From positions 184,951 to 248,950 of the forward strand of contig NZ_VOBR01000012.1 in the NCBI RefSeq assembly GCF_007845675.1: 64,000 nt of DNA. The letters run 5' to 3'. Below, one piece after another: positions 1 through 64,000 of this stretch; within the stretch, counting starts at the first letter, position 1; each line of letters starts with the position of its first letter. The stretch comes from Lentzea tibetensis (GTDB lineage: Bacteria; Actinomycetota; Actinomycetes; Mycobacteriales; Pseudonocardiaceae). The notes under the pieces were generated by a model. It searched no databases, was not told where the DNA came from, and was given only the letters and a program-made list of their open reading frames with translations. Made by a program: the position numbers and the translations under genes.

Positions 1-2713
1 CGACGCACTCACCGAAGCAGGCGCGGGCCCGGTCGATGTCTCCGCTCTGCCTGGCGACCAGACCGACGACGTTGAGCGCCTTCGCCACGAGGTCGAGGTC
101 GCCGAGTTCGCGGCCGAGCTGCAAGCTCTTCTCGCCCAGGGACAAGGCGGCCGCCTGGTCGTCCTGCTTGATGGCGAGGAACGCCGCGGACTCCATCAGC
201 CAGCCTCGGACACCGTCAGGCAGCGGCCGGTCCACCGCCTCCGCGAGCAGGCGGCGGTGCCATTCCCGGCCCTCGCGGATGTGCCAGCCCTTCTGCCAGT
301 ACCGGGTGACACCGAGAACGATCCGGGCGGCGGTGAGCGTGTCCCGTTCGGCCATCGCCCAGATGTGCGCCGCCCGCAGGTTCAGGTACTCGCGGCTGAC
401 CCGTGCGTACCACGACGCACCTTCGGGACCGGCCAGTCCCTTGTCGGCGCGTTCGGCGAACGCGGCGAAGTAGGCGGCGTGGCGCTGGGCGAGCCCCTCG
501 TCGGCTGCCGTGGCCAGCCGTTCGCCCGCGTAGGCCCGGATGGTCTCCAGCATGGTGTACCGGACGCCGTCCGCGGTGTTCCGCGCGCCGAGGAGGTTCC
601 GGTCGACCAGCCCGGCCAGCCGATCGGTGAGCCTGCTGATGGACTCGCCCGCCGTCGCGCCGGAGGGCACGCAGACGGCGGCGATGGCGTCGGCCGGGCA
701 GCCTCCGGCGAAGACGGCCAGGCGGGTCAGCAGCTCCTGGTCGCCCGCGTCGAGCAGGGCGAAGCTCCAGTCGATGGTGGCCCGCAGCGTCTGCTGCCGG
801 GCAGGCAGGTCCTGGGGCCCGGTCGCGGGCAGCTCCGACCGTTCGTTCAACTGGGCCAGGATCCGGGTCGGCGAGAGAACGTCGCAGTTCGCCGCGGTGA
901 GCTCGATGGCGAGCGGGAGGCCGTCCAGCCGGCAGCACACCTCGGCGGCGGCGCGCAGGTCGTCCGGGCTGAAGGTCAGTCCGTAGACGGCTTCGGTGGC
1001 TCGCGACACGAACAGCGCCAGCGCGGGCGAGGCGTCCAGCGCCGCGGCCGTCTCCTCCGGCCGGGTCGGCAGCCGGTCCAGGTCGGGCACCAGCAGCGGC
1101 GGGACCGGGTAGACCTGTTCGCCGGTGAGCCGCAGCCGTTGCCTGCTGGTGATCAGCACCCGCACACCGGGCGCGGCGGCCAGCAGCGCGGCGACGAACG
1201 AGCCCGCGCTCAGCACGTGTTCGAAGTTGTCCAGCACCAGCAGCAGCTCGAGCCCGCTCAGCGCCCGGATCACCGTGTCGGCCAGCGGCTCGTCCGCGCC
1301 CTCCGGCACCTCCAGCACCGCGGCCGCCGCGGAGACCACCAGCTCGGTCGTCGTGGCCTCGGCGAGGGACAGGAACACGGCCCCGTCGGCGAACTCGTCG
1401 GCCACGGCACCCGCGACGGCCAGTGCCAGCCGGGTCTTGCCGATGCCACCGGCGCCGGTCAGCGTGACCAGCCTTCGATCGGCCAGCAGATCGGCGACCC
1501 GCGCGGTGTCGCGCGCCCGGCCGACCAGGCTGCTCACCGCCGCGGGCAGTCGCCGCCGGGCGTTGTCGGCGCGGGCCACGGCCACCGGCGACACGCCCCA
1601 GTCGCCGTTGCCGCCCTGCTCCAGGTGCCCGAGGTCGGCGAGTTGCGTCAGTGCGCGTTCGGCCTGGGCGATGAACCCGCCGCTGCGCCGGGCCAGCCAC
1701 TGCACCAGCTCCCGCGTGGGTTCGCCGTGCAGCGTCGACCGCAGCCAGACGTGCAGCGCCGACTCGGACAGCGGCGCCAGCACCACGGTGTCCAGCAGCG
1801 GCACCGGCGGGGCGGGCCCGACCGGATCGTGCACCGCCTGCACCAGGCCCACCACGCGCGGGCCACTCCGGCCCGCCAGCCTCCGCACCCGTCGGCCCAC
1901 CTCGGCGAGGTCGGCATCGGTGTCGGCGATCACCAGCACCCGCTCGGCCTGATCCACACCGCGTTCGGCCGCATCGGTGCCCACGTGCAGCACCGCGAAC
2001 CCGCGCATGCCCGCCAGCTTGCCCACCTCGGCCAGGAACCGGGTGTGCCCGGCCCCCCGCTCGCCGGCCACCCGCAGCGCACCGCGCCCGCGAGCGTCCA
2101 GCCGGACGAGGAAGTCACGGGCGACCGCGAACGCCGCGTCCCGCTCGAGCAACCGGTCCGAACTCCGGCGCCCGCCCGCCTGCAGGTCGTCACCGACCGC
2201 GCGTCCCCTGCCCCGGCGCTTGGCCAGGTAGTTGCGGCGGTCAGCGAGCTCGATCAGCTCGTGGCGGTCGGCCGCGTCATCCGGATAGGTCGCCAGTCCC
2301 AGGCTGATCGACACCGACAACGGCGGATCTCCGGGGAACGGCTCGGCGCCGATGGCGTCCACCAGCCGTTGCGCGACCTGCGCCGCCTCCACCGCGGAAG
2401 TCTCCGGCAGCACCAGCACGAACTCGTCACCGCCGTAGCGCACCAGCACGTCGGTGTCGCGGGCCACCGTCCTCGCGCGCTCGACGATCAACCGCAGCAC
2501 CGTGTCGCCGCGGGCGTGGCCGTACGCGTCGTTGACGGTCTTGAAGTGATCGACGTCGAACACGAACACCGAGCAGCAGCCACCGGTACGCCGTGCCCGG
2601 ACGATCGCCCCGTCCAGGCAGCCGTCCAGACCCCCACGCGCAAGCGCACCAGTAACCGCGTCGGTGAGCAGCGTGCGAAGCACACCGCGGTCGATACTGG
2701 GAGGGTTGGTCAC
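1..2713 (-). CDS. GGDEF diguanylate cyclase fused to STAND ATPase and TPR region (3' end outside window)
   Basis: Partial gene running off the left edge; about 904 codons are visible. The GTG start at 2713 has GGAG five bases upstream. Residues 30-170 are a GGDEF domain with FDVDHFK (metal-binding Asp), GGDEF at 94-98 and an RxxD product-inhibition site (RDTD, 85-88) exactly five residues before it, so cyclic-di-GMP synthesis looks intact. Residues about 200-390 resemble a degenerate AAA/STAND module in which the P-loop Lys is lost (GERGAGHT). A second ATPase follows with a normal Walker A (GAGGIGKT, about residue 419), and then helical TPR-like sequence of the AfsR/LuxR ATPase kind (TMLETIRAYAGERL). 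Inferred to be a cytoplasmic signal-integrating regulator. No DNA-binding domain is seen in the visible part, although one could lie beyond the edge. Confidence 0.82.
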   Translation of the reverse strand, partial: MTNPPSIDRGVLRTLLTDAVTGALARGGLDGCLDGAIVRARRTGGCCSVFVFDVDHFKTVNDAYGHARGDTVLRLIVERARTVARDTDVLVRYGGDEFVLVLPETSAVEAAQVAQRLVDAIGAEPFPGDPPLSVSISLGLATYPDDAADRHELIELADRRNYLAKRRGRGRAVGDDLQAGGRRSSDRLLERDAAFAVARDFLVRLDARGRGALRVAGERGAGHTRFLAEVGKLAGMRGFAVLHVGTDAAERGVDQAERVLVIADTDADLAEVGRRVRRLAGRSGPRVVGLVQAVHDPVGPAPPVPLLDTVVLAPLSESALHVWLRSTLHGEPTRELVQWLARRSGGFIAQAERALTQLADLGHLEQGGNGDWGVSPVAVARADNARRRLPAAVSSLVGRARDTARVADLLADRRLVTLTGAGGIGKTRLALAVAGAVADEFADGAVFLSLAEATTTELVVSAAAAVLEVPEGADEPLADTVIRALSGLELLLVLDNFEHVLSAGSFVAALLAAAPGVRVLITSRQRLRLTGEQVYPVPPLLVPDLDRLPTRPEETAAALDASPALALFVSRATEAVYGLTFSPDDLRAAAEVCCRLDGLPLAIELTAANCDVLSPTRILAQLNERSELPATGPQDLPARQQTLRATIDWSFALLDAGDQELLTRLAVFAGGCPADAIAAVCVPSGATAGESISRLTDRLAGLVDRNLLGARNTADGVRYTMLETIRAYAGERLATAADEGLAQRHAAYFAAFAERADKGLAGPEGASWYARVSREYLNLRAAHIWAMAERDTLTAARIVLGVTRYWQKGWHIREGREWHRRLLAEAVDRPLPDGVRGWLMESAAFLAIKQDDQAAALSLGEKSLQLGRELGDLDLVAKALNVVGLVARQSGDIDRARACFGECV

Positions 2714-2858
2714 GGCGCTCCGTTAGAGTTAGACGACCGTTCTCCGATGCTAGTTGCTGATGCCAGCCGACGTGGGACGACATCGTGTTCGGCACGTACC
2801 GTAACCGAAGCGAGCAATGGACACTACAGTCCCAACGGGAATCAAGTGTCAGCCGCCG

Positions 2859-3536
2859 TCAGCGATTGTCGCGATCATCGGCGATGTCGACCGTGGCGAA
2901 GCAGACCCGAGCGTCCTCGTTGTAGAGGCCGATCTTGCCTTGCAGGTAAGGACGTTCGCGGTCGACGAAGGTCGTGAGCAGCGCGCCGTCGACGTAGGCG
3001 CTGATGGCCGATCCGTCCTGCCGCACCTGATAGGTATGCCATTTCCCGATGGCGCAGCGATCACCGGTGCCGGTCGCCAGGAAGCGCTGACCGCCGGGAT
3101 AGGCCGGGTCGAGCTTGCCCAGTTCCCATCCGTTCGTCTTGCAGGTGAGGTAATACGCGTGCGCCATGTCGGTGTAGCCCCACAACAACCAGTCGCGTTC
3201 CCAGTCGTTGGGCGCGGAGCCAGTTCGTAACTGATCCAACGTGATGGCCCGCACGCGCAGGTCGACGTCGCCGAAGACCCGCCGCGACACGGTGAGGGAT
3301 GCGTGCGTCTCGTCCGGCCGGGTGGACCGCATCGGCTCCTGCAGCAGCCCGTCTTCGTTCGTCCGCTGGGTGCCGTAGCCGTTGAAGACGACGTTCCACT
3401 GGCCGTGCGTCGCCCCCTCCGCCCAGTCAGCCGCTGGGTATCCGCCGAAGACGTCGAGCATCGTGCCGATCCGTCCCTTGCCGCTCGACGACAGCGTCGC
3501 CAGCAGCAGCGCAGCGAGTATCACGATCTTGACCAC
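2859..3536 (-). CDS. Secreted LamG/concanavalin-like lectin-fold protein
   Basis: 225 aa. The GTG at 3536 is preferred because GGGGGAG lies five bases upstream; the earlier in-frame GTG (3542) overlaps that ribosome-binding site. The N-terminus (MVKIVILAALLLATLSS) is a short signal peptide. The body has the feel of a jelly-roll domain of the LamG / DUF1080 / polysaccharide-lyase type: WNVVFNGYG, DVDLRVRAITLDQL, WLLWGYTDMAHAYYL, GKWHTYQVRQDGSAISAYVDG and a final GKIGLYNEDA segment. No catalytic residues could be assigned, so carbohydrate binding or hydrolysis is only an inference. It is a single gene between two minus-strand regulators. Confidence 0.7.
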   Translation of the reverse strand: MVKIVILAALLLATLSSSGKGRIGTMLDVFGGYPAADWAEGATHGQWNVVFNGYGTQRTNEDGLLQEPMRSTRPDETHASLTVSRRVFGDVDLRVRAITLDQLRTGSAPNDWERDWLLWGYTDMAHAYYLTCKTNGWELGKLDPAYPGGQRFLATGTGDRCAIGKWHTYQVRQDGSAISAYVDGALLTTFVDRERPYLQGKIGLYNEDARVCFATVDIADDRDNR

Positions 3537-3681
3537 GCACACTCCCCCACGACGCGCCTGCTCCTAGTTCGTGAAGAAGCGTCCTTTCGTTATCCCGCAA
3601 GGCGCCTGACGGCCAGAAGTCGCAGAAGTACCGCCGCCAGGCGCAACATGAGTACAGCCACCAGGCCTACTCGGCTGCGCA

Positions 3682-4305
3682 TCAGAGCATTCCGGCGCGC
3701 ATCGCGTACGCCACCGAGTGGGACCGGTTGCGCAGGTTGAGTCGCGTGGTCATCGCGGAGATCAGGTTCTTGACGGTTCGCTCGGAGCAGCACACGGCTC
3801 GCGCGATCTCGCCCGCGTCCAGGCCGTCGGCGATCATCTGCAGCACCCTCACCTCGCGCGGGGTGAGCCCGGTGGCGTTCACCCCGCCGGGCGCCAGCAC
3901 GTCGCGCCGCATCATCTCGACGTGCTTGAGCAAGTCGCCCAGCAGTTGCGGCGGCAGGACTCCGCCACCGGTCGCCGCGGCTTCGACGCTGTGCAGCAGT
4001 CGTTCGCCGGTGGCCGCGGCCCGCAGGAGCACCGCGCCCACCCGGCACTCCACCACGGTCCGCAGGTCGCAGTCAGCGAATTCGTTGACCACCAATACAA
4101 CCGGTGTGCCGTGCTCGGCCGCAGCTCAGCGCAGGACGGACAGCGTTCCGACCGCGGGTCGTTCCATCTCCATCACCGCCACGTCGGCTTCAGCCCGTCG
4201 CCCGGCAGGCAGCACCTCGATCTCACATCTCGATCGGAGGTAGCTGGTGAGACCTTCGGCGCTGATCGGATCAGACGCCTGGACGGTGACGCGGACTCGC
4301 TCCAC
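3682..4305 (-). pseudogene. LuxR/NarL-type regulator interrupted by an in-frame TGA
   Basis: A 207-codon frame starts with GTG at 4305 (GAGG six to seven bases upstream) and reads through a receiver-like N-terminal half to TGA at 4126-4128 (codon 60). The same frame then continues without a break (AAAEHGTPVVLVVNEF...) into a good LuxR helix-turn-helix: LTPREVRVLQMIADGLDAGEIARAV, then SERTVKNLISAMTTRLNLRNRSHSVAYAM. The total length matches actinobacterial response-regulator-like LuxR proteins of about 205 aa. The stop could be a real nonsense mutation (CGA to TGA is the simplest route) or a sequencing error. A 137-aa HTH-only product could in principle start at TTG 4095, but no ribosome-binding site supports that. 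Confidence 0.75.
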
Positions 4306-4338
4306 GGTGAACCTCGCAGGTGCTCGACGGCATGCGCC

Positions 4339-4476
4339 GACGAGGTCGTCTCGCGTGCCGAGCTCATCGACGCCGTGTGGGGTGAGGCGGTGCTGGCGAG
4401 CGCCGTCTACACGTACGTCTCCTCGCTTCGGCGGGCGCTCGAACCGATGGGCGGGCAGGCCCTCTCAGCCCTCTGA
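4339..4476 (+). pseudogene. SARP/OmpR-type winged-helix remnant
   Basis: The plus-strand frame reads DEVVSRAELIDAVWGE, then SAVYTYVSSLRRALEP, which is the recognition-helix part of the trans_reg_C domain at the N-terminus of SARP/AfsR activators (typical: V-S-R-x-x-L-x-x-x-V-W-G, then Y-V-S-x-L-R-R-A-L). It lacks the preceding beta-sheet, a start codon, and any BTAD domain downstream; the frame stops at 4476. Most likely a decayed pathway-specific activator next to the biosynthetic operon. Confidence 0.6.
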
Positions 4477-4714
4477 CGTCACCCGCTGGCCGCCGTTCAC
4501 ACAGCGGCGGCGAGCAGACGCGGACGTCGGCGCTCCCGGATTGAGCAGAACGTCGCCCCCCTAGCGGTGGAAGGGCATCCGCCAGTTCGGCCAGCGTCAC
4601 GTCCCGCCACTCGACGGTCTCCGCCCTGCGCCCGAGGAACGACGGCAGGCAGGCGTTGCAGATCGAGGTCGATCCCACCCCGGAACGACACGTCCCGCAG
4701 GGCTCCTATACCAG

Positions 4715-4743
4715 TTGATTGCCGCAAGAGCATCCCCTAAAAA
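4715..4743 (+). promoter_or_regulatory. Candidate promoter of the phenazine/sugar operon
   Basis: TTGATT (4715-4720) and TAAAAA (4738-4743) are separated by exactly 17 bases in a locally AT-rich stretch (about 4710-4860) that contrasts with the surrounding high GC. The first supported start codon is GTG 4920, so this would leave a leader of about 170 bases. Nothing else gene-like was recognised between the SARP remnant and 4920. Confidence 0.35.
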
Positions 4744-4919
4744 TTCAAGCCACCCCTAGCATTCGAGACCCGTCGCAAATGGATTCACTACCGAAGTAAA
4801 GCCTTATCACCCCAATTGAGACGATGGGAACGATCTCTCCAATCAAGATGAACCCAACGTCTAGATTGCCCGTGAACTGCGTGACAGCCTTCGAACCCCG
4901 TCATTCCCCAGGAGGCCTG

Positions 4920-6209
4920 GTGTTCCAACGCATCGACGAGTTCCATGATTGGTGGAACCAGCAGCAACAGGCACATCCTTTTCATGTCACGCCTGCCCCG
5001 CTCGACCAGCTCACAGGCTGGTCAGCTGACCAGGACACGGGCGTCATCCGCCACCGGAGCGGCCGGTTCTTCTCGGTGGAAGGACTCGAGGTCAGCACCG
5101 ACCACGGATTTGTCGAGGAATGGTCACAACCCATCATCGACCAGCCGGAATCGGGAATTCTGGGAATCCTGGTGAAGCGGGTGCGCGGCGTTCCCTACTT
5201 CCTCATGCAGGCCAAGGCGGAGCCGGGGAATGTCAACGTGATCCAACTCTCCCCCACGGTGCAAGCCACGAAGAGCAACTACTCTCGCGTTCACCAGGGC
5301 AAGTCCGTGCCCTATCTGGAACATTTCCTGGCACCGCGACGAGGGCGGATTCTGTCCGACGTGTTGCAGTCCGAACAGGGCGCGTGGTTCCTGCACAAGC
5401 GGAACCGCAACATGATCATCGAGATCGACGAGGACGTCGACGCGCTCGACGGTTTCTGCTGGCTGAGCCGTGAGCAGCTCTCCGAGCTGTTCGCCGTCGA
5501 CAACCTGGTCAACATGGACTCGCGGACCGTGCTGGCGGGTTACCCGCTGCCCGGAACGAGCGCCGGCACGCACAACGACACCGCCAGCCTGCTGAGCTGG
5601 TTCACCGAGGCCAAGTCCCGCTACCGGCTCGACCGCAGGCGCATTCCGCTCAACGCCGTCAAGAAGTGGATCTGGTCGCCCGACGGCATCCGCCACGAGG
5701 ACGACAAGTACTTCTCGGTGATCGGCGTCGACGTCGTGGCCGGCAACCGCGAGGTGGCCGGCTGGTCGCAGCCGTTGCTCGCGCCCAAGCACCGCGGGCT
5801 CGTGGCGTTGCTGGTCCGGCGGGTCGACGGGCAGCTCCAGGTGCTCATGCGCGCGCTCACCCAGGCGGGCACGCTCGACGTCGTCGAGATCGGGCCGACG
5901 GTCCAGTGCGCGCCCGGCAACCACGCGGACACCGAGCCGCAGCCCGCGTTCCTCGACCACGTGCTGACCGCGCCGAAGGAGCGGTTGCTCTTCGACACCG
6001 TGCACTCGGAGGAGGGCGGCCGGTTCTACCACGCGGAGAACCGCTACGTGGTCGTCGACACGGGCGACCAGCTCCCCGACGACGTCGGCCACGACTTCAC
6101 CTGGATGACCCTCCCGCAGCTCGCGGAGCTCGCCCGGTACAGCAACCACGTCAACGTAGAGGCGCGCAACGTGTTGGCGTGCCTCATCTTCCAGCCGTCC
6201 GAGAGATGA
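4920..6209 (+). CDS. NDP-hexose 2,3-dehydratase (EvaA/TylCVI family)
   Basis: 429 aa. GTG 4920 is chosen because AGGAGG lies four bases upstream and the product begins right at the family start ([14 protein letters not shown]); an upstream ATG at 4824 has no such site. The protein shows the internal duplication typical of the family: FFSVEGLEV and [25 protein letters not shown] and [24 protein letters not shown] and IGPTVQCA. Family enzymes remove the C-2 hydroxyl from dTDP-4-keto-6-deoxyglucose to give a 3,4-diketo-2,6-dideoxyhexose. First gene of the operon, seven bases before the 3-aminotransferase. No glucose-1-phosphate thymidylyltransferase or 4,6-dehydratase is in the window, so the precursor must come from elsewhere (for example rhamnose genes). 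Confidence 0.9.
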
Positions 6210-6216
6210 GGCGCTG

Positions 6217-7326
6217 ATGACCACTCGCGTGTGGGACTACCTGACCGAGTACGAGAACGAGCGCGGTGACATCCTCGCCGCGGTCGACCGGGTGTTCCGT
6301 TCCGGCACGCTCGTCATGGGTGAGAGCGTGCGAAGTTTCGAGCGGGAGTACGCGGACTACCACGGGGTCGCGCACTGCGTCAGCTGTGACAACGGGACCA
6401 ACGCGCTCGTGCTCGCTCTCAGAGCGCTCGGAGTCGGTCCCGGCGACGAGGTGATCACGGTCTCGAACACGGCCGCTCCGACGGTGATCGCGATCGACCA
6501 GGTCGGCGCCACCCCGGTGTTCGTCGACATCGACCCGGACACGTACCTGATGGACACCAGCCAGGTGGCGGCGAAAGTCACCGAGCAGACCAAGTGCCTG
6601 CTGCCCGTGCACCTGTACGGCCAGTGCGTCGACCTGGAACCGTTGCGGCGCATCGCCGACCAGCACGGCCTCACGATCCTCGAGGACTGCGCGCAGGCCC
6701 ACGGCGCGCGGCGCGACGGCGTGCCGGCGGGCACGATCGGCGACGCGGCCGCGTTCTCCTTCTACCCCACCAAGGTTCTCGGCGCGTACGGCGACGGCGG
6801 CGCCACGATCACCAACGACGACCAAGTCGCCGCGAACCTGCGCCGGCTGCGCTACTACGGCATGGAGAAGCAGTACTACGTCGTCCAGACGCCCGGCCAC
6901 AACAGCAGGCTCGACGAGGTCCACGCCGAAATCCTGCGCACCAAGCTCATGCGGTTCGACGGCTACCTCGCCGCACGCCGGAAGGTCGCCCAGCGGTACT
7001 CCGAAGGCCTCGGCGACACCGAGCTGGTGCTGCCGAAGATCGCGCCGGGCAACGACCACGTCTACTACCTGTACGTCGTCCGCCACCCGAAGCGCGACGA
7101 GATCCTGGAACGGCTGAAGGCCTACGACGTCGAGCTGAACGTCAGCTACCGGTGGCCGGTCCACACGATGACCGGCTTCGCGCACCTCGGCTACGAGCCC
7201 GGCTCCCTGCCCGTCACCGAGCGGATGGCCGACCACATCTTCTCCCTGCCCATGTACGCCTCACTGTCGGAAGGCCTGCAGGACAAGGTCATCGGCGCGA
7301 TCCGCGAAGTGTTGCAGTCACTCTGA
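6217..7326 (+). CDS. PLP-dependent NDP-sugar C-3 aminotransferase (DegT/EryC1; EvaB/TylB-like)
   Basis: 369 aa, ATG seven bases after the dehydratase stop. DegT/DnrJ/EryC1 fold: [37 protein letters not shown], and the PLP lysine at residue 186 in [16 protein letters not shown], followed by [12 protein letters not shown]. The [14 protein letters not shown] signature is that of the 3-keto-sugar aminotransferases (TylB, DesV, EvaB). Placed directly after a 2,3-dehydratase, it most plausibly aminates C-3 of the diketo-2,6-dideoxy sugar, as in the vancosamine/epivancosamine routes. Regiochemistry is inferred from family resemblance and context. Confidence 0.88.
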
Positions 7327-7342
7327 AAGAAGGGTTCTGACG

Positions 7343-8470
7343 ATGCGAGTACTGGTCACCACAGTGGGACTGGTGGGACACATCTTCCCGCTGGTCTCCA
7401 TCGCACACGCGCTGCGCGCCGCCGGGCACGAGATCCTCTGGGCCACTCCCCAGCCGGAGCTCGTGGCGAAGGCGGGGCTGCCGGCCTTCGACCCCGCTCC
7501 GACAGCGAACCCCATGGAGATCATCCAGACGGTCCTTGCCAAGTACGGGCTCGGGTTCCAGATCAGCCGCGACGAGTACGCGAAAGAAATCGTGATGGGC
7601 GGCGAGCTGCTCGCTCGGCTCGGCGAGGTCACCATCGACCGCACGGTCGCGGTGACGCAGGGCTGGCGGCCCGACCTCGTCCTGCACGACGAGCTGCAGC
7701 CCGCGGGTCCGCTGATCGCGAGCATGTACGGCGTGCCCGCCGTCGAGCAGGTGCTCAGCGTCTGCGGCTACCGGGAGATCCGCGACGAGATGCGCCAGCA
7801 CCTCGATGAGGTGTACGACCGGCACGATGTCGTCGGCCCGCCGGAGAAGTCCGCGTTCCTCGACACCCGGCCGCCGAGCATGCGGCACCGCGAGTTCGAC
7901 GGCTGGTCGATGCGCCTCGTGCCGTACAGCGGCTCGAGCGTCCTGCCCGACTGGCTGCTGGAGCCGCCCGCCCGGCCGCGGGTCGCGATCACGCTCGGCA
8001 CGACGACCCCCGGGTTCATGGACCTGAGCGCGTTCCGCAAGGTGGTCGAGGCGGCGAGCCAGGTGGACGCCGAGTTCGTGCTGGCCACCGGGGACGCCGA
8101 CATCTCGGGGTTCGGCGAGCTGCCGGGCAACGTGCGCGCAGCGGGCTGGGTGCCGCTCCACTCGTTGCTGCAGACCTGCAGCTCGATGATCCACCACGTC
8201 GGCGGCGGCACCTCCATGACCGGGCTCGTCACCGGCATCACGCACCTCACGATGCCGCTGAGCGCGGACGCGTGGCAGGTCTCCGAACAGATCATGAAGC
8301 GCGGCCTCGGCGTGGAGGTGGCCACGCCCGACGAGATCGACGCCGAGATGATCCGCACGGTGCTGTTCGACTCGTCGATGCGCGCGGCGGCGGACGAGGT
8401 CAAGGCGGAGATCGCCGCCATGCCCTCTCCGGCGGATCTCGTGCCGCGGCTCGAAGAGCTGGTGGGCTGA
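7343..8470 (+). CDS. GT-B family 1 glycosyltransferase
   Basis: 375 aa, ATG with AAGAAGGG upstream. N-terminal acceptor domain begins MRVLVTTVGLVGHIFPLVSIAHALRAAGHE; C-terminal donor domain has ITLGTTTPG, then the nucleotide-sugar motif region VRAAGWVPLHSLLQTCSSMIHHVGGGTSMTG, where HHVGGGT replaces the usual HHGGAGT. This is the family of antibiotic deoxysugar transferases (CalG, EryCIII). It is sandwiched between the two aminotransferases, so it should move the cluster's aminodeoxysugar onto the phenazine aglycone. No P450-like helper protein of the DesVIII type is present. Confidence 0.9.
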   Translation: MRVLVTTVGLVGHIFPLVSIAHALRAAGHEILWATPQPELVAKAGLPAFDPAPTANPMEIIQTVLAKYGLGFQISRDEYAKEIVMGGELLARLGEVTIDRTVAVTQGWRPDLVLHDELQPAGPLIASMYGVPAVEQVLSVCGYREIRDEMRQHLDEVYDRHDVVGPPEKSAFLDTRPPSMRHREFDGWSMRLVPYSGSSVLPDWLLEPPARPRVAITLGTTTPGFMDLSAFRKVVEAASQVDAEFVLATGDADISGFGELPGNVRAAGWVPLHSLLQTCSSMIHHVGGGTSMTGLVTGITHLTMPLSADAWQVSEQIMKRGLGVEVATPDEIDAEMIRTVLFDSSMRAAADEVKAEIAAMPSPADLVPRLEELVG

Positions 8471-8472
8471 TC

Positions 8473-9609
8473 ATGATCAATGTTTCCCAGCCTTCGCTGG
8501 GCGTCGAGGAACTCGCCGCCGTCAAGGAAGTCTTCGAGAGCAACTGGATCGGCAAGGGTGCGCGGGTGGACGCGTTCGAGGCCGCCTTCGCCGAGCACAT
8601 CGGAGTCCGGCCGGAGAACGTCGCCACCCTCAACACCTGCACCGAGGCGCTGTTCCTGTCCATGAAGCTGCTCGAGATAGGCGCGGGCGACGACGTCGTG
8701 CTGCCCACGACGAGCTTCGTCGCGCAGGCCAACGCCATCGCGGCGCACGGCGCGCGCCCGGTGTTCTGCGACGTGGACCCCCGCACGCAGAACCCGACGC
8801 TCGCCGACGTCCAGGCGGCGATCACCCCGGCGACCAAGGCCGTGATGGTGCTGCACTTCGGCGGCTACCCCGGTGAGGTCGAGCAGATCGCCGAGTTCTG
8901 CCGGGAGCGCGGCATCTTCCTCATCGAGGACAGCGCCAACTCCGTCGCGTCCCGTGTGGACGGTCAGGCGGTCGGCACGTTCGGCGACATCGGCGCGTGG
9001 AGCTTCGACTACGCGAAGATGGTCGTGGCCGTGGACGGCGGCATGATCTACGCCCGCGACCCGAAGCTGATCGAACGCGCCCGCAAGATCGCGTTCTTCG
9101 GCCTCGAGCAGGAGAGCAACTCCTCGCAGGCCGAGCGGCACGCGAACCGGTGGTGGGACATCGAGGTCAGCTCGTTCGGCAGGCGCACCATCATGAACGA
9201 CGTGCACGCGGCCGTCGGTCACGTGCAGCTGACCAAGCTGCCGTCGTTCGTGGCGCACCGGCGGTCGATCACCGAACGCTACGACGCCCTGCTGGCCGGC
9301 GTGCCGGGCGTCGTGGTGCCCCCGCCGCTGCCGGCGGGGCACGAGAACTCGTACTACTTCTACTGGGTGCAGCTCCCCGAGGGCATCCGCGACCAGGTGG
9401 CCAAGGAGCTGTACGCGCGCGGCATCTACACGACCTACCGGTACACGCCGCTGCACCGGGTCGGAGCCTACGGCGCGGACGTGTCGCTGCCCAAGGCCGA
9501 GCGCGCCGCCGAGTGCACGCTCAACCTGCCGATCCACCAGTCGCTGACGGAGTCCGATGTGGACACCGTGGTGGCCGCGCTGCGAGACGTGTTGGCGAAC
9601 CTCATCTGA
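8473..9609 (+). CDS. PLP-dependent NDP-4-keto-sugar C-4 aminotransferase (DegT family; CalS13/AtS13-like)
   Basis: 378 aa. ATG 8473 is two bases after the glycosyltransferase stop, implying translational coupling; the longer upstream frame would overlap that gene. DegT family: NTCTEALFLSMKLLEIGAGDDV, LHFGGYPGE, LIEDSANSVASR, PLP lysine at residue 182 in WSFDYAKMVVAVDGG, then MIYARDPKLIERARK and FFGLEQESNS. The WSFD-x-x-K plus DGGM-Y-RDP pattern is that of C-4 aminotransferases of the CalS13/SpnR type, clearly different from the SFYPTK type two genes upstream. With no ketoreductase in the cluster, C-4 amination would complete the sugar. Confidence 0.85.
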   Translation: MINVSQPSLGVEELAAVKEVFESNWIGKGARVDAFEAAFAEHIGVRPENVATLNTCTEALFLSMKLLEIGAGDDVVLPTTSFVAQANAIAAHGARPVFCDVDPRTQNPTLADVQAAITPATKAVMVLHFGGYPGEVEQIAEFCRERGIFLIEDSANSVASRVDGQAVGTFGDIGAWSFDYAKMVVAVDGGMIYARDPKLIERARKIAFFGLEQESNSSQAERHANRWWDIEVSSFGRRTIMNDVHAAVGHVQLTKLPSFVAHRRSITERYDALLAGVPGVVVPPPLPAGHENSYYFYWVQLPEGIRDQVAKELYARGIYTTYRYTPLHRVGAYGADVSLPKAERAAECTLNLPIHQSLTESDVDTVVAALRDVLANLI

Positions 9610-9628
9610 GACGTGCTTGGGAGGAACT

Positions 9629-10087
9629 GTGTCCGAGGCGGAACTGCGCGGCCGCAACCGCGCCACGGTCGAGAAGTACATGCGAACCAAGGGACAGGAC
9701 CGGCTGCGCAGGCACGAGCTGTTCGTGGAGCACGGCCGGGCCGGTCTGTGGACCAGCGACAAGCTGGACCCCATCGAGACCACCGGACGTGACCGCCTCG
9801 CCGAGCACGCCAAGTGGTCGCTGGAGTGCTTCCCGGACTGGGAGTGGTACGACGTCGAGGTCTTCGAGACCCAGGACCCGAACCGCTTCTGGGTGGAGTG
9901 CGACGGCCGCGGGAAAATCCTCTTCCCCGGATATCCGGAAGGGTTCTACGAGAACCACTTCCTGCACTCGTTCGAACTGTCCGACGGCCTGATCGTGCGC
10001 CAGCGCGAGTTCATGAACCCGTTCCAGCAGTTGCGCGCGCTCAGCATTCCGGTGCCCGAGATCCGCCGCGAAGGCATTCCCACCTAG
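9629..10087 (+). CDS. phzB: Phenazine biosynthesis protein PhzA/PhzB (first copy)
   Basis: 152 aa. GTG 9629 has GGGAGGA three bases upstream. Ketosteroid-isomerase/NTF2-like fold of the PhzA/B family: RNRATVEKYMRTKGQDRLRRHELF, LECFPDWEWYDVEVFET, FWVECDGRGKILFPGYPEG, NHFLHSFELSDGLI, REFMNPFQQLRALSI. PhzA/B catalyses condensation of two PhzF-derived aminoketones into the tricyclic phenazine skeleton; the family's histidine (EHAKWSL) and glutamate (REFMNP) positions are retained. First gene of the phenazine core, 43 bases before phzD. Confidence 0.93.
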   Translation: MSEAELRGRNRATVEKYMRTKGQDRLRRHELFVEHGRAGLWTSDKLDPIETTGRDRLAEHAKWSLECFPDWEWYDVEVFETQDPNRFWVECDGRGKILFPGYPEGFYENHFLHSFELSDGLIVRQREFMNPFQQLRALSIPVPEIRREGIPT

Positions 10088-10130
10088 ACCGCACCGGGTC
10101 ACCTGACCCACCGATCACAGGAGACCTCAG

Positions 10131-10754
10131 ATGCCCGGTATCCCGCCGATCGTCGGCTACGCCTTACCTTCCAGCGCGGATCTGCCCGAGTCGATTCCGC
10201 AGTGGACCTTCGACCCGGAACGCGCCGTGCTGCTGGTGCACGACATGCAGCTGTACTTCCTCTCCCCGTTCCCCGAGCCCATGCGGGAGGAGCTGGTCGC
10301 GGCGGCGGCCGCGTTGCGCGACCAGTGCGCGAAGCGCGGGGTGCAGGTGGCCTACACCGCGCAGCCCGGCAGCATGACCGACGAGCAACGCGGACTGCTC
10401 AAGGACATCTGGGGTCCCGGCATGCGGGCGAACGGGCAGAACCAGGAGATCGTGCCGCAACTCGCGCCCGCCGACGGGGACTGGGTTCTCACGAAGTGGC
10501 GTTACAGCGCGTTCGCCCGGACCGACCTGCTCGAGCGGTGTCGCGCGGCCGGGCGCGACCAGCTCGTGCTGTGCGGGGTCTACGCGCACGTCGGGGTGCT
10601 GGCCACCGCGCTCGACGCGTACAGCAACGACATCCAGCCGTTCTTCGTCGCTGACGCGACAGCCGACTTCACCGAGGACCACCACCGAATGGCACTCGAC
10701 TACGCGGCCGCTCGCTGCGCGGTGGTCACAACGGCAAAGGGGCTACTCACATGA
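10131..10754 (+). CDS. phzD: 2-amino-2-deoxyisochorismatase PhzD
   Basis: 207 aa, ATG with AGGAGA upstream. Isochorismatase-fold hydrolase that releases pyruvate from 2-amino-2-desoxyisochorismate (the PhzE product) to give trans-2,3-dihydro-3-hydroxyanthranilate. Catalytic Asp38 ([10 protein letters not shown]) and Lys122 (TKWRYSAF) fall at the positions known for Pseudomonas PhzD, and the nucleophile-elbow region reads [19 protein letters not shown], followed by [15 protein letters not shown]. Length matches the family. Overlaps phzE by four bases (ATGA). Confidence 0.97.
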
Positions 10755-12628
10755 CAGCACCATTCCTGTTGGACGACGTGTTCACCGGCCGCGCCGGCCC
10801 GTTCGCGCTGCTGCACCGGCCAGACGCGACCGGCCACGGAGTGCTCGACGTGCTGACCGGTCCGGTGTCCGAGCACGAGACGCTCGACGACCTGCCCCTC
10901 CCGGCCGGCGACTGCGACGAGGTGCTCGCCCTCGTCCCCTACCGGCAGCTCACCGAACGCGGGTTCGCCTGCCACGACGACGGCACCCCGCTCGTCGCGC
11001 TCACGGTCACGGCCAGCCAGCGGCTACCGCTCACCGAGTTGCTCGCCCACATCCCGGACGTGCCGACACCGGTCATCGGTGGCCGGTTCGACCTCGACGA
11101 CGACACCTACGCGAGCACCGTCCGCAGGGTGATCGAGAAGAACATCGGCGCCGGTGAAGGCGCGAACTTCGTGCTGAAGCGGTCCTTCACCGCCGACATC
11201 GGCAACTACGGCCCCCTCAGCGCGCCCGCGTTCTTCCGCAGGCTGCTGACCACGGAGAAGGGTGCCTACTGGACGTTCCTGGTGCACACCGGCGAACGGA
11301 CGCTCGTCGGCGCCTCACCGGAACGGCACGTCAGCCTGAACGACGGCACCGTCGTGATGAACCCGATCAGCGGCACTTACCGCTACCCGCCGACCGGCCC
11401 GACCCCGCAGGGAGTGCTGGAGTTCCTCGAGGATCAGAAGGAGACCGACGAGCTCTACATGGTCCTCGACGAGGAACTGAAGATGATGGCCCGCATCTGC
11501 GAGAGCGGCGGCCGCGTGATCGGCCCCCGGCTCAAGGAGATGGCCAGGGTCGCGCACACCGAGTACTTCATCGAGGGCCGCAGCACCCGTGACGTGCGGG
11601 AGATCCTGCGCGAGACGATGTTCGCGCCGACCGTCACCGGCAGCCCGCTGGAGAACGCGTGCCGCGCCATCCGCGACTACGAGCCCGGCGGCCGCGGCTA
11701 CTACAGCGGCGCCGCCGCGTTGATCGGCTGGGATGCCCGCGGCGAGCAGACGCTGGACTCGGCGATCCTCATCCGCACCGCGGACATCGACCGCACCGGC
11801 CGGGTCCGCATCGACGTCGGCGCCACCATCGTGCGGCACTCGAACCCCGAGTCGGAGGCCGCCGAGACTTCGGCCAAGGCGGCGGCGCTGGTCGCGGCGC
11901 TCGAATCGGAACGCACGACACTCGGCACCCATCCGTCCGTCCGGGCCGCGCTGGCCCGCCGCAACGACACCATCGCGGACTTCTGGCTCTCCGACTTCAC
12001 CGCGCGGGCCGACCCGCACGCCGGGCTGACCGGCCGCGAGGTGCTGGTGATCGACGCCGAGGACAGCTTCACCGCCATGATCGGACACCAGCTGACCGCG
12101 CTCGGCCTGCGGGTGACCGTCCGCGGTCACGACGAGGATCCGGACGACTCCGGCTACGACCTCGTGGTGATGGGGCCAGGCCCCGGCGACCCGCGCGACC
12201 TGGCCCACCCGAGGATCGGCTTCCTGCACCGCCGGATCACGCGCCTGCTCGCCGAGTCACGCCCGTTCCTCGCGGTGTGCCTGAGCCACCAGGTCCTCAG
12301 CCTGCTGTTCGGGCTCGACCTGCACCGCCGTGAACAGCCGAACCAGGGCGTGCAGGCCAAGATCGACCTGTTCGGCTCGCCGGCACAGGCCGGGTTCTAC
12401 AACACCTTCGCCGCGTTGAGCACCCACGACGAGTTCACCGTGGACGGTGTGGGGCGGGTCGAGGTCGCTCGCGACCCGGAGACGAACGAGGTGCACGCCT
12501 TGCGCGGCAACCGCTTCGCCTCCATGCAGTTCCACCCCGAGTCCGTGCTGACCGCCGACGGCCCTCAGCTCGTCGGCGCCACGCTGCTGAGGCTGCTGGG
12601 TCGTCCCGCCGCCATCGAAGTCGCCTGA
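10751..12628 (+). CDS. phzE: 2-amino-2-deoxyisochorismate synthase PhzE (TrpE-TrpG-type fusion)
   Basis: 625 aa. N-terminal two thirds are a chorismate-utilising domain ([54 protein letters not shown]); the C-terminal third is a class I glutamine amidotransferase with [11 protein letters not shown], the nucleophile Cys in [14 protein letters not shown], and the His-Glu pair in MQFHPESVL. It converts chorismate and glutamine-derived ammonia to 2-amino-2-desoxyisochorismate, the committed step. Fused architecture and length match PhzE rather than primary-metabolism anthranilate synthase. Start overlaps phzD. Confidence 0.97.
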
Positions 12629-12639
12629 GGAGAACTGTG

Positions 12640-13491
12640 GTGCACCACTACGCGGTGGCGGACGCGTTCGCCGACAAACCCCTGCACGGCAACCCGGTCG
12701 CGGTGTTCTTCGACGCAGACGACCTCACGCCGGAGCAGATGCAGCGCATCGCGCGCGAGACGAACCTGTCCGAGACCACCTTCGTGCTGCGGCCCGAGCA
12801 GGGCGGCGACGCGCACATCCGGATCTTCACCCCGGTCAACGAGCTGCCGTTCGCCGGGCACCCGCTGCTCGGCACCGCGATCGTGCTCGGCTGCCGCGGC
12901 CACGGCGCGCGGCTGCGACTGGAGACCGCGATGGGCGTCGTCCCGTTCGAGGTGGAGGTCGGTGGCAGTAACGCCAAGGGCAGGCGCACCGGGCACGCCA
13001 CGATGCGCCAGCCCGTGCCCACCTGGCGGCCGTTCGACCGGACCGGCGAGCTGCTCGACGCGCTCGGCGTGCCGGAACCGCCGTTCCCGGTGGAGATCTA
13101 CCACAACGGCCCCCGGCACGTCCTGGTCGGACTGGACAGCATCGCGTCGCTGTCCAAAGTGGATCCGGACCACCGTGCGCTCGCCGGGTTCGAGGACATG
13201 GCGGTCAACTGCATCGCGGGTTCGGGAACGCGGTGGCGCAACCGGATGTTCTCGCCCGCCTACGGGGTGGTCGAGGACGCTGCCACCGGCTCGGCCGCGG
13301 GCCCGATCGCCATCCACGCCGCACGGCACGCCCAGGCGCCGCACGGTCAGTGGGTGGACATCGCCCAGGGCGTGGAGATCGGGCGGCACTCCCTGATGCG
13401 CGCCCGGATCGAACTCGACGGCGATCACGTCGAGTCGGTCGAGGTCGGCGGGCACGGCGTCGTCGTGGCGGAGGGCACGTTCCATGTCTGA
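12640..13491 (+). CDS. phzF: trans-2,3-dihydro-3-hydroxyanthranilate isomerase PhzF
   Basis: 283 aa. Two adjacent GTG codons (12637, 12640) are possible; the second is preferred because it leaves seven bases after GGAG and puts the catalytic glutamate at position 45 (NLSETTF), as in characterised PhzF. DAP-epimerase-like fold with two halves: GNPVAVFFDADDLTPEQMQ, INELPFAGHPLLGTAIVLG-type segment, and EDAATGSAAGPIAIHA. It isomerises dihydrohydroxyanthranilate to the reactive aminoketone that PhzA/B dimerises. Overlaps phzG by eight bases. Confidence 0.96.
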   Translation: MHHYAVADAFADKPLHGNPVAVFFDADDLTPEQMQRIARETNLSETTFVLRPEQGGDAHIRIFTPVNELPFAGHPLLGTAIVLGCRGHGARLRLETAMGVVPFEVEVGGSNAKGRRTGHATMRQPVPTWRPFDRTGELLDALGVPEPPFPVEIYHNGPRHVLVGLDSIASLSKVDPDHRALAGFEDMAVNCIAGSGTRWRNRMFSPAYGVVEDAATGSAAGPIAIHAARHAQAPHGQWVDIAQGVEIGRHSLMRARIELDGDHVESVEVGGHGVVVAEGTFHV

Positions 13492-14134
13492 GAGAACCAG
13501 GTCCGAGTCGCTCACCGGGACGATCGTGGCCGCCTTCCCGGAGTACGCCGATCCTCCCGGTGACCCGTTCGAGCTGTTGACGTCGTGGCTGTCGGCCGCC
13601 GAGCAGAACGGGGTGCGCGAGCCGAGGGCGTTGGCGCTGGCCACGGCGGACGAACACGGGCGCACGTCGTCCCGAGTCGTCGTGCTGAGCCGGATCACGC
13701 CGTCCGGCCTGGTGTTCGCCACGCACCGGGACAGCCGCAAGGGCCGCGAACTCGCGGTGAACCCGTGGGCGTCCGGGGTCCTGTACTGGCGTGAGACCAG
13801 CCAGCAGGTCGTCGTCGCCGGACCGGTGCGGCTGTTGCCGGACGACGAGGCCGACGCGATGTGGGCGGCCCGGCCACCGTTCACCCACGCCATGACCACC
13901 GCGTCACGGCAGAGCCACCCGCTGACCGACGTCGCCGCCCTGCGCGCGAAGGCTCATCTGCTCGGCGCCGAACCGTTGCCACGTCCGGACAACTACGCCG
14001 GCTACGTGCTCGAGCCTGCGGAGATCGAGTTCTGGGCCAACGGCTCGGACCGGCTGCACGAACGACTGCACTACGAACGACTGGGCTACGACCGGGACGA
14101 CACCGGCTGGCACACCACGAGGTTGCAACCATGA
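13484..14134 (+). CDS. phzG: Phenazine FMN-dependent oxidase PhzG
   Basis: 216 aa. Pyridoxamine-5'-phosphate-oxidase fold with FMN-binding segments: ALATADEHGRTSSRVVVLSR, LVFATHRDSRKGRELAVNP, GVLYWRETSQQVVVAGPVRLL, and a C-terminal PHZG-type end (VLEPAEIEFWANGSDRLHERL, then YDRDDTGWHTTRLQP). PhzG oxidises the hexahydro/tetrahydro-phenazine products to the aromatic level. ATG overlaps phzF; its stop overlaps the next start in an ATGA, so the two are translationally coupled. Confidence 0.94.
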   Translation: MSERTRSESLTGTIVAAFPEYADPPGDPFELLTSWLSAAEQNGVREPRALALATADEHGRTSSRVVVLSRITPSGLVFATHRDSRKGRELAVNPWASGVLYWRETSQQVVVAGPVRLLPDDEADAMWAARPPFTHAMTTASRQSHPLTDVAALRAKAHLLGAEPLPRPDNYAGYVLEPAEIEFWANGSDRLHERLHYERLGYDRDDTGWHTTRLQP

Positions 14135-14619
14135 CAGTCCTTTTCGGAAACACTACCGACGCGGACCTGCGGGCCCGCAACCGGCACGCGGTCGAGCAGT
14201 ACTTCCGCACCGGTCCCGAGGCGAGGCTCAGCCGCTACCTGCTCTACACCGAGGACGGCACGGCGTCGCTGGTCAACACCGACATCGGCAGACCGATCAC
14301 GGTCCGCGGCCGGGAGAAGCTCAAGCGGCACAACGAACTGTCGCTGCAGGTGCTCCCGGACTGGGAATGGCACGACGTGGTTCTCTACGAGACGCACGAC
14401 CCCGGCACCATCTGGGTCGAGTGCGACGGCGAGGGCACCATCCGGTTCCCGGACTACCCCGAAGGCCACTACCGCAACCACTTCGTGCACGGGTTCACCC
14501 TCGTCGACGGGCTCATCGCGGCGAGCAGGGAGTACGCGAACCCGATCGAGCACATGCGGTCACTCGGCATCGAGACCCCGCACATCAAGCGCGACTTCAT
14601 TCCCTCAGGAGAGGAGTGA
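14131..14619 (+). CDS. phzA: Phenazine biosynthesis protein PhzA/PhzB (second copy)
   Basis: 162 aa. Same NTF2-like family as the copy at 9629: RNRHAVEQYFRTGPEARLSRYLLYTE, VRGREKLKRHNELSLQVLPDWEWHD, WVECDGEGTIRFPDYPEGHY, NHFVHGFTLVDGLIAASREYANPIEHMRSLGI. Both copies keep the histidine and glutamate positions used in catalysis, so neither looks like an obvious non-catalytic partner. The two copies bracket phzD-E-F-G instead of lying next to each other as phzA-phzB do in pseudomonads; which deserves which letter is arbitrary. Start overlaps phzG (ATGA). Confidence 0.92.
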   Translation: MTVLFGNTTDADLRARNRHAVEQYFRTGPEARLSRYLLYTEDGTASLVNTDIGRPITVRGREKLKRHNELSLQVLPDWEWHDVVLYETHDPGTIWVECDGEGTIRFPDYPEGHYRNHFVHGFTLVDGLIAASREYANPIEHMRSLGIETPHIKRDFIPSGEE

Positions 14620-14621
14620 CC

Positions 14622-15623
14622 ATGGACCACGAAGCTTCCCGTGCCGCGATCGACCTGGTCACCGCGGCGTGGCGCTCCCAGGTCGTGCACGTCGCGGCAT
14701 CGCTGCGGCTGCCTGACCTCGTCGCGGCCGGACATCGCACCAGCGCGGCATTGGCCTCGCCGACCGGCGTCGACGCCGCGGCGTTGCACAGGCTGCTGCG
14801 CGTGCTGGCGTTGCTCGGTCTGTTCGATGGCGACGACACCGGCGGATACACCGTCACCGCGGTGGGCGAGCAGTTCCAGGACCGGCCAGGATCGTTGCGC
14901 GACACGGCCCTGCTCTACGCCGACGAGTTCTACACCGCCTGGGGCCACGCCGCGGAGTCGTTCCGCACCGGCGTACCGGGGTTCGAGCTGGCGTTCGGCC
15001 GCACGCTGATCGACTACCTCGGGGAGGACGCCGACGCCGCGGGCCGCTTCCAGCGCAGCCTGCGCGCCAACAGCTTCTTCTTCGACGCCGTGCCCGACGT
15101 GATCGACTTCGGGCACAGCACCCACGTGGCCGACATCGGCGGCGGCAGCGGGCTGCTGCTGTCCACCGTGCTCCGCGCCGCGCCCCGCACCCGCGGCACC
15201 TACCTCGACCTGGAACACACCATCCCGATCGCCCGCGAGCACTTCACCGCGACGGTCGGGACGGACCGGGTCGACCTGGTCGCCGCCGACATGTTCACCG
15301 CCGCGCTGCCCGAGGCCGACACCTACCTCTTGTCACGGGTGCTGGGTGACTGGTCCGACGACGACTGCGTGCGGCTGCTGCGCAACGTCCGGCGGGCGAT
15401 GCCACCACACGCCCGTCTGCTGATCATCGAGCGGGTCGTGCACGACGACCAGCCGGGTCTGCTCGCCCCGCTGTGGGATCTGCAGCTCTTCGTGCTCAAC
15501 GGAGGCACGCAACGGGAGTACCGCACCTACACCGATCTCGCCGCGCGGTCCGGGTTCGCGATCAAGGAGTCGGTCGCGCTGCCCATGGAGAACTCCGCGC
15601 TCGTGCTCATCCCGACCGACTGA
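14622..15623 (+). CDS. SAM-dependent O-methyltransferase-family enzyme (first)
   Basis: 333 aa, ATG two bases after the preceding stop, GGAGAGGAG upstream. N-terminal dimerisation/winged-helix region (RLPDLVAAGHRTSAALASPTG, ALHRLLRVLALLGLF) and C-terminal class I methyltransferase domain with SAM motif VADIGGGSGLLLSTVL, the acidic YLDLEHT, LLSRVLGDWSDDDCVRLLRN and LLIIERVV. This is the family of plant-type OMTs and of PhzM, so a phenazine oxygen, nitrogen or carboxylate could be the acceptor; sequence alone does not decide. Confidence 0.88.
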   Translation: MDHEASRAAIDLVTAAWRSQVVHVAASLRLPDLVAAGHRTSAALASPTGVDAAALHRLLRVLALLGLFDGDDTGGYTVTAVGEQFQDRPGSLRDTALLYADEFYTAWGHAAESFRTGVPGFELAFGRTLIDYLGEDADAAGRFQRSLRANSFFFDAVPDVIDFGHSTHVADIGGGSGLLLSTVLRAAPRTRGTYLDLEHTIPIAREHFTATVGTDRVDLVAADMFTAALPEADTYLLSRVLGDWSDDDCVRLLRNVRRAMPPHARLLIIERVVHDDQPGLLAPLWDLQLFVLNGGTQREYRTYTDLAARSGFAIKESVALPMENSALVLIPTD

Positions 15624-15637
15624 CCGGAAGGAAGACC

Positions 15638-16642
15638 GTGACCACAGAAGTGAGACCCGGCCTGCTGGTCGAGTACGCGCTCAGCTACCTGTACTCGTCA
15701 GCCTTGAACACCGCTGCCCGGCTCGGTGTCGCGGACCACCTCCACGACGGTCCCCGCACCGCCGCCGAGCTCGCCGCCGCCACCGGCGCACACGGTCCGA
15801 ACCTGCACCGCGTGCTGCGTTTCCTCGCCACCCGCGGCGTGTTCCGCGAGGACGACGAGTCCCGCTTCCACCTGACACCGCTGGCCGAGCCACTGCGCGC
15901 GGACTCACCGAAGTCGTTGCGGGACTTCGTCCTCAGCCTCGGTGACGGAATCTTCCTCGAGCCCGCCGCCCGCATGTACGACACCGTTGTCTCCGGGCGG
16001 GCCGTTTTCGACGACATCTTCGACGCGCCGTTCTACGAGCACCTCGCGAACGACCCTGTGACCGGCCCCGCCTACAACGCCGGCATGGCGGCCTTCTCCA
16101 ACCTGGTCAGCAACGACGTCACCGCCGCCTACGACTTCCCGGACCACGCGGTGGTCGTCGACGTCGGCGGCGGCCGGGGCGGCCTGCTGCGCAGCATCCT
16201 GCTGCAGCACCCGCACGTCACCGGCGTCCTGTTCGACCTGCCCAGCGTCGTCGACGACCACGTACTGGACGAACCGGACCTGGCCGGGCGCTGGCGCGTG
16301 GAGAGCGGCGACTTCTTCGAGTCGGTCCCCGAAGGCGGCGACGTCTACGTCTTCAAGCACGTCTTCGCGAGCTGGTCCGACGCCGACTGCCTGCGACTGC
16401 TCTCCACGTGCCGCAAGACCATGCCCGACAACGGACGGGTCCTGGTCGTCAACGGCGTCATCCCGCCGGGCAACGACCCCCACCCCGGCAAGACCATCGA
16501 CGTCCTGATCCTGAACCTGCTGGGCGGCAAGGAACGCACCCTGCCCGAGTACGAGTCGCTGCTCGTCGAGGCCGGCTTCACGGTCAGCCGCGTCATTCCC
16601 GTGTCACCCAACGCAACCATCATCGAGGGGACTCCCGCATGA
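15638..16642 (+). CDS. SAM-dependent O-methyltransferase-family enzyme (second)
   Basis: 334 aa, GTG with GGAAGGAAG upstream. Paralogous architecture to the previous gene: LGVADHLHDGPRTAAELAAATG, LHRVLRFLATRGVF, SAM-binding VVDVGGGRGGLLRSILL, then FDLPSVVDD, FKHVFASWSDADCLRLL, VLVVNGVIPPGND and LILNLLGGKERTLPEY. The dissimilar C-terminal substrate region suggests a different acceptor from the first enzyme. Stop overlaps the start of the monooxygenase (ATGA), tying it to the same transcript. Confidence 0.88.
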   Translation: MTTEVRPGLLVEYALSYLYSSALNTAARLGVADHLHDGPRTAAELAAATGAHGPNLHRVLRFLATRGVFREDDESRFHLTPLAEPLRADSPKSLRDFVLSLGDGIFLEPAARMYDTVVSGRAVFDDIFDAPFYEHLANDPVTGPAYNAGMAAFSNLVSNDVTAAYDFPDHAVVVDVGGGRGGLLRSILLQHPHVTGVLFDLPSVVDDHVLDEPDLAGRWRVESGDFFESVPEGGDVYVFKHVFASWSDADCLRLLSTCRKTMPDNGRVLVVNGVIPPGNDPHPGKTIDVLILNLLGGKERTLPEYESLLVEAGFTVSRVIPVSPNATIIEGTPA

Positions 16643-17766
16643 CCCGCACCGTCGAACCTACGAGCCCAGCCCTCGAGGACCTGCTCGCCGTGGTGGCCGA
16701 GCGCCGCGCCGAGTTCACCGCGCTGCGCGACATCCCGCGCGACGTGATGGAGAAGTTCCGCGCGGCCGGCGTCTACCGCGCCGCCACACCGAAGATGTTC
16801 GGTGGCGACGCGCTCCCGCCGCGCCAGTACCTGCGCATGGTCGAGCGGATCGCCGAGGTGGACGGCTCCGCGGGCTGGATGGCCAGCATCGAGGTCGCCA
16901 AGATCTACCTGGCCGCCCTGCCACTGGAAACCCAGGCCAAGCTGTACTCGACCGGCCCGGACGTCGTGTTCGCAGGCGGTCTCTTCCCCATGCAACCGGC
17001 CGAACGCGAGCCAGGAGGCTTCAAGGTGAGCGGGCAGTGGCGGTTCGCCAGCGGCTGCACGAGCGCCGACATCCTCGCCGTCGGCATCAGGACCGAAGAC
17101 GACAAGGCGCGCATGGCGGTGCTGCCCGCCGAAGACGTCGAGATCGTCGAGAACTGGGACGTCGTCGGCATGGAGGGCACCGGCAGTCACGACCTGAGGA
17201 TCAACGGCGTCGTCGTGCCCGACGAGTGGACCTTCCTCCGCGGCGGCCGCGCGAACGTCGACGAGCCCCTGCACCGCTACCCCGCCGTGCCCTACGCCGC
17301 GCAAGCGTTGGCGGCGGTCAACCTCGGCATCGCCCGAGCCGCGCTCGACCACCTCACCCAGGTCGGCGCGGGCCGCACCGGCCTGACCGGAGCAGCCCAG
17401 CTCGCCGACCGTCCCTACGCGCGGATCGCCGTCGGCAAAGCCGAAGCCGCGCTGCGCTCGGCCCGCGCCTTCTTCTACGAGGTGACCGACGAGGTGTACG
17501 CGACGGTCACCTCCGGCACGCCGGCGTCGGTCGAGCAGGCCAGCTCGATCCGGCTGGCCGCCGCACACGCGGCCGCGGTCAGCTTCGACGTCGTGCGCAC
17601 CGCCTACAGCCTCGCCGACATCTCGGCGATCAGCTCCGGCCACCCGCTGCAGCGCCACCTGCGGGACGCGTCGGTCGTCCCGCACCACGCCTTGCTGACC
17701 GAGGGCGTCTACGACGGTGCGGGAGCGGTCCTGATGGGCGTCAAACCCGCTCCCGGCTACGTCTGA
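16639..17766 (+). CDS. Acyl-CoA-dehydrogenase-fold flavin monooxygenase (HsaA/HpaB-like, group D)
   Basis: 375 aa. Acyl-CoA dehydrogenase fold without CoA-ligand features: MEKFRAAGVYRAATPKMFGGDALPP, VSGQWRFASGCTSADILAVG, ENWDVVGMEGTGSHDLRINGVVVPDEWTF, ARAFFYEVTDEVYATVTSG. This matches two-component FMNH2/FADH2-dependent hydroxylases that oxygenate aromatic rings; the flavin reductase partner is not in the window and would act from elsewhere. Likely role: ring hydroxylation that creates a phenol for methylation or glycosylation. Last gene of the main operon. Its final codons are repeated at 19432-19487. Confidence 0.82.
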   Translation: MTRTVEPTSPALEDLLAVVAERRAEFTALRDIPRDVMEKFRAAGVYRAATPKMFGGDALPPRQYLRMVERIAEVDGSAGWMASIEVAKIYLAALPLETQAKLYSTGPDVVFAGGLFPMQPAEREPGGFKVSGQWRFASGCTSADILAVGIRTEDDKARMAVLPAEDVEIVENWDVVGMEGTGSHDLRINGVVVPDEWTFLRGGRANVDEPLHRYPAVPYAAQALAAVNLGIARAALDHLTQVGAGRTGLTGAAQLADRPYARIAVGKAEAALRSARAFFYEVTDEVYATVTSGTPASVEQASSIRLAAAHAAAVSFDVVRTAYSLADISAISSGHPLQRHLRDASVVPHHALLTEGVYDGAGAVLMGVKPAPGYV

Positions 17767-17769
17767 CGG
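17714..17769 (+). repeat. 56-bp direct repeat, copy 1 (3' end of monooxygenase gene)
   Basis: Covers the last codons (...GAGAVLMGVKPAPGYV, stop) of the monooxygenase plus three following bases. The 51 bases 17719-17769 are identical to 19437-19487; extending leftward to 56 bases adds one mismatch (17718 T versus C). Confidence 0.95.
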
Positions 17770-17785
17770 AGGCAGCCCAATCGCC

Positions 17786-18778
17786 TCAACCGCTCGGCGC
17801 GTGCCGAGCAGCGCCGGCTCGGAGCAGGGCGAGGGCGAACAGCCCCGCCGGGATGATCAGCCAGCAGGAGAACAGCCGGTAGCCGAGGACGACGGCCGCG
17901 GCGGGCGCCTCACTCGCGCCCGCCGCGATCAGCGCGGCGAGCAGACTCGCCTCGATCACGCCCATCCCGCCGGGCGTCAGCGGCACCTGGCGCACCAGTT
18001 GGACGACCACGTACGCCGTGCCCACCTCGACGAACGTCAGCGGCAGGTGGAACGCCTGCGCGACAGCGGCCAGGCAGCAGAGGTCGGCCAGCCAGTTGAC
18101 GATCGCGAAGGCGAGAGCGCCGCGCCGATAGCGCGTCCGCAAGGTCACCATCGCCGTCACCGCGTGCCGAGCGCTCGCCCGCCAACCGCTCGACGTCCAG
18201 TCGTCCCCGTGTCCCGGAACGCCGTGCGAGTCGGGCTCGCAGCGACGGGTCGCCTCCCACACCGCGAACACCAGGAGGGTGATCACGAGCGCCCCCGCGA
18301 TCACCGAGCCGGCCGGGTGCGCCCGCCAGGTGTCCTGCGGGTGCGCCGCCAACAGGGTGAGGAATCCGAACAGGTACAACAACGCCAGACCCGCCGTCGA
18401 CAACACCCCGGACAGCAGGAGCACAGTCGCCGCGACCTCTGTGCTCGCACCCGCCTTGCGGAACGCCTTGTAGGCGAAGCCCGCCGAGACGGCCGACCCG
18501 GCGGGCATGCTGATGGCGATGGCCGAACGCCCGTACGTGACGGCGATGGACCGCCAGATCGTCAGGGACACGCCGAAACCCCGCAGGAGCCACCACTGCT
18601 GGCGGGCGAACATCCTCATCGAGACCAGTTCGGCTACGAGTGCCAGCAGCAGCCAGCCGACGTCGGCCGTCCGGACGACCGGCACCAGGTCGGACATCTT
18701 CGGCAGTGACCGGTACACCAGCGCACCCGCCGCCACGAGTGCCACCGCAGTGAGGATTGGCCGCCACCAACGTCTCAT
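17786..18778 (-). CDS. Lysylphosphatidylglycerol synthetase-like / UPF0104 flippase-type membrane protein
   Basis: 330 aa. ATG 18778 (MRRWWRPILTAVALVAAGALV) follows GGGAGAAG; an upstream in-frame extension to 18910 is not membrane-like and was rejected. About seven to eight membrane segments, with the family hallmark VVVQLVRQVPLTPGGMGVIEASLLAALIAAG near the C-terminus and RQQWWLLRGFGVSLTIWRS, GRSAIAISMPAGSAVSAGFAYKAF in the middle. This is the transmembrane domain of MprF-like proteins without the soluble aminoacyl-transferase half; it probably flips or handles a lipid. Oriented against the phenazine operon and inside the segment bounded by the direct repeat, so probably not part of the pathway. 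Confidence 0.8.
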   Translation of the reverse strand: MRRWWRPILTAVALVAAGALVYRSLPKMSDLVPVVRTADVGWLLLALVAELVSMRMFARQQWWLLRGFGVSLTIWRSIAVTYGRSAIAISMPAGSAVSAGFAYKAFRKAGASTEVAATVLLLSGVLSTAGLALLYLFGFLTLLAAHPQDTWRAHPAGSVIAGALVITLLVFAVWEATRRCEPDSHGVPGHGDDWTSSGWRASARHAVTAMVTLRTRYRRGALAFAIVNWLADLCCLAAVAQAFHLPLTFVEVGTAYVVVQLVRQVPLTPGGMGVIEASLLAALIAAGASEAPAAAVVLGYRLFSCWLIIPAGLFALALLRAGAARHAPSG

Positions 18779-18916
18779 CCACTTCTCCCGGCAGTTACTA
18801 GACGCAGCCGTTCCGTTTTGGTCGACGGTAGACCCACCACCCGGCCGACACGACAACCGGGGTCCCGAGTCGCTCACGCATTCCGCCGTCCAGCTGGCCC
18901 GACGCGTCATACGAGG

Positions 18917-19192
18917 TCAGACGGGCGTGTTGTTGGCTCGCCACTGCAGAAACTCCGATACCGAGGTGACGTCGCTGAAGTCGGGACGGCGGGTCTCCTG
19001 GCAGCCTTCGACGTAGACCACTGTGCGGCCTTCGTCGTCTTTCGGAACGGACTGACGAGGTCTCGCGTCGCTCGCGGAGTTCACCACGTCCGGTCTGGCG
19101 CCGTTCGACGGCTGAGCGGCCGCCACGCCCGGCGACGCGACGACAGCCGCCCCCAGCGTGAAACACACGGCCGTGACGACCGCACGTCGCAA
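18917..19192 (-). CDS. Small secreted hypothetical protein
   Basis: 91 aa. MRRAVVTAVCFTLGAAVVASPGVAAAQ is a clear signal peptide with AxA cleavage; the mature part is about 65 residues, polar, with a single cysteine (VEGCQETRRPDFSDVTSVSEFLQWRANN). No family recognised. Lies between the LPG-synthase-like gene and the second copy of the direct repeat. Confidence 0.5.
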   Translation of the reverse strand: MRRAVVTAVCFTLGAAVVASPGVAAAQPSNGARPDVVNSASDARPRQSVPKDDEGRTVVYVEGCQETRRPDFSDVTSVSEFLQWRANNTPV

Positions 19193-19347
19193 TCTTCACG
19201 GCGGCCTGCCTGTACGGGGTCGGCCTCCTCGTGGCCGGCCCGACGCGAGCCCTTCGGCAGGTGACGCGAGACCACCTGGTGTGGACCGTCGCCCTGGTCG
19301 ACGGAGTCGCGATCACGGTCGCGTTCGTCGCGGCAGGGCCGGATGCT
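19189..19347 (+). pseudogene. Possible LysE/ArgO-type exporter remnant
   Basis: The frame reads AIFTAACLYGVGLLVAGPTRALRQVTRDHLVWTV, then ALVDGVAITVAFVAAG, resembling the first two membrane segments of LysE/ArgO amino-acid exporters (G-L-x-x-x-x-G-P...A-x-x-R-Q...L-x-D-x-x-x-x-x-x-x-A-G). There is no good start, and the rest of the protein is absent; the frame runs into the repeat copy. Low-confidence remnant. Confidence 0.3.
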
Positions 19348-19431
19348 CAAGCGCTGGCAGAAGTCCGGCGAACGGTGGCCCTCGGACGCACTGACCACGG
19401 CGCCGCCGCGACCGCGGCTGGGCCGTCGTCC

Positions 19432-19487
19432 ACGGCGCGGGAGCGGTCCTGATGGGCGTCAAACCCGCTCCCGGCTACGTCTGACGG
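19432..19487 (+). repeat. 56-bp direct repeat, copy 2 (orphan monooxygenase 3' end)
   Basis: Repeats the terminal codons and stop of the gene ending at 17766, in the same orientation but with no upstream monooxygenase sequence. The 1.7 kb between the copies (LPG-synthase-like gene, small secreted protein, LysE-like fragment) is therefore likely to be an insertion or duplication product. Confidence 0.95.
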
Positions 19488-19491
19488 GGGC

Positions 19492-20388
19492 TCAGTGGTG
19501 GCGGTCGGCGGCGTCGAACCAGTTCAGGGTTCGGCGCCAGGCCTCCGTCGCGCCGTGCGGGTTGAACCGGGCGCCGGTGTCGTTGAAGAAGGCGTGATCG
19601 GCCTCGGTGAAGGTGAGGAGTTCGTACTTCAGCCTCGCGGCTTCCAAGGCCGCCTTGGCCGCCGGCCGGGTCGCGTTGACTCGGGTGTCGAGCCCGCCGT
19701 ACACCCCGAGCACGGCGGCTCGGGAGCCTTGGAAGTTCCCGCCTTCCGGGAACGGCCCGTAGTACGCGGCGCCCGCGGCCAGGCGCGGCTCGTTCGAGGC
19801 GAGCAGGCGCCACACCATGTTGCCGCCGAAGCAGTAGCCGACCGCGCACAGCTTCTTGCCGCGCACGCGCCGCTTGAGCTCGGAGAGGCCGGCTTTCATG
19901 TCCGCGACGAAACGTTCCGGCGGGATCCGTGAGAGCGCGGCCGCCACCTCGGCTTCACCGGGGAACGCCCCGGTGCCGCCCTCCTCGGACAACAGGTCGA
20001 GCGCGAGTGCGGAGTACCCGCTGGCGGCGAACCGCCCGGCGACCGTGCGGATGTGCTCGTTCAGCCCGCGGTTCTCGTGGATGACCAGCACGCCACCACG
20101 GGGCTTCTCAGCGGCAGCCCAAGCGGCCATCAGCGGCACGCGGGGTCCAGCGAACGTGATCGACTCACGAGGGACGGGAGCCCAGCTCGTTTCGGACGAG
20201 GAACGTTTGCCGCTCTCCGGTTCGACTGCCGCCGCACTACCCGATGCGAACGCGGTCAGCAGCCCACTCGCTGCCGCACCGGTCACACCGAGCAAGCCGA
20301 GGCGGCGTAGCGCTTCCCGTCGGTTGATGATGCCGTCGGCAAGGTCTTCCGCGACTTCTTCTGCGAGATACCGCTGAATCTCCGTCAT
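19492..20388 (-). CDS. Exported dienelactone-hydrolase-family protein
   Basis: 298 aa. ATG 20388 chosen (GGGAG five bases upstream); a longer frame to 20421 lacks support. Residues 25-60 carry a Tat-like leader (NRREALRRLGLLGVTGAAASGLL, then AFASGSAAA). The catalytic domain has the dienelactone hydrolase triad: nucleophile Cys in VGYCFGGNMVW, Asp in YGGLDTRVN, His in ADHAFFND, with IHENRGLNEHIRTVAGRFAASGYSALALDLLS in front. Alpha/beta hydrolase of unknown substrate. Its 3' end abuts repeat copy 2, and it is divergent from the second monooxygenase gene. Confidence 0.85.
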   Translation of the reverse strand: MTEIQRYLAEEVAEDLADGIINRREALRRLGLLGVTGAAASGLLTAFASGSAAAVEPESGKRSSSETSWAPVPRESITFAGPRVPLMAAWAAAEKPRGGVLVIHENRGLNEHIRTVAGRFAASGYSALALDLLSEEGGTGAFPGEAEVAAALSRIPPERFVADMKAGLSELKRRVRGKKLCAVGYCFGGNMVWRLLASNEPRLAAGAAYYGPFPEGGNFQGSRAAVLGVYGGLDTRVNATRPAAKAALEAARLKYELLTFTEADHAFFNDTGARFNPHGATEAWRRTLNWFDAADRHH

Positions 20389-20633
20389 GGCTACTCCCAA
20401 CAGACTCTGCGAGAGTGGCACCGGCCGGTGGCCGGCAGCCCGCGGTGGCGCGGACGAGCATAGACCTCACCGCCAGGCACCGGCTGTTTGTTCGCTGTCC
20501 GCACCCGCCGGCCGCCAGGAATGTCCACAAAGGACTCTGCTGGGTCGGACGGAGAGTCACCCTTGCCGTTCGTCGACCGCGGAGGATACGGTAACGAAAC
20601 TGAACCAGTAAGAAAAGTGAACCGGAGGGAACC

Positions 20634-21743
20634 GTGCTCTCTGTCGCGCAGTCCGTCGCCGATCTGGCCCGAGCGGTCGCGCCCAAGACGGAGCAGGCCA
20701 GGGCACTCGCTCCCGAACTGGTCGAGGTGATCCGGGAGCAGCGCCTGTTCGCGCTCGGTGTCCCGCGGTCCCTCGGTGGTATCGAACGTCCGCCGGGCGA
20801 GACCTTGGCCGTCGCCGAGACCATCGCCCGTGGTGATGCCTCGGCTGGGTGGTGCGTGTCGATCGCGGCCACGAGCGGTCTGCTCGGCGCCTACCTGCCG
20901 GAAGCAGGAGCGCGAGAGGTGTTCGGGGACGGCAGGTCGGTGGCGTCCGGTGTGTGGGCACCCAAGGGGCGTGGCAAGACCGTGCACGGTGGTGTCGTGC
21001 TGTCCGGGCAGTGGTCGTTCTGCTCCGGCATCCAGCACGCCGACTGGTTGTTCGCCGGATTCGTGCTGGACACCGGCGTGCTTCGGGTGGCCGCGCTGCC
21101 CAAGGACGACCTGGAGGTGCTCGACACCTGGCACACGACCGGGCTGAGAGGCACCGGCAGTCACGACTCGGTCGCCCGTGACGTGTTCGTTCCCGATCAC
21201 CGCGTGCTGTCCGTGTTGGACGGTCCGCCGGACGACACGACCGCCCTGTACCGCTTTCCGGTGTTCGGGTTCTTCGCGTTGTCGGTCGCCGCGGCGGCGA
21301 TGGGCAACGCCTTCGGTGCGCTGGACGACTTCATCGCTCTCGCGGCCGAACGCAGCCCTCTCGGGTCGAGCCGCACGCTCGCGGAACGGTCGTCGACCCA
21401 GGCCGCGGTGGCCGAGGCGCACGCGACACTGCGAGCCGCGCGGGCGTTCTACTACGAGGCCGTCGAGGACGCCTGGCAGGCAGCGCGGGGAACCGAGCCG
21501 GTCCCGGTGCCTCAGCGGGCGGCCTTGCGGCTGGCCGCGACGCACGCGACCCGCACCGCGAAGCAGGTCGTCGCGAACCTCTACGACCTCGCCGGTGGAG
21601 GTGCGATCTACGACGACTCCGTGCTGCAGCGCCGTTTCCGCGACGCCCACACCGCGTCGGCCCACTTCCAGGTCAACGCGGCCTCGTTCGAGCTGACCGG
21701 CCGGGTGCTGCTCGGCGTGCTGGCCCGGACGGAGCAGCTGTGA
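20634..21743 (+). CDS. Second acyl-CoA-dehydrogenase-fold flavin monooxygenase
   Basis: 369 aa, GTG with GGAGGGAACC upstream. Same family as the gene at 16639: LFALGVPRSLGGIERPPGETLAVAETIARGDASAGW, LSGQWSFCSGIQHADWLFAGF, DTWHTTGLRGTGSHDSVARDVFVPDH, ARAFYYEAVEDAWQAARG. First gene of a three-gene set with an F420-type oxidoreductase and an HxlR regulator. May be a tailoring hydroxylase of the phenazine pathway or an independent detoxification unit; distance and the intervening insert leave this open. Confidence 0.78.
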   Translation: MLSVAQSVADLARAVAPKTEQARALAPELVEVIREQRLFALGVPRSLGGIERPPGETLAVAETIARGDASAGWCVSIAATSGLLGAYLPEAGAREVFGDGRSVASGVWAPKGRGKTVHGGVVLSGQWSFCSGIQHADWLFAGFVLDTGVLRVAALPKDDLEVLDTWHTTGLRGTGSHDSVARDVFVPDHRVLSVLDGPPDDTTALYRFPVFGFFALSVAAAAMGNAFGALDDFIALAAERSPLGSSRTLAERSSTQAAVAEAHATLRAARAFYYEAVEDAWQAARGTEPVPVPQRAALRLAATHATRTAKQVVANLYDLAGGGAIYDDSVLQRRFRDAHTASAHFQVNAASFELTGRVLLGVLARTEQL

Positions 21744-22681
21744 CGTCGGTCGGCGTGGTGACGCCGTTCTGGCTGGACCGGCCACCGGCGGAGGCGCTCG
21801 ACATCGCCGTGAACGCGGACCTCGCGGGCTTCGGCACGCTGTGGATCGGGGAGATGGCGACGTTCGACGCGTTCGCCCTGGCGACCGCCGTCGGCCTGCG
21901 CACGTCCCACATCTCGTTGAAGATCGGCCCGCTCGCGGCCGGGGTGCGCAGCCCGGTGGCACTGGCGCTGGGACTGTCCACAGTGGTCACGACGACCGGA
22001 CGGCGAGCCAGTCTGGCACTGGGTGCGTCGAGCCCGAGGATCGTGCGGGACTGGCACGGGCGGCCGTGGGAACCGGTCCGCCGGGTGCGGCAGACCGTCC
22101 GCGACACGCGAGCGGTGTTGAACGGCAACCGCATGGCGGGGTTCCGCATGCAGGCACCGCTACCCGGCACGCCGATCTCGGTCGCCGCGTTCGGACCGGC
22201 GATGACGCGCGTGGCCGCGGACGAGGCGGACGAGGTGGTGCTGAACCTGGTCGGCGCCGGCCACGTCACCCGTGTCCGCGCCGAGCTCGCCGAACTGACC
22301 CGCGTGCCACCGCCGATCGCCGTCTGGCTGCCCACCGCGCTCGATCCGGGGCCCGCGACGATCCGGCAGCTGCGCGAGCAACTCGCCGTCTACCTCGCTC
22401 CACCCGGCTACGGCGAGATGTTCAGCGCACTCGGCCACGGCGACCTCGTCGCTCGGGCACGCGCCGGAACGCCGAGATCCGAACTGGCGCACGACATCCC
22501 GGTCGACCTGCTCGAAGCCGTCGGCGCCGTCGGCTCGGCCACCGCCATCGCTCGCCGCGTGGAGGAGTACTTCGAGGCGGGCGCGAGCCACGTCGGCCTC
22601 GTGCCGGCGACCGCCGACGACCCGGCCGCCCGTACCCTGCTCACGACCCTCGCCCCACTGGTCCAAGGACGGTCCTCATGA
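21740..22681 (+). CDS. Luciferase-like (LLM) F420-dependent oxidoreductase
   Basis: 313 aa, GTGA overlap with the previous gene. TIM-barrel bacterial-luciferase family: MTSVGVVTPFWLDRPPAEALDIAVNADLAGFGTLWIGEMATFDAF, LKIGPLAAGVRSPVALALGLSTV, RASLALGASSPRIVRDWHGRPWEPVRRVRQTV, and a C-terminal helix region (RVEEYFEAGASHVGLVPA). The SLALG-S-x-x-I-V-xx-WHG-PWE pattern is typical of actinobacterial F420-dependent members. Substrate unknown; being coupled to a flavin hydroxylase suggests successive oxidation/reduction of an aromatic compound. Confidence 0.8.
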   Translation: MTSVGVVTPFWLDRPPAEALDIAVNADLAGFGTLWIGEMATFDAFALATAVGLRTSHISLKIGPLAAGVRSPVALALGLSTVVTTTGRRASLALGASSPRIVRDWHGRPWEPVRRVRQTVRDTRAVLNGNRMAGFRMQAPLPGTPISVAAFGPAMTRVAADEADEVVLNLVGAGHVTRVRAELAELTRVPPPIAVWLPTALDPGPATIRQLREQLAVYLAPPGYGEMFSALGHGDLVARARAGTPRSELAHDIPVDLLEAVGAVGSATAIARRVEEYFEAGASHVGLVPATADDPAARTLLTTLAPLVQGRSS

Positions 22682-23133
22682 CATCCGACGCCCTCGACCG
22701 CCGATTCCGCGGCGAGTCCGTCGGCAGGGCGCTGGACCTGGTGGGCGAACGGTGGACGCTGCTCATCCTGCGCGAGGCGTTCTTCGGGGTGCGGCGGTAC
22801 GGCCAGTTCGTCCGCAACCTCACCATCCCGCGGCCCACCCTGTCGGCGCGACTGAAGTCGCTGGTCGAGGCCGGGCTGCTCGACCGCGTGCCGTACGCGG
22901 CCGAGCCGGACCGCTTCGACTACCGGCTCACGCAGGCGGGCAAGGAGCTCTTCCCCGCGATCGTGATCCTGATGCAGTGGGGTGATGAGTACGTGCCGGA
23001 TCCCGACGGCCCGGCGGTCGTGCTCGAACACACCACCTGCGGGAAGGACGCCGACGCCTACGTCGCCTGCCGCCAGTGCGGTGAGGAGATCAACGCGCAG
23101 AACGTGACCGCTCGTCCGGGCCAGGCCCAGTAG
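22678..23133 (+). CDS. HxlR-family transcriptional regulator with C-terminal zinc-ribbon-like segment
   Basis: 151 aa, ATGA overlap with the upstream gene. Winged-helix HxlR signature: VGRALDLVGERWTLLILREAFFGVRRYGQF, LTIPRPTLSARLKSLVEAGLLDRVPY, YRLTQAGKELFPAIVILMQWGDEYV. The tail adds four cysteines (TTCGKDADAYVACRQCGEEI), a plausible metal-binding extension seen in some actinobacterial HxlR proteins. HxlR proteins often sense reactive electrophiles or quinones, which would fit control of the two upstream redox genes; inferred. Confidence 0.86.
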   Translation: MTSDALDRRFRGESVGRALDLVGERWTLLILREAFFGVRRYGQFVRNLTIPRPTLSARLKSLVEAGLLDRVPYAAEPDRFDYRLTQAGKELFPAIVILMQWGDEYVPDPDGPAVVLEHTTCGKDADAYVACRQCGEEINAQNVTARPGQAQ

Positions 23134-23158
23134 CGCGTCGTCAGGTTCCGCTGCACGT

Positions 23159-23197
23159 CGCGGTTGTTCGAACCCCGTACCTGCCTGAACAACCGCG
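23159..23197. promoter_or_regulatory. Inverted repeat GTTGTTC-N17-GAACAAC, site 1
   Basis: 11-bp perfect arms CGCGGTTGTTC (23159-23169) and GAACAACCGCG (23187-23197), just after the HxlR stop and about 175 bases before the secreted protein at 23371. It could also act as a hairpin terminator for the HxlR operon, but no T-run follows, and the core recurs twice elsewhere, which favours an operator. Confidence 0.5.
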
Positions 23198-23249
23198 CCC
23201 ACCGAGGGAATTCTCCTCCGCCGCGGCCGTGGTCAGCGCGTCCGCGCTG

Positions 23250-23281
23250 GTTGTTCATCGAGGTCACCGGTTTCGAACAAC
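23250..23281. promoter_or_regulatory. Inverted repeat GTTGTTC-N18-GAACAAC, site 2
   Basis: GTTGTTC at 23250-23256 and GAACAAC at 23275-23281. Same half-sites as site 1 with one base more spacing; lies 90 bases upstream of the GTG at 23371. Confidence 0.5.
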
Positions 23282-23370
23282 GGTCCCGAGTGGTCGCCTG
23301 CTCTCGCAATGCCGCTTCGTCTCACCGACTGCGGCAGTCCCGCGTGACGACGTGGAAGCGAGGAAGCCTT

Positions 23371-24885
23371 GTGCTAGCACGACGAGGGTTGAATCCCGCG
23401 GCTCGGGCGAGCGGCTCGGGCACCAGGCGGTGGTTCACGGCGGTCCTGACGATCGGGAGCTTGCTGGGTGGCGCCCTCGCCGCGTCAGCTCCCGCTCGAG
23501 CGGCTGTCCCATCGGTGGATGCCTATTCGAGTTACGTCCGGCCCCAATGCCGACCGTTCGTCGAGCAACCGGGTGCCGTGGAGTTCCGTGCCATGATCAT
23601 GAGTCGGATGGGCGGGGGCAACCTCGGCATCCACGCGTGCACCGGCCACGAACACGGCGAGGGGCGCGCATGGGACTGGGAGATGGACGCCGCGAAGCCC
23701 GGCGACGCCACGAAGGTCGAGCAGGTGCTCAACTGGCTGCTGGCGGCCGACGGTGACGGGAACCGGCACGCGATGGCCCGCAGACTGGGCATCGGGAACA
23801 TCATCTGGAACCGGAAGTCGATCACGTTGTGGAGCAACGTTCCCGACCAGGAGAAGACGTGGGTCCCGTACGGCGGAAACGATCCGCACACGAACCACGT
23901 GCACTTCGCGTTCTCCTGGCCGGGTGCGCGCCGCGAGACGAGCTGGTTCCGGGCCGTTCCCAAACCTGCCGAGTGGTACCCCGACGGTGGCGCGCAGGTG
24001 CTCGCCTCCACCACCTCGGGTGGGCTGTTCCACAACACGAGGTTCGGCACCGGGGCGTGGCAGGGCTTCGACGACGTGAAACGCCGGACCGGCGCCGGTT
24101 TCACCCCGGTTGACGTCGCATCGGCCATGGTGCGCGGCGAGCAGCACGCGTTGGTCGCCGGTGCGGACACCGAGCTGTGGCACGCGATCCGGCGAGTCGA
24201 CGGATCGTGGACTCCGTTCGGCAACGTGGAGGACTTCGCCGGCGAGGTCGGCTACATCAGCCGGGTCACCGCGGCGGACGTCCAGGGGTCGCTGCACGTC
24301 GTCGCCTTGGTCGCCGGTGAGCACGTACTCCACACCGTGCGCTCGCCGAACGGTTCCTGGACACCGCTGCACAACCTCGAGGTGTTCGCCGGGCAGGTCA
24401 GCGGAGTGGTCGACGTGGCCGCCGCCGGCTTCGCCAACGGCGAGTTCCAGCTCTCGATCTCGCTCGCCGACGGACGTCTGCTGCACACCCTGCGCAGGAC
24501 CGACGGCTGGTGGACCAGCTGGGGTGACGTCGAGGCGGCTACCCACACCAACCCCGGAGCGCCCAGGTCACTGGCGGCGACGAGCATCGACGGAACCATG
24601 CACCTCGTGGCCGACTACGGCCTGAACGACATCCGCCACACCGTTCGCCACGCCAACGGAAGCTGGGAACCGCTCAGGAACATCAACGCCGTGAACGACG
24701 GCAACACCGGGACGCTCGTCGACGTCGCCGCGTCCGGATCCACCACCGGTGAGCTCCAAGTCCTCGCCGCCACGACATCCGGCCCGCTCTGGCACTCGAT
24801 CCGCCGGACCAACGGCCAGTGGACCAGGTGGGGCGACACCGGAGCCCCCGGCAGGATCAGCCGGGTCGGCATCGCCATTCACTGA
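23371..24885 (+). CDS. Secreted M15-like (ARB_07466-type) domain protein with C-terminal lectin-like propeller
   Basis: 504 aa. GTG 23371 has GAGGAAG upstream; the frame's earlier start would add a non-signal extension. A long Sec signal (RRWFTAVLTIGSLLGGALAASAPARA) precedes a domain with HEHGEGRAWDWEMDA, EQVLNWLLAADGDGN, MARRLGIGNIIWNRKSITLW and HTNHVHFAFSWPGARRETSWF, the pattern of ARB_07466/M15-like putative peptidase domains. From about residue 210 on there are repeated units of 45-50 residues (LLHTLRRTDGWWTSWGDVEA, LWHSIRRTNGQWTRWGDT), as in PLL/tachylectin-like beta-propellers that bind glycans. Likely a secreted, carbohydrate-targeted wall-active enzyme. Two operator-like inverted repeats lie upstream. 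Confidence 0.75.
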   Translation: MLARRGLNPAARASGSGTRRWFTAVLTIGSLLGGALAASAPARAAVPSVDAYSSYVRPQCRPFVEQPGAVEFRAMIMSRMGGGNLGIHACTGHEHGEGRAWDWEMDAAKPGDATKVEQVLNWLLAADGDGNRHAMARRLGIGNIIWNRKSITLWSNVPDQEKTWVPYGGNDPHTNHVHFAFSWPGARRETSWFRAVPKPAEWYPDGGAQVLASTTSGGLFHNTRFGTGAWQGFDDVKRRTGAGFTPVDVASAMVRGEQHALVAGADTELWHAIRRVDGSWTPFGNVEDFAGEVGYISRVTAADVQGSLHVVALVAGEHVLHTVRSPNGSWTPLHNLEVFAGQVSGVVDVAAAGFANGEFQLSISLADGRLLHTLRRTDGWWTSWGDVEAATHTNPGAPRSLAATSIDGTMHLVADYGLNDIRHTVRHANGSWEPLRNINAVNDGNTGTLVDVAASGSTTGELQVLAATTSGPLWHSIRRTNGQWTRWGDTGAPGRISRVGIAIH

Positions 24886-24937
24886 CGTTCGAGACGACCG
24901 CATTGAGATGCGGATTCGCCATTGCACGGAGGATCAC

Positions 24938-25405
24938 GTGACATCGACGCTGACACGATCACTGCTCGCCTCACTGCTTCTCGCGACCGGAATCGCGTTT
25001 CCAGTGGCGCCGGCGAGCGCTGCGGCGAGCTGCACCAGCTTCACCTCGTCAGACGCGTGGCCGGACGGAATTCCGGGGCTCTACCACCACGTGCCGAGCG
25101 CCGGCCCGGAAACGAGGAACTTCAACTGCGTGCTGGGCGTCGGGAACAACAGCCTGGCCGTGCTGGCGCTCCAGGAGAGCCTCTTCGTCTGTTACAAGCA
25201 GAACATTCGTCGTGACCGCGACTTCGGAGGTGCGACCAAGACTGCCGTCGAGAACGCCCAGAAGACGATCAATCGCGTCCATCCGGAAGCCCGCCTCGCC
25301 GTGGACGGCGTGTACGGGCCCCGCACGAGCCTTTACCTCCAGTTCCAGCAATACGACCACAACAACGGCGGCGCACACACGGGCCGATGCTCCCGCCGGT
25401 TCTGA
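24938..25405 (+). CDS. Secreted peptidoglycan-binding-domain protein
   Basis: 155 aa. GTG 24938 preceded by GGAGGA; the longer frame upstream overlaps the previous gene and lacks a signal. Signal peptide TLTRSLLASLLLATGIAFPVAPASA. The mature domain resembles PG_binding_1: NSLAVLALQESLFVCYKQNI, FGGATKTAVENAQKTIN, LAVDGVYGPRTSLYLQFQ, although the usual D-G-x-F-G-P-x-T is here D-G-V-Y-G-P-R-T. Possibly binds peptidoglycan outside the cell. Cysteines probably form disulfides. Confidence 0.72.
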   Translation: MTSTLTRSLLASLLLATGIAFPVAPASAAASCTSFTSSDAWPDGIPGLYHHVPSAGPETRNFNCVLGVGNNSLAVLALQESLFVCYKQNIRRDRDFGGATKTAVENAQKTINRVHPEARLAVDGVYGPRTSLYLQFQQYDHNNGGAHTGRCSRRF

Positions 25406-25422
25406 AAGCTCTGGGAGAGGAA

Positions 25423-25872
25423 ATGCTGAGAAAACTCGCGCTCGTCTTGGGTGTGATAGTGGCATTCGCGTGGGTCACGCCGGTCGCTCAGGCCGGCCCG
25501 ACACCGGCTCCCGCTGGGAACGTGGTGGCCTGGGACGACCGCACGGGCGCCCAGCTGGAGCAGTGGGAGTGCGAATACCACCACGTCTGCTTCTGGCCTG
25601 AGCCGTTCGGGATGGGGAGCCGGTGCATGTGGGATGTCAGTGACCCCGACTGGACCCAGGGGGATGCGACCTGCTCGTGGGCCACGGTGTGGAACGTGAA
25701 ATCAGTGATGAACCTGAAGCCCAAGAGCAGCAACGCGAGCCAAGGCGTCGTCTACTACAAGAAGGCGAACCAGCAAGACCGGGCGGGCTGCACGAGGCCG
25801 GAGCACGGAGGCAATCTGGCGGGCACTTACAAGCTCCGGTCGCACCGATGGGAGATCGGCCGCTGCGGATAG
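25423..25872 (+). CDS. Secreted peptidase-inhibitor I36-like protein
   Basis: 149 aa. ATG 25423, GGAGAGG two bases upstream. Signal peptide MLRKLALVLGVIVAFAWVTPVAQAG. Cysteine-containing core CEYHHVCFWPEPFGMGSRCMWD and a later VVYYKKANQQDRAGCTRPEHGGNLAGTYKLRSH segment, as in the Streptomyces I36 (SMI-like) family of small secreted proteins. Third of three consecutive short secreted-protein genes. Inhibitor activity is assumed from family only. Confidence 0.6.
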   Translation: MLRKLALVLGVIVAFAWVTPVAQAGPTPAPAGNVVAWDDRTGAQLEQWECEYHHVCFWPEPFGMGSRCMWDVSDPDWTQGDATCSWATVWNVKSVMNLKPKSSNASQGVVYYKKANQQDRAGCTRPEHGGNLAGTYKLRSHRWEIGRCG

Positions 25873-25952
25873 CGGGGGGTGATCGTGGTTGACGGGTCGC
25901 GGCCGGAACTGTCCCGTCAGGCGTTCCGGCCGCAGGCCCCCAGGGGACGGCG

Positions 25953-26351
25953 CTAGCCCAAACAGCTCGCTCCGTGAACAACCACGAACTCACCGGTGTG
26001 TATGCGATGCCCGCCGTAACCCCATGTCACTGGAACGAAGTCGCGGAGCACCGCGAATGAACATCCCTTGGGAACGAACACCTTGTCGACATCCCCTCCT
26101 CCGCTGCCGCTTCTCGGCCGAACCCACCGGTACTCCGAGTCCAGCTGCACGAGTACCGATTGGGAGTCCAACAGGTTGACGACGTGGCCGCAGATGCCGA
26201 CGATGCAGCCGCGCTGCGGCGTGATGCCGGCCGTGCCGACGGGCTCCCCCGCATGTGCGCGCGGCGTGCCCAGCAACCCGCTCGCCACCACCACGAGCAT
26301 TGCCGAAGCGATGATCGCGCGCGGCCGACTGGTGGTCGCCACGCGGATCAC
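25953..26351 (-). CDS. Small secreted hypothetical protein
   Basis: 132 aa, GTG 26351 with a weak ribosome-binding site. N-terminal signal SRPRAIIASAMLVVVASGLLGTPRAHAG. Mature part of about 97 residues with three cysteines and a beta-rich look (GCIVGICGHVVNLLDSQSVLVQLD, VFVPKGCSFAVLRDFVPVTWGYGG). No family recognised. Divergent from the STAND-WD40 gene, sharing its 212-base upstream region. Confidence 0.55.
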   Translation of the reverse strand: MIRVATTSRPRAIIASAMLVVVASGLLGTPRAHAGEPVGTAGITPQRGCIVGICGHVVNLLDSQSVLVQLDSEYRWVRPRSGSGGGDVDKVFVPKGCSFAVLRDFVPVTWGYGGHRIHTGEFVVVHGASCLG

Positions 26352-26447
26352 ATGAGTTGCTTCCGACAAGATTCCTCCCCAACTGTCAGTAGATTTATCG
26401 CACAACGAAATGTCGCCGTGTTCGTGTTGAGCGGACCACCTGTGACA

Positions 26448-26479
26448 GTTGTTCACCAGGGGACGACACGTCGAACAAT
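26448..26479. promoter_or_regulatory. Inverted repeat GTTGTTC-N18-GAACAAT, site 3
   Basis: GTTGTTC at 26448-26454 and GAACAAT at 26473-26479 in the divergent intergenic region, 85 bases before the HTH-STAND-WD40 start. Half-site spacing is identical to site 2 (23250-23281). Confidence 0.5.
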
Positions 26480-26563
26480 GTCGCTTGACGCGGTGCGGAC
26501 GTTGGGACAGGGTTCGGGTCGAGGAACTCGGCTCAAACAACTGCCGGGTTCGAGGGGTGTTCG

Positions 26564-29500
26564 ATGCCGCGTCCAGAGCGTGAGGTCGATCCTGATTCCG
26601 GCCCGGTGGCGTTGTTCGCGGCGCAGTTGCGTGAGATGCGGCGTGCCGCCGGCGGTCCGGGATATCGACTGCTGGCGGAGCGTTCTGGGTATTCCATGAG
26701 CACGTTGGCGGATGCGGCCGGGGGCCGGAGGCTGCCGAGTCTGGCCGTGACGCTGGCCTTCGTGCGCGCGTGCGGCGGCGACGTCGTGGTGTGGGAACCG
26801 CGATGGCAGCAGACCGCTCGGCTGATGGCTGCCCGCGTGACCGACTCGGAGGCGAGAGCGCCGTATCGCGGCTTGGCGTCCTACGACGTCGGCGACGCCG
26901 ACCTGTTCTTCGGCCGACGGCGGCTGGTCGAGCAGCTGACGCGGATGCTCCGCGAGCAGTCGTTCGTCGCGGCGTTCGGTGTGTCGGGCAGCGGGAAGTC
27001 GTCACTGCTGCGCGCCGGCCTGGTGCCGGCGATGGCGACCCAGGTGGACGAAACCGGCCGTTCGCCGGTGATCGTCACACCGGGCGCGGATCCGGTCGTG
27101 GCACTGCACAGCGCGCTCGAGACCGTTCCAGCGGACCGGAACGTGCTGCTGATCGTCGACCAGTTCGAGGAGCTGTTCACGCTGTGCGCCGATCCCATTG
27201 TGCGCGGTGAGTTCGTCGCCGGGCTCGCCGAACTCGCCGCGAGACCCGGCGCGGACAACCGGGTGGTGATCGGGGTACGAGCGGACTTCTACGCTCGCTG
27301 CACCGAACTCCCCGATCTCGCGACGTTGCTCGCCGAGGCGAGTGTGCCGGTACCGCCGCTGAACGACGACGAACTGCGTGAGGCCATCACCAAACCGGCG
27401 CATCAGGCCGGGCTCACCGTCGAACGAGCGCTGGTGACCAAGATCCTGGCTGATGCGGGCGGTCAGTCCGGTGCGTTGCCGCTCGTGTCGCACGCGTTGC
27501 TCGAGACCTGGCGGCAACGTCGCGGCGACGTGTTGACGGTCGCGGGCTACGAGGCCACCGGCGGCGTGGCGCACGCGATCGCTCAGACCGCGGAGGCGGT
27601 GTACACGGGACTCGACCACGATCAGCAGCAGACAGTCCGCCAGACGCTGACACGACTGGTGGCTCTGGCTGAGGGCGGACAGGACACGCGACGGCGGGTC
27701 CATCGCGGCGAACTGGACTTCCCAGCGGTGGACAAGGTCCTCGAGACGCTGGCCGCGGCTCGTCTGGTGGTGCTCGACGACGACACGGTGGAAGTCGCCC
27801 ACGAAGCGCTCATCAGCGCGTGGCCGCGGCTGCGGACGTGGCTCACCGCCGACCGCGAGGCGTTGCGCACCCACCGGCAACTGATCGAGGCGGCCGCGAT
27901 GTGGCATTCGCTGGATCGCGACGCCGGCGCGCTCTACCGGGGTACCCGCCTGGCGATCGTGCAGGAGTGGGCCGAGGAGGAGAGCCACCTCGCCGGGTTG
28001 AACCGCGGCGAACGCGAGTTTCTCGACGAGAGCGTGAGCGCCGCCTTCGCCGAACGGACCGCGGTCGGTCGCCGCGCCCGTCAGCGTCGTGTGCTCACCG
28101 CGGCGCTGGCCGGCTTGCTGGTGTTGTCCGTCGTCGCCGGAGCGGTGGCCACCTGGCAATGGCGCAGTGCCTTGGGCGAACGCCAGCAGGCGGTGTCCCG
28201 GCAGTTCGCGATCCAGTCGTCGGTGCTGGCGAGCACCGACGTGGCGGAGGAGCTGCGGCTCGGTCTCGAGGCGTACCAGGCCGCACCGACCGTGGAAGCG
28301 CGGGGCGCGTTGCTCAGCGCGGCCAGCCGGATCGCGTACACGGGACGACTCGATCACAGCGGCATGGTCAAGGACGTGGTGTTCAGTCCGGACGGTCGTC
28401 AGCTGGCGACCGCGGGCCAGGACGGGCGCATCGTGCTGTGGGACGTCGCGGACCGCGCACGCCGACAGGTGCTGACCGGTCATGACGCGGCAGTGCGCTC
28501 CCTTGCCTACGGGCCGGACGGCCGTTGGCTGGTCTCCGGCAGTCTCAACGGCACCGTGATCGTGTGGGACCTCCAGCAGCACGCCGAGATCCGGCGCCTG
28601 CACGGCATGTCCGGACTGGTCGACAGCGTCGCGGTCAGCCCGGACGGCACTCTCGTGGCAGCAGTGGGCCAGGATCACCGGATCATGCTGTGGCGAGTCG
28701 CGGACGGAGCCGGTCTCGGCGAGCTGGCCGGTCACGGTGGCGAGTTCAGCGAAGTCGCGTTCTGCTCCAACAGCCAGGTGGTCTCGGCCGGCGACGACGG
28801 CACCGCGGTGGTGTGGGACCTCGGGAACCGCGTTCGAAGCCACACTCTGCGGGCGAGCGCGCAGGCGGTGTACACGGTGGCCTGCAGTCACGACGGTCGC
28901 ACAGCCGCGGTCGCGGGCGAGGACCGCGCTGTCACGATCTGGGACACCGGGACGGGCGAACGCCGGCGAGTGATGCGGGATCACAGCAACTCCGTGCGCG
29001 CACTGGCTTTCAGTCCTGACGACGCAACGCTGGTGTCCGCCGGATACGACGGCACCGCGATGGTCTGGGACGTTCGGCGCGGGCAACGTCTCATCACCCT
29101 GACCGGACACACGAGCGCCCTCTACGCGGTGGCCTTCAGCCCGGACGGTCGCACCATCGCCAGCGGCAGCAGGGATCGCACGGTGCTGCTCTGGGACCGC
29201 GAGCACATGCCGATGGCCGGTCACGTCGACGAGGTCAACGCCGTCGCCGTCGCACCGGACGGCCGCGCGGTCGCCTCGGCGAGCAAGGACGACACCGTCG
29301 TGGTGTGGGATCCGGCAACCGCCGCTGCCCGCACCGTCGCGATCAGCACTCCTCCCGCGCTCGCTGTCGACCGCGGCGCCGCCGCGATCGAGTACAGCCC
29401 GGACGGTCAACGGCTGCTCGTCGCCTACCGCGACCAGACCGCCCGGATCTGGGACACCACGTCCGGGCGGTTGATCCACACGCTGACCGGTCACACCGAC

Positions 29501-30166
29501 CGGCTGCTCACCGCGGCGTTCCACCCGGAAGGTCGGACCGCGGTGACCGGGGGCCTCGACCGGACCACCCGGATCTGGGACACCGAACGGGGAACCACCG
29601 TCGCCACACTGCCTCACGAGGCCCAGGTGCAGAGCGTCGCGTTCAGCCGCGACGGCACCGTGCTCCTCACCGCCACCCAGGACGGTGTGCTCACGCTCTG
29701 GAACACCAGCAACTGGACAGCACGCCGCGTGGTGCACGACGAGCCAGGCCTGATCTCGGCTGCGCTCAACCTCGAACTGAACCTGATCGCCGTCGGCAGG
29801 GCGGACGGCACGACTGCGCTCTGGAGCACCACCGGGGTGGCCGTCCTGTCCGGCCACACCGGTCCCGTGAACTCACTGGCGTTCCACCCCGGCAACAGGT
29901 TCCTCGCCACAGCGAGCCTCGATCAGACCATCCGCATCTGGGACCTGTCCCAGCGGCAGACGTGGGCCGCTCTCACCGGTTCGGCCGGCGGGGTCAGCGA
30001 CATCACCTGGAGCACCGCCGATCAGCACCTCTACAGCGTCGGCGGAGACCACACCGTGACGCGGTGGATCACCGATCCGGACACGGCGAGCCATCACGTG
30101 TGCGAGAACCTCGCGCACAGGTTCCCCGCGAAGCCGCGACCCGGCTCCTGTTCGTCCGCACGGTGA
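26564..30166 (+). CDS. HTH-nSTAND1 ATPase-transmembrane-WD40 protein
   Basis: 1200 aa. Residues 15-75: XRE-like helix-turn-helix (LREMRRAAGGPGYRLLAERSGYSMSTLADAAGGRRLPS). Residues 100-400: nSTAND1 NTPase with FFGRRRLVEQL, Walker A GVSGSGKSSLLRAGL (about 145), Walker B LLIVDQFEELFTLC (about 200). A single membrane helix (LTAALAGLLVLSVVAGAVATW) near 510-530, then 14 WD repeats (each ending VLWD/IVWD/RIWD...), enough for two seven-blade propellers. The topology would put the propellers outside and HTH/ATPase inside, or all inside if the helix is peripheral. A signal-sensing regulator of unknown target. Its last 73 bases overlap the convergent sigma-TPR gene. Confidence 0.88.
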   Translation: MPRPEREVDPDSGPVALFAAQLREMRRAAGGPGYRLLAERSGYSMSTLADAAGGRRLPSLAVTLAFVRACGGDVVVWEPRWQQTARLMAARVTDSEARAPYRGLASYDVGDADLFFGRRRLVEQLTRMLREQSFVAAFGVSGSGKSSLLRAGLVPAMATQVDETGRSPVIVTPGADPVVALHSALETVPADRNVLLIVDQFEELFTLCADPIVRGEFVAGLAELAARPGADNRVVIGVRADFYARCTELPDLATLLAEASVPVPPLNDDELREAITKPAHQAGLTVERALVTKILADAGGQSGALPLVSHALLETWRQRRGDVLTVAGYEATGGVAHAIAQTAEAVYTGLDHDQQQTVRQTLTRLVALAEGGQDTRRRVHRGELDFPAVDKVLETLAAARLVVLDDDTVEVAHEALISAWPRLRTWLTADREALRTHRQLIEAAAMWHSLDRDAGALYRGTRLAIVQEWAEEESHLAGLNRGEREFLDESVSAAFAERTAVGRRARQRRVLTAALAGLLVLSVVAGAVATWQWRSALGERQQAVSRQFAIQSSVLASTDVAEELRLGLEAYQAAPTVEARGALLSAASRIAYTGRLDHSGMVKDVVFSPDGRQLATAGQDGRIVLWDVADRARRQVLTGHDAAVRSLAYGPDGRWLVSGSLNGTVIVWDLQQHAEIRRLHGMSGLVDSVAVSPDGTLVAAVGQDHRIMLWRVADGAGLGELAGHGGEFSEVAFCSNSQVVSAGDDGTAVVWDLGNRVRSHTLRASAQAVYTVACSHDGRTAAVAGEDRAVTIWDTGTGERRRVMRDHSNSVRALAFSPDDATLVSAGYDGTAMVWDVRRGQRLITLTGHTSALYAVAFSPDGRTIASGSRDRTVLLWDREHMPMAGHVDEVNAVAVAPDGRAVASASKDDTVVVWDPATAAARTVAISTPPALAVDRGAAAIEYSPDGQRLLVAYRDQTARIWDTTSGRLIHTLTGHTDRLLTAAFHPEGRTAVTGGLDRTTRIWDTERGTTVATLPHEAQVQSVAFSRDGTVLLTATQDGVLTLWNTSNWTARRVVHDEPGLISAALNLELNLIAVGRADGTTALWSTTGVAVLSGHTGPVNSLAFHPGNRFLATASLDQTIRIWDLSQRQTWAALTGSAGGVSDITWSTADQHLYSVGGDHTVTRWITDPDTASHHVCENLAHRFPAKPRPGSCSSAR

Positions 30167-31401
30167 GCGTCGTTCGGTTGGCAGCGGTGCGCCTCCTGAT
30201 GCGTGGCCTCGGCTTCTGCTGACGCGCCTTGAGCGGCGAGCGCGACGGCCAGATCCCGCAGCGTCCTCGCCCGCCACAGCGTCAGGTTCAGCGACTCCCA
30301 CCAGTCGAGCGCCTGCCGCAGGTGGCCGATCGCCTCGGTGAACCGGCCGGACGCCAGCTCCAGCTCACCGAGTGTCCGGCGGACGAGCGCCTCGCCGAAG
30401 CCGTCCTGCATGTCGTGACACGTGTCCAACGCCGTCAGCAGCTCGGGCCGCACCTCCTCGCCGCGGCCCTGCCTGATCCGGACCTTCGCGAGCGACTGCA
30501 CGGCGTAGACGGTCATCAACCGGTCGCCCGCGGCGCGCAGGCACCGCAGGGCCTCCTCGCCCTCCCGCGCCGCGTCGTCGAGGCGACCCTCCGCGCGGAA
30601 GACGATGCCGATCGACCGGCGCACCAGCCCGACACCGTGGCCGTCACCGAGCTCCTGATACGCGGCGAGTGCCTGCTCGCTGCCCGCGCGGGCAGCGGGG
30701 AAGTCGCCCAGCTCCAACAACGTCATGGCGCGACCGTGCTCGGCGCGGGCCACCGCACGCGGGTCGGTCAGCACGGGCAGCACTTCGTCCACAGTAGACA
30801 AAGCGGCCGCGAGGTCGCCCCGTTCCCCGAGCACGCTGGCCAACAGCAACCGGGTGACCGGGTTCTCGTCGCACTCCAGCGCCTGGCGGTAGTAGTCGAT
30901 GGCCTCGTCGAGCCGGTCCTGCTCGGCGCGCAGCCAACCGAGCCCGGACAGCAGCAACGCCTGGCCGGGGCGATCGCCTGCGCGGCGCGCCGACTCCAAC
31001 GCCACCGCTGTGTCCTCAATGGACAGATCGCAGCAGAAGCGCAGCACGAGCACGGCCCGTTGTCTCGGCGGCACCGCGCGCAACGCCTGCCGCACCGCGA
31101 CCGCGGTCGTGGAGTCCTCCGCCCGCGCCGGCCGGTCGAACGTGTCGCCCAGCCAGACCTTGCGCGCCCACGCCGAACGGCGTTCCCCGAGGAACGCGCG
31201 TGTCAGCACCGTGCGTGCGTAGGCGTCGACGTCGTCCGCAGTACGCGCCTTGGACCAGTGCACGAAGAGCTGCGTGATCGCCGTCTGCACGACGTCGTCA
31301 GCTCGGTGCCAGTCCTGGCAGAGCAAGTACGCGAGCTTGCGCAGCCACGGCATCCGCGACCGCACGAACTCGACGTACTCGGCGTGTTCCCCCAGTCTCA
31401 C
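30094..31401 (-). CDS. Chimeric SigE-type sigma factor/TPR protein
   Basis: 435 aa. Residues 1-135 are a SigE-family ECF sigma factor: YVEFVRSRMPWLRKLAYLLCQDWHRADDVVQTAITQLFVHW (region 2), AYARTVLTRAFLGERRSAWARK, ALRAVPPRQRAVLVLRF and DLSIEDTAVAL at the start of region 4. There the region-4 recognition helix is replaced without a frame break by TPR sequence of the SARP/AfsR C-terminus (SARRAGDRPGQALLLSGLGWL, LDEAIDYYRQALE, repeated through residue 420). The product should bind core polymerase poorly or lack -35 recognition. Looks like an in-frame deletion fusion; expression unknown. Confidence 0.75.
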   Translation of the reverse strand: MRLGEHAEYVEFVRSRMPWLRKLAYLLCQDWHRADDVVQTAITQLFVHWSKARTADDVDAYARTVLTRAFLGERRSAWARKVWLGDTFDRPARAEDSTTAVAVRQALRAVPPRQRAVLVLRFCCDLSIEDTAVALESARRAGDRPGQALLLSGLGWLRAEQDRLDEAIDYYRQALECDENPVTRLLLASVLGERGDLAAALSTVDEVLPVLTDPRAVARAEHGRAMTLLELGDFPAARAGSEQALAAYQELGDGHGVGLVRRSIGIVFRAEGRLDDAAREGEEALRCLRAAGDRLMTVYAVQSLAKVRIRQGRGEEVRPELLTALDTCHDMQDGFGEALVRRTLGELELASGRFTEAIGHLRQALDWWESLNLTLWRARTLRDLAVALAAQGASAEAEATHQEAHRCQPNDAHRADEQEPGRGFAGNLCARFSHT

Positions 31402-31495
31402 GATGACCTGATGCTCGCACGCCCCCGGAAGGTTGCCCGCGAGTTCGCGTCACACTCGGGAGGGGTGCGGCGATGTCGTGTGCGAAGGAGGCGTG

Positions 31496-31828
31496 GTGGC
31501 GAAGTCGCTGAAGTCGGGGACAGGTCGGATCGTGGCCGGGATCGTGCTGGTGGGCGCGATCACGGGGCTGGTGTTCGTGATCCGGTCGTCAACCGAGCAG
31601 AAGTCCTGGGCCAGTAGCGAGGGAACCGTGCAGGAGCGGCTGAAGTCGGGGAAGAGCGTCTCGGTCAAGGTCGAGTACCCGCTCCCGGACGGCACGAAGC
31701 AGGTCACGACCCTGTCGGAGAACGGACCGGCCCGGCACCCCGGTGAGCGCGTGACGGTCCGCTACGACCTGCGGAACGGCCGGGTCGTCAGCGCCGCACT
31801 GGCGACAACGACCAGGCGCACTGGGTGA
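31496..31828 (+). CDS. DUF3592-like membrane protein, C-terminus lost by frameshift
   Basis: 110 aa. GTG 31496 with AAGGAGG upstream. One membrane helix (TGRIVAGIVLVGAITGLVFVI) and an extracellular-type beta domain (ASSEGTVQERLKSGKSVSVKVEYPLPDGTKQV, ARHPGERVTVRYDLRNGRVVSA) as in DUF3592 proteins, which normally end with a second membrane helix. Here the frame stops at 31828, and the expected helix is found in another frame immediately downstream. Confidence 0.6.
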   Translation: MAKSLKSGTGRIVAGIVLVGAITGLVFVIRSSTEQKSWASSEGTVQERLKSGKSVSVKVEYPLPDGTKQVTTLSENGPARHPGERVTVRYDLRNGRVVSAALATTTRRTG

Positions 31829-31911
31829 CGGGCGGCATGCTGGGCTTCGTGATCCTCGGCGGAATCTTCGCGAACCTCATCGCGTGGGCGCCGAGGCCAC
31901 GACCCGAGTGA
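31829..31911 (+). pseudogene. Out-of-frame second membrane helix of the DUF3592-like gene
   Basis: The frame containing ATG 31837 reads MLGFVILGGIFANLIAWAP, then RPRPE and TGA (31909-31911), one hydrophobic helix with a basic tail. Continuous with the preceding gene except for a frame change around 31800-31828. It is either a frameshift mutation, a sequencing indel or a tiny separate ORF. Confidence 0.5.
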
Positions 31912-31914
31912 CGG

Positions 31915-32553
31915 CTACTTCAAGTGGGCCAGCGCGGTGATCAGGCGTTCCGCCACATCGGACGGTCCCGGCATCTTGCGCACGACGGCACGCTGGTGAG
32001 CCAGGCCGTGCAGGCCGAGCCACAACGCGACCGCGTCGCCGTAGAGGTCGTCACTGCCGTGCGCGATCCCGGCCGCCACGCACCCGCCGAGCACGTCGGC
32101 GAGGAGCGTGAGCGCCTCCGCGCCCAGTGAGTCCAGGTCGGTGTCGGTGATCGAGGTGTCGTCCGCCGACGGCGTCCACAGGCCGCCGAACATGATCCGG
32201 TAGCGCTGCGGGTGCGCCTGGGCTAGGTCCAGGTAGGCGTGGCACACCGCGAACAGCCGCTGCCGGGCGTCCGGGCCCGCGTTCTCGGCGGCCTCGCGCA
32301 ACGCCGCCGCGAGCCGGTCCATCTCCTGCCGCACCACGGCCAGCATGATCGACGGCTGGTCCGCGAAGTGCGGGTAGATCGACGGTGCCGCGATCCCCGC
32401 CTTGCGCGCGACCGAGCGCAGCGTGACCGCGCGTTCGTCGCCGCCCTCGTCCAGCAGCGCCACCGCCGCGGCGATGATCTCGTCGCGCAGCTTGCCGCCT
32501 TCACCACGACGGTTTCGCCTGCGTACCGGGGTCTCTGTCACACCCGTAACCAT
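31915..32553 (-). CDS. TetR-family transcriptional regulator
   Basis: 212 aa from ATG 32553 (GTG 32541 is an alternative). N-terminal TetR HTH: LRDEIIAAAVALLDEGGDERAVTLRSVARKAGIAAPSIYPHFADQPSIMLAVV; C-terminal ligand domain with YRIMFGGLW and LWLGLHGLAHQRAV, of the TetR_C_33/WHG type. Divergent from the quinone oxidoreductase gene with 92 bases between starts, the usual layout for autoregulation and control of the neighbour. Arms CCATA-N11-TATGG at 32552-32572 are a possible but weak operator. Confidence 0.9.
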   Translation of the reverse strand: MVTGVTETPVRRRNRRGEGGKLRDEIIAAAVALLDEGGDERAVTLRSVARKAGIAAPSIYPHFADQPSIMLAVVRQEMDRLAAALREAAENAGPDARQRLFAVCHAYLDLAQAHPQRYRIMFGGLWTPSADDTSITDTDLDSLGAEALTLLADVLGGCVAAGIAHGSDDLYGDAVALWLGLHGLAHQRAVVRKMPGPSDVAERLITALAHLK

Positions 32554-32645
32554 ACACCTGAAAGTTTATGGGTGTTAGGGCTTGCGTTCTTAGACTTACG
32601 GTCGTTACCTTACGAGTGTCAGCACAACGACCGAGGAGCTTCCCG

Positions 32646-33680
32646 ATGAACACCACCGTCACCGAGATCGTGCTGCCCGGCATCGTCGACCCCGACGGTC
32701 TCCAGGTGCAGGTCCGCGACCTGCCCGCGCCCGGTGAGGGCCAAGTCGTCCTGCGCATGGACGCCACCGGCGTCTCCTTCGCCGAGCAGCAGATGCGCCT
32801 TGGCAAGTACTTCGACCAGCCGCCGTTCCCGTTCGTGCCCGGCTACGACGTCGTCGGCACGGTGATCGCGACCGGCCCCGGCGTGGACCCCGCTCTGCAC
32901 CTCCACCGGTTCGCCGCGGTCACCAAGGTCGGCGGGTGGGCCAGCCACCTGATCGTCGACGCGGCCGACCTGGTGCCGGTGCCGGACGGCGTCGAGTCCG
33001 ACGCCGCGGAGACGGTCGTGGTCAACGGCGTCACGGCGTGGCAGATGCTGCACCGCACCGCCGAGGTGAAGCCCGGCGGCACGATCGTCGTGCTGGGCGC
33101 CAACGGCGGCGTGGGCTCGACGCTGGTGCAGCTCGCGAAGCACGCGGGGATCAAGGTGATCGGCACGGCCTCGGCCCGTCACCACGACGCGGTGCGAGAG
33201 CTCGGCGCGATCCCGGTCGACTACCGCGACCCGCACGTGTACGACCGGATCCGCGAGCTCGCGCCCGACGGCGTCGACGCCGTGTTCGACCACGTGGGCG
33301 GTGCCGGTCTGCAGGAGTCGTGGCGGCTGCTGCGCCGCGGTGGCGCGCTGGTCAACTACGGCTCCGCCGCGACGAAGGACGAGCCAGGCAACGCGATGCT
33401 GCCGGTGCTGAAGCTGTTCGGACAGCTGCTGCTGTGGAACCTCCTGCCCAACGGCAGGCGCGCCGGGTTCTACAACTTCTGGGCGGGCAAGCGCTTCCGC
33501 CCCTCCGCGTTCCGCGCCCGGTTGAGCGAGGACCTCACCCAGGTGCTCCGCCTGGTCGGCGACGGCGTGCTCACGCCGCAGATCGCCGCGCGCATCCCGC
33601 TGTCCGAGGCCGCCGCCGCGCTGGCGCTGGCCGAGTCGCGCACCGTCCTGGGCAAGGTCGTCATCGTTCCGGAGCCGTGA
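32646..33680 (+). CDS. Zinc-independent MDR quinone oxidoreductase-like enzyme
   Basis: 344 aa, ATG with GAGGAG seven bases upstream. Medium-chain dehydrogenase fold: FPFVPGYDVVGTVIATGPGVD, VVNGVTAWQMLHRTAEVKPGGTIVVLGANGGVGSTLVQLAKHAG (NADPH-binding AxxGGVG), GVDAVFDHVGGAGLQESWRLLRRGGALVNYGSA, and IPLSEAAAALALAESRTVLGKVVIVPEP at the end. No zinc-ligand cysteines, as in the quinone oxidoreductase subgroup. Probably repressed by the divergent TetR regulator and induced by an electrophilic ligand. Confidence 0.87.
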   Translation: MNTTVTEIVLPGIVDPDGLQVQVRDLPAPGEGQVVLRMDATGVSFAEQQMRLGKYFDQPPFPFVPGYDVVGTVIATGPGVDPALHLHRFAAVTKVGGWASHLIVDAADLVPVPDGVESDAAETVVVNGVTAWQMLHRTAEVKPGGTIVVLGANGGVGSTLVQLAKHAGIKVIGTASARHHDAVRELGAIPVDYRDPHVYDRIRELAPDGVDAVFDHVGGAGLQESWRLLRRGGALVNYGSAATKDEPGNAMLPVLKLFGQLLLWNLLPNGRRAGFYNFWAGKRFRPSAFRARLSEDLTQVLRLVGDGVLTPQIAARIPLSEAAAALALAESRTVLGKVVIVPEP

Positions 33681-33730
33681 GGACGCGCAACCGCCTCGCC
33701 CACATCACTTGACTTCCTGGAGGTCTCGCC

Positions 33731-34312
33731 GTGCACGCCACCGCCATCCGCCCCGCCATCGCCGTTCCGGCCGACGAGGTCGACAACCGCGCCGCGTACG
33801 TCGGCTTCGCGTTCGCCTACGTACTCGGTCACGGCGCCGCCGCACTCGCCCCGGTGGTCGCCTTACCGACGTGGCTCCCGATCGGGTTGCTCGCCGCGGG
33901 CCTCGTCGCCGGCACGATCCTCGCCGTCGCCGCATCCCTGCGTGCCCAGCGCGGCGCCACCGAGTCCCGGCGGCGCGCCGAGAAGCTGGTCGGCACCGCC
34001 TGGGTCACGGGCTTCGCCGCGCTGGCGCTCGCGATCACCGGCCTGAGCACCGTGTCCGACGCGCCCGAACTCCAGGGGGTGCTGTGGCCGGCGGGCTCGA
34101 CCATCGTGGTCGGCCTCATCTACCTCGCCGAGGGAGCCGTCCGCCGCAACACCCTGCACTACCACCTGGGCACCTGGCTGGCGCTCGTCGCGGCGGCGTC
34201 GCTGTTCGTCCCCGCGCCGGGTTTCTTCGCCGTGCTGGCCGTGCTGGGTGGTGGCGCCTACCTGGTGGCCGCGGTCCTGGAGCGGCGTCGCCTGACGTCG
34301 CTCACCGGGTGA
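33731..34312 (+). CDS. Hypothetical six-helix integral membrane protein
   Basis: 193 aa, GTG with GGAGG seven bases upstream, 50 bases after the oxidoreductase. Hydrophobic segments: YVGFAFAYVLGHGAAALAPVV, LPIGLLAAGLVAGTILAVAASL, VGTAWVTGFAALALAITGL, LWPAGSTIVVGLIYLAEG, YHLGTWLALVAAASLFV, FFAVLAVLGGGAYLVAAVLE. No family motif recognised. Probably cotranscribed with the upstream enzyme and convergent with the ferric-reductase-like gene. Confidence 0.7.
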   Translation: MHATAIRPAIAVPADEVDNRAAYVGFAFAYVLGHGAAALAPVVALPTWLPIGLLAAGLVAGTILAVAASLRAQRGATESRRRAEKLVGTAWVTGFAALALAITGLSTVSDAPELQGVLWPAGSTIVVGLIYLAEGAVRRNTLHYHLGTWLALVAAASLFVPAPGFFAVLAVLGGGAYLVAAVLERRRLTSLTG

Positions 34313-34320
34313 GGCGATCG

Positions 34321-35658
34321 TCAGGCCAGGCTGAACTTCTCCGCGTGCACCTGCCGGTTGGGCACCTTCAGCCGGCGGAGGCCGCTCAGCACGGCCGAGG
34401 TCATCGCGGGCGGGCCGCAGACGTACACGTCGCGTTCCGCGATGTCGGGGACCAGGTGACGCAGGGCTTCCGGCTCGAACGGCCGCGCTCCGTCCCCGGT
34501 CCGGCCGGTGAGCAGGTGCAGCCGTCCGCCGCGGGCCGCGATCAGCTGCCGCAGTTCGGCGAGCAGCACCGCCTCGCTCTCCTGGCGCACCCGGTAGAGC
34601 ACGACGAAGTCGCCCGGCGTGCGCTCCTCCAGCAGGGCGCGGACGGGCGTCACACCCACGCCGCCGGCGATCAGCACCACGCCCGGCCGAGTTCGATGCA
34701 GTGACGTGAACGCTCCGTACGGGCCTTCCAGGAACACGCGGGTCCCGACGGGCAGGTGCCGCAGACCGGCGCTGGTCGTGCCGACCGCCTTGGCGGTCAG
34801 CCGCAACGTCCGCCCGTTGGGCGCCGCGGACAACGAGAACGGGTTCGCCAGCCACCAGTGGTGGTGATCGGGGAACCGCCAGACGAAGAACTGCCCGGCC
34901 GCGGCGGGCAGCCGCTCGAGGTGGCGACCGGTGACGTGCACCGACACCACGTCAGGCGACTCCGGCACCACCGCTTCGACCCGGAACCGGTGGCGGGAGT
35001 TGCGCCACAACGGCACCGCGATCCGCCCGACGACCAGGGAACCGAAGGCGAAGAGCCACAGCGCCCACCAGTACACCGTCGCGAAGGCGGAGGACTTGAA
35101 CGTCGTCGTCTCGCGCAACTGGTGCACGAACGCCAGGCCCAGCGCCACGTACAGCAGCAGGTGCAGGCCGTGCCACGTCTCGTACCGCAGCCGTCGCCGG
35201 GAGTACCGCAGGGAGACGACCCCGATCACCACGATGATGGTGGCCGCGAGCATCCCCAGCAGCGAGGCCGGCACACCGGCCAGCGCGAAGAACGTCTTCG
35301 CCACCGGCGCCCTGTCCAACGACGCGTAGCCGAGCACCACGATCGTGGCGTGCGTCAGCACTGTCCACAGCAGACCGAAACCCACCCACCGGTGCCACAC
35401 CGTCAGCCGATCCATGCCGATCCGCCGGTCCAGCCACGGCAACCGGGCCACCAGCAGCAACTGGAACATCATGATCAGCGCGGCGTGCAGGCCGAAGAAC
35501 TTGGCGACGGTCAGGATCTCGTTCTTACCGGTGCCGGCGGTGAACCACAGGACCTCGACGATCGCCGCGTTGACGACGACGAACCCCCACAACGCCCACC
35601 GCGCCTGCACGACCGGCGCCATGCCGCTTCGCTGACCGCGTGAATGCGTCGCCACCAT
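34321..35658 (-). CDS. Ferric-reductase-like transmembrane flavoprotein
   Basis: 445 aa, ATG preceded by GAGAGGTGACCG. About six membrane helices with paired histidines for haem (KFFGLHAALIMMF, VWHRWVGFGLLWTVLTHATIV, YETWHGLHLLLYVALGLAFVHQL), then an FAD-binding ferredoxin-reductase domain (PAAAGQFFVWRF, ANPFSLSAAPNG) and NAD(P)H domain (GVVLIAGGVGVTPVRALLE, DVYVCGPPAM). Transfers electrons from NAD(P)H across the membrane to an external acceptor such as ferric iron. The short C-terminus (QVHAEKFSLA) lacks a 2Fe-2S domain. Confidence 0.88.
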   Translation of the reverse strand: MVATHSRGQRSGMAPVVQARWALWGFVVVNAAIVEVLWFTAGTGKNEILTVAKFFGLHAALIMMFQLLLVARLPWLDRRIGMDRLTVWHRWVGFGLLWTVLTHATIVVLGYASLDRAPVAKTFFALAGVPASLLGMLAATIIVVIGVVSLRYSRRRLRYETWHGLHLLLYVALGLAFVHQLRETTTFKSSAFATVYWWALWLFAFGSLVVGRIAVPLWRNSRHRFRVEAVVPESPDVVSVHVTGRHLERLPAAAGQFFVWRFPDHHHWWLANPFSLSAAPNGRTLRLTAKAVGTTSAGLRHLPVGTRVFLEGPYGAFTSLHRTRPGVVLIAGGVGVTPVRALLEERTPGDFVVLYRVRQESEAVLLAELRQLIAARGGRLHLLTGRTGDGARPFEPEALRHLVPDIAERDVYVCGPPAMTSAVLSGLRRLKVPNRQVHAEKFSLA

Positions 35659-35749
35659 CGGTCACCTCTCAGCGAGCGGGCCAATCGGGCTAACCGTACG
35701 TCTTGGGCGCTGACTACGTTGGATTTGACCAACCATCTGAGGGGTGCTG

Positions 35750-36961
35750 ATGCGAAAACTCATCGGTGTGATGTCAGCGGTACTGGCCGCGGCCCTGGTC
35801 AGTCCGGTCGCGCAAGCCGCCGAACAGGCCGTTGTCTGCAGTGAAGAGCCGCAGGACCTGCCGATCCACGAGTTCACCGACTACCGGGAGCTGCAGGTCG
35901 AGCTCGCCCGCCTGGCCAGGGCCAGCTTGGGACGGGTCCAGGTCGCGGCGGCCGGCCGGTCCAACCGCGGCCGGACGATCTTCCGCGCCTCGGTGGGCAC
36001 AGGGCCGAAGGTCGTGCTGGTCAGCAGCGAGATCCACGGCAACGAGAAGACCGGCACAGACGCGCTGCTCAGGATCCTGGACTACCTGGGCACCTCGGAG
36101 TCCGCGCACGCCAAGCGGTTGCGACGGACCATCACGTTCGTGGCGGTCCCGAAGCTGAACCCGGACGGCGCGGAGCTGGACCGGCGTGGCAACGACCAGT
36201 CGTGGGCCGAGGTGCAGCAGGCCTTCCCGCAGCTGGCCGGTCGACCACCGGCGTGGAACTACATCAACGGCCAGCAGCAGGGCGACGACTACCGCACCAA
36301 GCCGGGCTTCGACGTCAACCGGGACTTCCACCCGGAGCTGGGCTACGTGCCGCAGGCCGCCGACGTGCCCGGCTCACCCGACCAGCCCGGCTGGTACATC
36401 ACGCCGGAGGCCCAGGCCTTGCGCGCGGTCTACCTCGGTCTGAAGGCCGAGCGCGGCAAGGTCCCCGACGTCTACGTCGACCTGCACCACCAGGGCGCCT
36501 GCGTCCGTCAGGAAGGCAGCAACAGGTTCCTCGACGTGGCAGTGGACTACCCGCCGCTGCCGGACAGGTTCTTCGAGCCGGGCCAGAAGTACGCCAAGTA
36601 CCGCGACGCGTACACCAAGGACGAGTCACGGCAGCTGGCGATCAGCGCCTTCAACGGCATGACCGAAGCCGGCTACATCGGCACCCGGTACCCGCACGCC
36701 GCGGACCGCGACCTGCCCGGCCAGGCCAGGTGCTCGTTCGCGCTGAACGGCACCGGGACCGTCCTGTTCGAGGTCCGCGGCCAGACGCAAACCCTTGGCC
36801 AGCAACACCGGGAGCGGTTCACTCGCGCGGTGGTGGCCGGGTTGAACCGAATGATCAACGACGTGAGCACCGGCGCGGTCGACCGGATCGACCCGGAGAA
36901 GTTCGACACGATCCCCGGCACCGCGGGCGCCGAGGCCTTCGACCCCAGGCTCGTGGCCTGA
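35750..36961 (+). CDS. Secreted M14 zinc carboxypeptidase
   Basis: 403 aa. ATG 35750 chosen with GAGGGG upstream. Signal peptide MRKLIGVMSAVLAAALVSPVAQA. M14 fold: zinc ligands in SSEIHGNEKTG (His, Glu) and VYVDLHHQGAC (His), substrate-binding LNPDGAELDRRGN and FDVNRDFHPE, catalytic Glu in VLFEVRGQ. Exported carboxypeptidase or amidase acting on peptides or wall fragments. Twenty bases upstream of a secreted amidase gene in the same direction, suggesting one unit. Confidence 0.88.
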   Translation: MRKLIGVMSAVLAAALVSPVAQAAEQAVVCSEEPQDLPIHEFTDYRELQVELARLARASLGRVQVAAAGRSNRGRTIFRASVGTGPKVVLVSSEIHGNEKTGTDALLRILDYLGTSESAHAKRLRRTITFVAVPKLNPDGAELDRRGNDQSWAEVQQAFPQLAGRPPAWNYINGQQQGDDYRTKPGFDVNRDFHPELGYVPQAADVPGSPDQPGWYITPEAQALRAVYLGLKAERGKVPDVYVDLHHQGACVRQEGSNRFLDVAVDYPPLPDRFFEPGQKYAKYRDAYTKDESRQLAISAFNGMTEAGYIGTRYPHAADRDLPGQARCSFALNGTGTVLFEVRGQTQTLGQQHRERFTRAVVAGLNRMINDVSTGAVDRIDPEKFDTIPGTAGAEAFDPRLVA

Positions 36962-36981
36962 CCTTGGAGGAGTGAGGCGTC

Positions 36982-38535
36982 ATGCGGCTGTTCACCGTGA
37001 TGCTGACGGTGGTGGCGACGGTTCTGGTGGGGGTTCCGGCGAGTGCGGTGCCGAGCCAGGAGCGTCTCGGATTCGATCTCGACCGAGCGACGATTCCCGA
37101 ACTGCAACAGCGAATGGATCAGGGGAGGCTGACCGCGGCGCGGCTCACCGCGGCGTACCTGCGCCGGATCGCGACGGTGGACCGGAAGATCGACTCGGTG
37201 ATCACGCTGAACCCGCGGGCGTCCGCGGAGGCGGCGGCGAGCGATCAGCGGCGGCGGACCGGGCGGACGCTGAGTCGGCTGGACGGGATTCCGGTGCTGC
37301 TGAAGGACAACATCGACACCAGGGCGATGGACACGACGGCGGGGTCGCGGGCGTTGCGGTCCCGGCCGGCGGCCGACGCGCACCTGGTCCAGAAGTTGTA
37401 CCGGGGCGGCGCGGTGATCCTGGGCAAGGCGAACCTGTCCGAGTGGGCCAACTTCCGGTCGTTCCGGTCGACGTCGGGGTGGTCCGGGGTCGGCGGGCAG
37501 ACCAGCAACCCGCACGTGCTGGACCGCAATCCGTGCGGATCCTCGTCAGGATCGGGGTCGGCGATCGCGGCGACGCTGGCGCAGGTGGCGATCGGCACGG
37601 AGACCGACGGGTCGATCGTGTGCCCGTCCGGGGCCACCGGGATCGTCGGGCACAAGCCGACATTGGGGCTGGTCAGCCGCACCGGCGTGGTGCCGATCTC
37701 GGCGGAGCAGGACACCGCCGGGCCGATGACGCGCCACGTGGTCGACTCCGCGATCACCCTGTCGGTGCTGCAGGGCGGCGACCGGGCCGACCCCGCGACC
37801 GGGGCGATCCCGGCGGGCCAGCCGCGTGACTACGCCGCATTGCTGCGGCCGGATGCGTTGCGCGGCAAGCGGATCGGCGTGTGGCGGATGTCCGGAGTGG
37901 ATGCCGGCGTTGACCGGGTGGTCGAGGCGTCGGTGCGGGTGTTGCGGGCGCGCGGCGCCACCGTGGTGGACGTGGATCTGCCGTTCCAGGACGAGATCGG
38001 CCGCAACGAGTTCCCCGCGCTGATCGTGGAGTTCAAGCGGGACCTGCACGCCTACCTGGCCAACCGGCCGGGAGGGCCGGACACGCTGGACGAGTTGATC
38101 GAGTTCAACCGCAACGACCCGGTGGAGCTGTCCAAGTTCGGCCAGGAGATCTTCGAGGAGTCCGCCAAGGCGCCGGACACGACCGACCCGACCTACCGGC
38201 GGCAGCGGGAAACCGCGACCACGCTGGCCCGCCGGTCGATCGACGAGACGATGGCGCGGTTCCGGCTGGACGCCATCGTGGCGCCCACCAACAGCCCGGC
38301 GTGGAAGACCGACTACGTCAACGGCGACGCCTTCGTGCTCGGCTCGTCCGGCCCGGCCGCGGTGTCCGGGTACCCGAACGTGACCGTGCCCGCCGGGTTC
38401 GCCGGGCCACTGCCCATCGGCGTGTCGTTCTTCGCAGGCCGGTGGTCGGACGCCACGGTGCTGGCGATCGGCGCCGCGTTCGAGCGGGCCAACCCGGCAC
38501 GCCGGGCCCCGGACTTCATCCCCACGATCGGCTGA
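36982..38535 (+). CDS. Secreted amidase-signature family enzyme
   Basis: 517 aa, ATG with GGAGGAG upstream. Short signal peptide (LFTVMLTVVATVLVGVPASA). The Ser-Ser-Lys triad of the amidase signature family is visible: Lys in GIPVLLKDNIDT, Ser in CGSSSGSGSAIAATLA, and Ser in GTETDGSIVCPSGATGIVGHKPT. Full family length. Substrate unknown; the pairing with the M14 enzyme suggests extracellular degradation of amide- or peptide-containing material that may feed the downstream importer. A hairpin terminator follows. Confidence 0.9.
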   Translation: MRLFTVMLTVVATVLVGVPASAVPSQERLGFDLDRATIPELQQRMDQGRLTAARLTAAYLRRIATVDRKIDSVITLNPRASAEAAASDQRRRTGRTLSRLDGIPVLLKDNIDTRAMDTTAGSRALRSRPAADAHLVQKLYRGGAVILGKANLSEWANFRSFRSTSGWSGVGGQTSNPHVLDRNPCGSSSGSGSAIAATLAQVAIGTETDGSIVCPSGATGIVGHKPTLGLVSRTGVVPISAEQDTAGPMTRHVVDSAITLSVLQGGDRADPATGAIPAGQPRDYAALLRPDALRGKRIGVWRMSGVDAGVDRVVEASVRVLRARGATVVDVDLPFQDEIGRNEFPALIVEFKRDLHAYLANRPGGPDTLDELIEFNRNDPVELSKFGQEIFEESAKAPDTTDPTYRRQRETATTLARRSIDETMARFRLDAIVAPTNSPAWKTDYVNGDAFVLGSSGPAAVSGYPNVTVPAGFAGPLPIGVSFFAGRWSDATVLAIGAAFERANPARRAPDFIPTIG

Positions 38536-38546
38536 GGAGACGCCAT

Positions 38547-38570
38547 GAGGGCCGATGCTGAGCGGCCCTC
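38547..38570 (+). terminator. Hairpin terminator after the amidase gene
   Basis: GAGGGCCG (38547-38554) pairs perfectly with CGGCCCTC (38563-38570) around an eight-base loop, twelve bases after the amidase stop. No T-run follows. Confidence 0.6.
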
Positions 38571-38688
38571 ACACAATTGGGAACCGGCTCCTCCAGACGT
38601 TCGGCGCTTGCCGCCGGCCTGGCTGATCCAGCACTCTTTTGCGACTGGGACTGGGTACAGCGCTTTACGAGTGACTGGAGATGCCCTC

Positions 38689-39876
38689 ATGCGTCATGTT
38701 TCCCGTGCGCTGGCTGCGATCTGCATCGGTCTGCTCATCACACCGCTCGCGGCGTGCGGGTCTGACAGCGGTGGTTCCGGCGAATCGGGTGCCATCAAGA
38801 TCGGGGTCCCCGTCCCGCTGACCGGCGACTCCGCGTCAGCCGGTCAGGACATCCTCGCCGCCGCGCGGGTGGCCGCCGACGAGGTCAACGCCGCCGGTGG
38901 CGTCAACGGCCGCAAGATCGAGATCATCGAGGCGGACGACGCGTGCAGCGCCCAGCAAGGTGCGCAGGCCGCCCAGAAGCTGCTCAACAGCGGTGCGGTC
39001 GCCATCGCGGGCGGCTACTGCTCCGGCGCCGCCGTACCGGCGCTCCCGATCTACGGTCGCCGTTCCGTGCCGTTCGTCCTGGACGCGTCCACGAACCCGG
39101 TGCTCACCGACACGGGCGACGGCAAGGTCTTCCGGACGTGCGGCCGCGACGACAAGCAGGGGCTGTTCGCGGCGAAGTTCATGACCGACCAGCTCAAGGC
39201 CAAGCGAGTCGCGGTCCTGCACGACAACACCACCTACGCGAAGGGGCTCGCCGAAGCCGCCGCCAACTCCATCAAGCAGGCCGGTGCCGCTGAGGTCGTC
39301 TACCTCGACGCGCTGCAGCCCGGCCAGTCCGACTACACCCCGGTGCTCACCAAGATCGCGTCCACCACACCGGATGTCGCGTACTACACCGGCTACTTCG
39401 CGGAGGCGGGCCTGCTGCTCAAGCAGCGTGCGCAACTGGGACTGAAGTTCCCGCTCGTGGGCGGTGACGCGACGACCGACGCCACGGTCCTCAAGACGGC
39501 GGGCACGGCCGCCGACGGCTACATCGCCACGACCGCACCGCTCCCCAAGGATCTGCCGACCGCCAGCTCTTTCGTGACGAGCTACAAGTCGAAGACCGGC
39601 GCCGATCCCGGCCCGTTCTCGGTGTACGAGTACGACGCCGTCAAGGTGCTGGCGAAGGCGATCGGCGACGCGAAGTCCACCGACGGCGCGGAAGTGACGA
39701 AGGCGCTGCACGCGATCAAGGACTTCGCCGGCGTGACGGGCAAGATCAGCTTTGATCAGAAGGGCGACCGGGAGGGGCTGCTCTACATCACGGTCACGGT
39801 GAAGAACGGCGAGTTCACCGGCTACAAGAAACTCGACGACGCCGGCACCCAGTGGGTCGACGTCAAGCCGGCATGA
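38689..39876 (+). CDS. Branched-chain amino-acid type ABC substrate-binding lipoprotein (LivJ/LivK-like)
   Basis: 395 aa. ATG 38689 with GGAG eight bases upstream; it starts right before a lipoprotein signal with lipobox LAAC (MRHVSRALAAICIGLLITPLAACG). Leu/Ile/Val-binding (Peripla_BP_6) fold: IKIGVPVPLTGDSASAGQD, AARVAADEVNAAGGVNGRKIEIIEADDACS, RVAVLHDNTTYAKGLAEAA, LVGGDATTD. Tethered outside the membrane, it delivers ligand to the permeases encoded next. Stop overlaps the livH-like start. Confidence 0.92.
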   Translation: MRHVSRALAAICIGLLITPLAACGSDSGGSGESGAIKIGVPVPLTGDSASAGQDILAAARVAADEVNAAGGVNGRKIEIIEADDACSAQQGAQAAQKLLNSGAVAIAGGYCSGAAVPALPIYGRRSVPFVLDASTNPVLTDTGDGKVFRTCGRDDKQGLFAAKFMTDQLKAKRVAVLHDNTTYAKGLAEAAANSIKQAGAAEVVYLDALQPGQSDYTPVLTKIASTTPDVAYYTGYFAEAGLLLKQRAQLGLKFPLVGGDATTDATVLKTAGTAADGYIATTAPLPKDLPTASSFVTSYKSKTGADPGPFSVYEYDAVKVLAKAIGDAKSTDGAEVTKALHAIKDFAGVTGKISFDQKGDREGLLYITVTVKNGEFTGYKKLDDAGTQWVDVKPA

Positions 39877-40772
39877 GCGATTTCTTCCAGTATCTCGTCA
39901 ACGGGCTGACCATCGGTGCGTTCCTGTCGCTCATCGCGCTGGGCTACTCGATGGTCTACGGCGTCGTCCGGCTGATCAACTTCGCGCACGGCGACATCTT
40001 CATGATCGGCGCCTTCGCGGGGTTCACGGTGCTGACGACGATCGGCGTCACCGGCGGCATGGCGATTCCCGCCGTGCTGGCGGCCGTCGTCGTCGGAAGC
40101 CTTGCCACCGGTGTCGTCGGCGCAGGCATCGCGCGGGTGGTGTACACGCCGTTGCTGAAGGCACGGCAGCTGTCGCTGTTCATCGCGGCGATCGGCGTGT
40201 CGCTCGCGCTCTCGGAAGGCGTCAAGCTGCTCACCGGCGCGCGGTTCAAGTCCTATCCAGACGCTTTGGACGGCGGCCAGATCATGGCGGGCTCGGTGCG
40301 AGTCAGCTACGCGCAGCTCGTGCTGGTCGTGTTCTCGGTGGTGCTGATGGCCGTGCTGTGGCTGTTCGTCACGCGAACGGTCACCGGAACGGCCATGCGC
40401 GCGCTGGCGATGGACCGGGACGCGGCGCGGTTGCAGGGCATCAACGTCGAGCGGCTGATCCTGATGACGTTTCTGATCGGATCCGTGCTCGCGGGTGCCG
40501 CGGGCGTGATGTACGGCCTCTACTACACCCAGATCAGCTTCGGAATGGGCTTCCTGATCGGCCTGCGCGCCTTCACCGCCGCGGTGCTCGGCGGGATCGG
40601 GAACCTGCCGGGGACGATGGCCGCGGGTGTCCTCATCGGACTGATCCAGTCCTTCGCCGCGGGCTACATCTCCTCCCGGTGGACGGACGTGATCATCTTC
40701 GGGGTGCTGATCGCGGTACTCGCGTTCCGGCCGTCCGGGCTCTTCGGCGAGCGTGTCGTGGAAAGGGCTTGA
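39873..40772 (+). CDS. ABC transporter permease, LivH-like
   Basis: 299 aa, ATGA overlap with the binding-protein gene. Typical LivH sequence: YLVNGLTIGAFLSLIALGYSMVYGVVRLINFAHGDIFMIGAF, then RALAMDRDAARLQGINVERLILMTFLIGSVLAGAAGVMYG and AAVLGGIGNLPGTMAAGVLIGLIQS. About eight membrane helices. Forms a heteromeric channel with the LivM half of the next gene product. Confidence 0.93.
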   Translation: MSDFFQYLVNGLTIGAFLSLIALGYSMVYGVVRLINFAHGDIFMIGAFAGFTVLTTIGVTGGMAIPAVLAAVVVGSLATGVVGAGIARVVYTPLLKARQLSLFIAAIGVSLALSEGVKLLTGARFKSYPDALDGGQIMAGSVRVSYAQLVLVVFSVVLMAVLWLFVTRTVTGTAMRALAMDRDAARLQGINVERLILMTFLIGSVLAGAAGVMYGLYYTQISFGMGFLIGLRAFTAAVLGGIGNLPGTMAAGVLIGLIQSFAAGYISSRWTDVIIFGVLIAVLAFRPSGLFGERVVERA

Positions 40773-40774
40773 GC

Positions 40775-42510
<1,736 letters not shown>

Positions 42511-42514
<4 letters not shown>

Positions 42515-43251
42515 GCCTGCTCGAGGTGTCGGAACTGACCAGCAGACATGGACAGATCGAAGCCCTCAGCGGGATCTCGTTCGACGTCGGTTCCGGCGAG
42601 ATCGTGGCCCTGCTGGGCAGCAACGGTGCGGGGAAGACGACCACCCTGCGGACCATCACCGGGCTGCACCGCGCCAAGTCCGGCCGGATCGTCTTCGACG
42701 GCGAGGACCTCTCCCGGCTAGGCGCTCACCGCATCGTCGCTCTAGGCCTCGGGCACGTACCAGAGGGACGACGCGTGTTCCCAGCCCTCACGGTCGCCGA
42801 AAACCTTCTTCTCGGTGGCTATCTGAAACGCCGTGAACGCCACGTCATCAATGAACGCCGCGAGGAGATCTACGAGACGTTCCCGCGACTGGGAGAGCGG
42901 CGAAGCCAGCTCGCCGGGTTGCTGTCCGGCGGTGAACAGCAAATGCTGGCGATCGGCCGAGCGCTCATGCACCGCCCCAGACTGCTCGCCCTGGACGAAC
43001 CCACCATGGGCCTGGCCCCGCAGACCGCACGGCAGGTGCTCGAGATCATCCGCCGGATCCGCGACGGCGGCACGACGATCCTGATCGTCGAGCAGAACGC
43101 GCACCAGGCGTTGCGCCTGGCCGATCGCGCGTACGTGTTGGAGAGCGGCCGGATCGTGCTCAGCGGCCCGGCCGCCGAACTAGCCGCGGACCCGCGGGTC
43201 AAAGCCGCCTATCTGGGTGGCGACCCGGCGCCCAGGACTTCAACTGGTTGA
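42511..43251 (+). CDS. ABC transporter ATPase, LivF-like
   Basis: 246 aa, ATGA overlap. LivF subfamily: Walker A GSNGAGKTTTLRTITGL, LGHVPEGRRVFPALTVAENLLLGGY, signature LLSGGEQQMLAIGRALMHRPRLL, Walker B LLALDEPTMGLAPQ, IVEQNAHQALRLADRAYVLESG. Pairs with the LivG half of the upstream fusion. Last gene of the importer operon, followed by a strong hairpin. Confidence 0.94.
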
Positions 43252-43264
43252 GCCAGCCAGGTCT

Positions 43265-43292
43265 GCGGGGAGGCCAGGTCGGGCCTCCCCGC
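43265..43292 (+). terminator. Bidirectional hairpin terminator
   Basis: GCGGGGAGGCC (43265-43275) pairs with GGCCTCCCCGC (43282-43292), an 11-bp perfect stem with a six-base loop, followed by a short T-run at 43299-43302. Lies between the convergent livF-like and DUF4360 genes. Confidence 0.8.
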
Positions 43293-43305
43293 CAACACTT
43301 TTCCA

Positions 43306-43929
43306 TTACGGGCAACGCTTCCACGCGAAGTGGTAGTCCGTGGCAACGTTGGCGTCGGTCGAGTCCATCGCCATGTAGCTCGTCGTCGTCTTCGGATCCG
43401 ACGTGCCCGCACTGACCCGCAGCTCGGTGTTGATGTTGAGGTTCCTGGCCTCGCCGCACGGCCGGTAGACGGGCATCCCGATGTCGACGGTGTCCGTGGC
43501 GTACCAGTCGTCGTTCAGCGGGCCGCGCCAGGTGTGGCTCTTGTACTCCGAGGCCGGCACGCCGTGGAAGTAGAAGTTGCCTCTTTCCATGCCTGTAGCG
43601 CCGGGTTCGAGGTGAACGAAGCCGCGGTAGTCGACCTGGGTGATACCGAAGGTGAAGCCCTCCGGCACGTTCACCTGGAGGTTGAGCTGGCAGTTCTTCC
43701 GGAAGTCCGTCGGCCTGGCGCCGACGCCGACCGCGGCGACGTAGTTGCTGTAGATCGCGTGGAAGGTGGTGTTGTCCGGTGACACCCCCACCGCGACCGT
43801 GTCTCGGGGGCAGCCGGACCCGTTGATGGTGACCACCTTGATGGTGACCTCACCGGGCGGCGGCCGGTCAGCCGATGGGACGACCACGGTGGCCATCGCC
43901 ACGGCAGCGGCGGCAATCGTGTGGATCAT
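43306..43929 (-). CDS. Secreted DUF4360 protein
   Basis: 207 aa, ATG 43929. Signal peptide HTIAAAAVAMATVVVPSA. DUF4360 features: GSGCPRDTVAVGVSPDNTTFHAIYSNYVAAVG, RKNCQLNLQVNVPEGFTFGITQVDYRGFVHLEPG, paired cysteines, and a C-terminal YHFAWKRCP. Family function is unknown (exported, probably beta-sandwich). A decayed second copy lies immediately upstream. Confidence 0.82.
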   Translation of the reverse strand: MIHTIAAAAVAMATVVVPSADRPPPGEVTIKVVTINGSGCPRDTVAVGVSPDNTTFHAIYSNYVAAVGVGARPTDFRKNCQLNLQVNVPEGFTFGITQVDYRGFVHLEPGATGMERGNFYFHGVPASEYKSHTWRGPLNDDWYATDTVDIGMPVYRPCGEARNLNINTELRVSAGTSDPKTTTSYMAMDSTDANVATDYHFAWKRCP

Positions 43930-43983
43930 TGGACACACCTTCCGACTCGTGCGCTGAGCGGCGGCGGAGAAGTTGGTGGGACC

Positions 43984-44227
43984 TCACCTGTTCCAGGAGA
44001 CGTGGTACTTGCGTCGGTGGCCTGCCAGTTGTTCGCTGAGCCGGGCCGTGGATGGCGTGGCTCTTCGTGCCCGAAGGCGCGGTAGTCGGCCTGCGCGATG
44101 CCACAGGTGAAGTCCTGCGGACAGTTCTGTTGCCCGTCACCACCTCGGCGGTGACCCGGCCGGGAGGCGCGGTGGGCGTGATCGCGGTGGCCATCGCGAG
44201 CGCGGCAGCCGTCATCGCACGCAACAT
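43984..44227 (-). pseudogene. Decayed DUF4360 duplicate
   Basis: Starts with ATG 44227 and a matching leader (MLRAMTAAALAMATAITPTAPPGRVTAEVVTGN). A deletion and frame changes follow. Recognisable pieces are QDFTCGIAQADYRAFGHEEP (compare EGFTFGITQVDYRGFVHLEP in the intact neighbour), NNWQATD (compare DDWYATD), and a terminal KYHVSWNR with stop (compare DYHFAWKRCP). The middle third of the gene is missing. Confidence 0.75.
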
Positions 44228-44377
44228 GGTCCAGCCTCTCGGACATCTGCGGCGGCAGCCTCGCCCTTACCCAACCTGATGGCGGGAACCGCAAACGTTT
44301 CAGTTCGCCTTGCGATTACCTGACGATTCGCCCGCTCGCGCCCGGTCCGCCGAAGTGCGTGATCGACGGAGAAACGA

Positions 44378-44422
44378 AAGAGCCCCGCTGACCCAGGACA
44401 AATCCGAATCAGCGGGGCTCTT
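44378..44422 (-). terminator. Strong hairpin terminator behind the tRNA fragment
   Basis: A 14-bp perfect stem: AAGAGCCCCGCTGA (44378-44391) with TCAGCGGGGCTCTT (44409-44422), loop 17 bases. On the minus strand it is followed by TTTCGTTTC and lies eight bases after the tRNA-like 3' end, as expected for a tRNA terminator. Confidence 0.85.
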
Positions 44423-44429
44423 GCAGGCC

Positions 44430-44461
44430 GTCGGGACGACAGGATTTGAACCTGCGCCCCC
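44430..44461 (-). other. 3' fragment of tRNA-Pro (probable attachment-site scar)
   Basis: Read on the minus strand: GGGGGCGCAGGTTCAAAT, then CCTGTCGTCCCGAC. These are the variable-loop edge, T-arm and 3' acceptor strand of an actinobacterial tRNA-Pro. The matching 5' acceptor strand, D-arm and anticodon arm are absent upstream, where unrelated sequence continues. Site-specific integrative elements (pSAM2 is the classic tRNA-Pro example) leave such 3' copies at one end. Confidence 0.65.
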
Positions 44462-44803
44462 TGCCGACCGGTTCGGCGCAGCTGCCGGACGCCCATGCGC
44501 TGCCACGCACCCTCGGCGTCGCCCTTGCGCGCCGACTTCTGTCCCTCGGCCTTTCGGGCACGCAACCGCACCGGCGGCGACCACACCCCACCAGTCCCCT
44601 TACCGCGAGTCGGCCTGACCCACCCCTGGCCGTCCGTGAAGAAATCCGGCACGCCACCCTTCGCCGGCTGGGAGCATGTTCGGGTGAGCGTGTCCCTGCT
44701 GCACAAGGTGACATGGCCGAGTAAGGACTCTCTATTAGACGCAACCTCCGTCGAATGCAGTGAAGGGTCACGTGTCAAACCCGTGCTCCACTGACAGTCC
44801 TGA
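44462..44803. other. Gene-free stretch next to the tRNA fragment
   Basis: About 340 bases between the tRNA-Pro fragment and the end of the transglutaminase-like gene. A minus-strand frame is open but has no recognisable domain, codon pattern or convincing ribosome-binding site. Possibly residue of an excised element. Confidence 0.4.
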
Positions 44804-46876
44804 CTAATAGCGAGGCGCCCTCACGACAACGGCGAGCTGACCTGGGCGGTAGTCCTCGGGCAGACGAACAGGCAGCAGCGGTCGCGGGTCCAGCGCGAAA
44901 CGGGCACGTCGCCACCACGAAACGCCGGCGAGCGCGGTCGCACGCAAGGAGTCAGCACACGTCCAAGCGAACGCGGCATCATCGTCGCCAAGTGCTTCCG
45001 GTGCGTACAACGCCCTGTCCACCAGGTCGGCGAGCGGCTGCGCGGCTGCCACGCACGCGACGACCTGCCCCGTGGTCGATGTGTGGTCGACCGCGCACCC
45101 CGTGAGGCGCAGTACGTCCACCGTGTGACGCCATGCGCGGGCGACACGGCGGCGCGGAGATCCCTTTGTGCGGTCATGTCTGCGACGCAAGGCCCTCAGC
45201 GGGAACGGGGCCAGCATCACCAGCAGGGCGACAACGGGCAACAGGAGCAACATGCCGGCCGGGGAGCTGGGCGGCGGGGTCGCGTCCACCGCGTGACTTC
45301 CCGGCTCGGGCGGGACCTGCTGGACCGGTGCGGGCACGGGGACGAACGAGCCCTTCGGGCGCTCCTGTTCTTGTTGGCTCGCGGGGTCATCGGCCGACAC
45401 GAGATGGGTGGGGCTCGGGTCGACCGGCACCCAGCCCAGACGCAGGAACCGCACCTCCACCCAGGCGAACACCGTGCTGCCGTCGATGTGGAAGCGGCCT
45501 CCGGTCCATTTCGGCTCGAAGCCGAGCACGACCCGCGCGTCCCACCCGAGATGGCGGCACAGCAGGGCGAACGCCGAGGCGTACTGCTCGCTGGTGCCGC
45601 GGTAGCTCTTCAGCAACTCCTTGACCTGGTACAGCCCATCCCCCGCGAGCTTGGGCTTCTTCGAGGCGTCGTAGCGGAAAAGAGAGTCGACGAAGACACC
45701 TTGCAACGCGGCGAACTTGTCCACTTCGGACCGCTGTCCCGCGATGGCGCGGTCGGCGAACTCGAGCACCTCGGACGGAAGCGGCACGGCGAGCGGACCG
45801 TCCGCGGGGGCGGGGGTGTCGCCTCTCAGCTGGCCGGCGTCGATCGACGGCTCGACGCCGGTGACGCGGTAGGTCGACGGGGTCGCGGTACCCGCGGGCA
45901 CCGCGAGATCACCTGTAGCGGCGTCGAATCCCATGCCTGGCACGGAGATCGTCGCCGGCCGACCCGGACGAGGCAGCCAGCCGACCGTGTCGGGTGTCTC
46001 CACGCGGAGGTCGAGCGAGGCCACGGCCCCTGGGACGACTGGGGCGGGCAGCTTCGTGCCGGCCCGGCGGTAGTCCGGCGCGGCGGACCAGCCGTCGCGG
46101 GCGAACTCGGTCAGGGTGACCATGGTGACCCGGTCCACCTCGTGCGAACCGGTGCCGGTGATCGTCAGGGGCACCTTCCCGTCGCGCAGCGCGAGGTACT
46201 GGTCCATGGGGTTGACGTGCTGGCGGGGGCGCACCTGGACGTCGGCCAGGTCCTGCAGGCTCGCCGCTGGGCCGGTCGACCAGCCGGTGGCCGCGAACCC
46301 GGCACCGCCGGCGACGATCGTGCCGATCACGGCCACCGCGATCGCCGAGACCGCGCGGCGTGGCACGCCCGCCAGGATCGTCGCGACCGCGCACAGCACG
46401 AAGGCGGGGACGTACCACCGCGGCAACGGCGCCACAGCGGCACCGAAACCCAGTCCCACCACCAAGCAGACCACCGCGGGGAGCAACGGCAACAGCGGCG
46501 TGCCCGGCCGCAGCGCGCACCGGGCGGCGACCAGCGCGGCAAGTCCGATCAGTACCGAGACGGCCGCGACCTGTGGTGCGTCCGGATCCGCGGGCAGCAC
46601 ACCTGTGACGAGCCGCGAGAACCCGGTCAGCACATCCGCGCCCGGCCTGGTCACCGCCGCGACCGCGCCCAGCACGGCGCCGAAACCCGCCACCGTGCCG
46701 GCCACACCGGACACCCGAGGACCGAACGCCACCGCGGCGCAGCCCCACACGGCGGCGACCGCGGCGGGAATCGCGATGGCCAGCAACAGGAAGACGTGGC
46801 CGTCGGCGAACACGGGCTGGAACGACCATCCGGCGAGCGCCACGAGGGCAGCTGCCAGCACCACCCGCACCATCAT
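44804..46876 (-). CDS. TgpA-like membrane transglutaminase-domain protein with catalytic residues replaced
   Basis: 690 aa; ATG 46876 overlaps the DUF58 stop by one base. About six to seven N-terminal membrane helices (VRVVLAAALVALAGWSF, LLLAIAIPAAVAAVWG, ...), a large exterior part with a transglutaminase core domain, a Pro-rich segment, one more helix (PAGMLLLLPVVALLVMLAPF) and a cytoplasmic DUF4129-like tail. In the core, the motif expected as G-x-C-E-Q-F-A reads GTSEQYASAFALL and the expected HAWVEV reads VFAWVEVRF, so Cys and His of the triad are Ser and Phe; Asp (VDPSPT) remains. Third member of the MoxR-DUF58-TgpA set. Confidence 0.85.
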   Translation of the reverse strand: MMVRVVLAAALVALAGWSFQPVFADGHVFLLLAIAIPAAVAAVWGCAAVAFGPRVSGVAGTVAGFGAVLGAVAAVTRPGADVLTGFSRLVTGVLPADPDAPQVAAVSVLIGLAALVAARCALRPGTPLLPLLPAVVCLVVGLGFGAAVAPLPRWYVPAFVLCAVATILAGVPRRAVSAIAVAVIGTIVAGGAGFAATGWSTGPAASLQDLADVQVRPRQHVNPMDQYLALRDGKVPLTITGTGSHEVDRVTMVTLTEFARDGWSAAPDYRRAGTKLPAPVVPGAVASLDLRVETPDTVGWLPRPGRPATISVPGMGFDAATGDLAVPAGTATPSTYRVTGVEPSIDAGQLRGDTPAPADGPLAVPLPSEVLEFADRAIAGQRSEVDKFAALQGVFVDSLFRYDASKKPKLAGDGLYQVKELLKSYRGTSEQYASAFALLCRHLGWDARVVLGFEPKWTGGRFHIDGSTVFAWVEVRFLRLGWVPVDPSPTHLVSADDPASQQEQERPKGSFVPVPAPVQQVPPEPGSHAVDATPPPSSPAGMLLLLPVVALLVMLAPFPLRALRRRHDRTKGSPRRRVARAWRHTVDVLRLTGCAVDHTSTTGQVVACVAAAQPLADLVDRALYAPEALGDDDAAFAWTCADSLRATALAGVSWWRRARFALDPRPLLPVRLPEDYRPGQLAVVVRAPRY

Positions 46877-48039
46877 CAGCCCACCGCCCCGTCGAGCACC
46901 AGGTGGTTCCACGCCGAAGCCGCCTCGGCACCGGTGCGCGCCGACAGCACCACGAGGCCCTGCCGCCGGTGTGAGAACGGTTCACCGTCGCCCATCAGCA
47001 CCACGACCACCGGGGCGAAGCGGCGGCGCTGGTCGGCCAGGCGCGTGACCACGGCGGGCTCGCCCGCTCCGGTGACCACGACGAGTGCGCCGCCCGGCTC
47101 GGCCACATCGACCGCGGTGACCAGGTCGGCGGTCTCTTCGCCGGCACACCGCTGTGCCGCGGCGAGCCGGTCGAGTGCGGACGTGGCGCCGGACGCCGTC
47201 ACCTCGGCGAGATCCTCGCCGAGGATCACCAGCCGGGCCGGCCTGCCGCCCTCCAGCGTGCTCGACACAACCGTCGCCGCGATCTCGGCGGCCTCCTCGA
47301 AGATGTCCGCGTCGAACACCGCGGACCGGGTGTCCAGCACAACGCTCACGGTCGGCTCCATGGTGTCCACGGACTCGCGCACGACGAGCTGACCGGTCCG
47401 TGCCGTCGACCGCCAGTGGATCCGGCGCGGATCGTCGCCCTGCACGTACTCGCGCAGTGACGCGAAGCTGGTGGTGCCGGGCTTGCTCGCCTCGGCCCGG
47501 CCCTCGAAGTCCGGCACCGTACCCACCGGCATCGGCTGCACCGCGTGCACTCGGGGATGCACCCACAGCACCCCGCGGTGTCCCATGTCCTGCCTGCGCC
47601 GGAACAACCCGAGGGCGTCCGCGCGCTCCACCGTGAGCGGGCCGAGCTCGAGCCTGCCGCGCCGCCGGGCGGGAATCGGGTACTGCGCCGTGCGCCAGCC
47701 GCCCGCCTGCACCACGGGCAGTGGCACCGGCACGGGCACGTCGGCGAGCCGATCCACGACCACGAGCCCGCCGACCGCACGGCGCCCCTTGTTGTGCACG
47801 GTCAGCCTGCCCGCCGCGGCGTCACCGGCCGACACCCGATCCGGAGCGAAACCTCGCGTCAGCTCGAGGTTCTGCGGGATCACGACGGTCACCGCACCGA
47901 AGATCAACAGGACGAGAGCGGCCACGGCAAGCCCTGCCGCCGCCGGGTAGCCGGCCAGCCTGCCCAGTGCGAACAGCGCGACCCCGCCGGCCAGTACCGC
48001 CCAGCCCGACGCCGTGAACGGCGCGTACCGGTTCACCAC
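46876..48039 (-). CDS. DUF58 (vWA-like) membrane-anchored protein
   Basis: 387 aa, GTG start overlapping moxR by seven bases. Two N-terminal helices (GWAVLAGGVALFALGRLAGY, AGLAVAALVLLIFGAVTVVI), then the DUF58 signature TTSFASLREYVQGDDPRRIHWRSTARTGQLVVRE and a vWA-like fold with TVSVVLDTRS (MIDAS-type Asp). Partners of MoxR ATPases in assembly or maturation of envelope complexes. Its gene order with MoxR and TgpA is conserved across bacteria. Confidence 0.9.
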   Translation of the reverse strand: MVNRYAPFTASGWAVLAGGVALFALGRLAGYPAAAGLAVAALVLLIFGAVTVVIPQNLELTRGFAPDRVSAGDAAAGRLTVHNKGRRAVGGLVVVDRLADVPVPVPLPVVQAGGWRTAQYPIPARRRGRLELGPLTVERADALGLFRRRQDMGHRGVLWVHPRVHAVQPMPVGTVPDFEGRAEASKPGTTSFASLREYVQGDDPRRIHWRSTARTGQLVVRESVDTMEPTVSVVLDTRSAVFDADIFEEAAEIAATVVSSTLEGGRPARLVILGEDLAEVTASGATSALDRLAAAQRCAGEETADLVTAVDVAEPGGALVVVTGAGEPAVVTRLADQRRRFAPVVVVLMGDGEPFSHRRQGLVVLSARTGAEAASAWNHLVLDGAVG

Positions 48040-49016
48040 TGGCCCGCCGGTGTGGGCGCGGGCACCTTGTGCAGCACCTCGGCCAGCACGTCACCGGTGC
48101 TGAGATCGCGGACGCGGGCCTTGGCGGTGAGCATGAGCCGGTGCTCCAGCACCGGACGGCACAGCGCGCGCACGTCGTCCGGCGTGACGAAGTGGTTGCC
48201 ACGCCCCAGCGCGTGGGCCTGGGCGGCCCGCAGCAACGCGAGGCTGCCGCGGGTGCTCACGCCGAGCCGCAAGTCCGGGTGGATCCGCGTTTCGTGGGCG
48301 AGCAACGCAATGTACCGGGCCACCTCGGGCGTGACGTGCACGCCGGACACCGCGTGCTGGAGCTGACCGACCTGCTCCAGGGTGGTGACGGGGTTCAGGC
48401 GCGGCGGCTGCGCCGCGGCGCGGTTCGCCAGGAGCGCGGTTTCCACGGCCAGGTCGGGGTGGCCGAGCTCGATGCGCATCAGGAACCGGTCGAGCTGTGC
48501 TTCCGGCAGCTGGTAGGTGCCCTCCATGTCCACGGGGTTCTGCGTCGCGACGACGAGGAACGGCGCGGGCACGGGATATCCGACGCCGTCGACGGTCACC
48601 TGTGCCTCCTCCATCACCTCCAGCAGCGCGGACTGCGTCTTGGGGCTCGCCCGGTTGATCTCGTCGGCGATCACGACGTTGGCGAACACCGGACCCTCCC
48701 GGAAGCGGAACACCTCGTCGCGCCGCTCCCACACCGAGACGCCGGTGATGTCGCCGGGCAGCAGGTCGGGCGTGAACTGGATGCGCCGCCAACTGCCGCC
48801 CATGCTCGTCGCGAGCGCCTTGGCCAGTGACGTCTTGCCGGTGCCCGGCACGTCCTCGATCAGGAGGTGGCCGCCGGCGAACAGGCAGGCCAGCGCGAGA
48901 CGGATCGCCCCGGTCTTCCCGCTGATCGCGCGCTCGACCTCGGCCAGCACGGCGTCGTGCACGGACTGGAAACCGGGAGCCGCGAGCCGGGGATCGCCGT
49001 TCGTGGTGTGGGTCAT
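48033..49016 (-). CDS. MoxR-family AAA+ ATPase
   Basis: 327 aa. ATG 49016 with GAGG eight bases upstream is preferred over GTG 49049, which would overlap the kinase gene. MoxR features: Walker A EDVPGTGKTSLAKAL, Walker B NVVIADEINRASPKTQSALLEVMEE, sensor 1 FLVVATQNPVDMEGTYQLPEAQLDRFLMRI, C-terminal lid with STRGSLALLRAAQAHAL. Chaperone-like ATPase acting with the DUF58 protein. Located inside the kinase/FtsK operon, so it may service the secretion system. Confidence 0.94.
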   Translation of the reverse strand: MTHTTNGDPRLAAPGFQSVHDAVLAEVERAISGKTGAIRLALACLFAGGHLLIEDVPGTGKTSLAKALATSMGGSWRRIQFTPDLLPGDITGVSVWERRDEVFRFREGPVFANVVIADEINRASPKTQSALLEVMEEAQVTVDGVGYPVPAPFLVVATQNPVDMEGTYQLPEAQLDRFLMRIELGHPDLAVETALLANRAAAQPPRLNPVTTLEQVGQLQHAVSGVHVTPEVARYIALLAHETRIHPDLRLGVSTRGSLALLRAAQAHALGRGNHFVTPDDVRALCRPVLEHRLMLTAKARVRDLSTGDVLAEVLHKVPAPTPAGQW

Positions 49017-49033
49017 CTGCAGGTCCTCGTGTG

Positions 49034-51202
49034 TCAGGTCGGTGGGCACTCAGGCTGGGGAGCGGGGTCGGGTGGTGGGGCGGTGACGCCGATGGCGATC
49101 ACGTAGTAGCAGCCGGGCCCGTCCGGGTTGGGGTCGCGGAAGCTGTGCCGTCCCACCGGGAGCTCGCCGCGCGGGATGTTTCCGCGCATGACGACGTACT
49201 TCTTCAGTCCGGCCAGCTGATCGGAGTCCGCGGGCCACGACACGGTGACGAGGCCGTCGGAGCCGGGCGTGACCGTCGTCTCCAAGCGGTAGACGGGCCT
49301 CCCACTCGAGGGCGCGGAGGTCGTCGGACCGGCTCCCTCCGGCGGAGAGTGATCTTGCAGCGCCCACACCGCGCCGGTGACGCCGCCGGCCACCGCGGTC
49401 GCCACACTGACCGCGGCGATCCACAACCGACGCCGCGACCTGGGTGGCGGTGGCTCGGCCGGCGCGTCCGGCAGCGGCCGCGCTCCGGTCTCGGTCGGCG
49501 GCGCCCCGGACTGGATCGGCGTCAGGTCGTGCCAAGGCACCGGGGCCGGTGGCGGGGTCAGGTCACCGGCCCCGCCCATCGCGAGGTCCGCCAGCGCGTC
49601 CGCGACGGACTGGGCGGACGGCCGGTCACCGGGGTCGCTCGCCAGGCAACGCTGGACCAGCGCCCACTCCGAGTCGCGCAATCCCTGTGGGCGAACGGGA
49701 TCGGCGGACTCCGGCCGAGGACCGGCGAGCGCCTCGTGGACCGTGACACCCAGCGCGTAGACGTCGCTCGCCCACGTCGCCTGATCGCCTCGGGCGAGCT
49801 CGGGAGCGAGGTACGCGGCGGTGCCGACGAGGTGCCCGTTGCTGGTGACGGTGGCCTGGTCCACCGGCCTCGCCAGGCCGAAATCGCTGAGAATCGCGCG
49901 GGCCGGCCAGCCGTTCCACTCGACGAGGATGTTGTCCGGCTTGAAGTCCCGGTGCACCAGGCCGTTGCGGTGCGCGGCGGCGAGGCCCGCGGCCGCGTCG
50001 GACAGCAGCCTGAGCTGGTCGGCCCGGTCGAGGCTGGGCAGGGCCCGCCGGAGGTTCGCGCCCTCCACGAGCTCCAGGACGATGACCGCCTGGTCATGGC
50101 CGATCATCAGGTCGTGCACCTTGATCACGTTGGGGTGGTCGAGGTACCGCAGCGTCGACCACTCGCGGTACAGGCGATCCGTCGCGACCTTGTCCGCGAC
50201 GAGCTCCGGGTGGAGGACCTTGATCGCGACCACCACGCCGTCACCGCGCCGGGCCCGCCACACCTCGCCGCTGCTGCCGCCGTCGATGTACTGCAGCTTC
50301 GTGTAGTTGTCCCCGACCACGGGCGGCACGGTCGGCACGACCTGCTCCACGGGTTCGGTGACGACCTCGCCCTGCAGGCTGCGCGCGAACTCCTCCGCGG
50401 ACTGCGGACGATCGCCGGGGGCGAGAGCCAGTGCCCGCCGCAGCGGTTCGGCGAGCTGGCGCGGGATGGTCATCGGGACGTCGGATGGTGGGGGCGCGAA
50501 CGCTTTTCCCAGCCCGCCCGCCTCGATCGGGGGCCGACCGGCGATCAGTGTCCACAGTGTCGATGCCAGCGCGTACACGTCGCCGGCCGCGGTCCAGTCG
50601 TGCCCCTGCAACACCTCTGGCGGCTCGTGCCCGGTGAAGACCTCCTTGGCGAGTGCGAGCTCGGCGAGCACCGGCAGGGTGGGGCTCGTCAGCCGGACCA
50701 CGCCGCCCGCGTCGCGCAACAGAGCGGACGGGCTGATGCCGCCGTGCATGATGTCGTTGCCGTGCAACCACTTCAGGCCGATCGCCGCCACGAGAGCAGC
50801 GTCCACACAGGCCTCGGCGGACAGCGGTCCTGCCTCGGTGAGCGGGGCGCCTGGTCGCTCGGTGACCAGGAAGCAGTGGCCGTCCGCGGTGTCACCGTGG
50901 TCGGCCAGCGGCACGATGTGACGGTTGCTCAGCTCGGCGAGCGCGGCCGCCTCGGTGCGGAACCGGCGCCGCGCCGCTTTGGGCAGGTCCGCCACCACGA
51001 GCACGGTCACCGCGGCGCCGTCGAACTGTCTCGTCGCCGCCGTGGTCGTGAAAGGTCCACGAGCGACGATGTCGGTTCCCAGGTGATAACCGGGTAATGG
51101 TCCGGTTGTCACGACGTTGGCACCCCCGGCGAATGGGATTCGTTCGGTCTCGTACGCAGTCTCACGGAAACACACAGCGTTACCGGACACGGGGGTGGTC
51201 AT
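49034..51202 (-). CDS. Membrane Ser/Thr protein with tandem pseudokinase and kinase domains
   Basis: 722 aa; start overlaps the FtsK-like stop (ATGA). Residues 40-280 are a kinase-like domain lacking the VAIK lysine and with HGGISPSAL (153-161) in place of the HRD loop, and no DFG: a pseudokinase. Residues 300-540 are a complete PknB-type kinase: AIK Lys328, HRDFKPDN 417-424, SDFG 439-442, GTAAYLAPE. A Pro-rich linker, one membrane helix (593-615) and an exterior fibronectin-like domain (GLVTVSWPADSDQLAGLKKYVVMRG) follow. Likely phosphorylates partners read by the FHA domains encoded next door. Confidence 0.9.
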   Translation of the reverse strand: MTTPVSGNAVCFRETAYETERIPFAGGANVVTTGPLPGYHLGTDIVARGPFTTTAATRQFDGAAVTVLVVADLPKAARRRFRTEAAALAELSNRHIVPLADHGDTADGHCFLVTERPGAPLTEAGPLSAEACVDAALVAAIGLKWLHGNDIMHGGISPSALLRDAGGVVRLTSPTLPVLAELALAKEVFTGHEPPEVLQGHDWTAAGDVYALASTLWTLIAGRPPIEAGGLGKAFAPPPSDVPMTIPRQLAEPLRRALALAPGDRPQSAEEFARSLQGEVVTEPVEQVVPTVPPVVGDNYTKLQYIDGGSSGEVWRARRGDGVVVAIKVLHPELVADKVATDRLYREWSTLRYLDHPNVIKVHDLMIGHDQAVIVLELVEGANLRRALPSLDRADQLRLLSDAAAGLAAAHRNGLVHRDFKPDNILVEWNGWPARAILSDFGLARPVDQATVTSNGHLVGTAAYLAPELARGDQATWASDVYALGVTVHEALAGPRPESADPVRPQGLRDSEWALVQRCLASDPGDRPSAQSVADALADLAMGGAGDLTPPPAPVPWHDLTPIQSGAPPTETGARPLPDAPAEPPPPRSRRRLWIAAVSVATAVAGGVTGAVWALQDHSPPEGAGPTTSAPSSGRPVYRLETTVTPGSDGLVTVSWPADSDQLAGLKKYVVMRGNIPRGELPVGRHSFRDPNPDGPGCYYVIAIGVTAPPPDPAPQPECPPT

Positions 51203-54200
51203 CGGGTCGCCACCGCCACGGTGCCGGACGCGGGCACCTGCACGAGCGTGGTGGCGCCTCGGTGCACCAGCAGGCCGCGTCCTGGTGGCCAGTTGCCCGC
51301 GGTGGATCGGGGCAGTCGCAGGTCGAACAACTCGCCGGCGATGGTGCTCGCCGGGCTGAGCAGCAGACCGCTGCGGGCGCGGCGGGCCGACGCGAGCCAG
51401 CCGCGGTGCCGGTTGAGCAGCATGTCGTCGGTGGTCGCCGCGGCGACCACGACCGAGCCGGTGTCACGCGCTGTGCGGACCACTTGGTCGAGCACCTCAC
51501 CCGAGGTGTACTCGTCGAGCAGTTCGCCGTCGTCGACGACCACCGCGACTGGTAGGTCCGCGAGCAGGTCCGCGAGCTCGGTCTTCGTGCCGTCAGTGAC
51601 ACCGACGACGCGCGGATGCGCACCGAGGTCGCGCAACGGCGACGGCCTCGGCGTCACCAGCACCACCGGCAGGTCACCGGTGAGACTGCGCACGACCGCG
51701 GCGAGCGCGGTCGACCGTCCCGAACCGGACGGTCCCGCGATCACGAACGCGCCGCCCGCGGCGACCAGGTTGACGTCCACCGGGCCGAGGTGGTCTCCGC
51801 CCGCGGCGGGGGTGCAGACCACGCCGTCTCGTGACCGGGTGCGGACGCGCAGACCCTCCAGTTGTACGGGCGTGATGCGCTCCGGGAGCGGATCGATCCG
51901 ATGCGGCAGCAGCGCCGGGTCCACGCCGTCCGAGGCGGCACGCAACCGGGTGGCTACGCGGTCCAGCGCCTCGGTCTGCCGCGCGCCGGACGGATCCGCG
52001 TCCAGGAGCGCGACCTGCACCTCTTCCCCGGTGGCGAGCCAGATCGCCCGGCCGGGAGGCATCCACCCAGGCACGTCGCGCGGTGCGAGCCCGAACGCCG
52101 CGGCGTCGTCGCGGTCGGCCTGCCTCAGCACCAGCCGGTGCTCGACGGCAGCGGCGATCCGGTGGCCGAAACCGGTTTTGTCGCTGGTGAGCACAGTGAC
52201 CAGCCCGGCGGCCGGGCCGCGGCGCAGCAGTCCTTCGACGAGGTCGACCGCGCGTCCGCCGTCCCGTTCGGCGAAGTCCCGCACGAACCCTTCCAACCGG
52301 TCCAGCAGCAGCACCAGGTGCGGCAGCCGGTCCGCTGCCGCGGCCGACCGGCGCTGCTCGGCGACCGAGGCGTGTCCGCCCGCGGCCAGGATTCGCTGCC
52401 TGCGGTCGACCTCCTGGTCCAGCCAGTCGAGCAGCCTGACCACCCGGACCGGATCGTCACCGTCGACCACGGCGCCCGTGTGCGGCAGCCCGGCCAGCGG
52501 CGCGAGCGCGCGGTTGCCGCAGTCCAGTCCGTAGAGGTGCACGGTGTCCGGCCCGGCCCCGGTGGCGAGTCCCGCAGCCATGGTGCGCAGGACGGTGGAC
52601 CGGCCCGTGCGTCCCGCCCCGGCCACGGCGACCGGTCCGGTCGTCGCGAGATCGAGCGTGAACGCGTCCTGTGCCTGCGCCGCAGGGCGGTCGGCGAGCC
52701 CCAGCGCAACGCTCACGGGTGAGGTTTGCGGCACCGGGTCCAGTTCAGCAACCGTCACCAGATCCGGCAACGGCGGCAGCCACGGAGAGGCCGGTGCGGT
52801 CACCCCGAGACGCTGGGCCGCGACACGGGTCGCCGCGACGAGCGCCACGAGATCGGTCGCGTCACCCGCGTCCCGCTCGGCCTGGGGCCGCTCGACGGCC
52901 CGGCCGAGCGAGGTGATCACCCTGCGGCACAACGAGATCCCGGTGTCCACATCGGACTGTCTCGGCCAGCCGACCCGCGCCGTCTGGAACGCGGTCAGCT
53001 CGCCGTGCCCGGTGCGCACATATGCACGGCCCGGCTGGCTCGCGCTGATGCGTGCCGCGACCGGGGTATCGAGCACGTCGGCCGACTCGGCGTCGGACGT
53101 GACGCGCAGGCCGACGCGCAGGTTGAGATTGGCCCGCAGGTCCGCCGTGACCGCACCGCCGGGGCGCTGCGTCGCCAGCACGACGTGCACGCCGAGGCTC
53201 CGGCCGCGCATGCCGATCCCCACCACACCCGGTACGAACTCGGGGATCTCCTCCACCAGCGAGGCGAACTCGTCCACGACGATCACCAGTCTCGGCAGCC
53301 TGCCACCGGTGCGCGCCCAGTAGTCCTCGATGTCCTTCGCCCCCGCCTCGGCGAACAGCGCCTCACGGCGCCGCAGTTCCGCGGACAGCGACCGCAACGC
53401 CCGGTTGACCAGGTGACCGTCCAGATCGGTGACCAGGCCGACGCAGTGCGGCAGCCGCTCGCACGCGGCGAAAGCGCTGCCGCCCTTGTAGTCGACGAGC
53501 ACGAACGTCAGCGCGTCCGGCGTGTTCACCAGCGCCAGCGACGTCACCAGCGTCTGCAGCAGCTCGGACTTGCCCGCGCCGGACGTGCCCGCGATCAGCG
53601 CGTGCGGGCCGTGCCCGCGCAGGTCGACGGTGAGCGGCCCGCCGGTGCCGGCGCCGAGCAACGCGGTCGTCGACCGGCCGTGCGGAGACCTCGCCCAGCT
53701 CGCGCACACCGAGTCCGCGTCGGTGTCCGAGTCGCCGACGATCGCGAGGTCTGCCAAGTCGGTGAACCGCACCCGGTCCGGCAACGAGCCGTCGTCGGCC
53801 GCACCGCCCAGCGTCGTGATCGGCGCCAGCGCTCGGGCCATCCGCGTCGCATGGGTCGCGGCGAGCCCGTCCACGAGCAGGTCGTCCACCGGCTGGAGCC
53901 CGTGCCGCGCCAGCCGGGCGCGAGCCCCGGTGATCACCAGCGTGGCCCGGCACTCGTCCGGCAGCGCCTTCTCGTCGTCGTCCAGGCACATCGCGTAGAC
54001 ACCCGCGGCGGGACCATCGGCGAGCACGTCCGCGAATCCGGGCAGGCTGCGCATGCGCCGGGCACCGTCGACCACGACGAGCACCTCACGTTCCCGCGGA
54101 CGCCCTTGGCGCAGCAGACCACGCTGCTGTTCGGTGCGCTGCGCGATCAGTTCGCGCAGCTCCGCCAACCGGGCCTGCGCCTGCGGGGCGTCGGTCGCGA

Positions 54201-55566
54201 GCAGCCGGTGGCAGTCGAACCCCGCGGCGGACGCGGTGTGCGGCAGCCAGGTCGCCCACTCCCAGTCCCCGGCCTCGTCGTGACCGGTGACCAGCAGGAT
54301 CACGAGGTCCTTCGGCGCGTGCAGCACCGCGACCTGTGTGAGGATCGCGCCGGCCGCGGCGAGGACGTGGTCCCGGTCGCCCGCGACACCGAAGACACCG
54401 ATGTCACGCAGGTTCACCGTGGCGGGCACTGAGTGGACGGTGGGTGGTTCGGGCAACTCGGCGGCGCCTGCTCGCGGCTGGGGATGCCGCGGGTCGAAGC
54501 GCAGTCGCACGTCGGCCGCCCGGTCGTGCAGTCCGACCCGCAGGCGGAGGAAGTCCGGGTCGTCACGGCGCCGTTCCCACAACCGCGCCGACGGCGCGCA
54601 CGCGACGGCCACCAGCCACGACGGGTCGGGATGCTGGTCGCGGCAGCGTCGTTCCTCGGCCTCGCGGGCGGCGTCCAGGTCGTCGCCCAGCGCGGCCTCC
54701 GCGAGGTCGTACTCCTTCTTGCGCGCCTTGTACTCCCGGCGGCCGGACCGCCGGTCGGAGATCAGGTTCGCGAGCGCCATCAGCGGGCTGAGCAGCATGA
54801 TCAGCAGGAAATATCCGGTGTTGGGCAGTACGAGGTACAGCACGCCCCCGATGACCGCGGGCAGCAGCACCGTGAGCCACGGGAACCGCACGCCCTTCGG
54901 TTTCTCCGGCGGGACCGGCACGAGCACTTCACCGGGCTCGGCTGGCACCGCGATCCGCGGTGGCCGGTTGAACAGCCGCGTGCCGTCGTCGCCGATGGCC
55001 ACATCAGCGTCGGCCGGCACCGCGGGCCGCAGCCCGAGCACGGTCTCGCCCAGCCCGGCGACGTCGCCGCTGGACAGCTCCGCGGTTCCGGCGAGCCGCC
55101 AGCCCCGCCAGCGAATCCCGTTGCGAGACCGGGAGTCGGTCAACCGGACCTCCGAGCCGTCCGGGCTGACCGTCACCACGGCGTGGGTCCGGCTCACCTC
55201 GGGGTCGGCGAGCACCAGGTCCGCGTCCGGCGCCCGGCCAATCTGGAACTCCCCGCCGGGCCCCAGCCCGAGAGCCGGGCCCGCGTGCGCGCCTCCCACC
55301 ACGGCGAGCTCCAGCCAGCCGTGGCCGCCACCGCGTTCGAACACCGGCCTGCCGAGCCCGAGCACCGCCCCGGTGACCAGCCCCGCGTCCCGCAGGGCGC
55401 GCTCCGCGGGCAACGGCTCGGCGGCCAGGTAGAGCCAGGGCTGCTCGACGTCCAGCTGGTCGGCGAGCGCCGCGGCGAGGTCCGCGACGCGGTGCTCGTG
55501 CGACGCGCGGACCAGCACCGCGTGCGCGGTGCCGTCCGGCGTCAGACAGGTCAGTTCGAACCGCAT
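51199..55566 (-). CDS. FHA-FtsK/SpoIIIE type VII secretion ATPase (EccC/EssC-like)
   Basis: 1455 aa. Residues 1-75 look ubiquitin/YukD-like; 85-185 form an FHA domain (QIGRAPDADLVLADPEVSRTH). Two membrane helices at about 230-270 (WLTVLLPAVIGGVLYLVLP, GYFLLIMLLSPLMALANLI) precede three FtsK-type ATPase modules. Module 1 has a full Walker A (GTSGAGKSELL, about 660) and Walker B VIVVDEFASLV. Modules 2 (GAGRTGRSTVL, about 982) and 3 (GPSGSGRSTAL, about 1275) carry Arg in place of the Walker lysine. Such three-module ATPases drive export of WXG100 proteins. The N-terminal FHA is the Firmicutes EssC-type arrangement, unlike mycobacterial EccC. Confidence 0.92.
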   Translation of the reverse strand: MRFELTCLTPDGTAHAVLVRASHEHRVADLAAALADQLDVEQPWLYLAAEPLPAERALRDAGLVTGAVLGLGRPVFERGGGHGWLELAVVGGAHAGPALGLGPGGEFQIGRAPDADLVLADPEVSRTHAVVTVSPDGSEVRLTDSRSRNGIRWRGWRLAGTAELSSGDVAGLGETVLGLRPAVPADADVAIGDDGTRLFNRPPRIAVPAEPGEVLVPVPPEKPKGVRFPWLTVLLPAVIGGVLYLVLPNTGYFLLIMLLSPLMALANLISDRRSGRREYKARKKEYDLAEAALGDDLDAAREAEERRCRDQHPDPSWLVAVACAPSARLWERRRDDPDFLRLRVGLHDRAADVRLRFDPRHPQPRAGAAELPEPPTVHSVPATVNLRDIGVFGVAGDRDHVLAAAGAILTQVAVLHAPKDLVILLVTGHDEAGDWEWATWLPHTASAAGFDCHRLLATDAPQAQARLAELRELIAQRTEQQRGLLRQGRPREREVLVVVDGARRMRSLPGFADVLADGPAAGVYAMCLDDDEKALPDECRATLVITGARARLARHGLQPVDDLLVDGLAATHATRMARALAPITTLGGAADDGSLPDRVRFTDLADLAIVGDSDTDADSVCASWARSPHGRSTTALLGAGTGGPLTVDLRGHGPHALIAGTSGAGKSELLQTLVTSLALVNTPDALTFVLVDYKGGSAFAACERLPHCVGLVTDLDGHLVNRALRSLSAELRRREALFAEAGAKDIEDYWARTGGRLPRLVIVVDEFASLVEEIPEFVPGVVGIGMRGRSLGVHVVLATQRPGGAVTADLRANLNLRVGLRVTSDAESADVLDTPVAARISASQPGRAYVRTGHGELTAFQTARVGWPRQSDVDTGISLCRRVITSLGRAVERPQAERDAGDATDLVALVAATRVAAQRLGVTAPASPWLPPLPDLVTVAELDPVPQTSPVSVALGLADRPAAQAQDAFTLDLATTGPVAVAGAGRTGRSTVLRTMAAGLATGAGPDTVHLYGLDCGNRALAPLAGLPHTGAVVDGDDPVRVVRLLDWLDQEVDRRQRILAAGGHASVAEQRRSAAAADRLPHLVLLLDRLEGFVRDFAERDGGRAVDLVEGLLRRGPAAGLVTVLTSDKTGFGHRIAAAVEHRLVLRQADRDDAAAFGLAPRDVPGWMPPGRAIWLATGEEVQVALLDADPSGARQTEALDRVATRLRAASDGVDPALLPHRIDPLPERITPVQLEGLRVRTRSRDGVVCTPAAGGDHLGPVDVNLVAAGGAFVIAGPSGSGRSTALAAVVRSLTGDLPVVLVTPRPSPLRDLGAHPRVVGVTDGTKTELADLLADLPVAVVVDDGELLDEYTSGEVLDQVVRTARDTGSVVVAAATTDDMLLNRHRGWLASARRARSGLLLSPASTIAGELFDLRLPRSTAGNWPPGRGLLVHRGATTLVQVPASGTVAVATR

Positions 55567-55582
55567 GTCGGTGGTCGGCGGC

Positions 55583-55843
55583 TCAGTGGTTGGCGGCCTG
55601 GTCGATGAGCTGCTTGCGCCGCTGCACCTCCGTCGCCGCGTTCGCCAGCTCCGTGGAGAGGCTGCGCAGAGCCGGGTTGAACTCGCTTTCCCACGCCTGC
55701 CGGAACCGGTCGGCCGCGAGCCCCGTCCACGTGGTCGTGTTGATCAAAGTGGACAGTGCGTGCTGCAGGTCGGTGACCTCGCCACCGCACTCCCCCAGTC
55801 GCCGGGACAGCGTCTCCAGCTCAACGAGCTCGGCCTGGATCAT
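55583..55843 (-). CDS. WXG100-family (EsxA/EsxB-like) protein
   Basis: 86 aa. ATG 55843 with GGAGGAG four bases upstream; the longer frame is not supported. All-helical hairpin with TTWTGLAADRF at the turn (W-T-G in place of W-x-G, fitting the family) and QAELVELETLSRRLGECGGEV, SLSTELANAATEVQRRKQLIDQA as flanking helices. First gene of the operon leading into the FtsK-like ATPase 16 bases downstream, so it is the probable substrate. Confidence 0.88.
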   Translation of the reverse strand: MIQAELVELETLSRRLGECGGEVTDLQHALSTLINTTTWTGLAADRFRQAWESEFNPALRSLSTELANAATEVQRRKQLIDQAANH

Positions 55844-55904
55844 GGTTTCTCCTCCGTCGGTGTGGTTCGTTGCCGACGCTAGGAGCGATGCCGGGAGCGC
55901 GAAA

Positions 55905-55920
55905 CGGGTAGCACTCCCCA
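55905..55920. promoter_or_regulatory. Shared operator-like motif, site A
   Basis: CGGGTAGCACTCCCCA, located 62 bases upstream of the WXG100 start at 55843 and directly against the stop of the FHA regulator. Matches 13 of 16 positions of the palindromic site B. Confidence 0.5.
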
Positions 55921-56580
55921 CTACAGCAGCCCGAGGTCGTCCTTCGTGATCAGCCGCTTGGCCAGCACGTACTGCGCGAGGTTGAGCAACCCGTCCATGT
56001 TGGGCACCCCCGCCCTCGTGAGCCGAGTCCGCAGGTATTCGACCTTCTTGCGCACCTTTGACGGCGTCATGCGCAGCCGGGCCGCGGCGGCGTCGTAGGT
56101 CCGGGGATAGGGGTCGTACTTCGCACCCTCATGCAGGTATCCCGCGAAGAGGGCGACGAGGACGGCTCGTTCCTCGGGCGTCAGCGCCACGCTCGCACCG
56201 ATCGCCGTGGGCTGTCCCTCGGGCTCGTCCTCGGTCACCGGTGCGTCCGTGAGCGGCGCGTGCACGACGATCTCGTGCTTCTGATTGCCGGACAGCCGAA
56301 TCCGCATCTCGCCCTGCAGCGGGCGTTTCCGGCCCGGTGCCAGCACGCTGGGAAACCCGAAGTCGTCGACGATCTCGAGCGTGCAGGCCACGCTGGTGTT
56401 CACCACGAACCACACGTCGTTCTCCGCCCGCACCACCCCCGCTTTGCGGGAGATCGCGGTGTCGTCCGGGTCGATCTGGAAAGCGCACTCCGGGGACCGC
56501 CCGAACACGGCTTCCTCGCCCGGCGACATCGTGCGCGACAACGCACCGAACGACATGGTGATCGCGAGCGAACTGTCCAA
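55921..56580 (-). CDS. FHA domain-winged helix transcriptional regulator (EspM-like layout)
   Basis: 219 aa from TTG 56580, chosen because GGGG AATT precedes it and the FHA fold starts at once (SLAITMSFGALSRTM); the 323-aa frame extends over the divergent promoter. Residues 1-110: FHA domain with EEAVFGRSPECAFQIDPDDTAISRKAG (Gly-Arg-Ser and Ser-Arg-Lys contacts). Residues 135-215: winged-helix-like domain (LTPEERAVLVALFAGYL, YDAAAARLRMTPSKVRKKVEYLRTRL). Same layout as EspM, which controls ESX genes in mycobacteria. Expected to bind a phosphothreonine on the neighbouring kinase or its targets and regulate this locus. Confidence 0.78.
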   Translation of the reverse strand: MDSSLAITMSFGALSRTMSPGEEAVFGRSPECAFQIDPDDTAISRKAGVVRAENDVWFVVNTSVACTLEIVDDFGFPSVLAPGRKRPLQGEMRIRLSGNQKHEIVVHAPLTDAPVTEDEPEGQPTAIGASVALTPEERAVLVALFAGYLHEGAKYDPYPRTYDAAAARLRMTPSKVRKKVEYLRTRLTRAGVPNMDGLLNLAQYVLAKRLITKDDLGLL

Positions 56581-56600
56581 AATTCCCCACCCCCTGTAAA

Positions 56601-56616
56601 TGGGAAGCACTTCCCA
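56601..56616. promoter_or_regulatory. Shared operator-like motif, site B (perfect 7-bp arms)
   Basis: TGGGAAGCACTTCCCA: arms TGGGAAG and CTTCCCA around CA, placed 20 bases from the regulator start and 67 bases from the divergent PASTA-protein start. Position and symmetry fit autoregulation plus control of the neighbour. Confidence 0.6.
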
Positions 56617-56683
56617 GTGGACTTCGGCGCCGTCTTTTGTACTCTGCCCCACGTTCGAGACCAAACCGAACCCTGGAGACACG

Positions 56684-58972
56684 ATGCCGTTACCTCGGGC
56701 GCTGCGACCACGCAGGGGTGGCCTTGTCCTGACCGGACTGCTGGTGGTGACCGTCTTCGCCGCGTCCCTCGGTGCCGGTTTCACCGCCACGCGAACCGAA
56801 CTCGGCGCCGCGATCGCCTTTCTGATCCACGGGCGTTCCGTTACCCAGTTCAACCCCGAGTCGCAGCGCATCGAGTCCGAGGCTCGCACCACGGCAACGG
56901 ATGATCAGGCGCAGGAAGTCACCGAACTGGCCGACGGAAAGATCATGGTCGCCAACCGGGAGACCGGTGTCGTGCAGGTCTACGACACCGGTTCCATGAC
57001 CCCGCAAGGACCGTCGATCGACAACGCCGACACCGCACTCGTGCTCGCCTCGGGCAGTGCCGCGTACGTGCTGGACCCCGCGGACGACATCGTCCGGGCA
57101 CTCGACGCCGAGGGTCGGGTGACATCCGAGGTGAAGGTGCCCGGTGCGTCCGGCAAGGCCGTGCCGGACGGCGGTGACGGGATCTGGGTTCTCGCCGACG
57201 ACGGCAGGGTCACGCACATCGCCGCAGGCAAAGCGGATCAGCCGACCTCCCTGCGCGACCACGTCACCGCGCTCGCGTTCGCGGACGGCCGTCCCGTCGC
57301 GATCACCAAGGCCGGCAATGCCTTCGACATCGCCGCGAACCCACCGCACGAACTACCCCAACCACCGGTACCGGCCGGTGAGAAGGTGCTCCCCGCGTCC
57401 ACCAAGGGAAGCGGACGCTACCTCGTGCTGCTCGGCCAGGACGGCAAGCTCGCCAGTTACGACCCGCGCACCGGCGCGGAACGCGAGATCACCGATCTGC
57501 CCAGCGGCAGCGGCCACGACCTCGGCGCTCCCGTCGTGCTGGGCGACCGTGTCTTCGTGCCCGACTACGCCGCGCACAAGCTGTACGTCCGCGATCTGAC
57601 CACGGGCACCCGCCTGCCGGACGTCACAGTGCCGGGCGAGCACAAGTGGTTCGACCTCAGTGTCCAAAATGGACGTGTCTGGGCGAACGACCCGTTCGAC
57701 CGGCGGAGCGTCCAGATCGGCGCCGACGGGATGTCGAAGGTTGTCGACCTCGGCGACGGTGAAGGCGTCAAGACGGACACCACCGAGCCGACGAAGCCGG
57801 ACAAACCCGCCACGCAGGAACAGAAACCCGACCCGCCAGTGCCGCCGGTGGTCCCGGTGCCGACCTCAGAACCCACGACCCCGCCGACCACATCCACGCC
57901 GACGACCCCACCACCCACGACGCAACCACCCACGACGCAGCAGGTCGCCGTGCCGCCGGTGATCAACCGCCGTAGCGGGCCGGGCTGCGACACGATCCGC
58001 TCGGCGTCTCTCGTGTGCGCATCTCCACAGCCGATGCCCACTCCGGGAGCGAACTGGGGCGATCTGGACGTGATCGCCGACCAGAACCCGCCCGCGCAGA
58101 CCCTCGTGGACACCGGCTCCACCGTGACGGTCCGCTTCTGGGAATACCTGAAGATGCCTCCCCTCCGGGGTGACGCGGCCACGGCGTGCAGCAACATCAC
58201 CACTCAGTCCAGTGGTCAGGTCAGGTGCGACGCCGTGCCGGGAAGTGGCACCGGGACACCGGGAACGGTGGAGAGTCAAGACCCTCCAGCCGGTTCGGAC
58301 GTGCACATCGGGGGTCGTGTGGTGCTGACGTACTACCCCACGCCCACCCCACCTCCAACGGTGCCGAACGTGGTCGGCATGTCACCGGCCGCCGCGTGCG
58401 ACACCTTGCCACCCACGTACGTGTGCAAGCAGGTGCCAGACCGGATCGCGCGCGACACCAACGTCACCGATCAGAACCCTCCCGCAGGCACTCCTCACCC
58501 GGCCGGCGCCGAGGTCGAGGTGCACTTCTCGCCGTACCAGGCGTCACAACTGGTGCGGTTGAAACACCGCACCAACGACGTGTACATCCTTCGCTTCGAT
58601 GTGGCCAGTGAAGGCGAGTACACCGTTGCGGAGCCCCTCGGTTACGCGTATCGGCCGGGCGCGGCGGCGCCTCCGGGTTCCCTGCAACTGAAAGGATTCG
58701 TCTGTACCGCGAACCCGACCACGTGTGGTGGCTACGCGCCGAACCACTACTACAGCAACAAGGACACCGCCGATGTCGCCGGTTACGTGAGATCCCCGAA
58801 CGTGGCGGCGGTGCTGATCCGCCCGAACGGTGGGTCCTGCGTTCCTGGTCAGCGTCTGCTCTCGCGATGGCGCAAGACGACCAACGGCCAACGCCTGTAC
58901 ACCGTCGCTGAAGGCGCTCCGAGTCCCGACTGGACGAACGTGGAGTCAGGAATCGGCTGCGTCTTGGCTTGA
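56684..58972 (+). CDS. Membrane-anchored beta-propeller protein with PASTA repeats
   Basis: 762 aa, ATG preceded by GGAGA. One N-terminal helix (GGLVLTGLLVVTVFAASLGAGF), then residues about 60-385 with propeller-type repeats (VVQVYDTGSM, IVRALDAEGRV, KLASYDPRTGAE, KLYVRDLTTGTR). A Pro/Thr-rich linker (385-455) follows, then three PASTA-like units with the D-Q-N-P-P-A-G ending (IADQNPPAQTLVDTGSTV, VESQDPPAGSDVHIGG, VTDQNPPAGTPHPAGAEV). The C-terminal 130 residues resemble DUF5648-type binding modules (weak). An exterior sensor or wall-binding scaffold; PASTA units usually bind muropeptides. Divergent from the FHA regulator. Confidence 0.82.
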   Translation: MPLPRALRPRRGGLVLTGLLVVTVFAASLGAGFTATRTELGAAIAFLIHGRSVTQFNPESQRIESEARTTATDDQAQEVTELADGKIMVANRETGVVQVYDTGSMTPQGPSIDNADTALVLASGSAAYVLDPADDIVRALDAEGRVTSEVKVPGASGKAVPDGGDGIWVLADDGRVTHIAAGKADQPTSLRDHVTALAFADGRPVAITKAGNAFDIAANPPHELPQPPVPAGEKVLPASTKGSGRYLVLLGQDGKLASYDPRTGAEREITDLPSGSGHDLGAPVVLGDRVFVPDYAAHKLYVRDLTTGTRLPDVTVPGEHKWFDLSVQNGRVWANDPFDRRSVQIGADGMSKVVDLGDGEGVKTDTTEPTKPDKPATQEQKPDPPVPPVVPVPTSEPTTPPTTSTPTTPPPTTQPPTTQQVAVPPVINRRSGPGCDTIRSASLVCASPQPMPTPGANWGDLDVIADQNPPAQTLVDTGSTVTVRFWEYLKMPPLRGDAATACSNITTQSSGQVRCDAVPGSGTGTPGTVESQDPPAGSDVHIGGRVVLTYYPTPTPPPTVPNVVGMSPAAACDTLPPTYVCKQVPDRIARDTNVTDQNPPAGTPHPAGAEVEVHFSPYQASQLVRLKHRTNDVYILRFDVASEGEYTVAEPLGYAYRPGAAAPPGSLQLKGFVCTANPTTCGGYAPNHYYSNKDTADVAGYVRSPNVAAVLIRPNGGSCVPGQRLLSRWRKTTNGQRLYTVAEGAPSPDWTNVESGIGCVLA

Positions 58973-58980
58973 CCCCGGGT

Positions 58981-58996
58981 TGGGAAGCACTACCTA
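58981..58996. promoter_or_regulatory. Shared operator-like motif, site C
   Basis: TGGGAAGCACTACCTA, nine bases after the PASTA gene stop and 54 bases before the second WXG100 start. Matches 14 of 16 positions of site B. Immediately followed by the hairpin at 58998-59047. Confidence 0.55.
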
Positions 58997-58997
58997 T

Positions 58998-59047
58998 TTC
59001 CTCCACTCGCTCACTTCTCAAGACTGGGAGGTAAGCGAGTGGAGGAA
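58998..59047 (+). promoter_or_regulatory. Hairpin sequestering the WXG100 ribosome-binding site
   Basis: TTCCTCCACTCGCT (58998-59011) is perfectly complementary to AGCGAGTGGAGGAA (59034-59047), a 14-bp stem with a 22-base loop. The right arm contains the GGAGG that serves ATG 59050. If transcription starts upstream of 58998, the leader RNA would fold so that translation needs melting, a protein or another RNA. Confidence 0.6.
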
Positions 59048-59049
59048 CA

Positions 59050-59346
59050 ATGGCAAGGGACACAACGAAAACCGCGCACAAAGGGGCCGGTGAGTTCGAG
59101 GAAGCGGCGCGGCTCGTCACCGCGGAGGCCCACCGTCTCGACGATCTGGCCGAGGACATCCGCCGTCGCACCAAGGACATGCGGTGGTCGGGTCGTTCGG
59201 CGGACCACTTCCGCAAGCACGCGGCGTTCCAGGCGGTGCGGGCGGGACAGAACCGTGAGGTGCTGGAGTCGCTGCGCGTCCTGCTGAACAGGGCGGCGCA
59301 AGTGGCGGCCCAATCGGCGACAACCCGGCCGGAGACCCTGCCGTGA
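59050..59346 (+). CDS. WXG100-like type VII secretion protein (second)
   Basis: 98 aa, ATG with GGAGG four bases upstream. Helix-turn-helix hairpin with the W-x-G turn in RWSGRSADHFRKH, flanked by EFEEAARLVTAEAHRLDDLAEDIRR and REVLESLRVLLNRAAQVAAQSA. First gene of the right-hand operon; its stop overlaps the EspG-like start (GTGA). Possibly the partner of the 86-aa WXG100 protein or an independent substrate. Confidence 0.85.
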   Translation: MARDTTKTAHKGAGEFEEAARLVTAEAHRLDDLAEDIRRRTKDMRWSGRSADHFRKHAAFQAVRAGQNREVLESLRVLLNRAAQVAAQSATTRPETLP

Positions 59347-60050
59347 CGCTGACGCTGACCACGGACGAACTGCGCGTGGCCGCGGGGCTCAGCGGCCGCA
59401 GGCTTCCCGTCGACCTCGACGGCGGTTGGTCCACTGAGGACATTCCCGTAGCGGACACCGTCGCGTTGCGCGGCCTGCTGGCCCGCGGCCTCGCCACCGC
59501 CTGTGCGGACGAGCTGGCCGTGTCCCTCTCCGCACAGGCGGCGCCGGTCACGGCCCTGTTCGAGCCGGGCGCCGTGATCGAGGTGCGACGCGACGGCGCA
59601 CAGCACACGGGCCGGTGGCTCGTCACCGAGCGAGCGGGCTGCGCCGAGTCGCGGCCCGACCTGTGGTCGTTCGCGCCGTTCGACATCGACTTCCTGGTCA
59701 CCGACCTGCTGTCCGCGCTGCCGGACGAGCCGAGTGACGCGAACCCGATCCGGGTGCGCACCGATCACCTCGTCGAGACCGACCGCCGGCTCGCCCGTGG
59801 CGAGGCCGCAGGTACGGACCTCGCCCGGCTGCTGCGCGGCACCCGCGTGACGACCACGGTGCGCCGCGTCGAGATCGACGGCGCGCAGACCGCCGCAGCG
59901 GTCACTTGGCTGGAGACCACCGACGCCGGCGCCTGGCTGGCCGTGCCGTTCGAGGGCGAGGAAGACATGGAGTCACACCGAGAACTGCGCCCCGTACGCC
60001 GCGAGCACCTGCACGCGCTCGTGCTCGACGTGATCAAAGGGGGCGCGTGA
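59343..60050 (+). CDS. EspG-like ESX secretion-associated protein
   Basis: 235 aa, GTG overlapping the WXG100 stop. Sequence pattern of EspG/EspG-like chaperones: LTLTTDELRVAAGLSG, DTVALRGLLARGLATA, a beta-rich middle (ALFEPGAVIEVRRDGAQHTGRWLVTERAG) and C-terminal helix. Family members bind type VII substrates in the cytosol; identity rests on context and overall pattern, not on strong motifs. Confidence 0.55.
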   Translation: MTLTLTTDELRVAAGLSGRRLPVDLDGGWSTEDIPVADTVALRGLLARGLATACADELAVSLSAQAAPVTALFEPGAVIEVRRDGAQHTGRWLVTERAGCAESRPDLWSFAPFDIDFLVTDLLSALPDEPSDANPIRVRTDHLVETDRRLARGEAAGTDLARLLRGTRVTTTVRRVEIDGAQTAAAVTWLETTDAGAWLAVPFEGEEDMESHRELRPVRREHLHALVLDVIKGGA

Positions 60051-61330
60051 TGCCGACGCTCTCCGCCACGCAGATCGCCCAGCACGCCTACAACGCGGGG
60101 TTCCGCGGTCAGGCACTGACGACCGCCGTCGCGATCGCGCTGGCCGAGTCCGGTGGCAGGACCGCCGTCAAAGGCGACACGACGATCACCGACCAGAAGT
60201 GGGGGCCTTCGGTCGGACTGTGGCAGATCAGGTCCCTGCACGCCGACCGCGGCACCGGCCGCGAACGCGACGAGCTCGCGAACACCTCGCCTGCCGTGAA
60301 CGCTCGGCATGCCTGGACTGCCTCCCATCACGGCACCTATTGGCGTCCGTGGTCGGTCTACCTCAACGGCAGCTACCGGCAGTACCTCGACACCGCCTCG
60401 GAAGCGACCCGCAAGGTCCACTCAGGACAGAAGGACACGAAGGCCGAACACCGTCCTCGGCACAAGGCCGGGCGCGGGCCCGACCGGATCGTGCTCGACC
60501 TGCACGAGCTGCGCGGCCTGCAGGCGTTCTTCGCGGACTGCTCCGACCGCGTCGGGCAGGTGCGCCGGCGGCTGGCCGGCGCCGAGCACGACCTCGCGCC
60601 CGCGCTGGCGGTCCTCGCCGATCCCGCGCTGGCGTCGCTGATCAAGCAGAGCTTCCAGTTCCTCGCGTCGCCGGAAGCCCTGCCCCGCACCGAGGAACGG
60701 CTCGACTGGCACGCCGGCTTCGCGGCGAAGGTGCGCCGCCTGGCCGAAGCGGCTGACGGCGAGGACAACCGGTGGACCCGCGGCGACGCGATGCGGTTCG
60801 TGACGAAGGCGGACGGACGCCTCGACCGAGCCGAACGCGCGGTGCTCGAGGCCCTGATCACCGGCACGATCGTGCGCCGTCGCAGTGATCTGGGCGCACA
60901 CGTGCGGCAGGATCACCACCCCGCCGGCGACAGCACACCGCCGAAAGCCGACGTGGGCGGTCTGCGCAACGGCCACGTCCAGCCCAGCAAACTCACGTCC
61001 GTCGGCGACGGCGAGAAGATGCTCGCCCCGGTCGCGCGCCAGTTCCGGCGCATGGACGCCGCCGCCCGCACCGCCGGTATCGACCTGCATGTCGAGTCCG
61101 GCTACCGCGGCTACGCGGAACAGTCCGCGCTGTATCAGAAGTACCTGGCGGGCAAGGGAAACCTGGCCGCGCCACCCGGTCGCAGCGATCACGGTCTCGG
61201 CCTGTCCGCCGACATCGTCACATCGCAGAACCCCAAGGTGCTCGTCTGGCTACGGGCGAACGCGGGCAAGTTCGGCTTCGTCAACGACGTGCCCAGCGAG
61301 AACTGGCACTGGACCTACCGCAACCACTGA
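60050..61330 (+). CDS. Cell-wall hydrolase: transglycosylase-like domain plus VanY-type D,D-carboxypeptidase
   Basis: 426 aa, TGATG junction with the EspG-like gene. Residues 1-115: lysozyme/SLT-like (AQHAYNAGFRGQALTTAVAIALAESGG, WGPSVGLWQIRSLH, NARHAWTAS). Helical middle 140-290. Residues 300-426: M15B/VanY peptidase with ESGYRGYAEQSALYQKY, zinc ligands in GRSDHGLGLSADIV and NWHWTY. There is no Sec or Tat signal although both activities belong outside the membrane; export through the type VII machinery is a reasonable inference. Confidence 0.82.
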   Translation: MPTLSATQIAQHAYNAGFRGQALTTAVAIALAESGGRTAVKGDTTITDQKWGPSVGLWQIRSLHADRGTGRERDELANTSPAVNARHAWTASHHGTYWRPWSVYLNGSYRQYLDTASEATRKVHSGQKDTKAEHRPRHKAGRGPDRIVLDLHELRGLQAFFADCSDRVGQVRRRLAGAEHDLAPALAVLADPALASLIKQSFQFLASPEALPRTEERLDWHAGFAAKVRRLAEAADGEDNRWTRGDAMRFVTKADGRLDRAERAVLEALITGTIVRRRSDLGAHVRQDHHPAGDSTPPKADVGGLRNGHVQPSKLTSVGDGEKMLAPVARQFRRMDAAARTAGIDLHVESGYRGYAEQSALYQKYLAGKGNLAAPPGRSDHGLGLSADIVTSQNPKVLVWLRANAGKFGFVNDVPSENWHWTYRNH

Positions 61331-61341
61331 AGGAGCTCACC

Positions 61342-61869
61342 GTGATTCGATCCGAACGCCGGCTGGTCAGCCCGGCCGCGTTGCTGCTCGCCCTGCTGTG
61401 CCTTGGTCTGCCGTTCGTCGCGGTGTCCTGCGAGTCCTCGGTGGCGACGGTGTCCGCCGACTACTCGGGCTGGGATCTCGTGGCCGGTGGCACGCCCGAC
61501 GTCACGCCCCAGGGCGACGACAGCTTCACGAAGAACACCGAGCGCAGCGAGATCCCGGCTCAGCCCGCCGCCATCGTCTTCCTCGTACTGGCCACCGCGG
61601 CCATCGCATTGGCGCGCACCCGCGCGTTCGACCTCCGCACGCTCGGCAGTGCCGTATGTGCGGGCGGAGCGGCGGTGATGTTGATCGTCAACCAGCTGCG
61701 CGTGCACCACGGAATCGCCGAAGAGATCCAGGGCAACGGCCTCGCCGAGGACATGGTGCACACCCGCTTCGGCTTCTGGCTGACCTTGCTCTTCGTGCTG
61801 GGCGCGGCCGCCTGCAACGCCACCACATACGCCCGAAGGAACTCACTCGTCCAGCAACGACAACGGTAA
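61342..61869 (+). CDS. Hypothetical four-helix membrane protein of the type VII operon
   Basis: 175 aa, GTG with AAGGAG six bases upstream. One N-terminal helix (LVSPAALLLALLCLGLPFVAVSC) followed by an exterior loop of about 50 residues, then three more (QPAAIVFLVLATAAIALA, LGSAVCAGGAAVMLIVNQL, FGFWLTLLFVLGAAACNATTY). The Cys after helix 1 is not in a clear lipobox. No family recognised. Confidence 0.65.
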   Translation: MIRSERRLVSPAALLLALLCLGLPFVAVSCESSVATVSADYSGWDLVAGGTPDVTPQGDDSFTKNTERSEIPAQPAAIVFLVLATAAIALARTRAFDLRTLGSAVCAGGAAVMLIVNQLRVHHGIAEEIQGNGLAEDMVHTRFGFWLTLLFVLGAAACNATTYARRNSLVQQRQR

Positions 61870-61878
61870 GGAGCACAC

Positions 61879-62673
61879 ATGCGACTCATGTCCGCGATAA
61901 GTGTCGGCGTCGCACTGGCGTTGACCACGACCGGCACCGCCGAGGCCTGGAGCACCGGTGTGAACCGCGTGCAGACCGCGCAGGAGGACAGCGCCGCCGG
62001 AGTCGGCTACGGCCCTGGCTGGGTGCTGCTGAGCTACAAGGCGAACGGCCCGATGGTCGGCTACGCGTTCGCCAAGGGCTTCCAGTTCGCCAACGGCACC
62101 ACCAAACAGGTTCCCGACCACATGGACATCCGCGGCACCGGGAACAGCAGGGCCGGAAGTCCGGACATCGACCGGTGGCCGTGGGGATACTCCGGCGGCA
62201 GCTTCCGCGGCTGCGCCTATGCCTACGGCACGGCCAAGTTCGCCTCGGTCCGCAAGGGGTTCGCCACCAAGAGGTGCGTGGACGGCCCGAAGATCGTGGG
62301 TTCCAGCAACGCCGACGGCTCCCCCGACGCGCTGCGTTACTGGGTCGACGAGAAGAAGACCTTCTGCACCGACCCGAAGGCCAACCCCCTGTGCAGCCCG
62401 TGGGGCGTCTGGAGCGAGAACAAGGGCGGCGGCCTCAAGGTCACACGCACCACCGCGGACTGCGCCGCCTACGGCGACATCGGCGCCACCGCCGTGTACC
62501 GCAACGGCCCTGCCGTACGCAGCCACCTGCTCGGCACGGTGCCGGCGAACCAGCAGATCGACGTGCGGTACGTGACGAAGAACGGCGAGTGGATCATGGG
62601 CAAGTGGCACGGCAACGCGCTCGCCGGTGGTATCCGCTGGGCCTTCTTCTCGCGCAGCTGCGTCGCATCGTAA
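61879..62673 (+). CDS. Secreted hypothetical protein
   Basis: 264 aa, ATG with AAGGAG upstream. Signal peptide LMSAISVGVALALTTTGTAEA. Beta-rich mature part with paired cysteines (RGCAYAYGTAKF, FATKRCVDGPK, KKTFCTDPKANPLCSPWG) and a C-terminal SH3-like section (VPANQQIDVRYVTKNGEWIMGKWHG, RWAFFSRSCVAS). No family recognised. End of the right-hand operon. Confidence 0.65.
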   Translation: MRLMSAISVGVALALTTTGTAEAWSTGVNRVQTAQEDSAAGVGYGPGWVLLSYKANGPMVGYAFAKGFQFANGTTKQVPDHMDIRGTGNSRAGSPDIDRWPWGYSGGSFRGCAYAYGTAKFASVRKGFATKRCVDGPKIVGSSNADGSPDALRYWVDEKKTFCTDPKANPLCSPWGVWSENKGGGLKVTRTTADCAAYGDIGATAVYRNGPAVRSHLLGTVPANQQIDVRYVTKNGEWIMGKWHGNALAGGIRWAFFSRSCVAS

Positions 62674-62728
62674 TCCGTCGAGGGGTGAGCTGCCGACCAG
62701 GCAGCTCACCCCGTTCACGAACACATCG

Positions 62729-63046
62729 TCAGGCGCACCAGCTGTTCCCGGTGTAGTCCAGCTTGCTCGCCAGCACCCAGCCCCACTTGCCGGTGCGCGG
62801 CAGGTACCCGTAGTAGCGCGGGTTTCCCTTGTGGCGCACGTTGAACAGGTCGCCCGCCTGCGTCTGGCCGATCGGGCCCCACTCGTCCCAGATCTCACCC
62901 GCCTCGGTGACCCGGTACTGCCAAACCATCTCGCACGAAGCCCGGGCGGGCGCGGGAGCCGCGGAGGCCGCGGCCACCGGACCGGCGGCACCCGCGAGCG
63001 CGAGGGCCAAGCAGGCCACCGCCGCGATACGACGTGAGTGGATCAT
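62729..63046 (-). CDS. Small secreted SH3-like protein
   Basis: 105 aa, ATG 63046. Signal peptide RIAAVACLALALAGAAGPVAAASA. Mature domain of about 70 residues: VWQYRVTEAGEIWDEWGPIGQTQAGDLFNVRH, YYGYLPRTGKWGWVLASKLDYTG, compatible with a bacterial SH3 fold, with two cysteines at its ends. Convergent with the preceding secreted protein, whose C-terminus has a similar flavour. Confidence 0.65.
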   Translation of the reverse strand: MIHSRRIAAVACLALALAGAAGPVAAASAAPAPARASCEMVWQYRVTEAGEIWDEWGPIGQTQAGDLFNVRHKGNPRYYGYLPRTGKWGWVLASKLDYTGNSWCA

Positions 63047-63162
63047 CTGAAAGCTGTCCTCCCTACTGAACTGATCATGCGTACCGCCGCAGTAGTAGCC
63101 GTCCGATGACCTGCCCGGCCAGGTCATCGGACACACCCGGACGTGCCGGACGGAGGAACACG

Positions 63163-63603
63163 GTGTCACCGGACGAGTTCAGGCAGGCCTTGCGACGACT
63201 GAGAACCGCCGCGGGCGAACCGCCGTACCGGGTGATCGCCAAGGGCGTCAACCGTCCGCACCAGACCGTCCACGACGCCTTCGCCAAGTCCAGCTACAAA
63301 CAGCACAACGGCCTGCCGCCCCTGGACCTCGCGATCGCGATCGCAACTCACCTGGGTGGCGACGAAAAGGAGTGGCGCGAGTGGTGGCAGGACGCCGCCA
63401 CTCCGGCGACCGAACCACCGCCCCCACCTCGGCTGTCGTGGTGGAAGCGGCGCGCCGCGATCGTCGGCACCGTGGCAGTACTGGTAACGGTCGGCGGTGC
63501 GATCACCGCAGCGACGCTCCGCTCTCGCGGCAGCGGACGCAGGGGCGACGTACTCGACCCGGCAGACTCGGCGAGATCGTGCAACATCACCCGACTCGGA
63601 TGA
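63163..63603 (+). CDS. XRE-like HTH protein with single membrane helix
   Basis: 146 aa, GTG with GGAGG upstream. N-terminal part EFRQALRRLRTAAGEPPYRVIAKGVNRPHQTVHDAFAKSS is a helix-turn-helix of the kind found at the front of actinobacterial STAND and membrane regulators; the middle (DLAIAIATHLGGDEKEWREWWQDA) is also typical. Then a Pro-rich segment, one membrane helix (AAIVGTVAVLVTVGGAITAATL) and a short tail. Reminiscent of a truncated HTH-membrane sensor. Confidence 0.65.
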   Translation: MSPDEFRQALRRLRTAAGEPPYRVIAKGVNRPHQTVHDAFAKSSYKQHNGLPPLDLAIAIATHLGGDEKEWREWWQDAATPATEPPPPPRLSWWKRRAAIVGTVAVLVTVGGAITAATLRSRGSGRRGDVLDPADSARSCNITRLG

Positions 63604-63721
63604 CGACCAGCGGAGGTCGGCGCGACCGATGGATTGTCCGTTGTGGATGGCTGGGCCGTGCGCGATGCCGAGCTCGACCCGGCCGTCGCCCAGCTCGGGC
63701 ACGGAGCCGTCGTGGTACGCC

Positions 63722-64000
63722 GTGGCGATGGATCGTGCCCTGGACCTGCGGGTCGGGAGACACGATGTTCTGTGCGGCGCTGCTTGTGATGCGGACCTGG
63801 CCCGTGACACCGAAGCGTTCGTGCGCGCTGCCGCCGCCCGTCATCGGCGCGTCCCCGTGCGGGTGCTGGAAACCCTGCTGGCGGAGCTGATCGGCGAGCT
63901 GAGCATCAAGAGCACCGAGTTCACCCGGATCTGGGCCGCCCACCCGGTCAGCGAGTGCCTGCACTCGGTCCGCGAGTACAACCACCCGGTCGTCGGTCAC
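63722..64000 (+). pseudogene. MmyB-like regulator C-terminal fragment (runs off right edge)
   Basis: The open frame reads ARDTEAFVRAAARHRR, LLAELIGELSIKSTEFTRIWAAHPVSE, then SVREYNHPVVG, matching the C-terminal ligand-binding domain of XRE-MmyB regulators (ARDT-x-x-F-L-R-A, V-G-E-L-S-x-x-S-x-E-F-x-x-L-W, HP-VG). The HTH and the first half of the MmyB domain are missing upstream, so this is probably a 5'-truncated remnant. The frame is still open at base 64000. Confidence 0.5.

Follow-up and report, generated by a model that had tools for sequence, protein, structure and literature searches.

The window analysed here, 64,000 nucleotides of Lentzea tibetensis contig NZ_VOBR01000012.1, contains a phenazine pathway with a predicted diamino-deoxysugar branch of its own, an arrangement for which we found no precedent in the loci and literature compared. 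Phenazines are coloured, redox-active antibiotics, and the sugar predicted here would be a rare, nitrogen-bearing one. An aminosugar phenazine is well supported as the predicted product, and judging from the gene content we put at roughly 55% the probability that the operon makes a phenazine aminoglycoside carrying a 3,4-diamino-2,3,4,6-tetradeoxyhexose. The three genes that such a sugar pathway would use (2,3-dehydratase, 3- and 4-aminotransferase) are all present and close together.

Thirteen genes between 4824 and 17766 form one packed run. Because they share a strand, with intergenic gaps of -8 to +43 bp and ATGA-type overlaps, a single operon is a fair reading. Profile searches recovered, at scores well beyond chance, every phz and sugar gene named in an earlier sequence-only reading, in the order given there; its right end at 17766 stands, whereas its start of 4920 is replaced by 4824. 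The genes are as follows.

4824..6209, + strand, NDP-hexose 2,3-dehydratase, 461 aa, two domains (PF03559, Hexose_dehydrat, 516 bits)
6217..7326, + strand, sugar 3-aminotransferase of EvaB/TylB/DesV type, 369 aa (DegT, 370 bits)
7343..8470, + strand, EryCIII-like glycosyltransferase, 375 aa (PF06722/PF21036, 110 and 92 bits)
8473..9609, + strand, sugar 4-aminotransferase of TlmJ type, 378 aa (DegT, 306 bits)
9629..10087, + strand, phzB (PF03284, 274 bits; GTG start picked by eye)
10131..10754, + strand, phzD, isochorismatase family (PF00857, 139 bits; 52-69% in other phz loci)
10751..12628, + strand, phzE, chorismate-binding and GATase domains (PF00425 and PF00117; Streptomyces PhzE up to 70%)
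12637..13491, + strand, phzF (PF02567, 244 bits; TIGR00654 above cut-off)
13484..14134, + strand, phzG (NF038138, 305 bits against a cut-off of 270)
14131..14619, + strand, trailing second phzA/B, in the phzA position (PF03284, 200 bits)
14622..15623, + strand, methyltransferase 1, PhzM-like (247 bits to 2IP2, a "probable phenazine-specific methyltransferase", against 178 for the runner-up)
15638..16642, + strand, methyltransferase 2, O-methyltransferase type (CalO1 261 bits, 6C5B 220 bits)
16639..17766, + strand, flavin-dependent monooxygenase, oxygenase component, acyl-CoA dehydrogenase fold (PF08028, 85 bits)

All four sugar genes are in frame and of full length; they lie tightly against the phz genes and, like the rest, have high third-position GC. 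A simple scan of 3500-19500 found two terminator-like sites against 5.2 expected and no promoter-like site (0.6 expected), and no good gene was found for about 4100-4800, ahead of the operon. The operon has no phzC, RmlA, RmlB, flavin reductase or transporter, and profile searches found no prenyltransferase among its 13 genes. Across the window, tblastn queries for RmlB, RmlA, a Gfo/Idh reductase, two epimerases, a C-methyltransferase and a ketoreductase gave no match, and an RfbH query matched only the two operon aminotransferases, at 27%. The Pfam scan took in 40 of the 56 called window ORFs, and in these the only methyltransferase matches are the operon's two.

The phenazine core had been called complete (phzA/B, D, E, F, G), and phzE, phzD, phzF, phzB and phzG do lie in one gene run with Pfam and NCBIfam matches. 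Of the two PhzA/B proteins encoded in a P. aeruginosa PA7 operon, one is 75% identical to PhzB, and alignment to PhzF of that strain shows E45, H74 and D208, which we take to be the catalytic residues, to be intact. PhzG is the genome's only NF038138 match above cut-off, and the trailing PhzA/B shares 77-81% identity with its counterparts at the trailing position in several Streptomyces and Kitasatospora clusters. The core order B-D-E-F-G-A is that of ppzBCDEFGA of S. anulatus minus C, and, as described in sections of PMC3326630, the ppz and epz endophenazine clusters of Streptomyces anulatus 9663 and S. cinnamonensis are also alike in the trailing PhzA and a PhzM-like N-methyltransferase; these clusters prenylate, whereas the Lentzea operon lacks phzC and has a deoxyaminosugar set and a glycosyltransferase. 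Streptomyces caatingaensis and S. tuirus likewise have B-D-E-F-G-A, with a gene 58-62% identical to methyltransferase 1 directly after it, and their phzA is 77-78% identical to the operon's where aligned, but the dehydratase, aminotransferases and glycosyltransferase are unmatched within about 10 kb either side of their phzE.

The aglycone had been proposed to be hydroxylated and methylated, and two methyltransferases and a monooxygenase are indeed there. Methyltransferase 1 is probably a phenazine N-methyltransferase, and the aglycone thus probably N-methylated, because its nearest solved methyltransferase is PhzM, a phenazine N-methyltransferase. It is 62% identical to the S. tuirus gene after phzA. 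Among 62 other core loci, 17 have a relative of it at 40% or above, and 4 have a relative of methyltransferase 2 at 50% or above. PpzM, described as similar to PhzM, was identified as a phenazine N-methyltransferase by gene deletion, according to part of PMC3326630. Ring hydroxylation is the more tentative assignment, because in a tree of 19 the monooxygenase stands apart from same-fold genes of other phenazine loci, as it does from those of sugar clusters; it pairs (96/94), on a long branch, with a window gene at 20634-21743. Since nitrososynthases share the acyl-CoA dehydrogenase fold, kinship to them was tested. The best matches are Rv3094c (198 bits) and the HsaA-type 2RFQ (111 bits), no entry named KijD3 or DnmZ is among the 24 matches (up to E 10), and the idea of a nitro- or nitroso-sugar gene was rejected.

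A 2,3-dehydratase together with a 3-aminotransferase of the DesV/QdtB group makes up an EvaA/EvaB-type branch, and the operon has both. Among solved enzymes the 3-aminotransferase matches QdtB (296 bits) and 2OGA, presumably DesV (277 bits). A 2,3-dehydratase is encoded in the stretch around 18 of its 20 close relatives, and at 3 of the 20 loci the relative sits beside phzD/phzE; therefore, this sugar set already associates with chorismate-derived aromatics. The closest dehydratases come from phzD-phzE-RmlA-RmlB-3-aminosugar loci of the same genus and family (L195+L216, L217+L204, L201), which also encode some of the closest 3-aminotransferases and, like the operon, combine these genes with phzD and phzE in one stretch. 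In the tree the operon dehydratase groups with those of L195 (66%) and L217/L204 (59%) with support of 100/99. Neither phzB, phzF, phzG nor the 4-aminotransferase has a match in these stretches, that of L201 ending at the contig end, and because phzB/phzF/phzG are unmatched in what is available we do not regard these loci as phenazine clusters.

The claim of one 3-type and one 4-type sugar aminotransferase is upheld by their ranking against QdtB/DesV and TlmJ and by gene neighbourhood; the PLP lysines of both align. Against solved enzymes the 4-type enzyme scores 502 bits with TlmJ (5UID) and 185 with the next, perosamine synthetase. Of 40 relatives examined, 27 have a further deoxysugar gene nearby (identity threshold 40%), or 35 if 8 with an RmlB match at about 30% are counted, and none has phz genes nearby. 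Only three (L166, L177, L181) have a 3-type enzyme in the surrounding stretch, so serial action of the two types on one sugar would seem uncommon. On an S. exfoliatus plasmid, a relative with 60% identity is accompanied by RmlA, RmlB, RfbH, a 2,3-dehydratase and a Gfo/Idh reductase, which we read as a putative set for a 4-amino-tetradeoxy sugar. Pathways to D-forosamine (spinosyn, auricin) likewise combine a 2,3-dehydratase and a 4-aminotransferase; they also need a 3-ketoreductase and an RfbH/SpnQ-type 3-dehydratase and have no 3-aminotransferase. By tblastn the window has neither an RfbH/SpnQ-type 3-dehydratase nor a Gfo/Idh 3-ketoreductase; a forosamine-like set with both is seen at locus L148. 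In D-kijanose and tetronitrose pathways, a single 2,6-dideoxy sugar is the substrate of both a 3- and a 4-aminotransferase, and a C-3 methyltransferase and a nitrososynthase also take part, whereas the window has no C-methyltransferase match and neither KijD3 nor DnmZ is named among the 24 matches of the last gene. The auricin plasmid pSA3239 encodes a relative 55% identical to the 4-type enzyme, and auricin bears D-forosamine, a 4-aminosugar, according to parts of PMC8910723 and PMC6784081 that do not name this relative.

The nearest solved relatives of the glycosyltransferase are CalG3 (260 bits), two rhamnosyltransferases (216 and 210) and SnogD (211); CalG3 and SnogD transfer amino sugars. 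Given its 375 aa and 33-34% identity to IroB we considered a C-glycosyltransferase; CalG3 and SnogD outscore SsfS6 and 2P6P (which we take to be UrdGT2), without settling the point. A scan of named genomes found no relatives, and its closest counterpart among 24 further genomes of the genus reaches 44%; none of the other operon genes is near its matches at four places, two of them short stretches.

From these genes a route can be proposed. PhzE, PhzD, PhzF, PhzB/A and PhzG would convert chorismate to a phenazine carboxylic acid, the PhzM-like enzyme would methylate a ring nitrogen, the monooxygenase would hydroxylate the ring, and methyltransferase 2 would act on a hydroxyl. The sugar would start from dTDP-4-keto-6-deoxyglucose, supplied by RmlA/RmlB encoded elsewhere in the genome. 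Removal of the C-2 hydroxyl by the 2,3-dehydratase would give a 3,4-diketo-2,6-dideoxy sugar, which the first aminotransferase would aminate at C-3 and the second at C-4, yielding dTDP-3,4-diamino-2,3,4,6-tetradeoxyhexose for transfer to the phenazine by the CalG3/SnogD-like glycosyltransferase. We infer that this is the most economical sugar for the genes present, and likewise infer the substrates, the order of steps (C-4 after C-3 amination included), stereochemistry, attachment site and expression. A fuller version, which we put slightly short of an even chance, is a dicationic, N-/O-methylated 3,4-diamino-2,3,4,6-tetradeoxyhexosyl phenazine from an operon in which a phz core of Streptomyces type is joined by a TlmJ-type 4-aminotransferase and by a dehydratase (perhaps also the 3-aminotransferase) common to phzD-phzE/aminosugar clusters.

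No 2,3-dehydratase occurs in any of 62 other loci with phzB, phzE and phzF, and the full aminosugar set is found in 0/62. Known phenazines with a sugar attached, as the predicted product would have, include endophenasides, solphenazines, izuminosides, 4-O-glucosyl-PCA and an arabinofuranoside. Known phenazine glycosides had been described as carrying neutral sugars, which fits the bacterial ones named in passages of a 2024 review (PMC11477647): glucose, rhamnose (also 2'-O-methyl) and arabinofuranose. The lone nitrogen-bearing sugar named in those passages is N-acetylglucosamine, in a trisaccharide from detoxification of 1-hydroxyphenazine by Caenorhabditis elegans. The term "amino sugar" does not occur in passages of a 2021 review (PMC8620606), and in portions of two further reviews, PMC8621598 and PMC5367009, "phenazine" and "aminodeoxysugar" refer to different compounds. 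Our literature search, which covered titles and abstract starts with subscription papers mostly outside it, found no aminosugar phenazine; nor did the search find a paper on TlmJ and tallysomycin or on the diamino sugar.

Outside the window but on the same contig, a second 3-aminosugar set is encoded 18-32 kb upstream of the operon. It comprises a 2,3-dehydratase, a 3-aminotransferase 73% identical to the operon's, a ketoreductase (165313-166305 of the contig) and an epimerase, both 23-26 kb from the operon, a C-methyltransferase, an RmlA-type gene and two glycosyltransferases. The earlier statement that no ketoreductase or epimerase is present is therefore correct for the operon and window (tblastn) but not for the neighbourhood, and the 4-ketoreductase that a 3-amino-4-hydroxy sugar would use, not found in the window, has a candidate there. 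With these enzymes acting in trans, or with one aminotransferase only, the phenazine could carry another aminosugar, such as a 3-amino-2,3,6-trideoxy sugar, whose residue mass would be 129.079, or else one of L configuration or with a methyl group on C-3; such a ketoreductase accompanies 12/20 and an epimerase 16/20 close relatives of the 3-type enzyme. We nevertheless find this rather unlikely: a dehydratase and a 3-aminotransferase are encoded in the operon itself, the former apart from the neighbour's (100/99), and if C-4 were reduced by a ketoreductase, no function would be left for the co-transcribed 4-aminotransferase. Derivation of the operon dehydratase from the adjacent cluster was rejected, as it is 49% identical to that copy against 66% to L195, in separate clades. 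The operon 3-aminotransferase falls in a group of nine (97/96), unresolved inside, that does not contain the neighbour's copy.

It is improbable that the operon is silent, or that it makes an unglycosylated phenazine with the sugar genes a recent, non-working addition. The absence of the sugar set from the 62 core loci, the lack of a good gene at about 4100-4800 and the 71-nt duplicate at the right border (19421-19491) would suit such a history, but the sugar genes are intact, packed with phz and high in third-position GC. Most improbable, in our view, are two donors, a 3-amino and a 4-amino sugar, passed to different acceptors (the neighbour's product included) by the operon or an upstream glycosyltransferase. 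The two upstream glycosyltransferase genes, and the 37 of 40 relatives of the 4-type enzyme without a 3-type enzyme in the stretch, point that way; against it, the operon has a single 2,3-dehydratase and a single glycosyltransferase, and the window lacks the RfbH 3-dehydratase needed for a forosamine-type 4-amino sugar.

If the diamino-sugar phenazine is correct, the basic sugar would alter the charge of a flat redox-active ring, its uptake and its binding to nucleic acids, as aminosugars do in anthracyclines. Most glycosylated phenazines are without remarkable activity, according to the consulted part of the 2024 review (PMC11477647). The operon is small and, with the exception of RmlA, RmlB, phzC and a flavin reductase, contains both halves of the pathway. 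It could be expressed as a single unit, and its glycosyltransferase and its putative route of two successive aminations are candidates for study. Lastly, the sequence repeated at the right border is the end of the last operon gene, which points to a rearrangement there.

The operon is real, well delimited and unusual. It lies in a genome of 9.36 Mb and 105 contigs, the window being G000:C14:184951-248950 (own genome, contig C14), with its right end at the contig end; its relatives point to an actinobacterium. Here, 13 genes follow one another on the + strand with intergenic gaps of -8 to +43 bp:

4824-17766, + strand, operon in gene order: 2,3-dehydratase, 3-type (EvaB/TylB/DesV) aminotransferase, glycosyltransferase, 4-type (TlmJ) aminotransferase, phzB, phzD, phzE, phzF, phzG, trailing phzA/B, two methyltransferases, flavin monooxygenase

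The sequence-only reading had listed these genes correctly, except that its start, 4920, lies 96 bp inside the true one. In the 12 operon genes other than the trailing phzA/B, third-position GC is 0.82-0.94, similarly high to that of the surrounding genes.

Alignment shows that the three catalytic residues are kept in the operon's PhzF and that the histidine and glutamate of P. aeruginosa PA7 PhzB are present in both PhzA/B proteins; we presume the catalytic roles of these residues. PhzG exceeds the cut-off once in the whole genome, and phzC is absent from the operon. The nearest relatives of phzE (up to 70%) and of the trailing phzA (77-81%) are Streptomyces/Kitasatospora genes; the 25 phzB loci from the family to which the genome belongs reach at most 65% and 55%, respectively. 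The B-D-E-F-G-A order is that of ppzBCDEFGA (PMC3326630). A second, partial phenazine locus exists in the same genome (L019, G000:C31:52000-71900), with phzD, phzE, phzB (the third PhzA/B gene), a PucR-type regulator and a methyltransferase 46% identical to the operon's methyltransferase 1; phzF and phzG were not found within about 10 kb either side.

The best solved relatives of the 3-type aminotransferase are 7B0D (326 bits), QdtB (296) and 2OGA (277), which we take to be DesV, against 238 bits for perosamine synthetase, a 4-aminotransferase. Its neighbourhoods were sampled at 20 of the 21 top-scoring non-own places in the family, the 21st (L166) being in the 4-type sample already; they hold a 2,3-dehydratase (18/20), an epimerase (16/20), a ketoreductase (12/20) and phzE (3/20). 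The 4-type enzyme scores 502 bits with TlmJ versus 185 with perosamine synthetase, and enzymes of TlmJ type occur in 50 other genomes of the 391 in the family. Non-own places over threshold number 62 (53 from the 391 family genomes, 9 from 394 class genomes), and 40 of the better-scoring ones in each search were fetched. Of these, 27 are accompanied by a further deoxysugar gene (≥40% identity), eight have an RmlB match of about 30% alone and five have no deoxysugar gene. A 2,3-dehydratase is found in 17/40, an RfbH-type 3-dehydratase in 10/40 and a 3-type aminotransferase in 3/40, with phz genes in none of the 40. Three of the eight plasmid matches listed were examined: one plasmid carries a full 4-amino-tetradeoxy sugar gene set, another is the auricin plasmid, and in the third RmlB and RfbH follow at a distance of about 11 kb. 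Auricin bears D-forosamine (PMC6784081). In two genomes, genes for an epimerase and for 3-type and 4-type aminotransferases are adjacent (L177 7706-10615; L181 7648-10554) on stretches that hold no phz genes; here too both aminations may take place on one sugar.

The contig also carries a separate 3-aminosugar gene set, which precedes the operon by 18-32 kb (G000:C14:145000-177000, L005/L006). It comprises an RmlA-type gene, two glycosyltransferases, an epimerase, a ketoreductase, a 2,3-dehydratase, an aromatic hydroxylase, a sugar C-methyltransferase and a 3-aminotransferase 73% identical to the operon's. Upstream of these sugar genes are putative ketosynthase and carrier-protein genes, read by eye from their N-termini, and the neighbour is probably a cluster for a type II polyketide whose sugar would be 3-amino-3-C-methylated (vancosamine-type). 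Genome-wide, RmlB exceeds the cut-off in a single copy, on contig C24.

Save for RmlA/RmlB, the operon would hold all the genes needed for dTDP-3,4-diamino-2,3,4,6-tetradeoxyhexose, and nothing in it would by itself yield a simpler finished sugar. We predict a phenazine carrying this diamino sugar, at a probability of roughly 0.55; that some aminosugar is attached appears considerably safer, and quite likely. Confidence is limited because the pairing of 3-type and 4-type enzymes is rare and because reductase and epimerase genes lie next door. The original proposal of a diamino-sugar phenazine glycoside was mostly right, if slightly over-precise.

To see whether the combination is unusual we pooled 118 loci: 25 family phzB places (all non-own above 200 bits, matches of ≤43 bits being left out), two plasmid loci, 11 class-sample loci and 80 PhzE loci of named genomes, the best of at least 551 stretches encoding a relative (594 stretches). 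Core loci, with phzB, phzE and phzF, make up 62/118, and B, D, E, F and G occur together in 56/118; of the 56 loci outside the core set, 50 show just phzD or phzE among these genes. At least 5 kb of sequence 5′ of phzB was available in 59/62 core loci, which are not all independent since Pseudomonas loci are included and two pairs have phzE ≥98% identical. Neither a 2,3-dehydratase nor RmlB was found in any of the 62, and one (L090) has a distant DegT protein (33%). The operon's gene combination is unique among the pooled loci. One core locus, L066, which belongs to a different family within the class, carries directly 5′ of phzB a glycosyltransferase related to the operon's (8494-9615, 38-39%) and shows no match to any deoxysugar query; it is possibly another phenazine glycoside cluster.

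A tree built from 36 dehydratases puts the operon's copy with those of L195, a member of its genus, and L217/L204, members of its family (support 100/99), and places the neighbour's copy elsewhere. Three genomes (L195+L216, L217+L204, L201) share RmlA, RmlB, phzD, phzE and a 3-aminotransferase, with a 2,3-dehydratase in two (L201 is cut) and no match to phzB, phzF or phzG on these stretches. Of two examined, L195 has an SDR and a FAD monooxygenase and L204 a FAD monooxygenase. These clusters look as if they couple a 3-aminosugar to a unit resembling 3-hydroxyanthranilate. The operon is thus probably a mosaic of a Streptomyces-type phz core, a dehydratase common to phzD-phzE/aminosugar clusters and a TlmJ-type enzyme. 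Its 3-aminotransferase is perhaps shared with that cluster type as well.

Methyltransferase 1 has 2IP2 (PhzM) as its best solved relative (247 bits versus 178 for the next). Gene deletion has shown the PhzM-like PpzM to be a phenazine N-methyltransferase, though it is inactive in vitro with PCA alone (PMC3326630). Given both the kinship to PhzM and the role of PpzM, phenazine N-methylation by methyltransferase 1 is likely; relatives at ≥40% occur in 17/62 other core loci. Methyltransferase 2 is nearest CalO1, then 6C5B, presumably the phenazine O-methyltransferase LaPhzM, and has relatives at ≥50% in 4/62. The monooxygenase is of Rv3094c/HsaA type and groups in a tree with the other such gene of the window, at 20634, apart from same-fold genes of other phenazine loci. 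In the lomofungin cluster lomo9, annotated as an acyl-CoA dehydrogenase, adjoins lphzB, but the hydroxylase proven for that cluster is a different protein, lomo10 (PMC4549113). Ring hydroxylation by the operon's enzyme is thus a guess.

At the right border, a 71-nt direct repeat (92%; 17703-17773 and 19421-19491) copies the end of the monooxygenase gene, a sign of rearrangement; between its copies is a lysylphosphatidylglycerol-synthase-like gene (17786-18910, minus). On the 5′ side, ~4100-4800 holds no ORF passing the gene filter and to the eye reads like debris of regulators; a short LuxR-type gene (3682-4095, minus) adjoins it. Further downstream, another monooxygenase of the acyl-CoA-dehydrogenase fold, 33% identical to that of the operon, stands beside a luciferase-like gene (20634-22681), resembling the Rv3094c-Rv3093c pair. 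Finally, 26564-30166 encodes an nSTAND1 NTPase of 1200 aa that contains numerous WD40 repeats.
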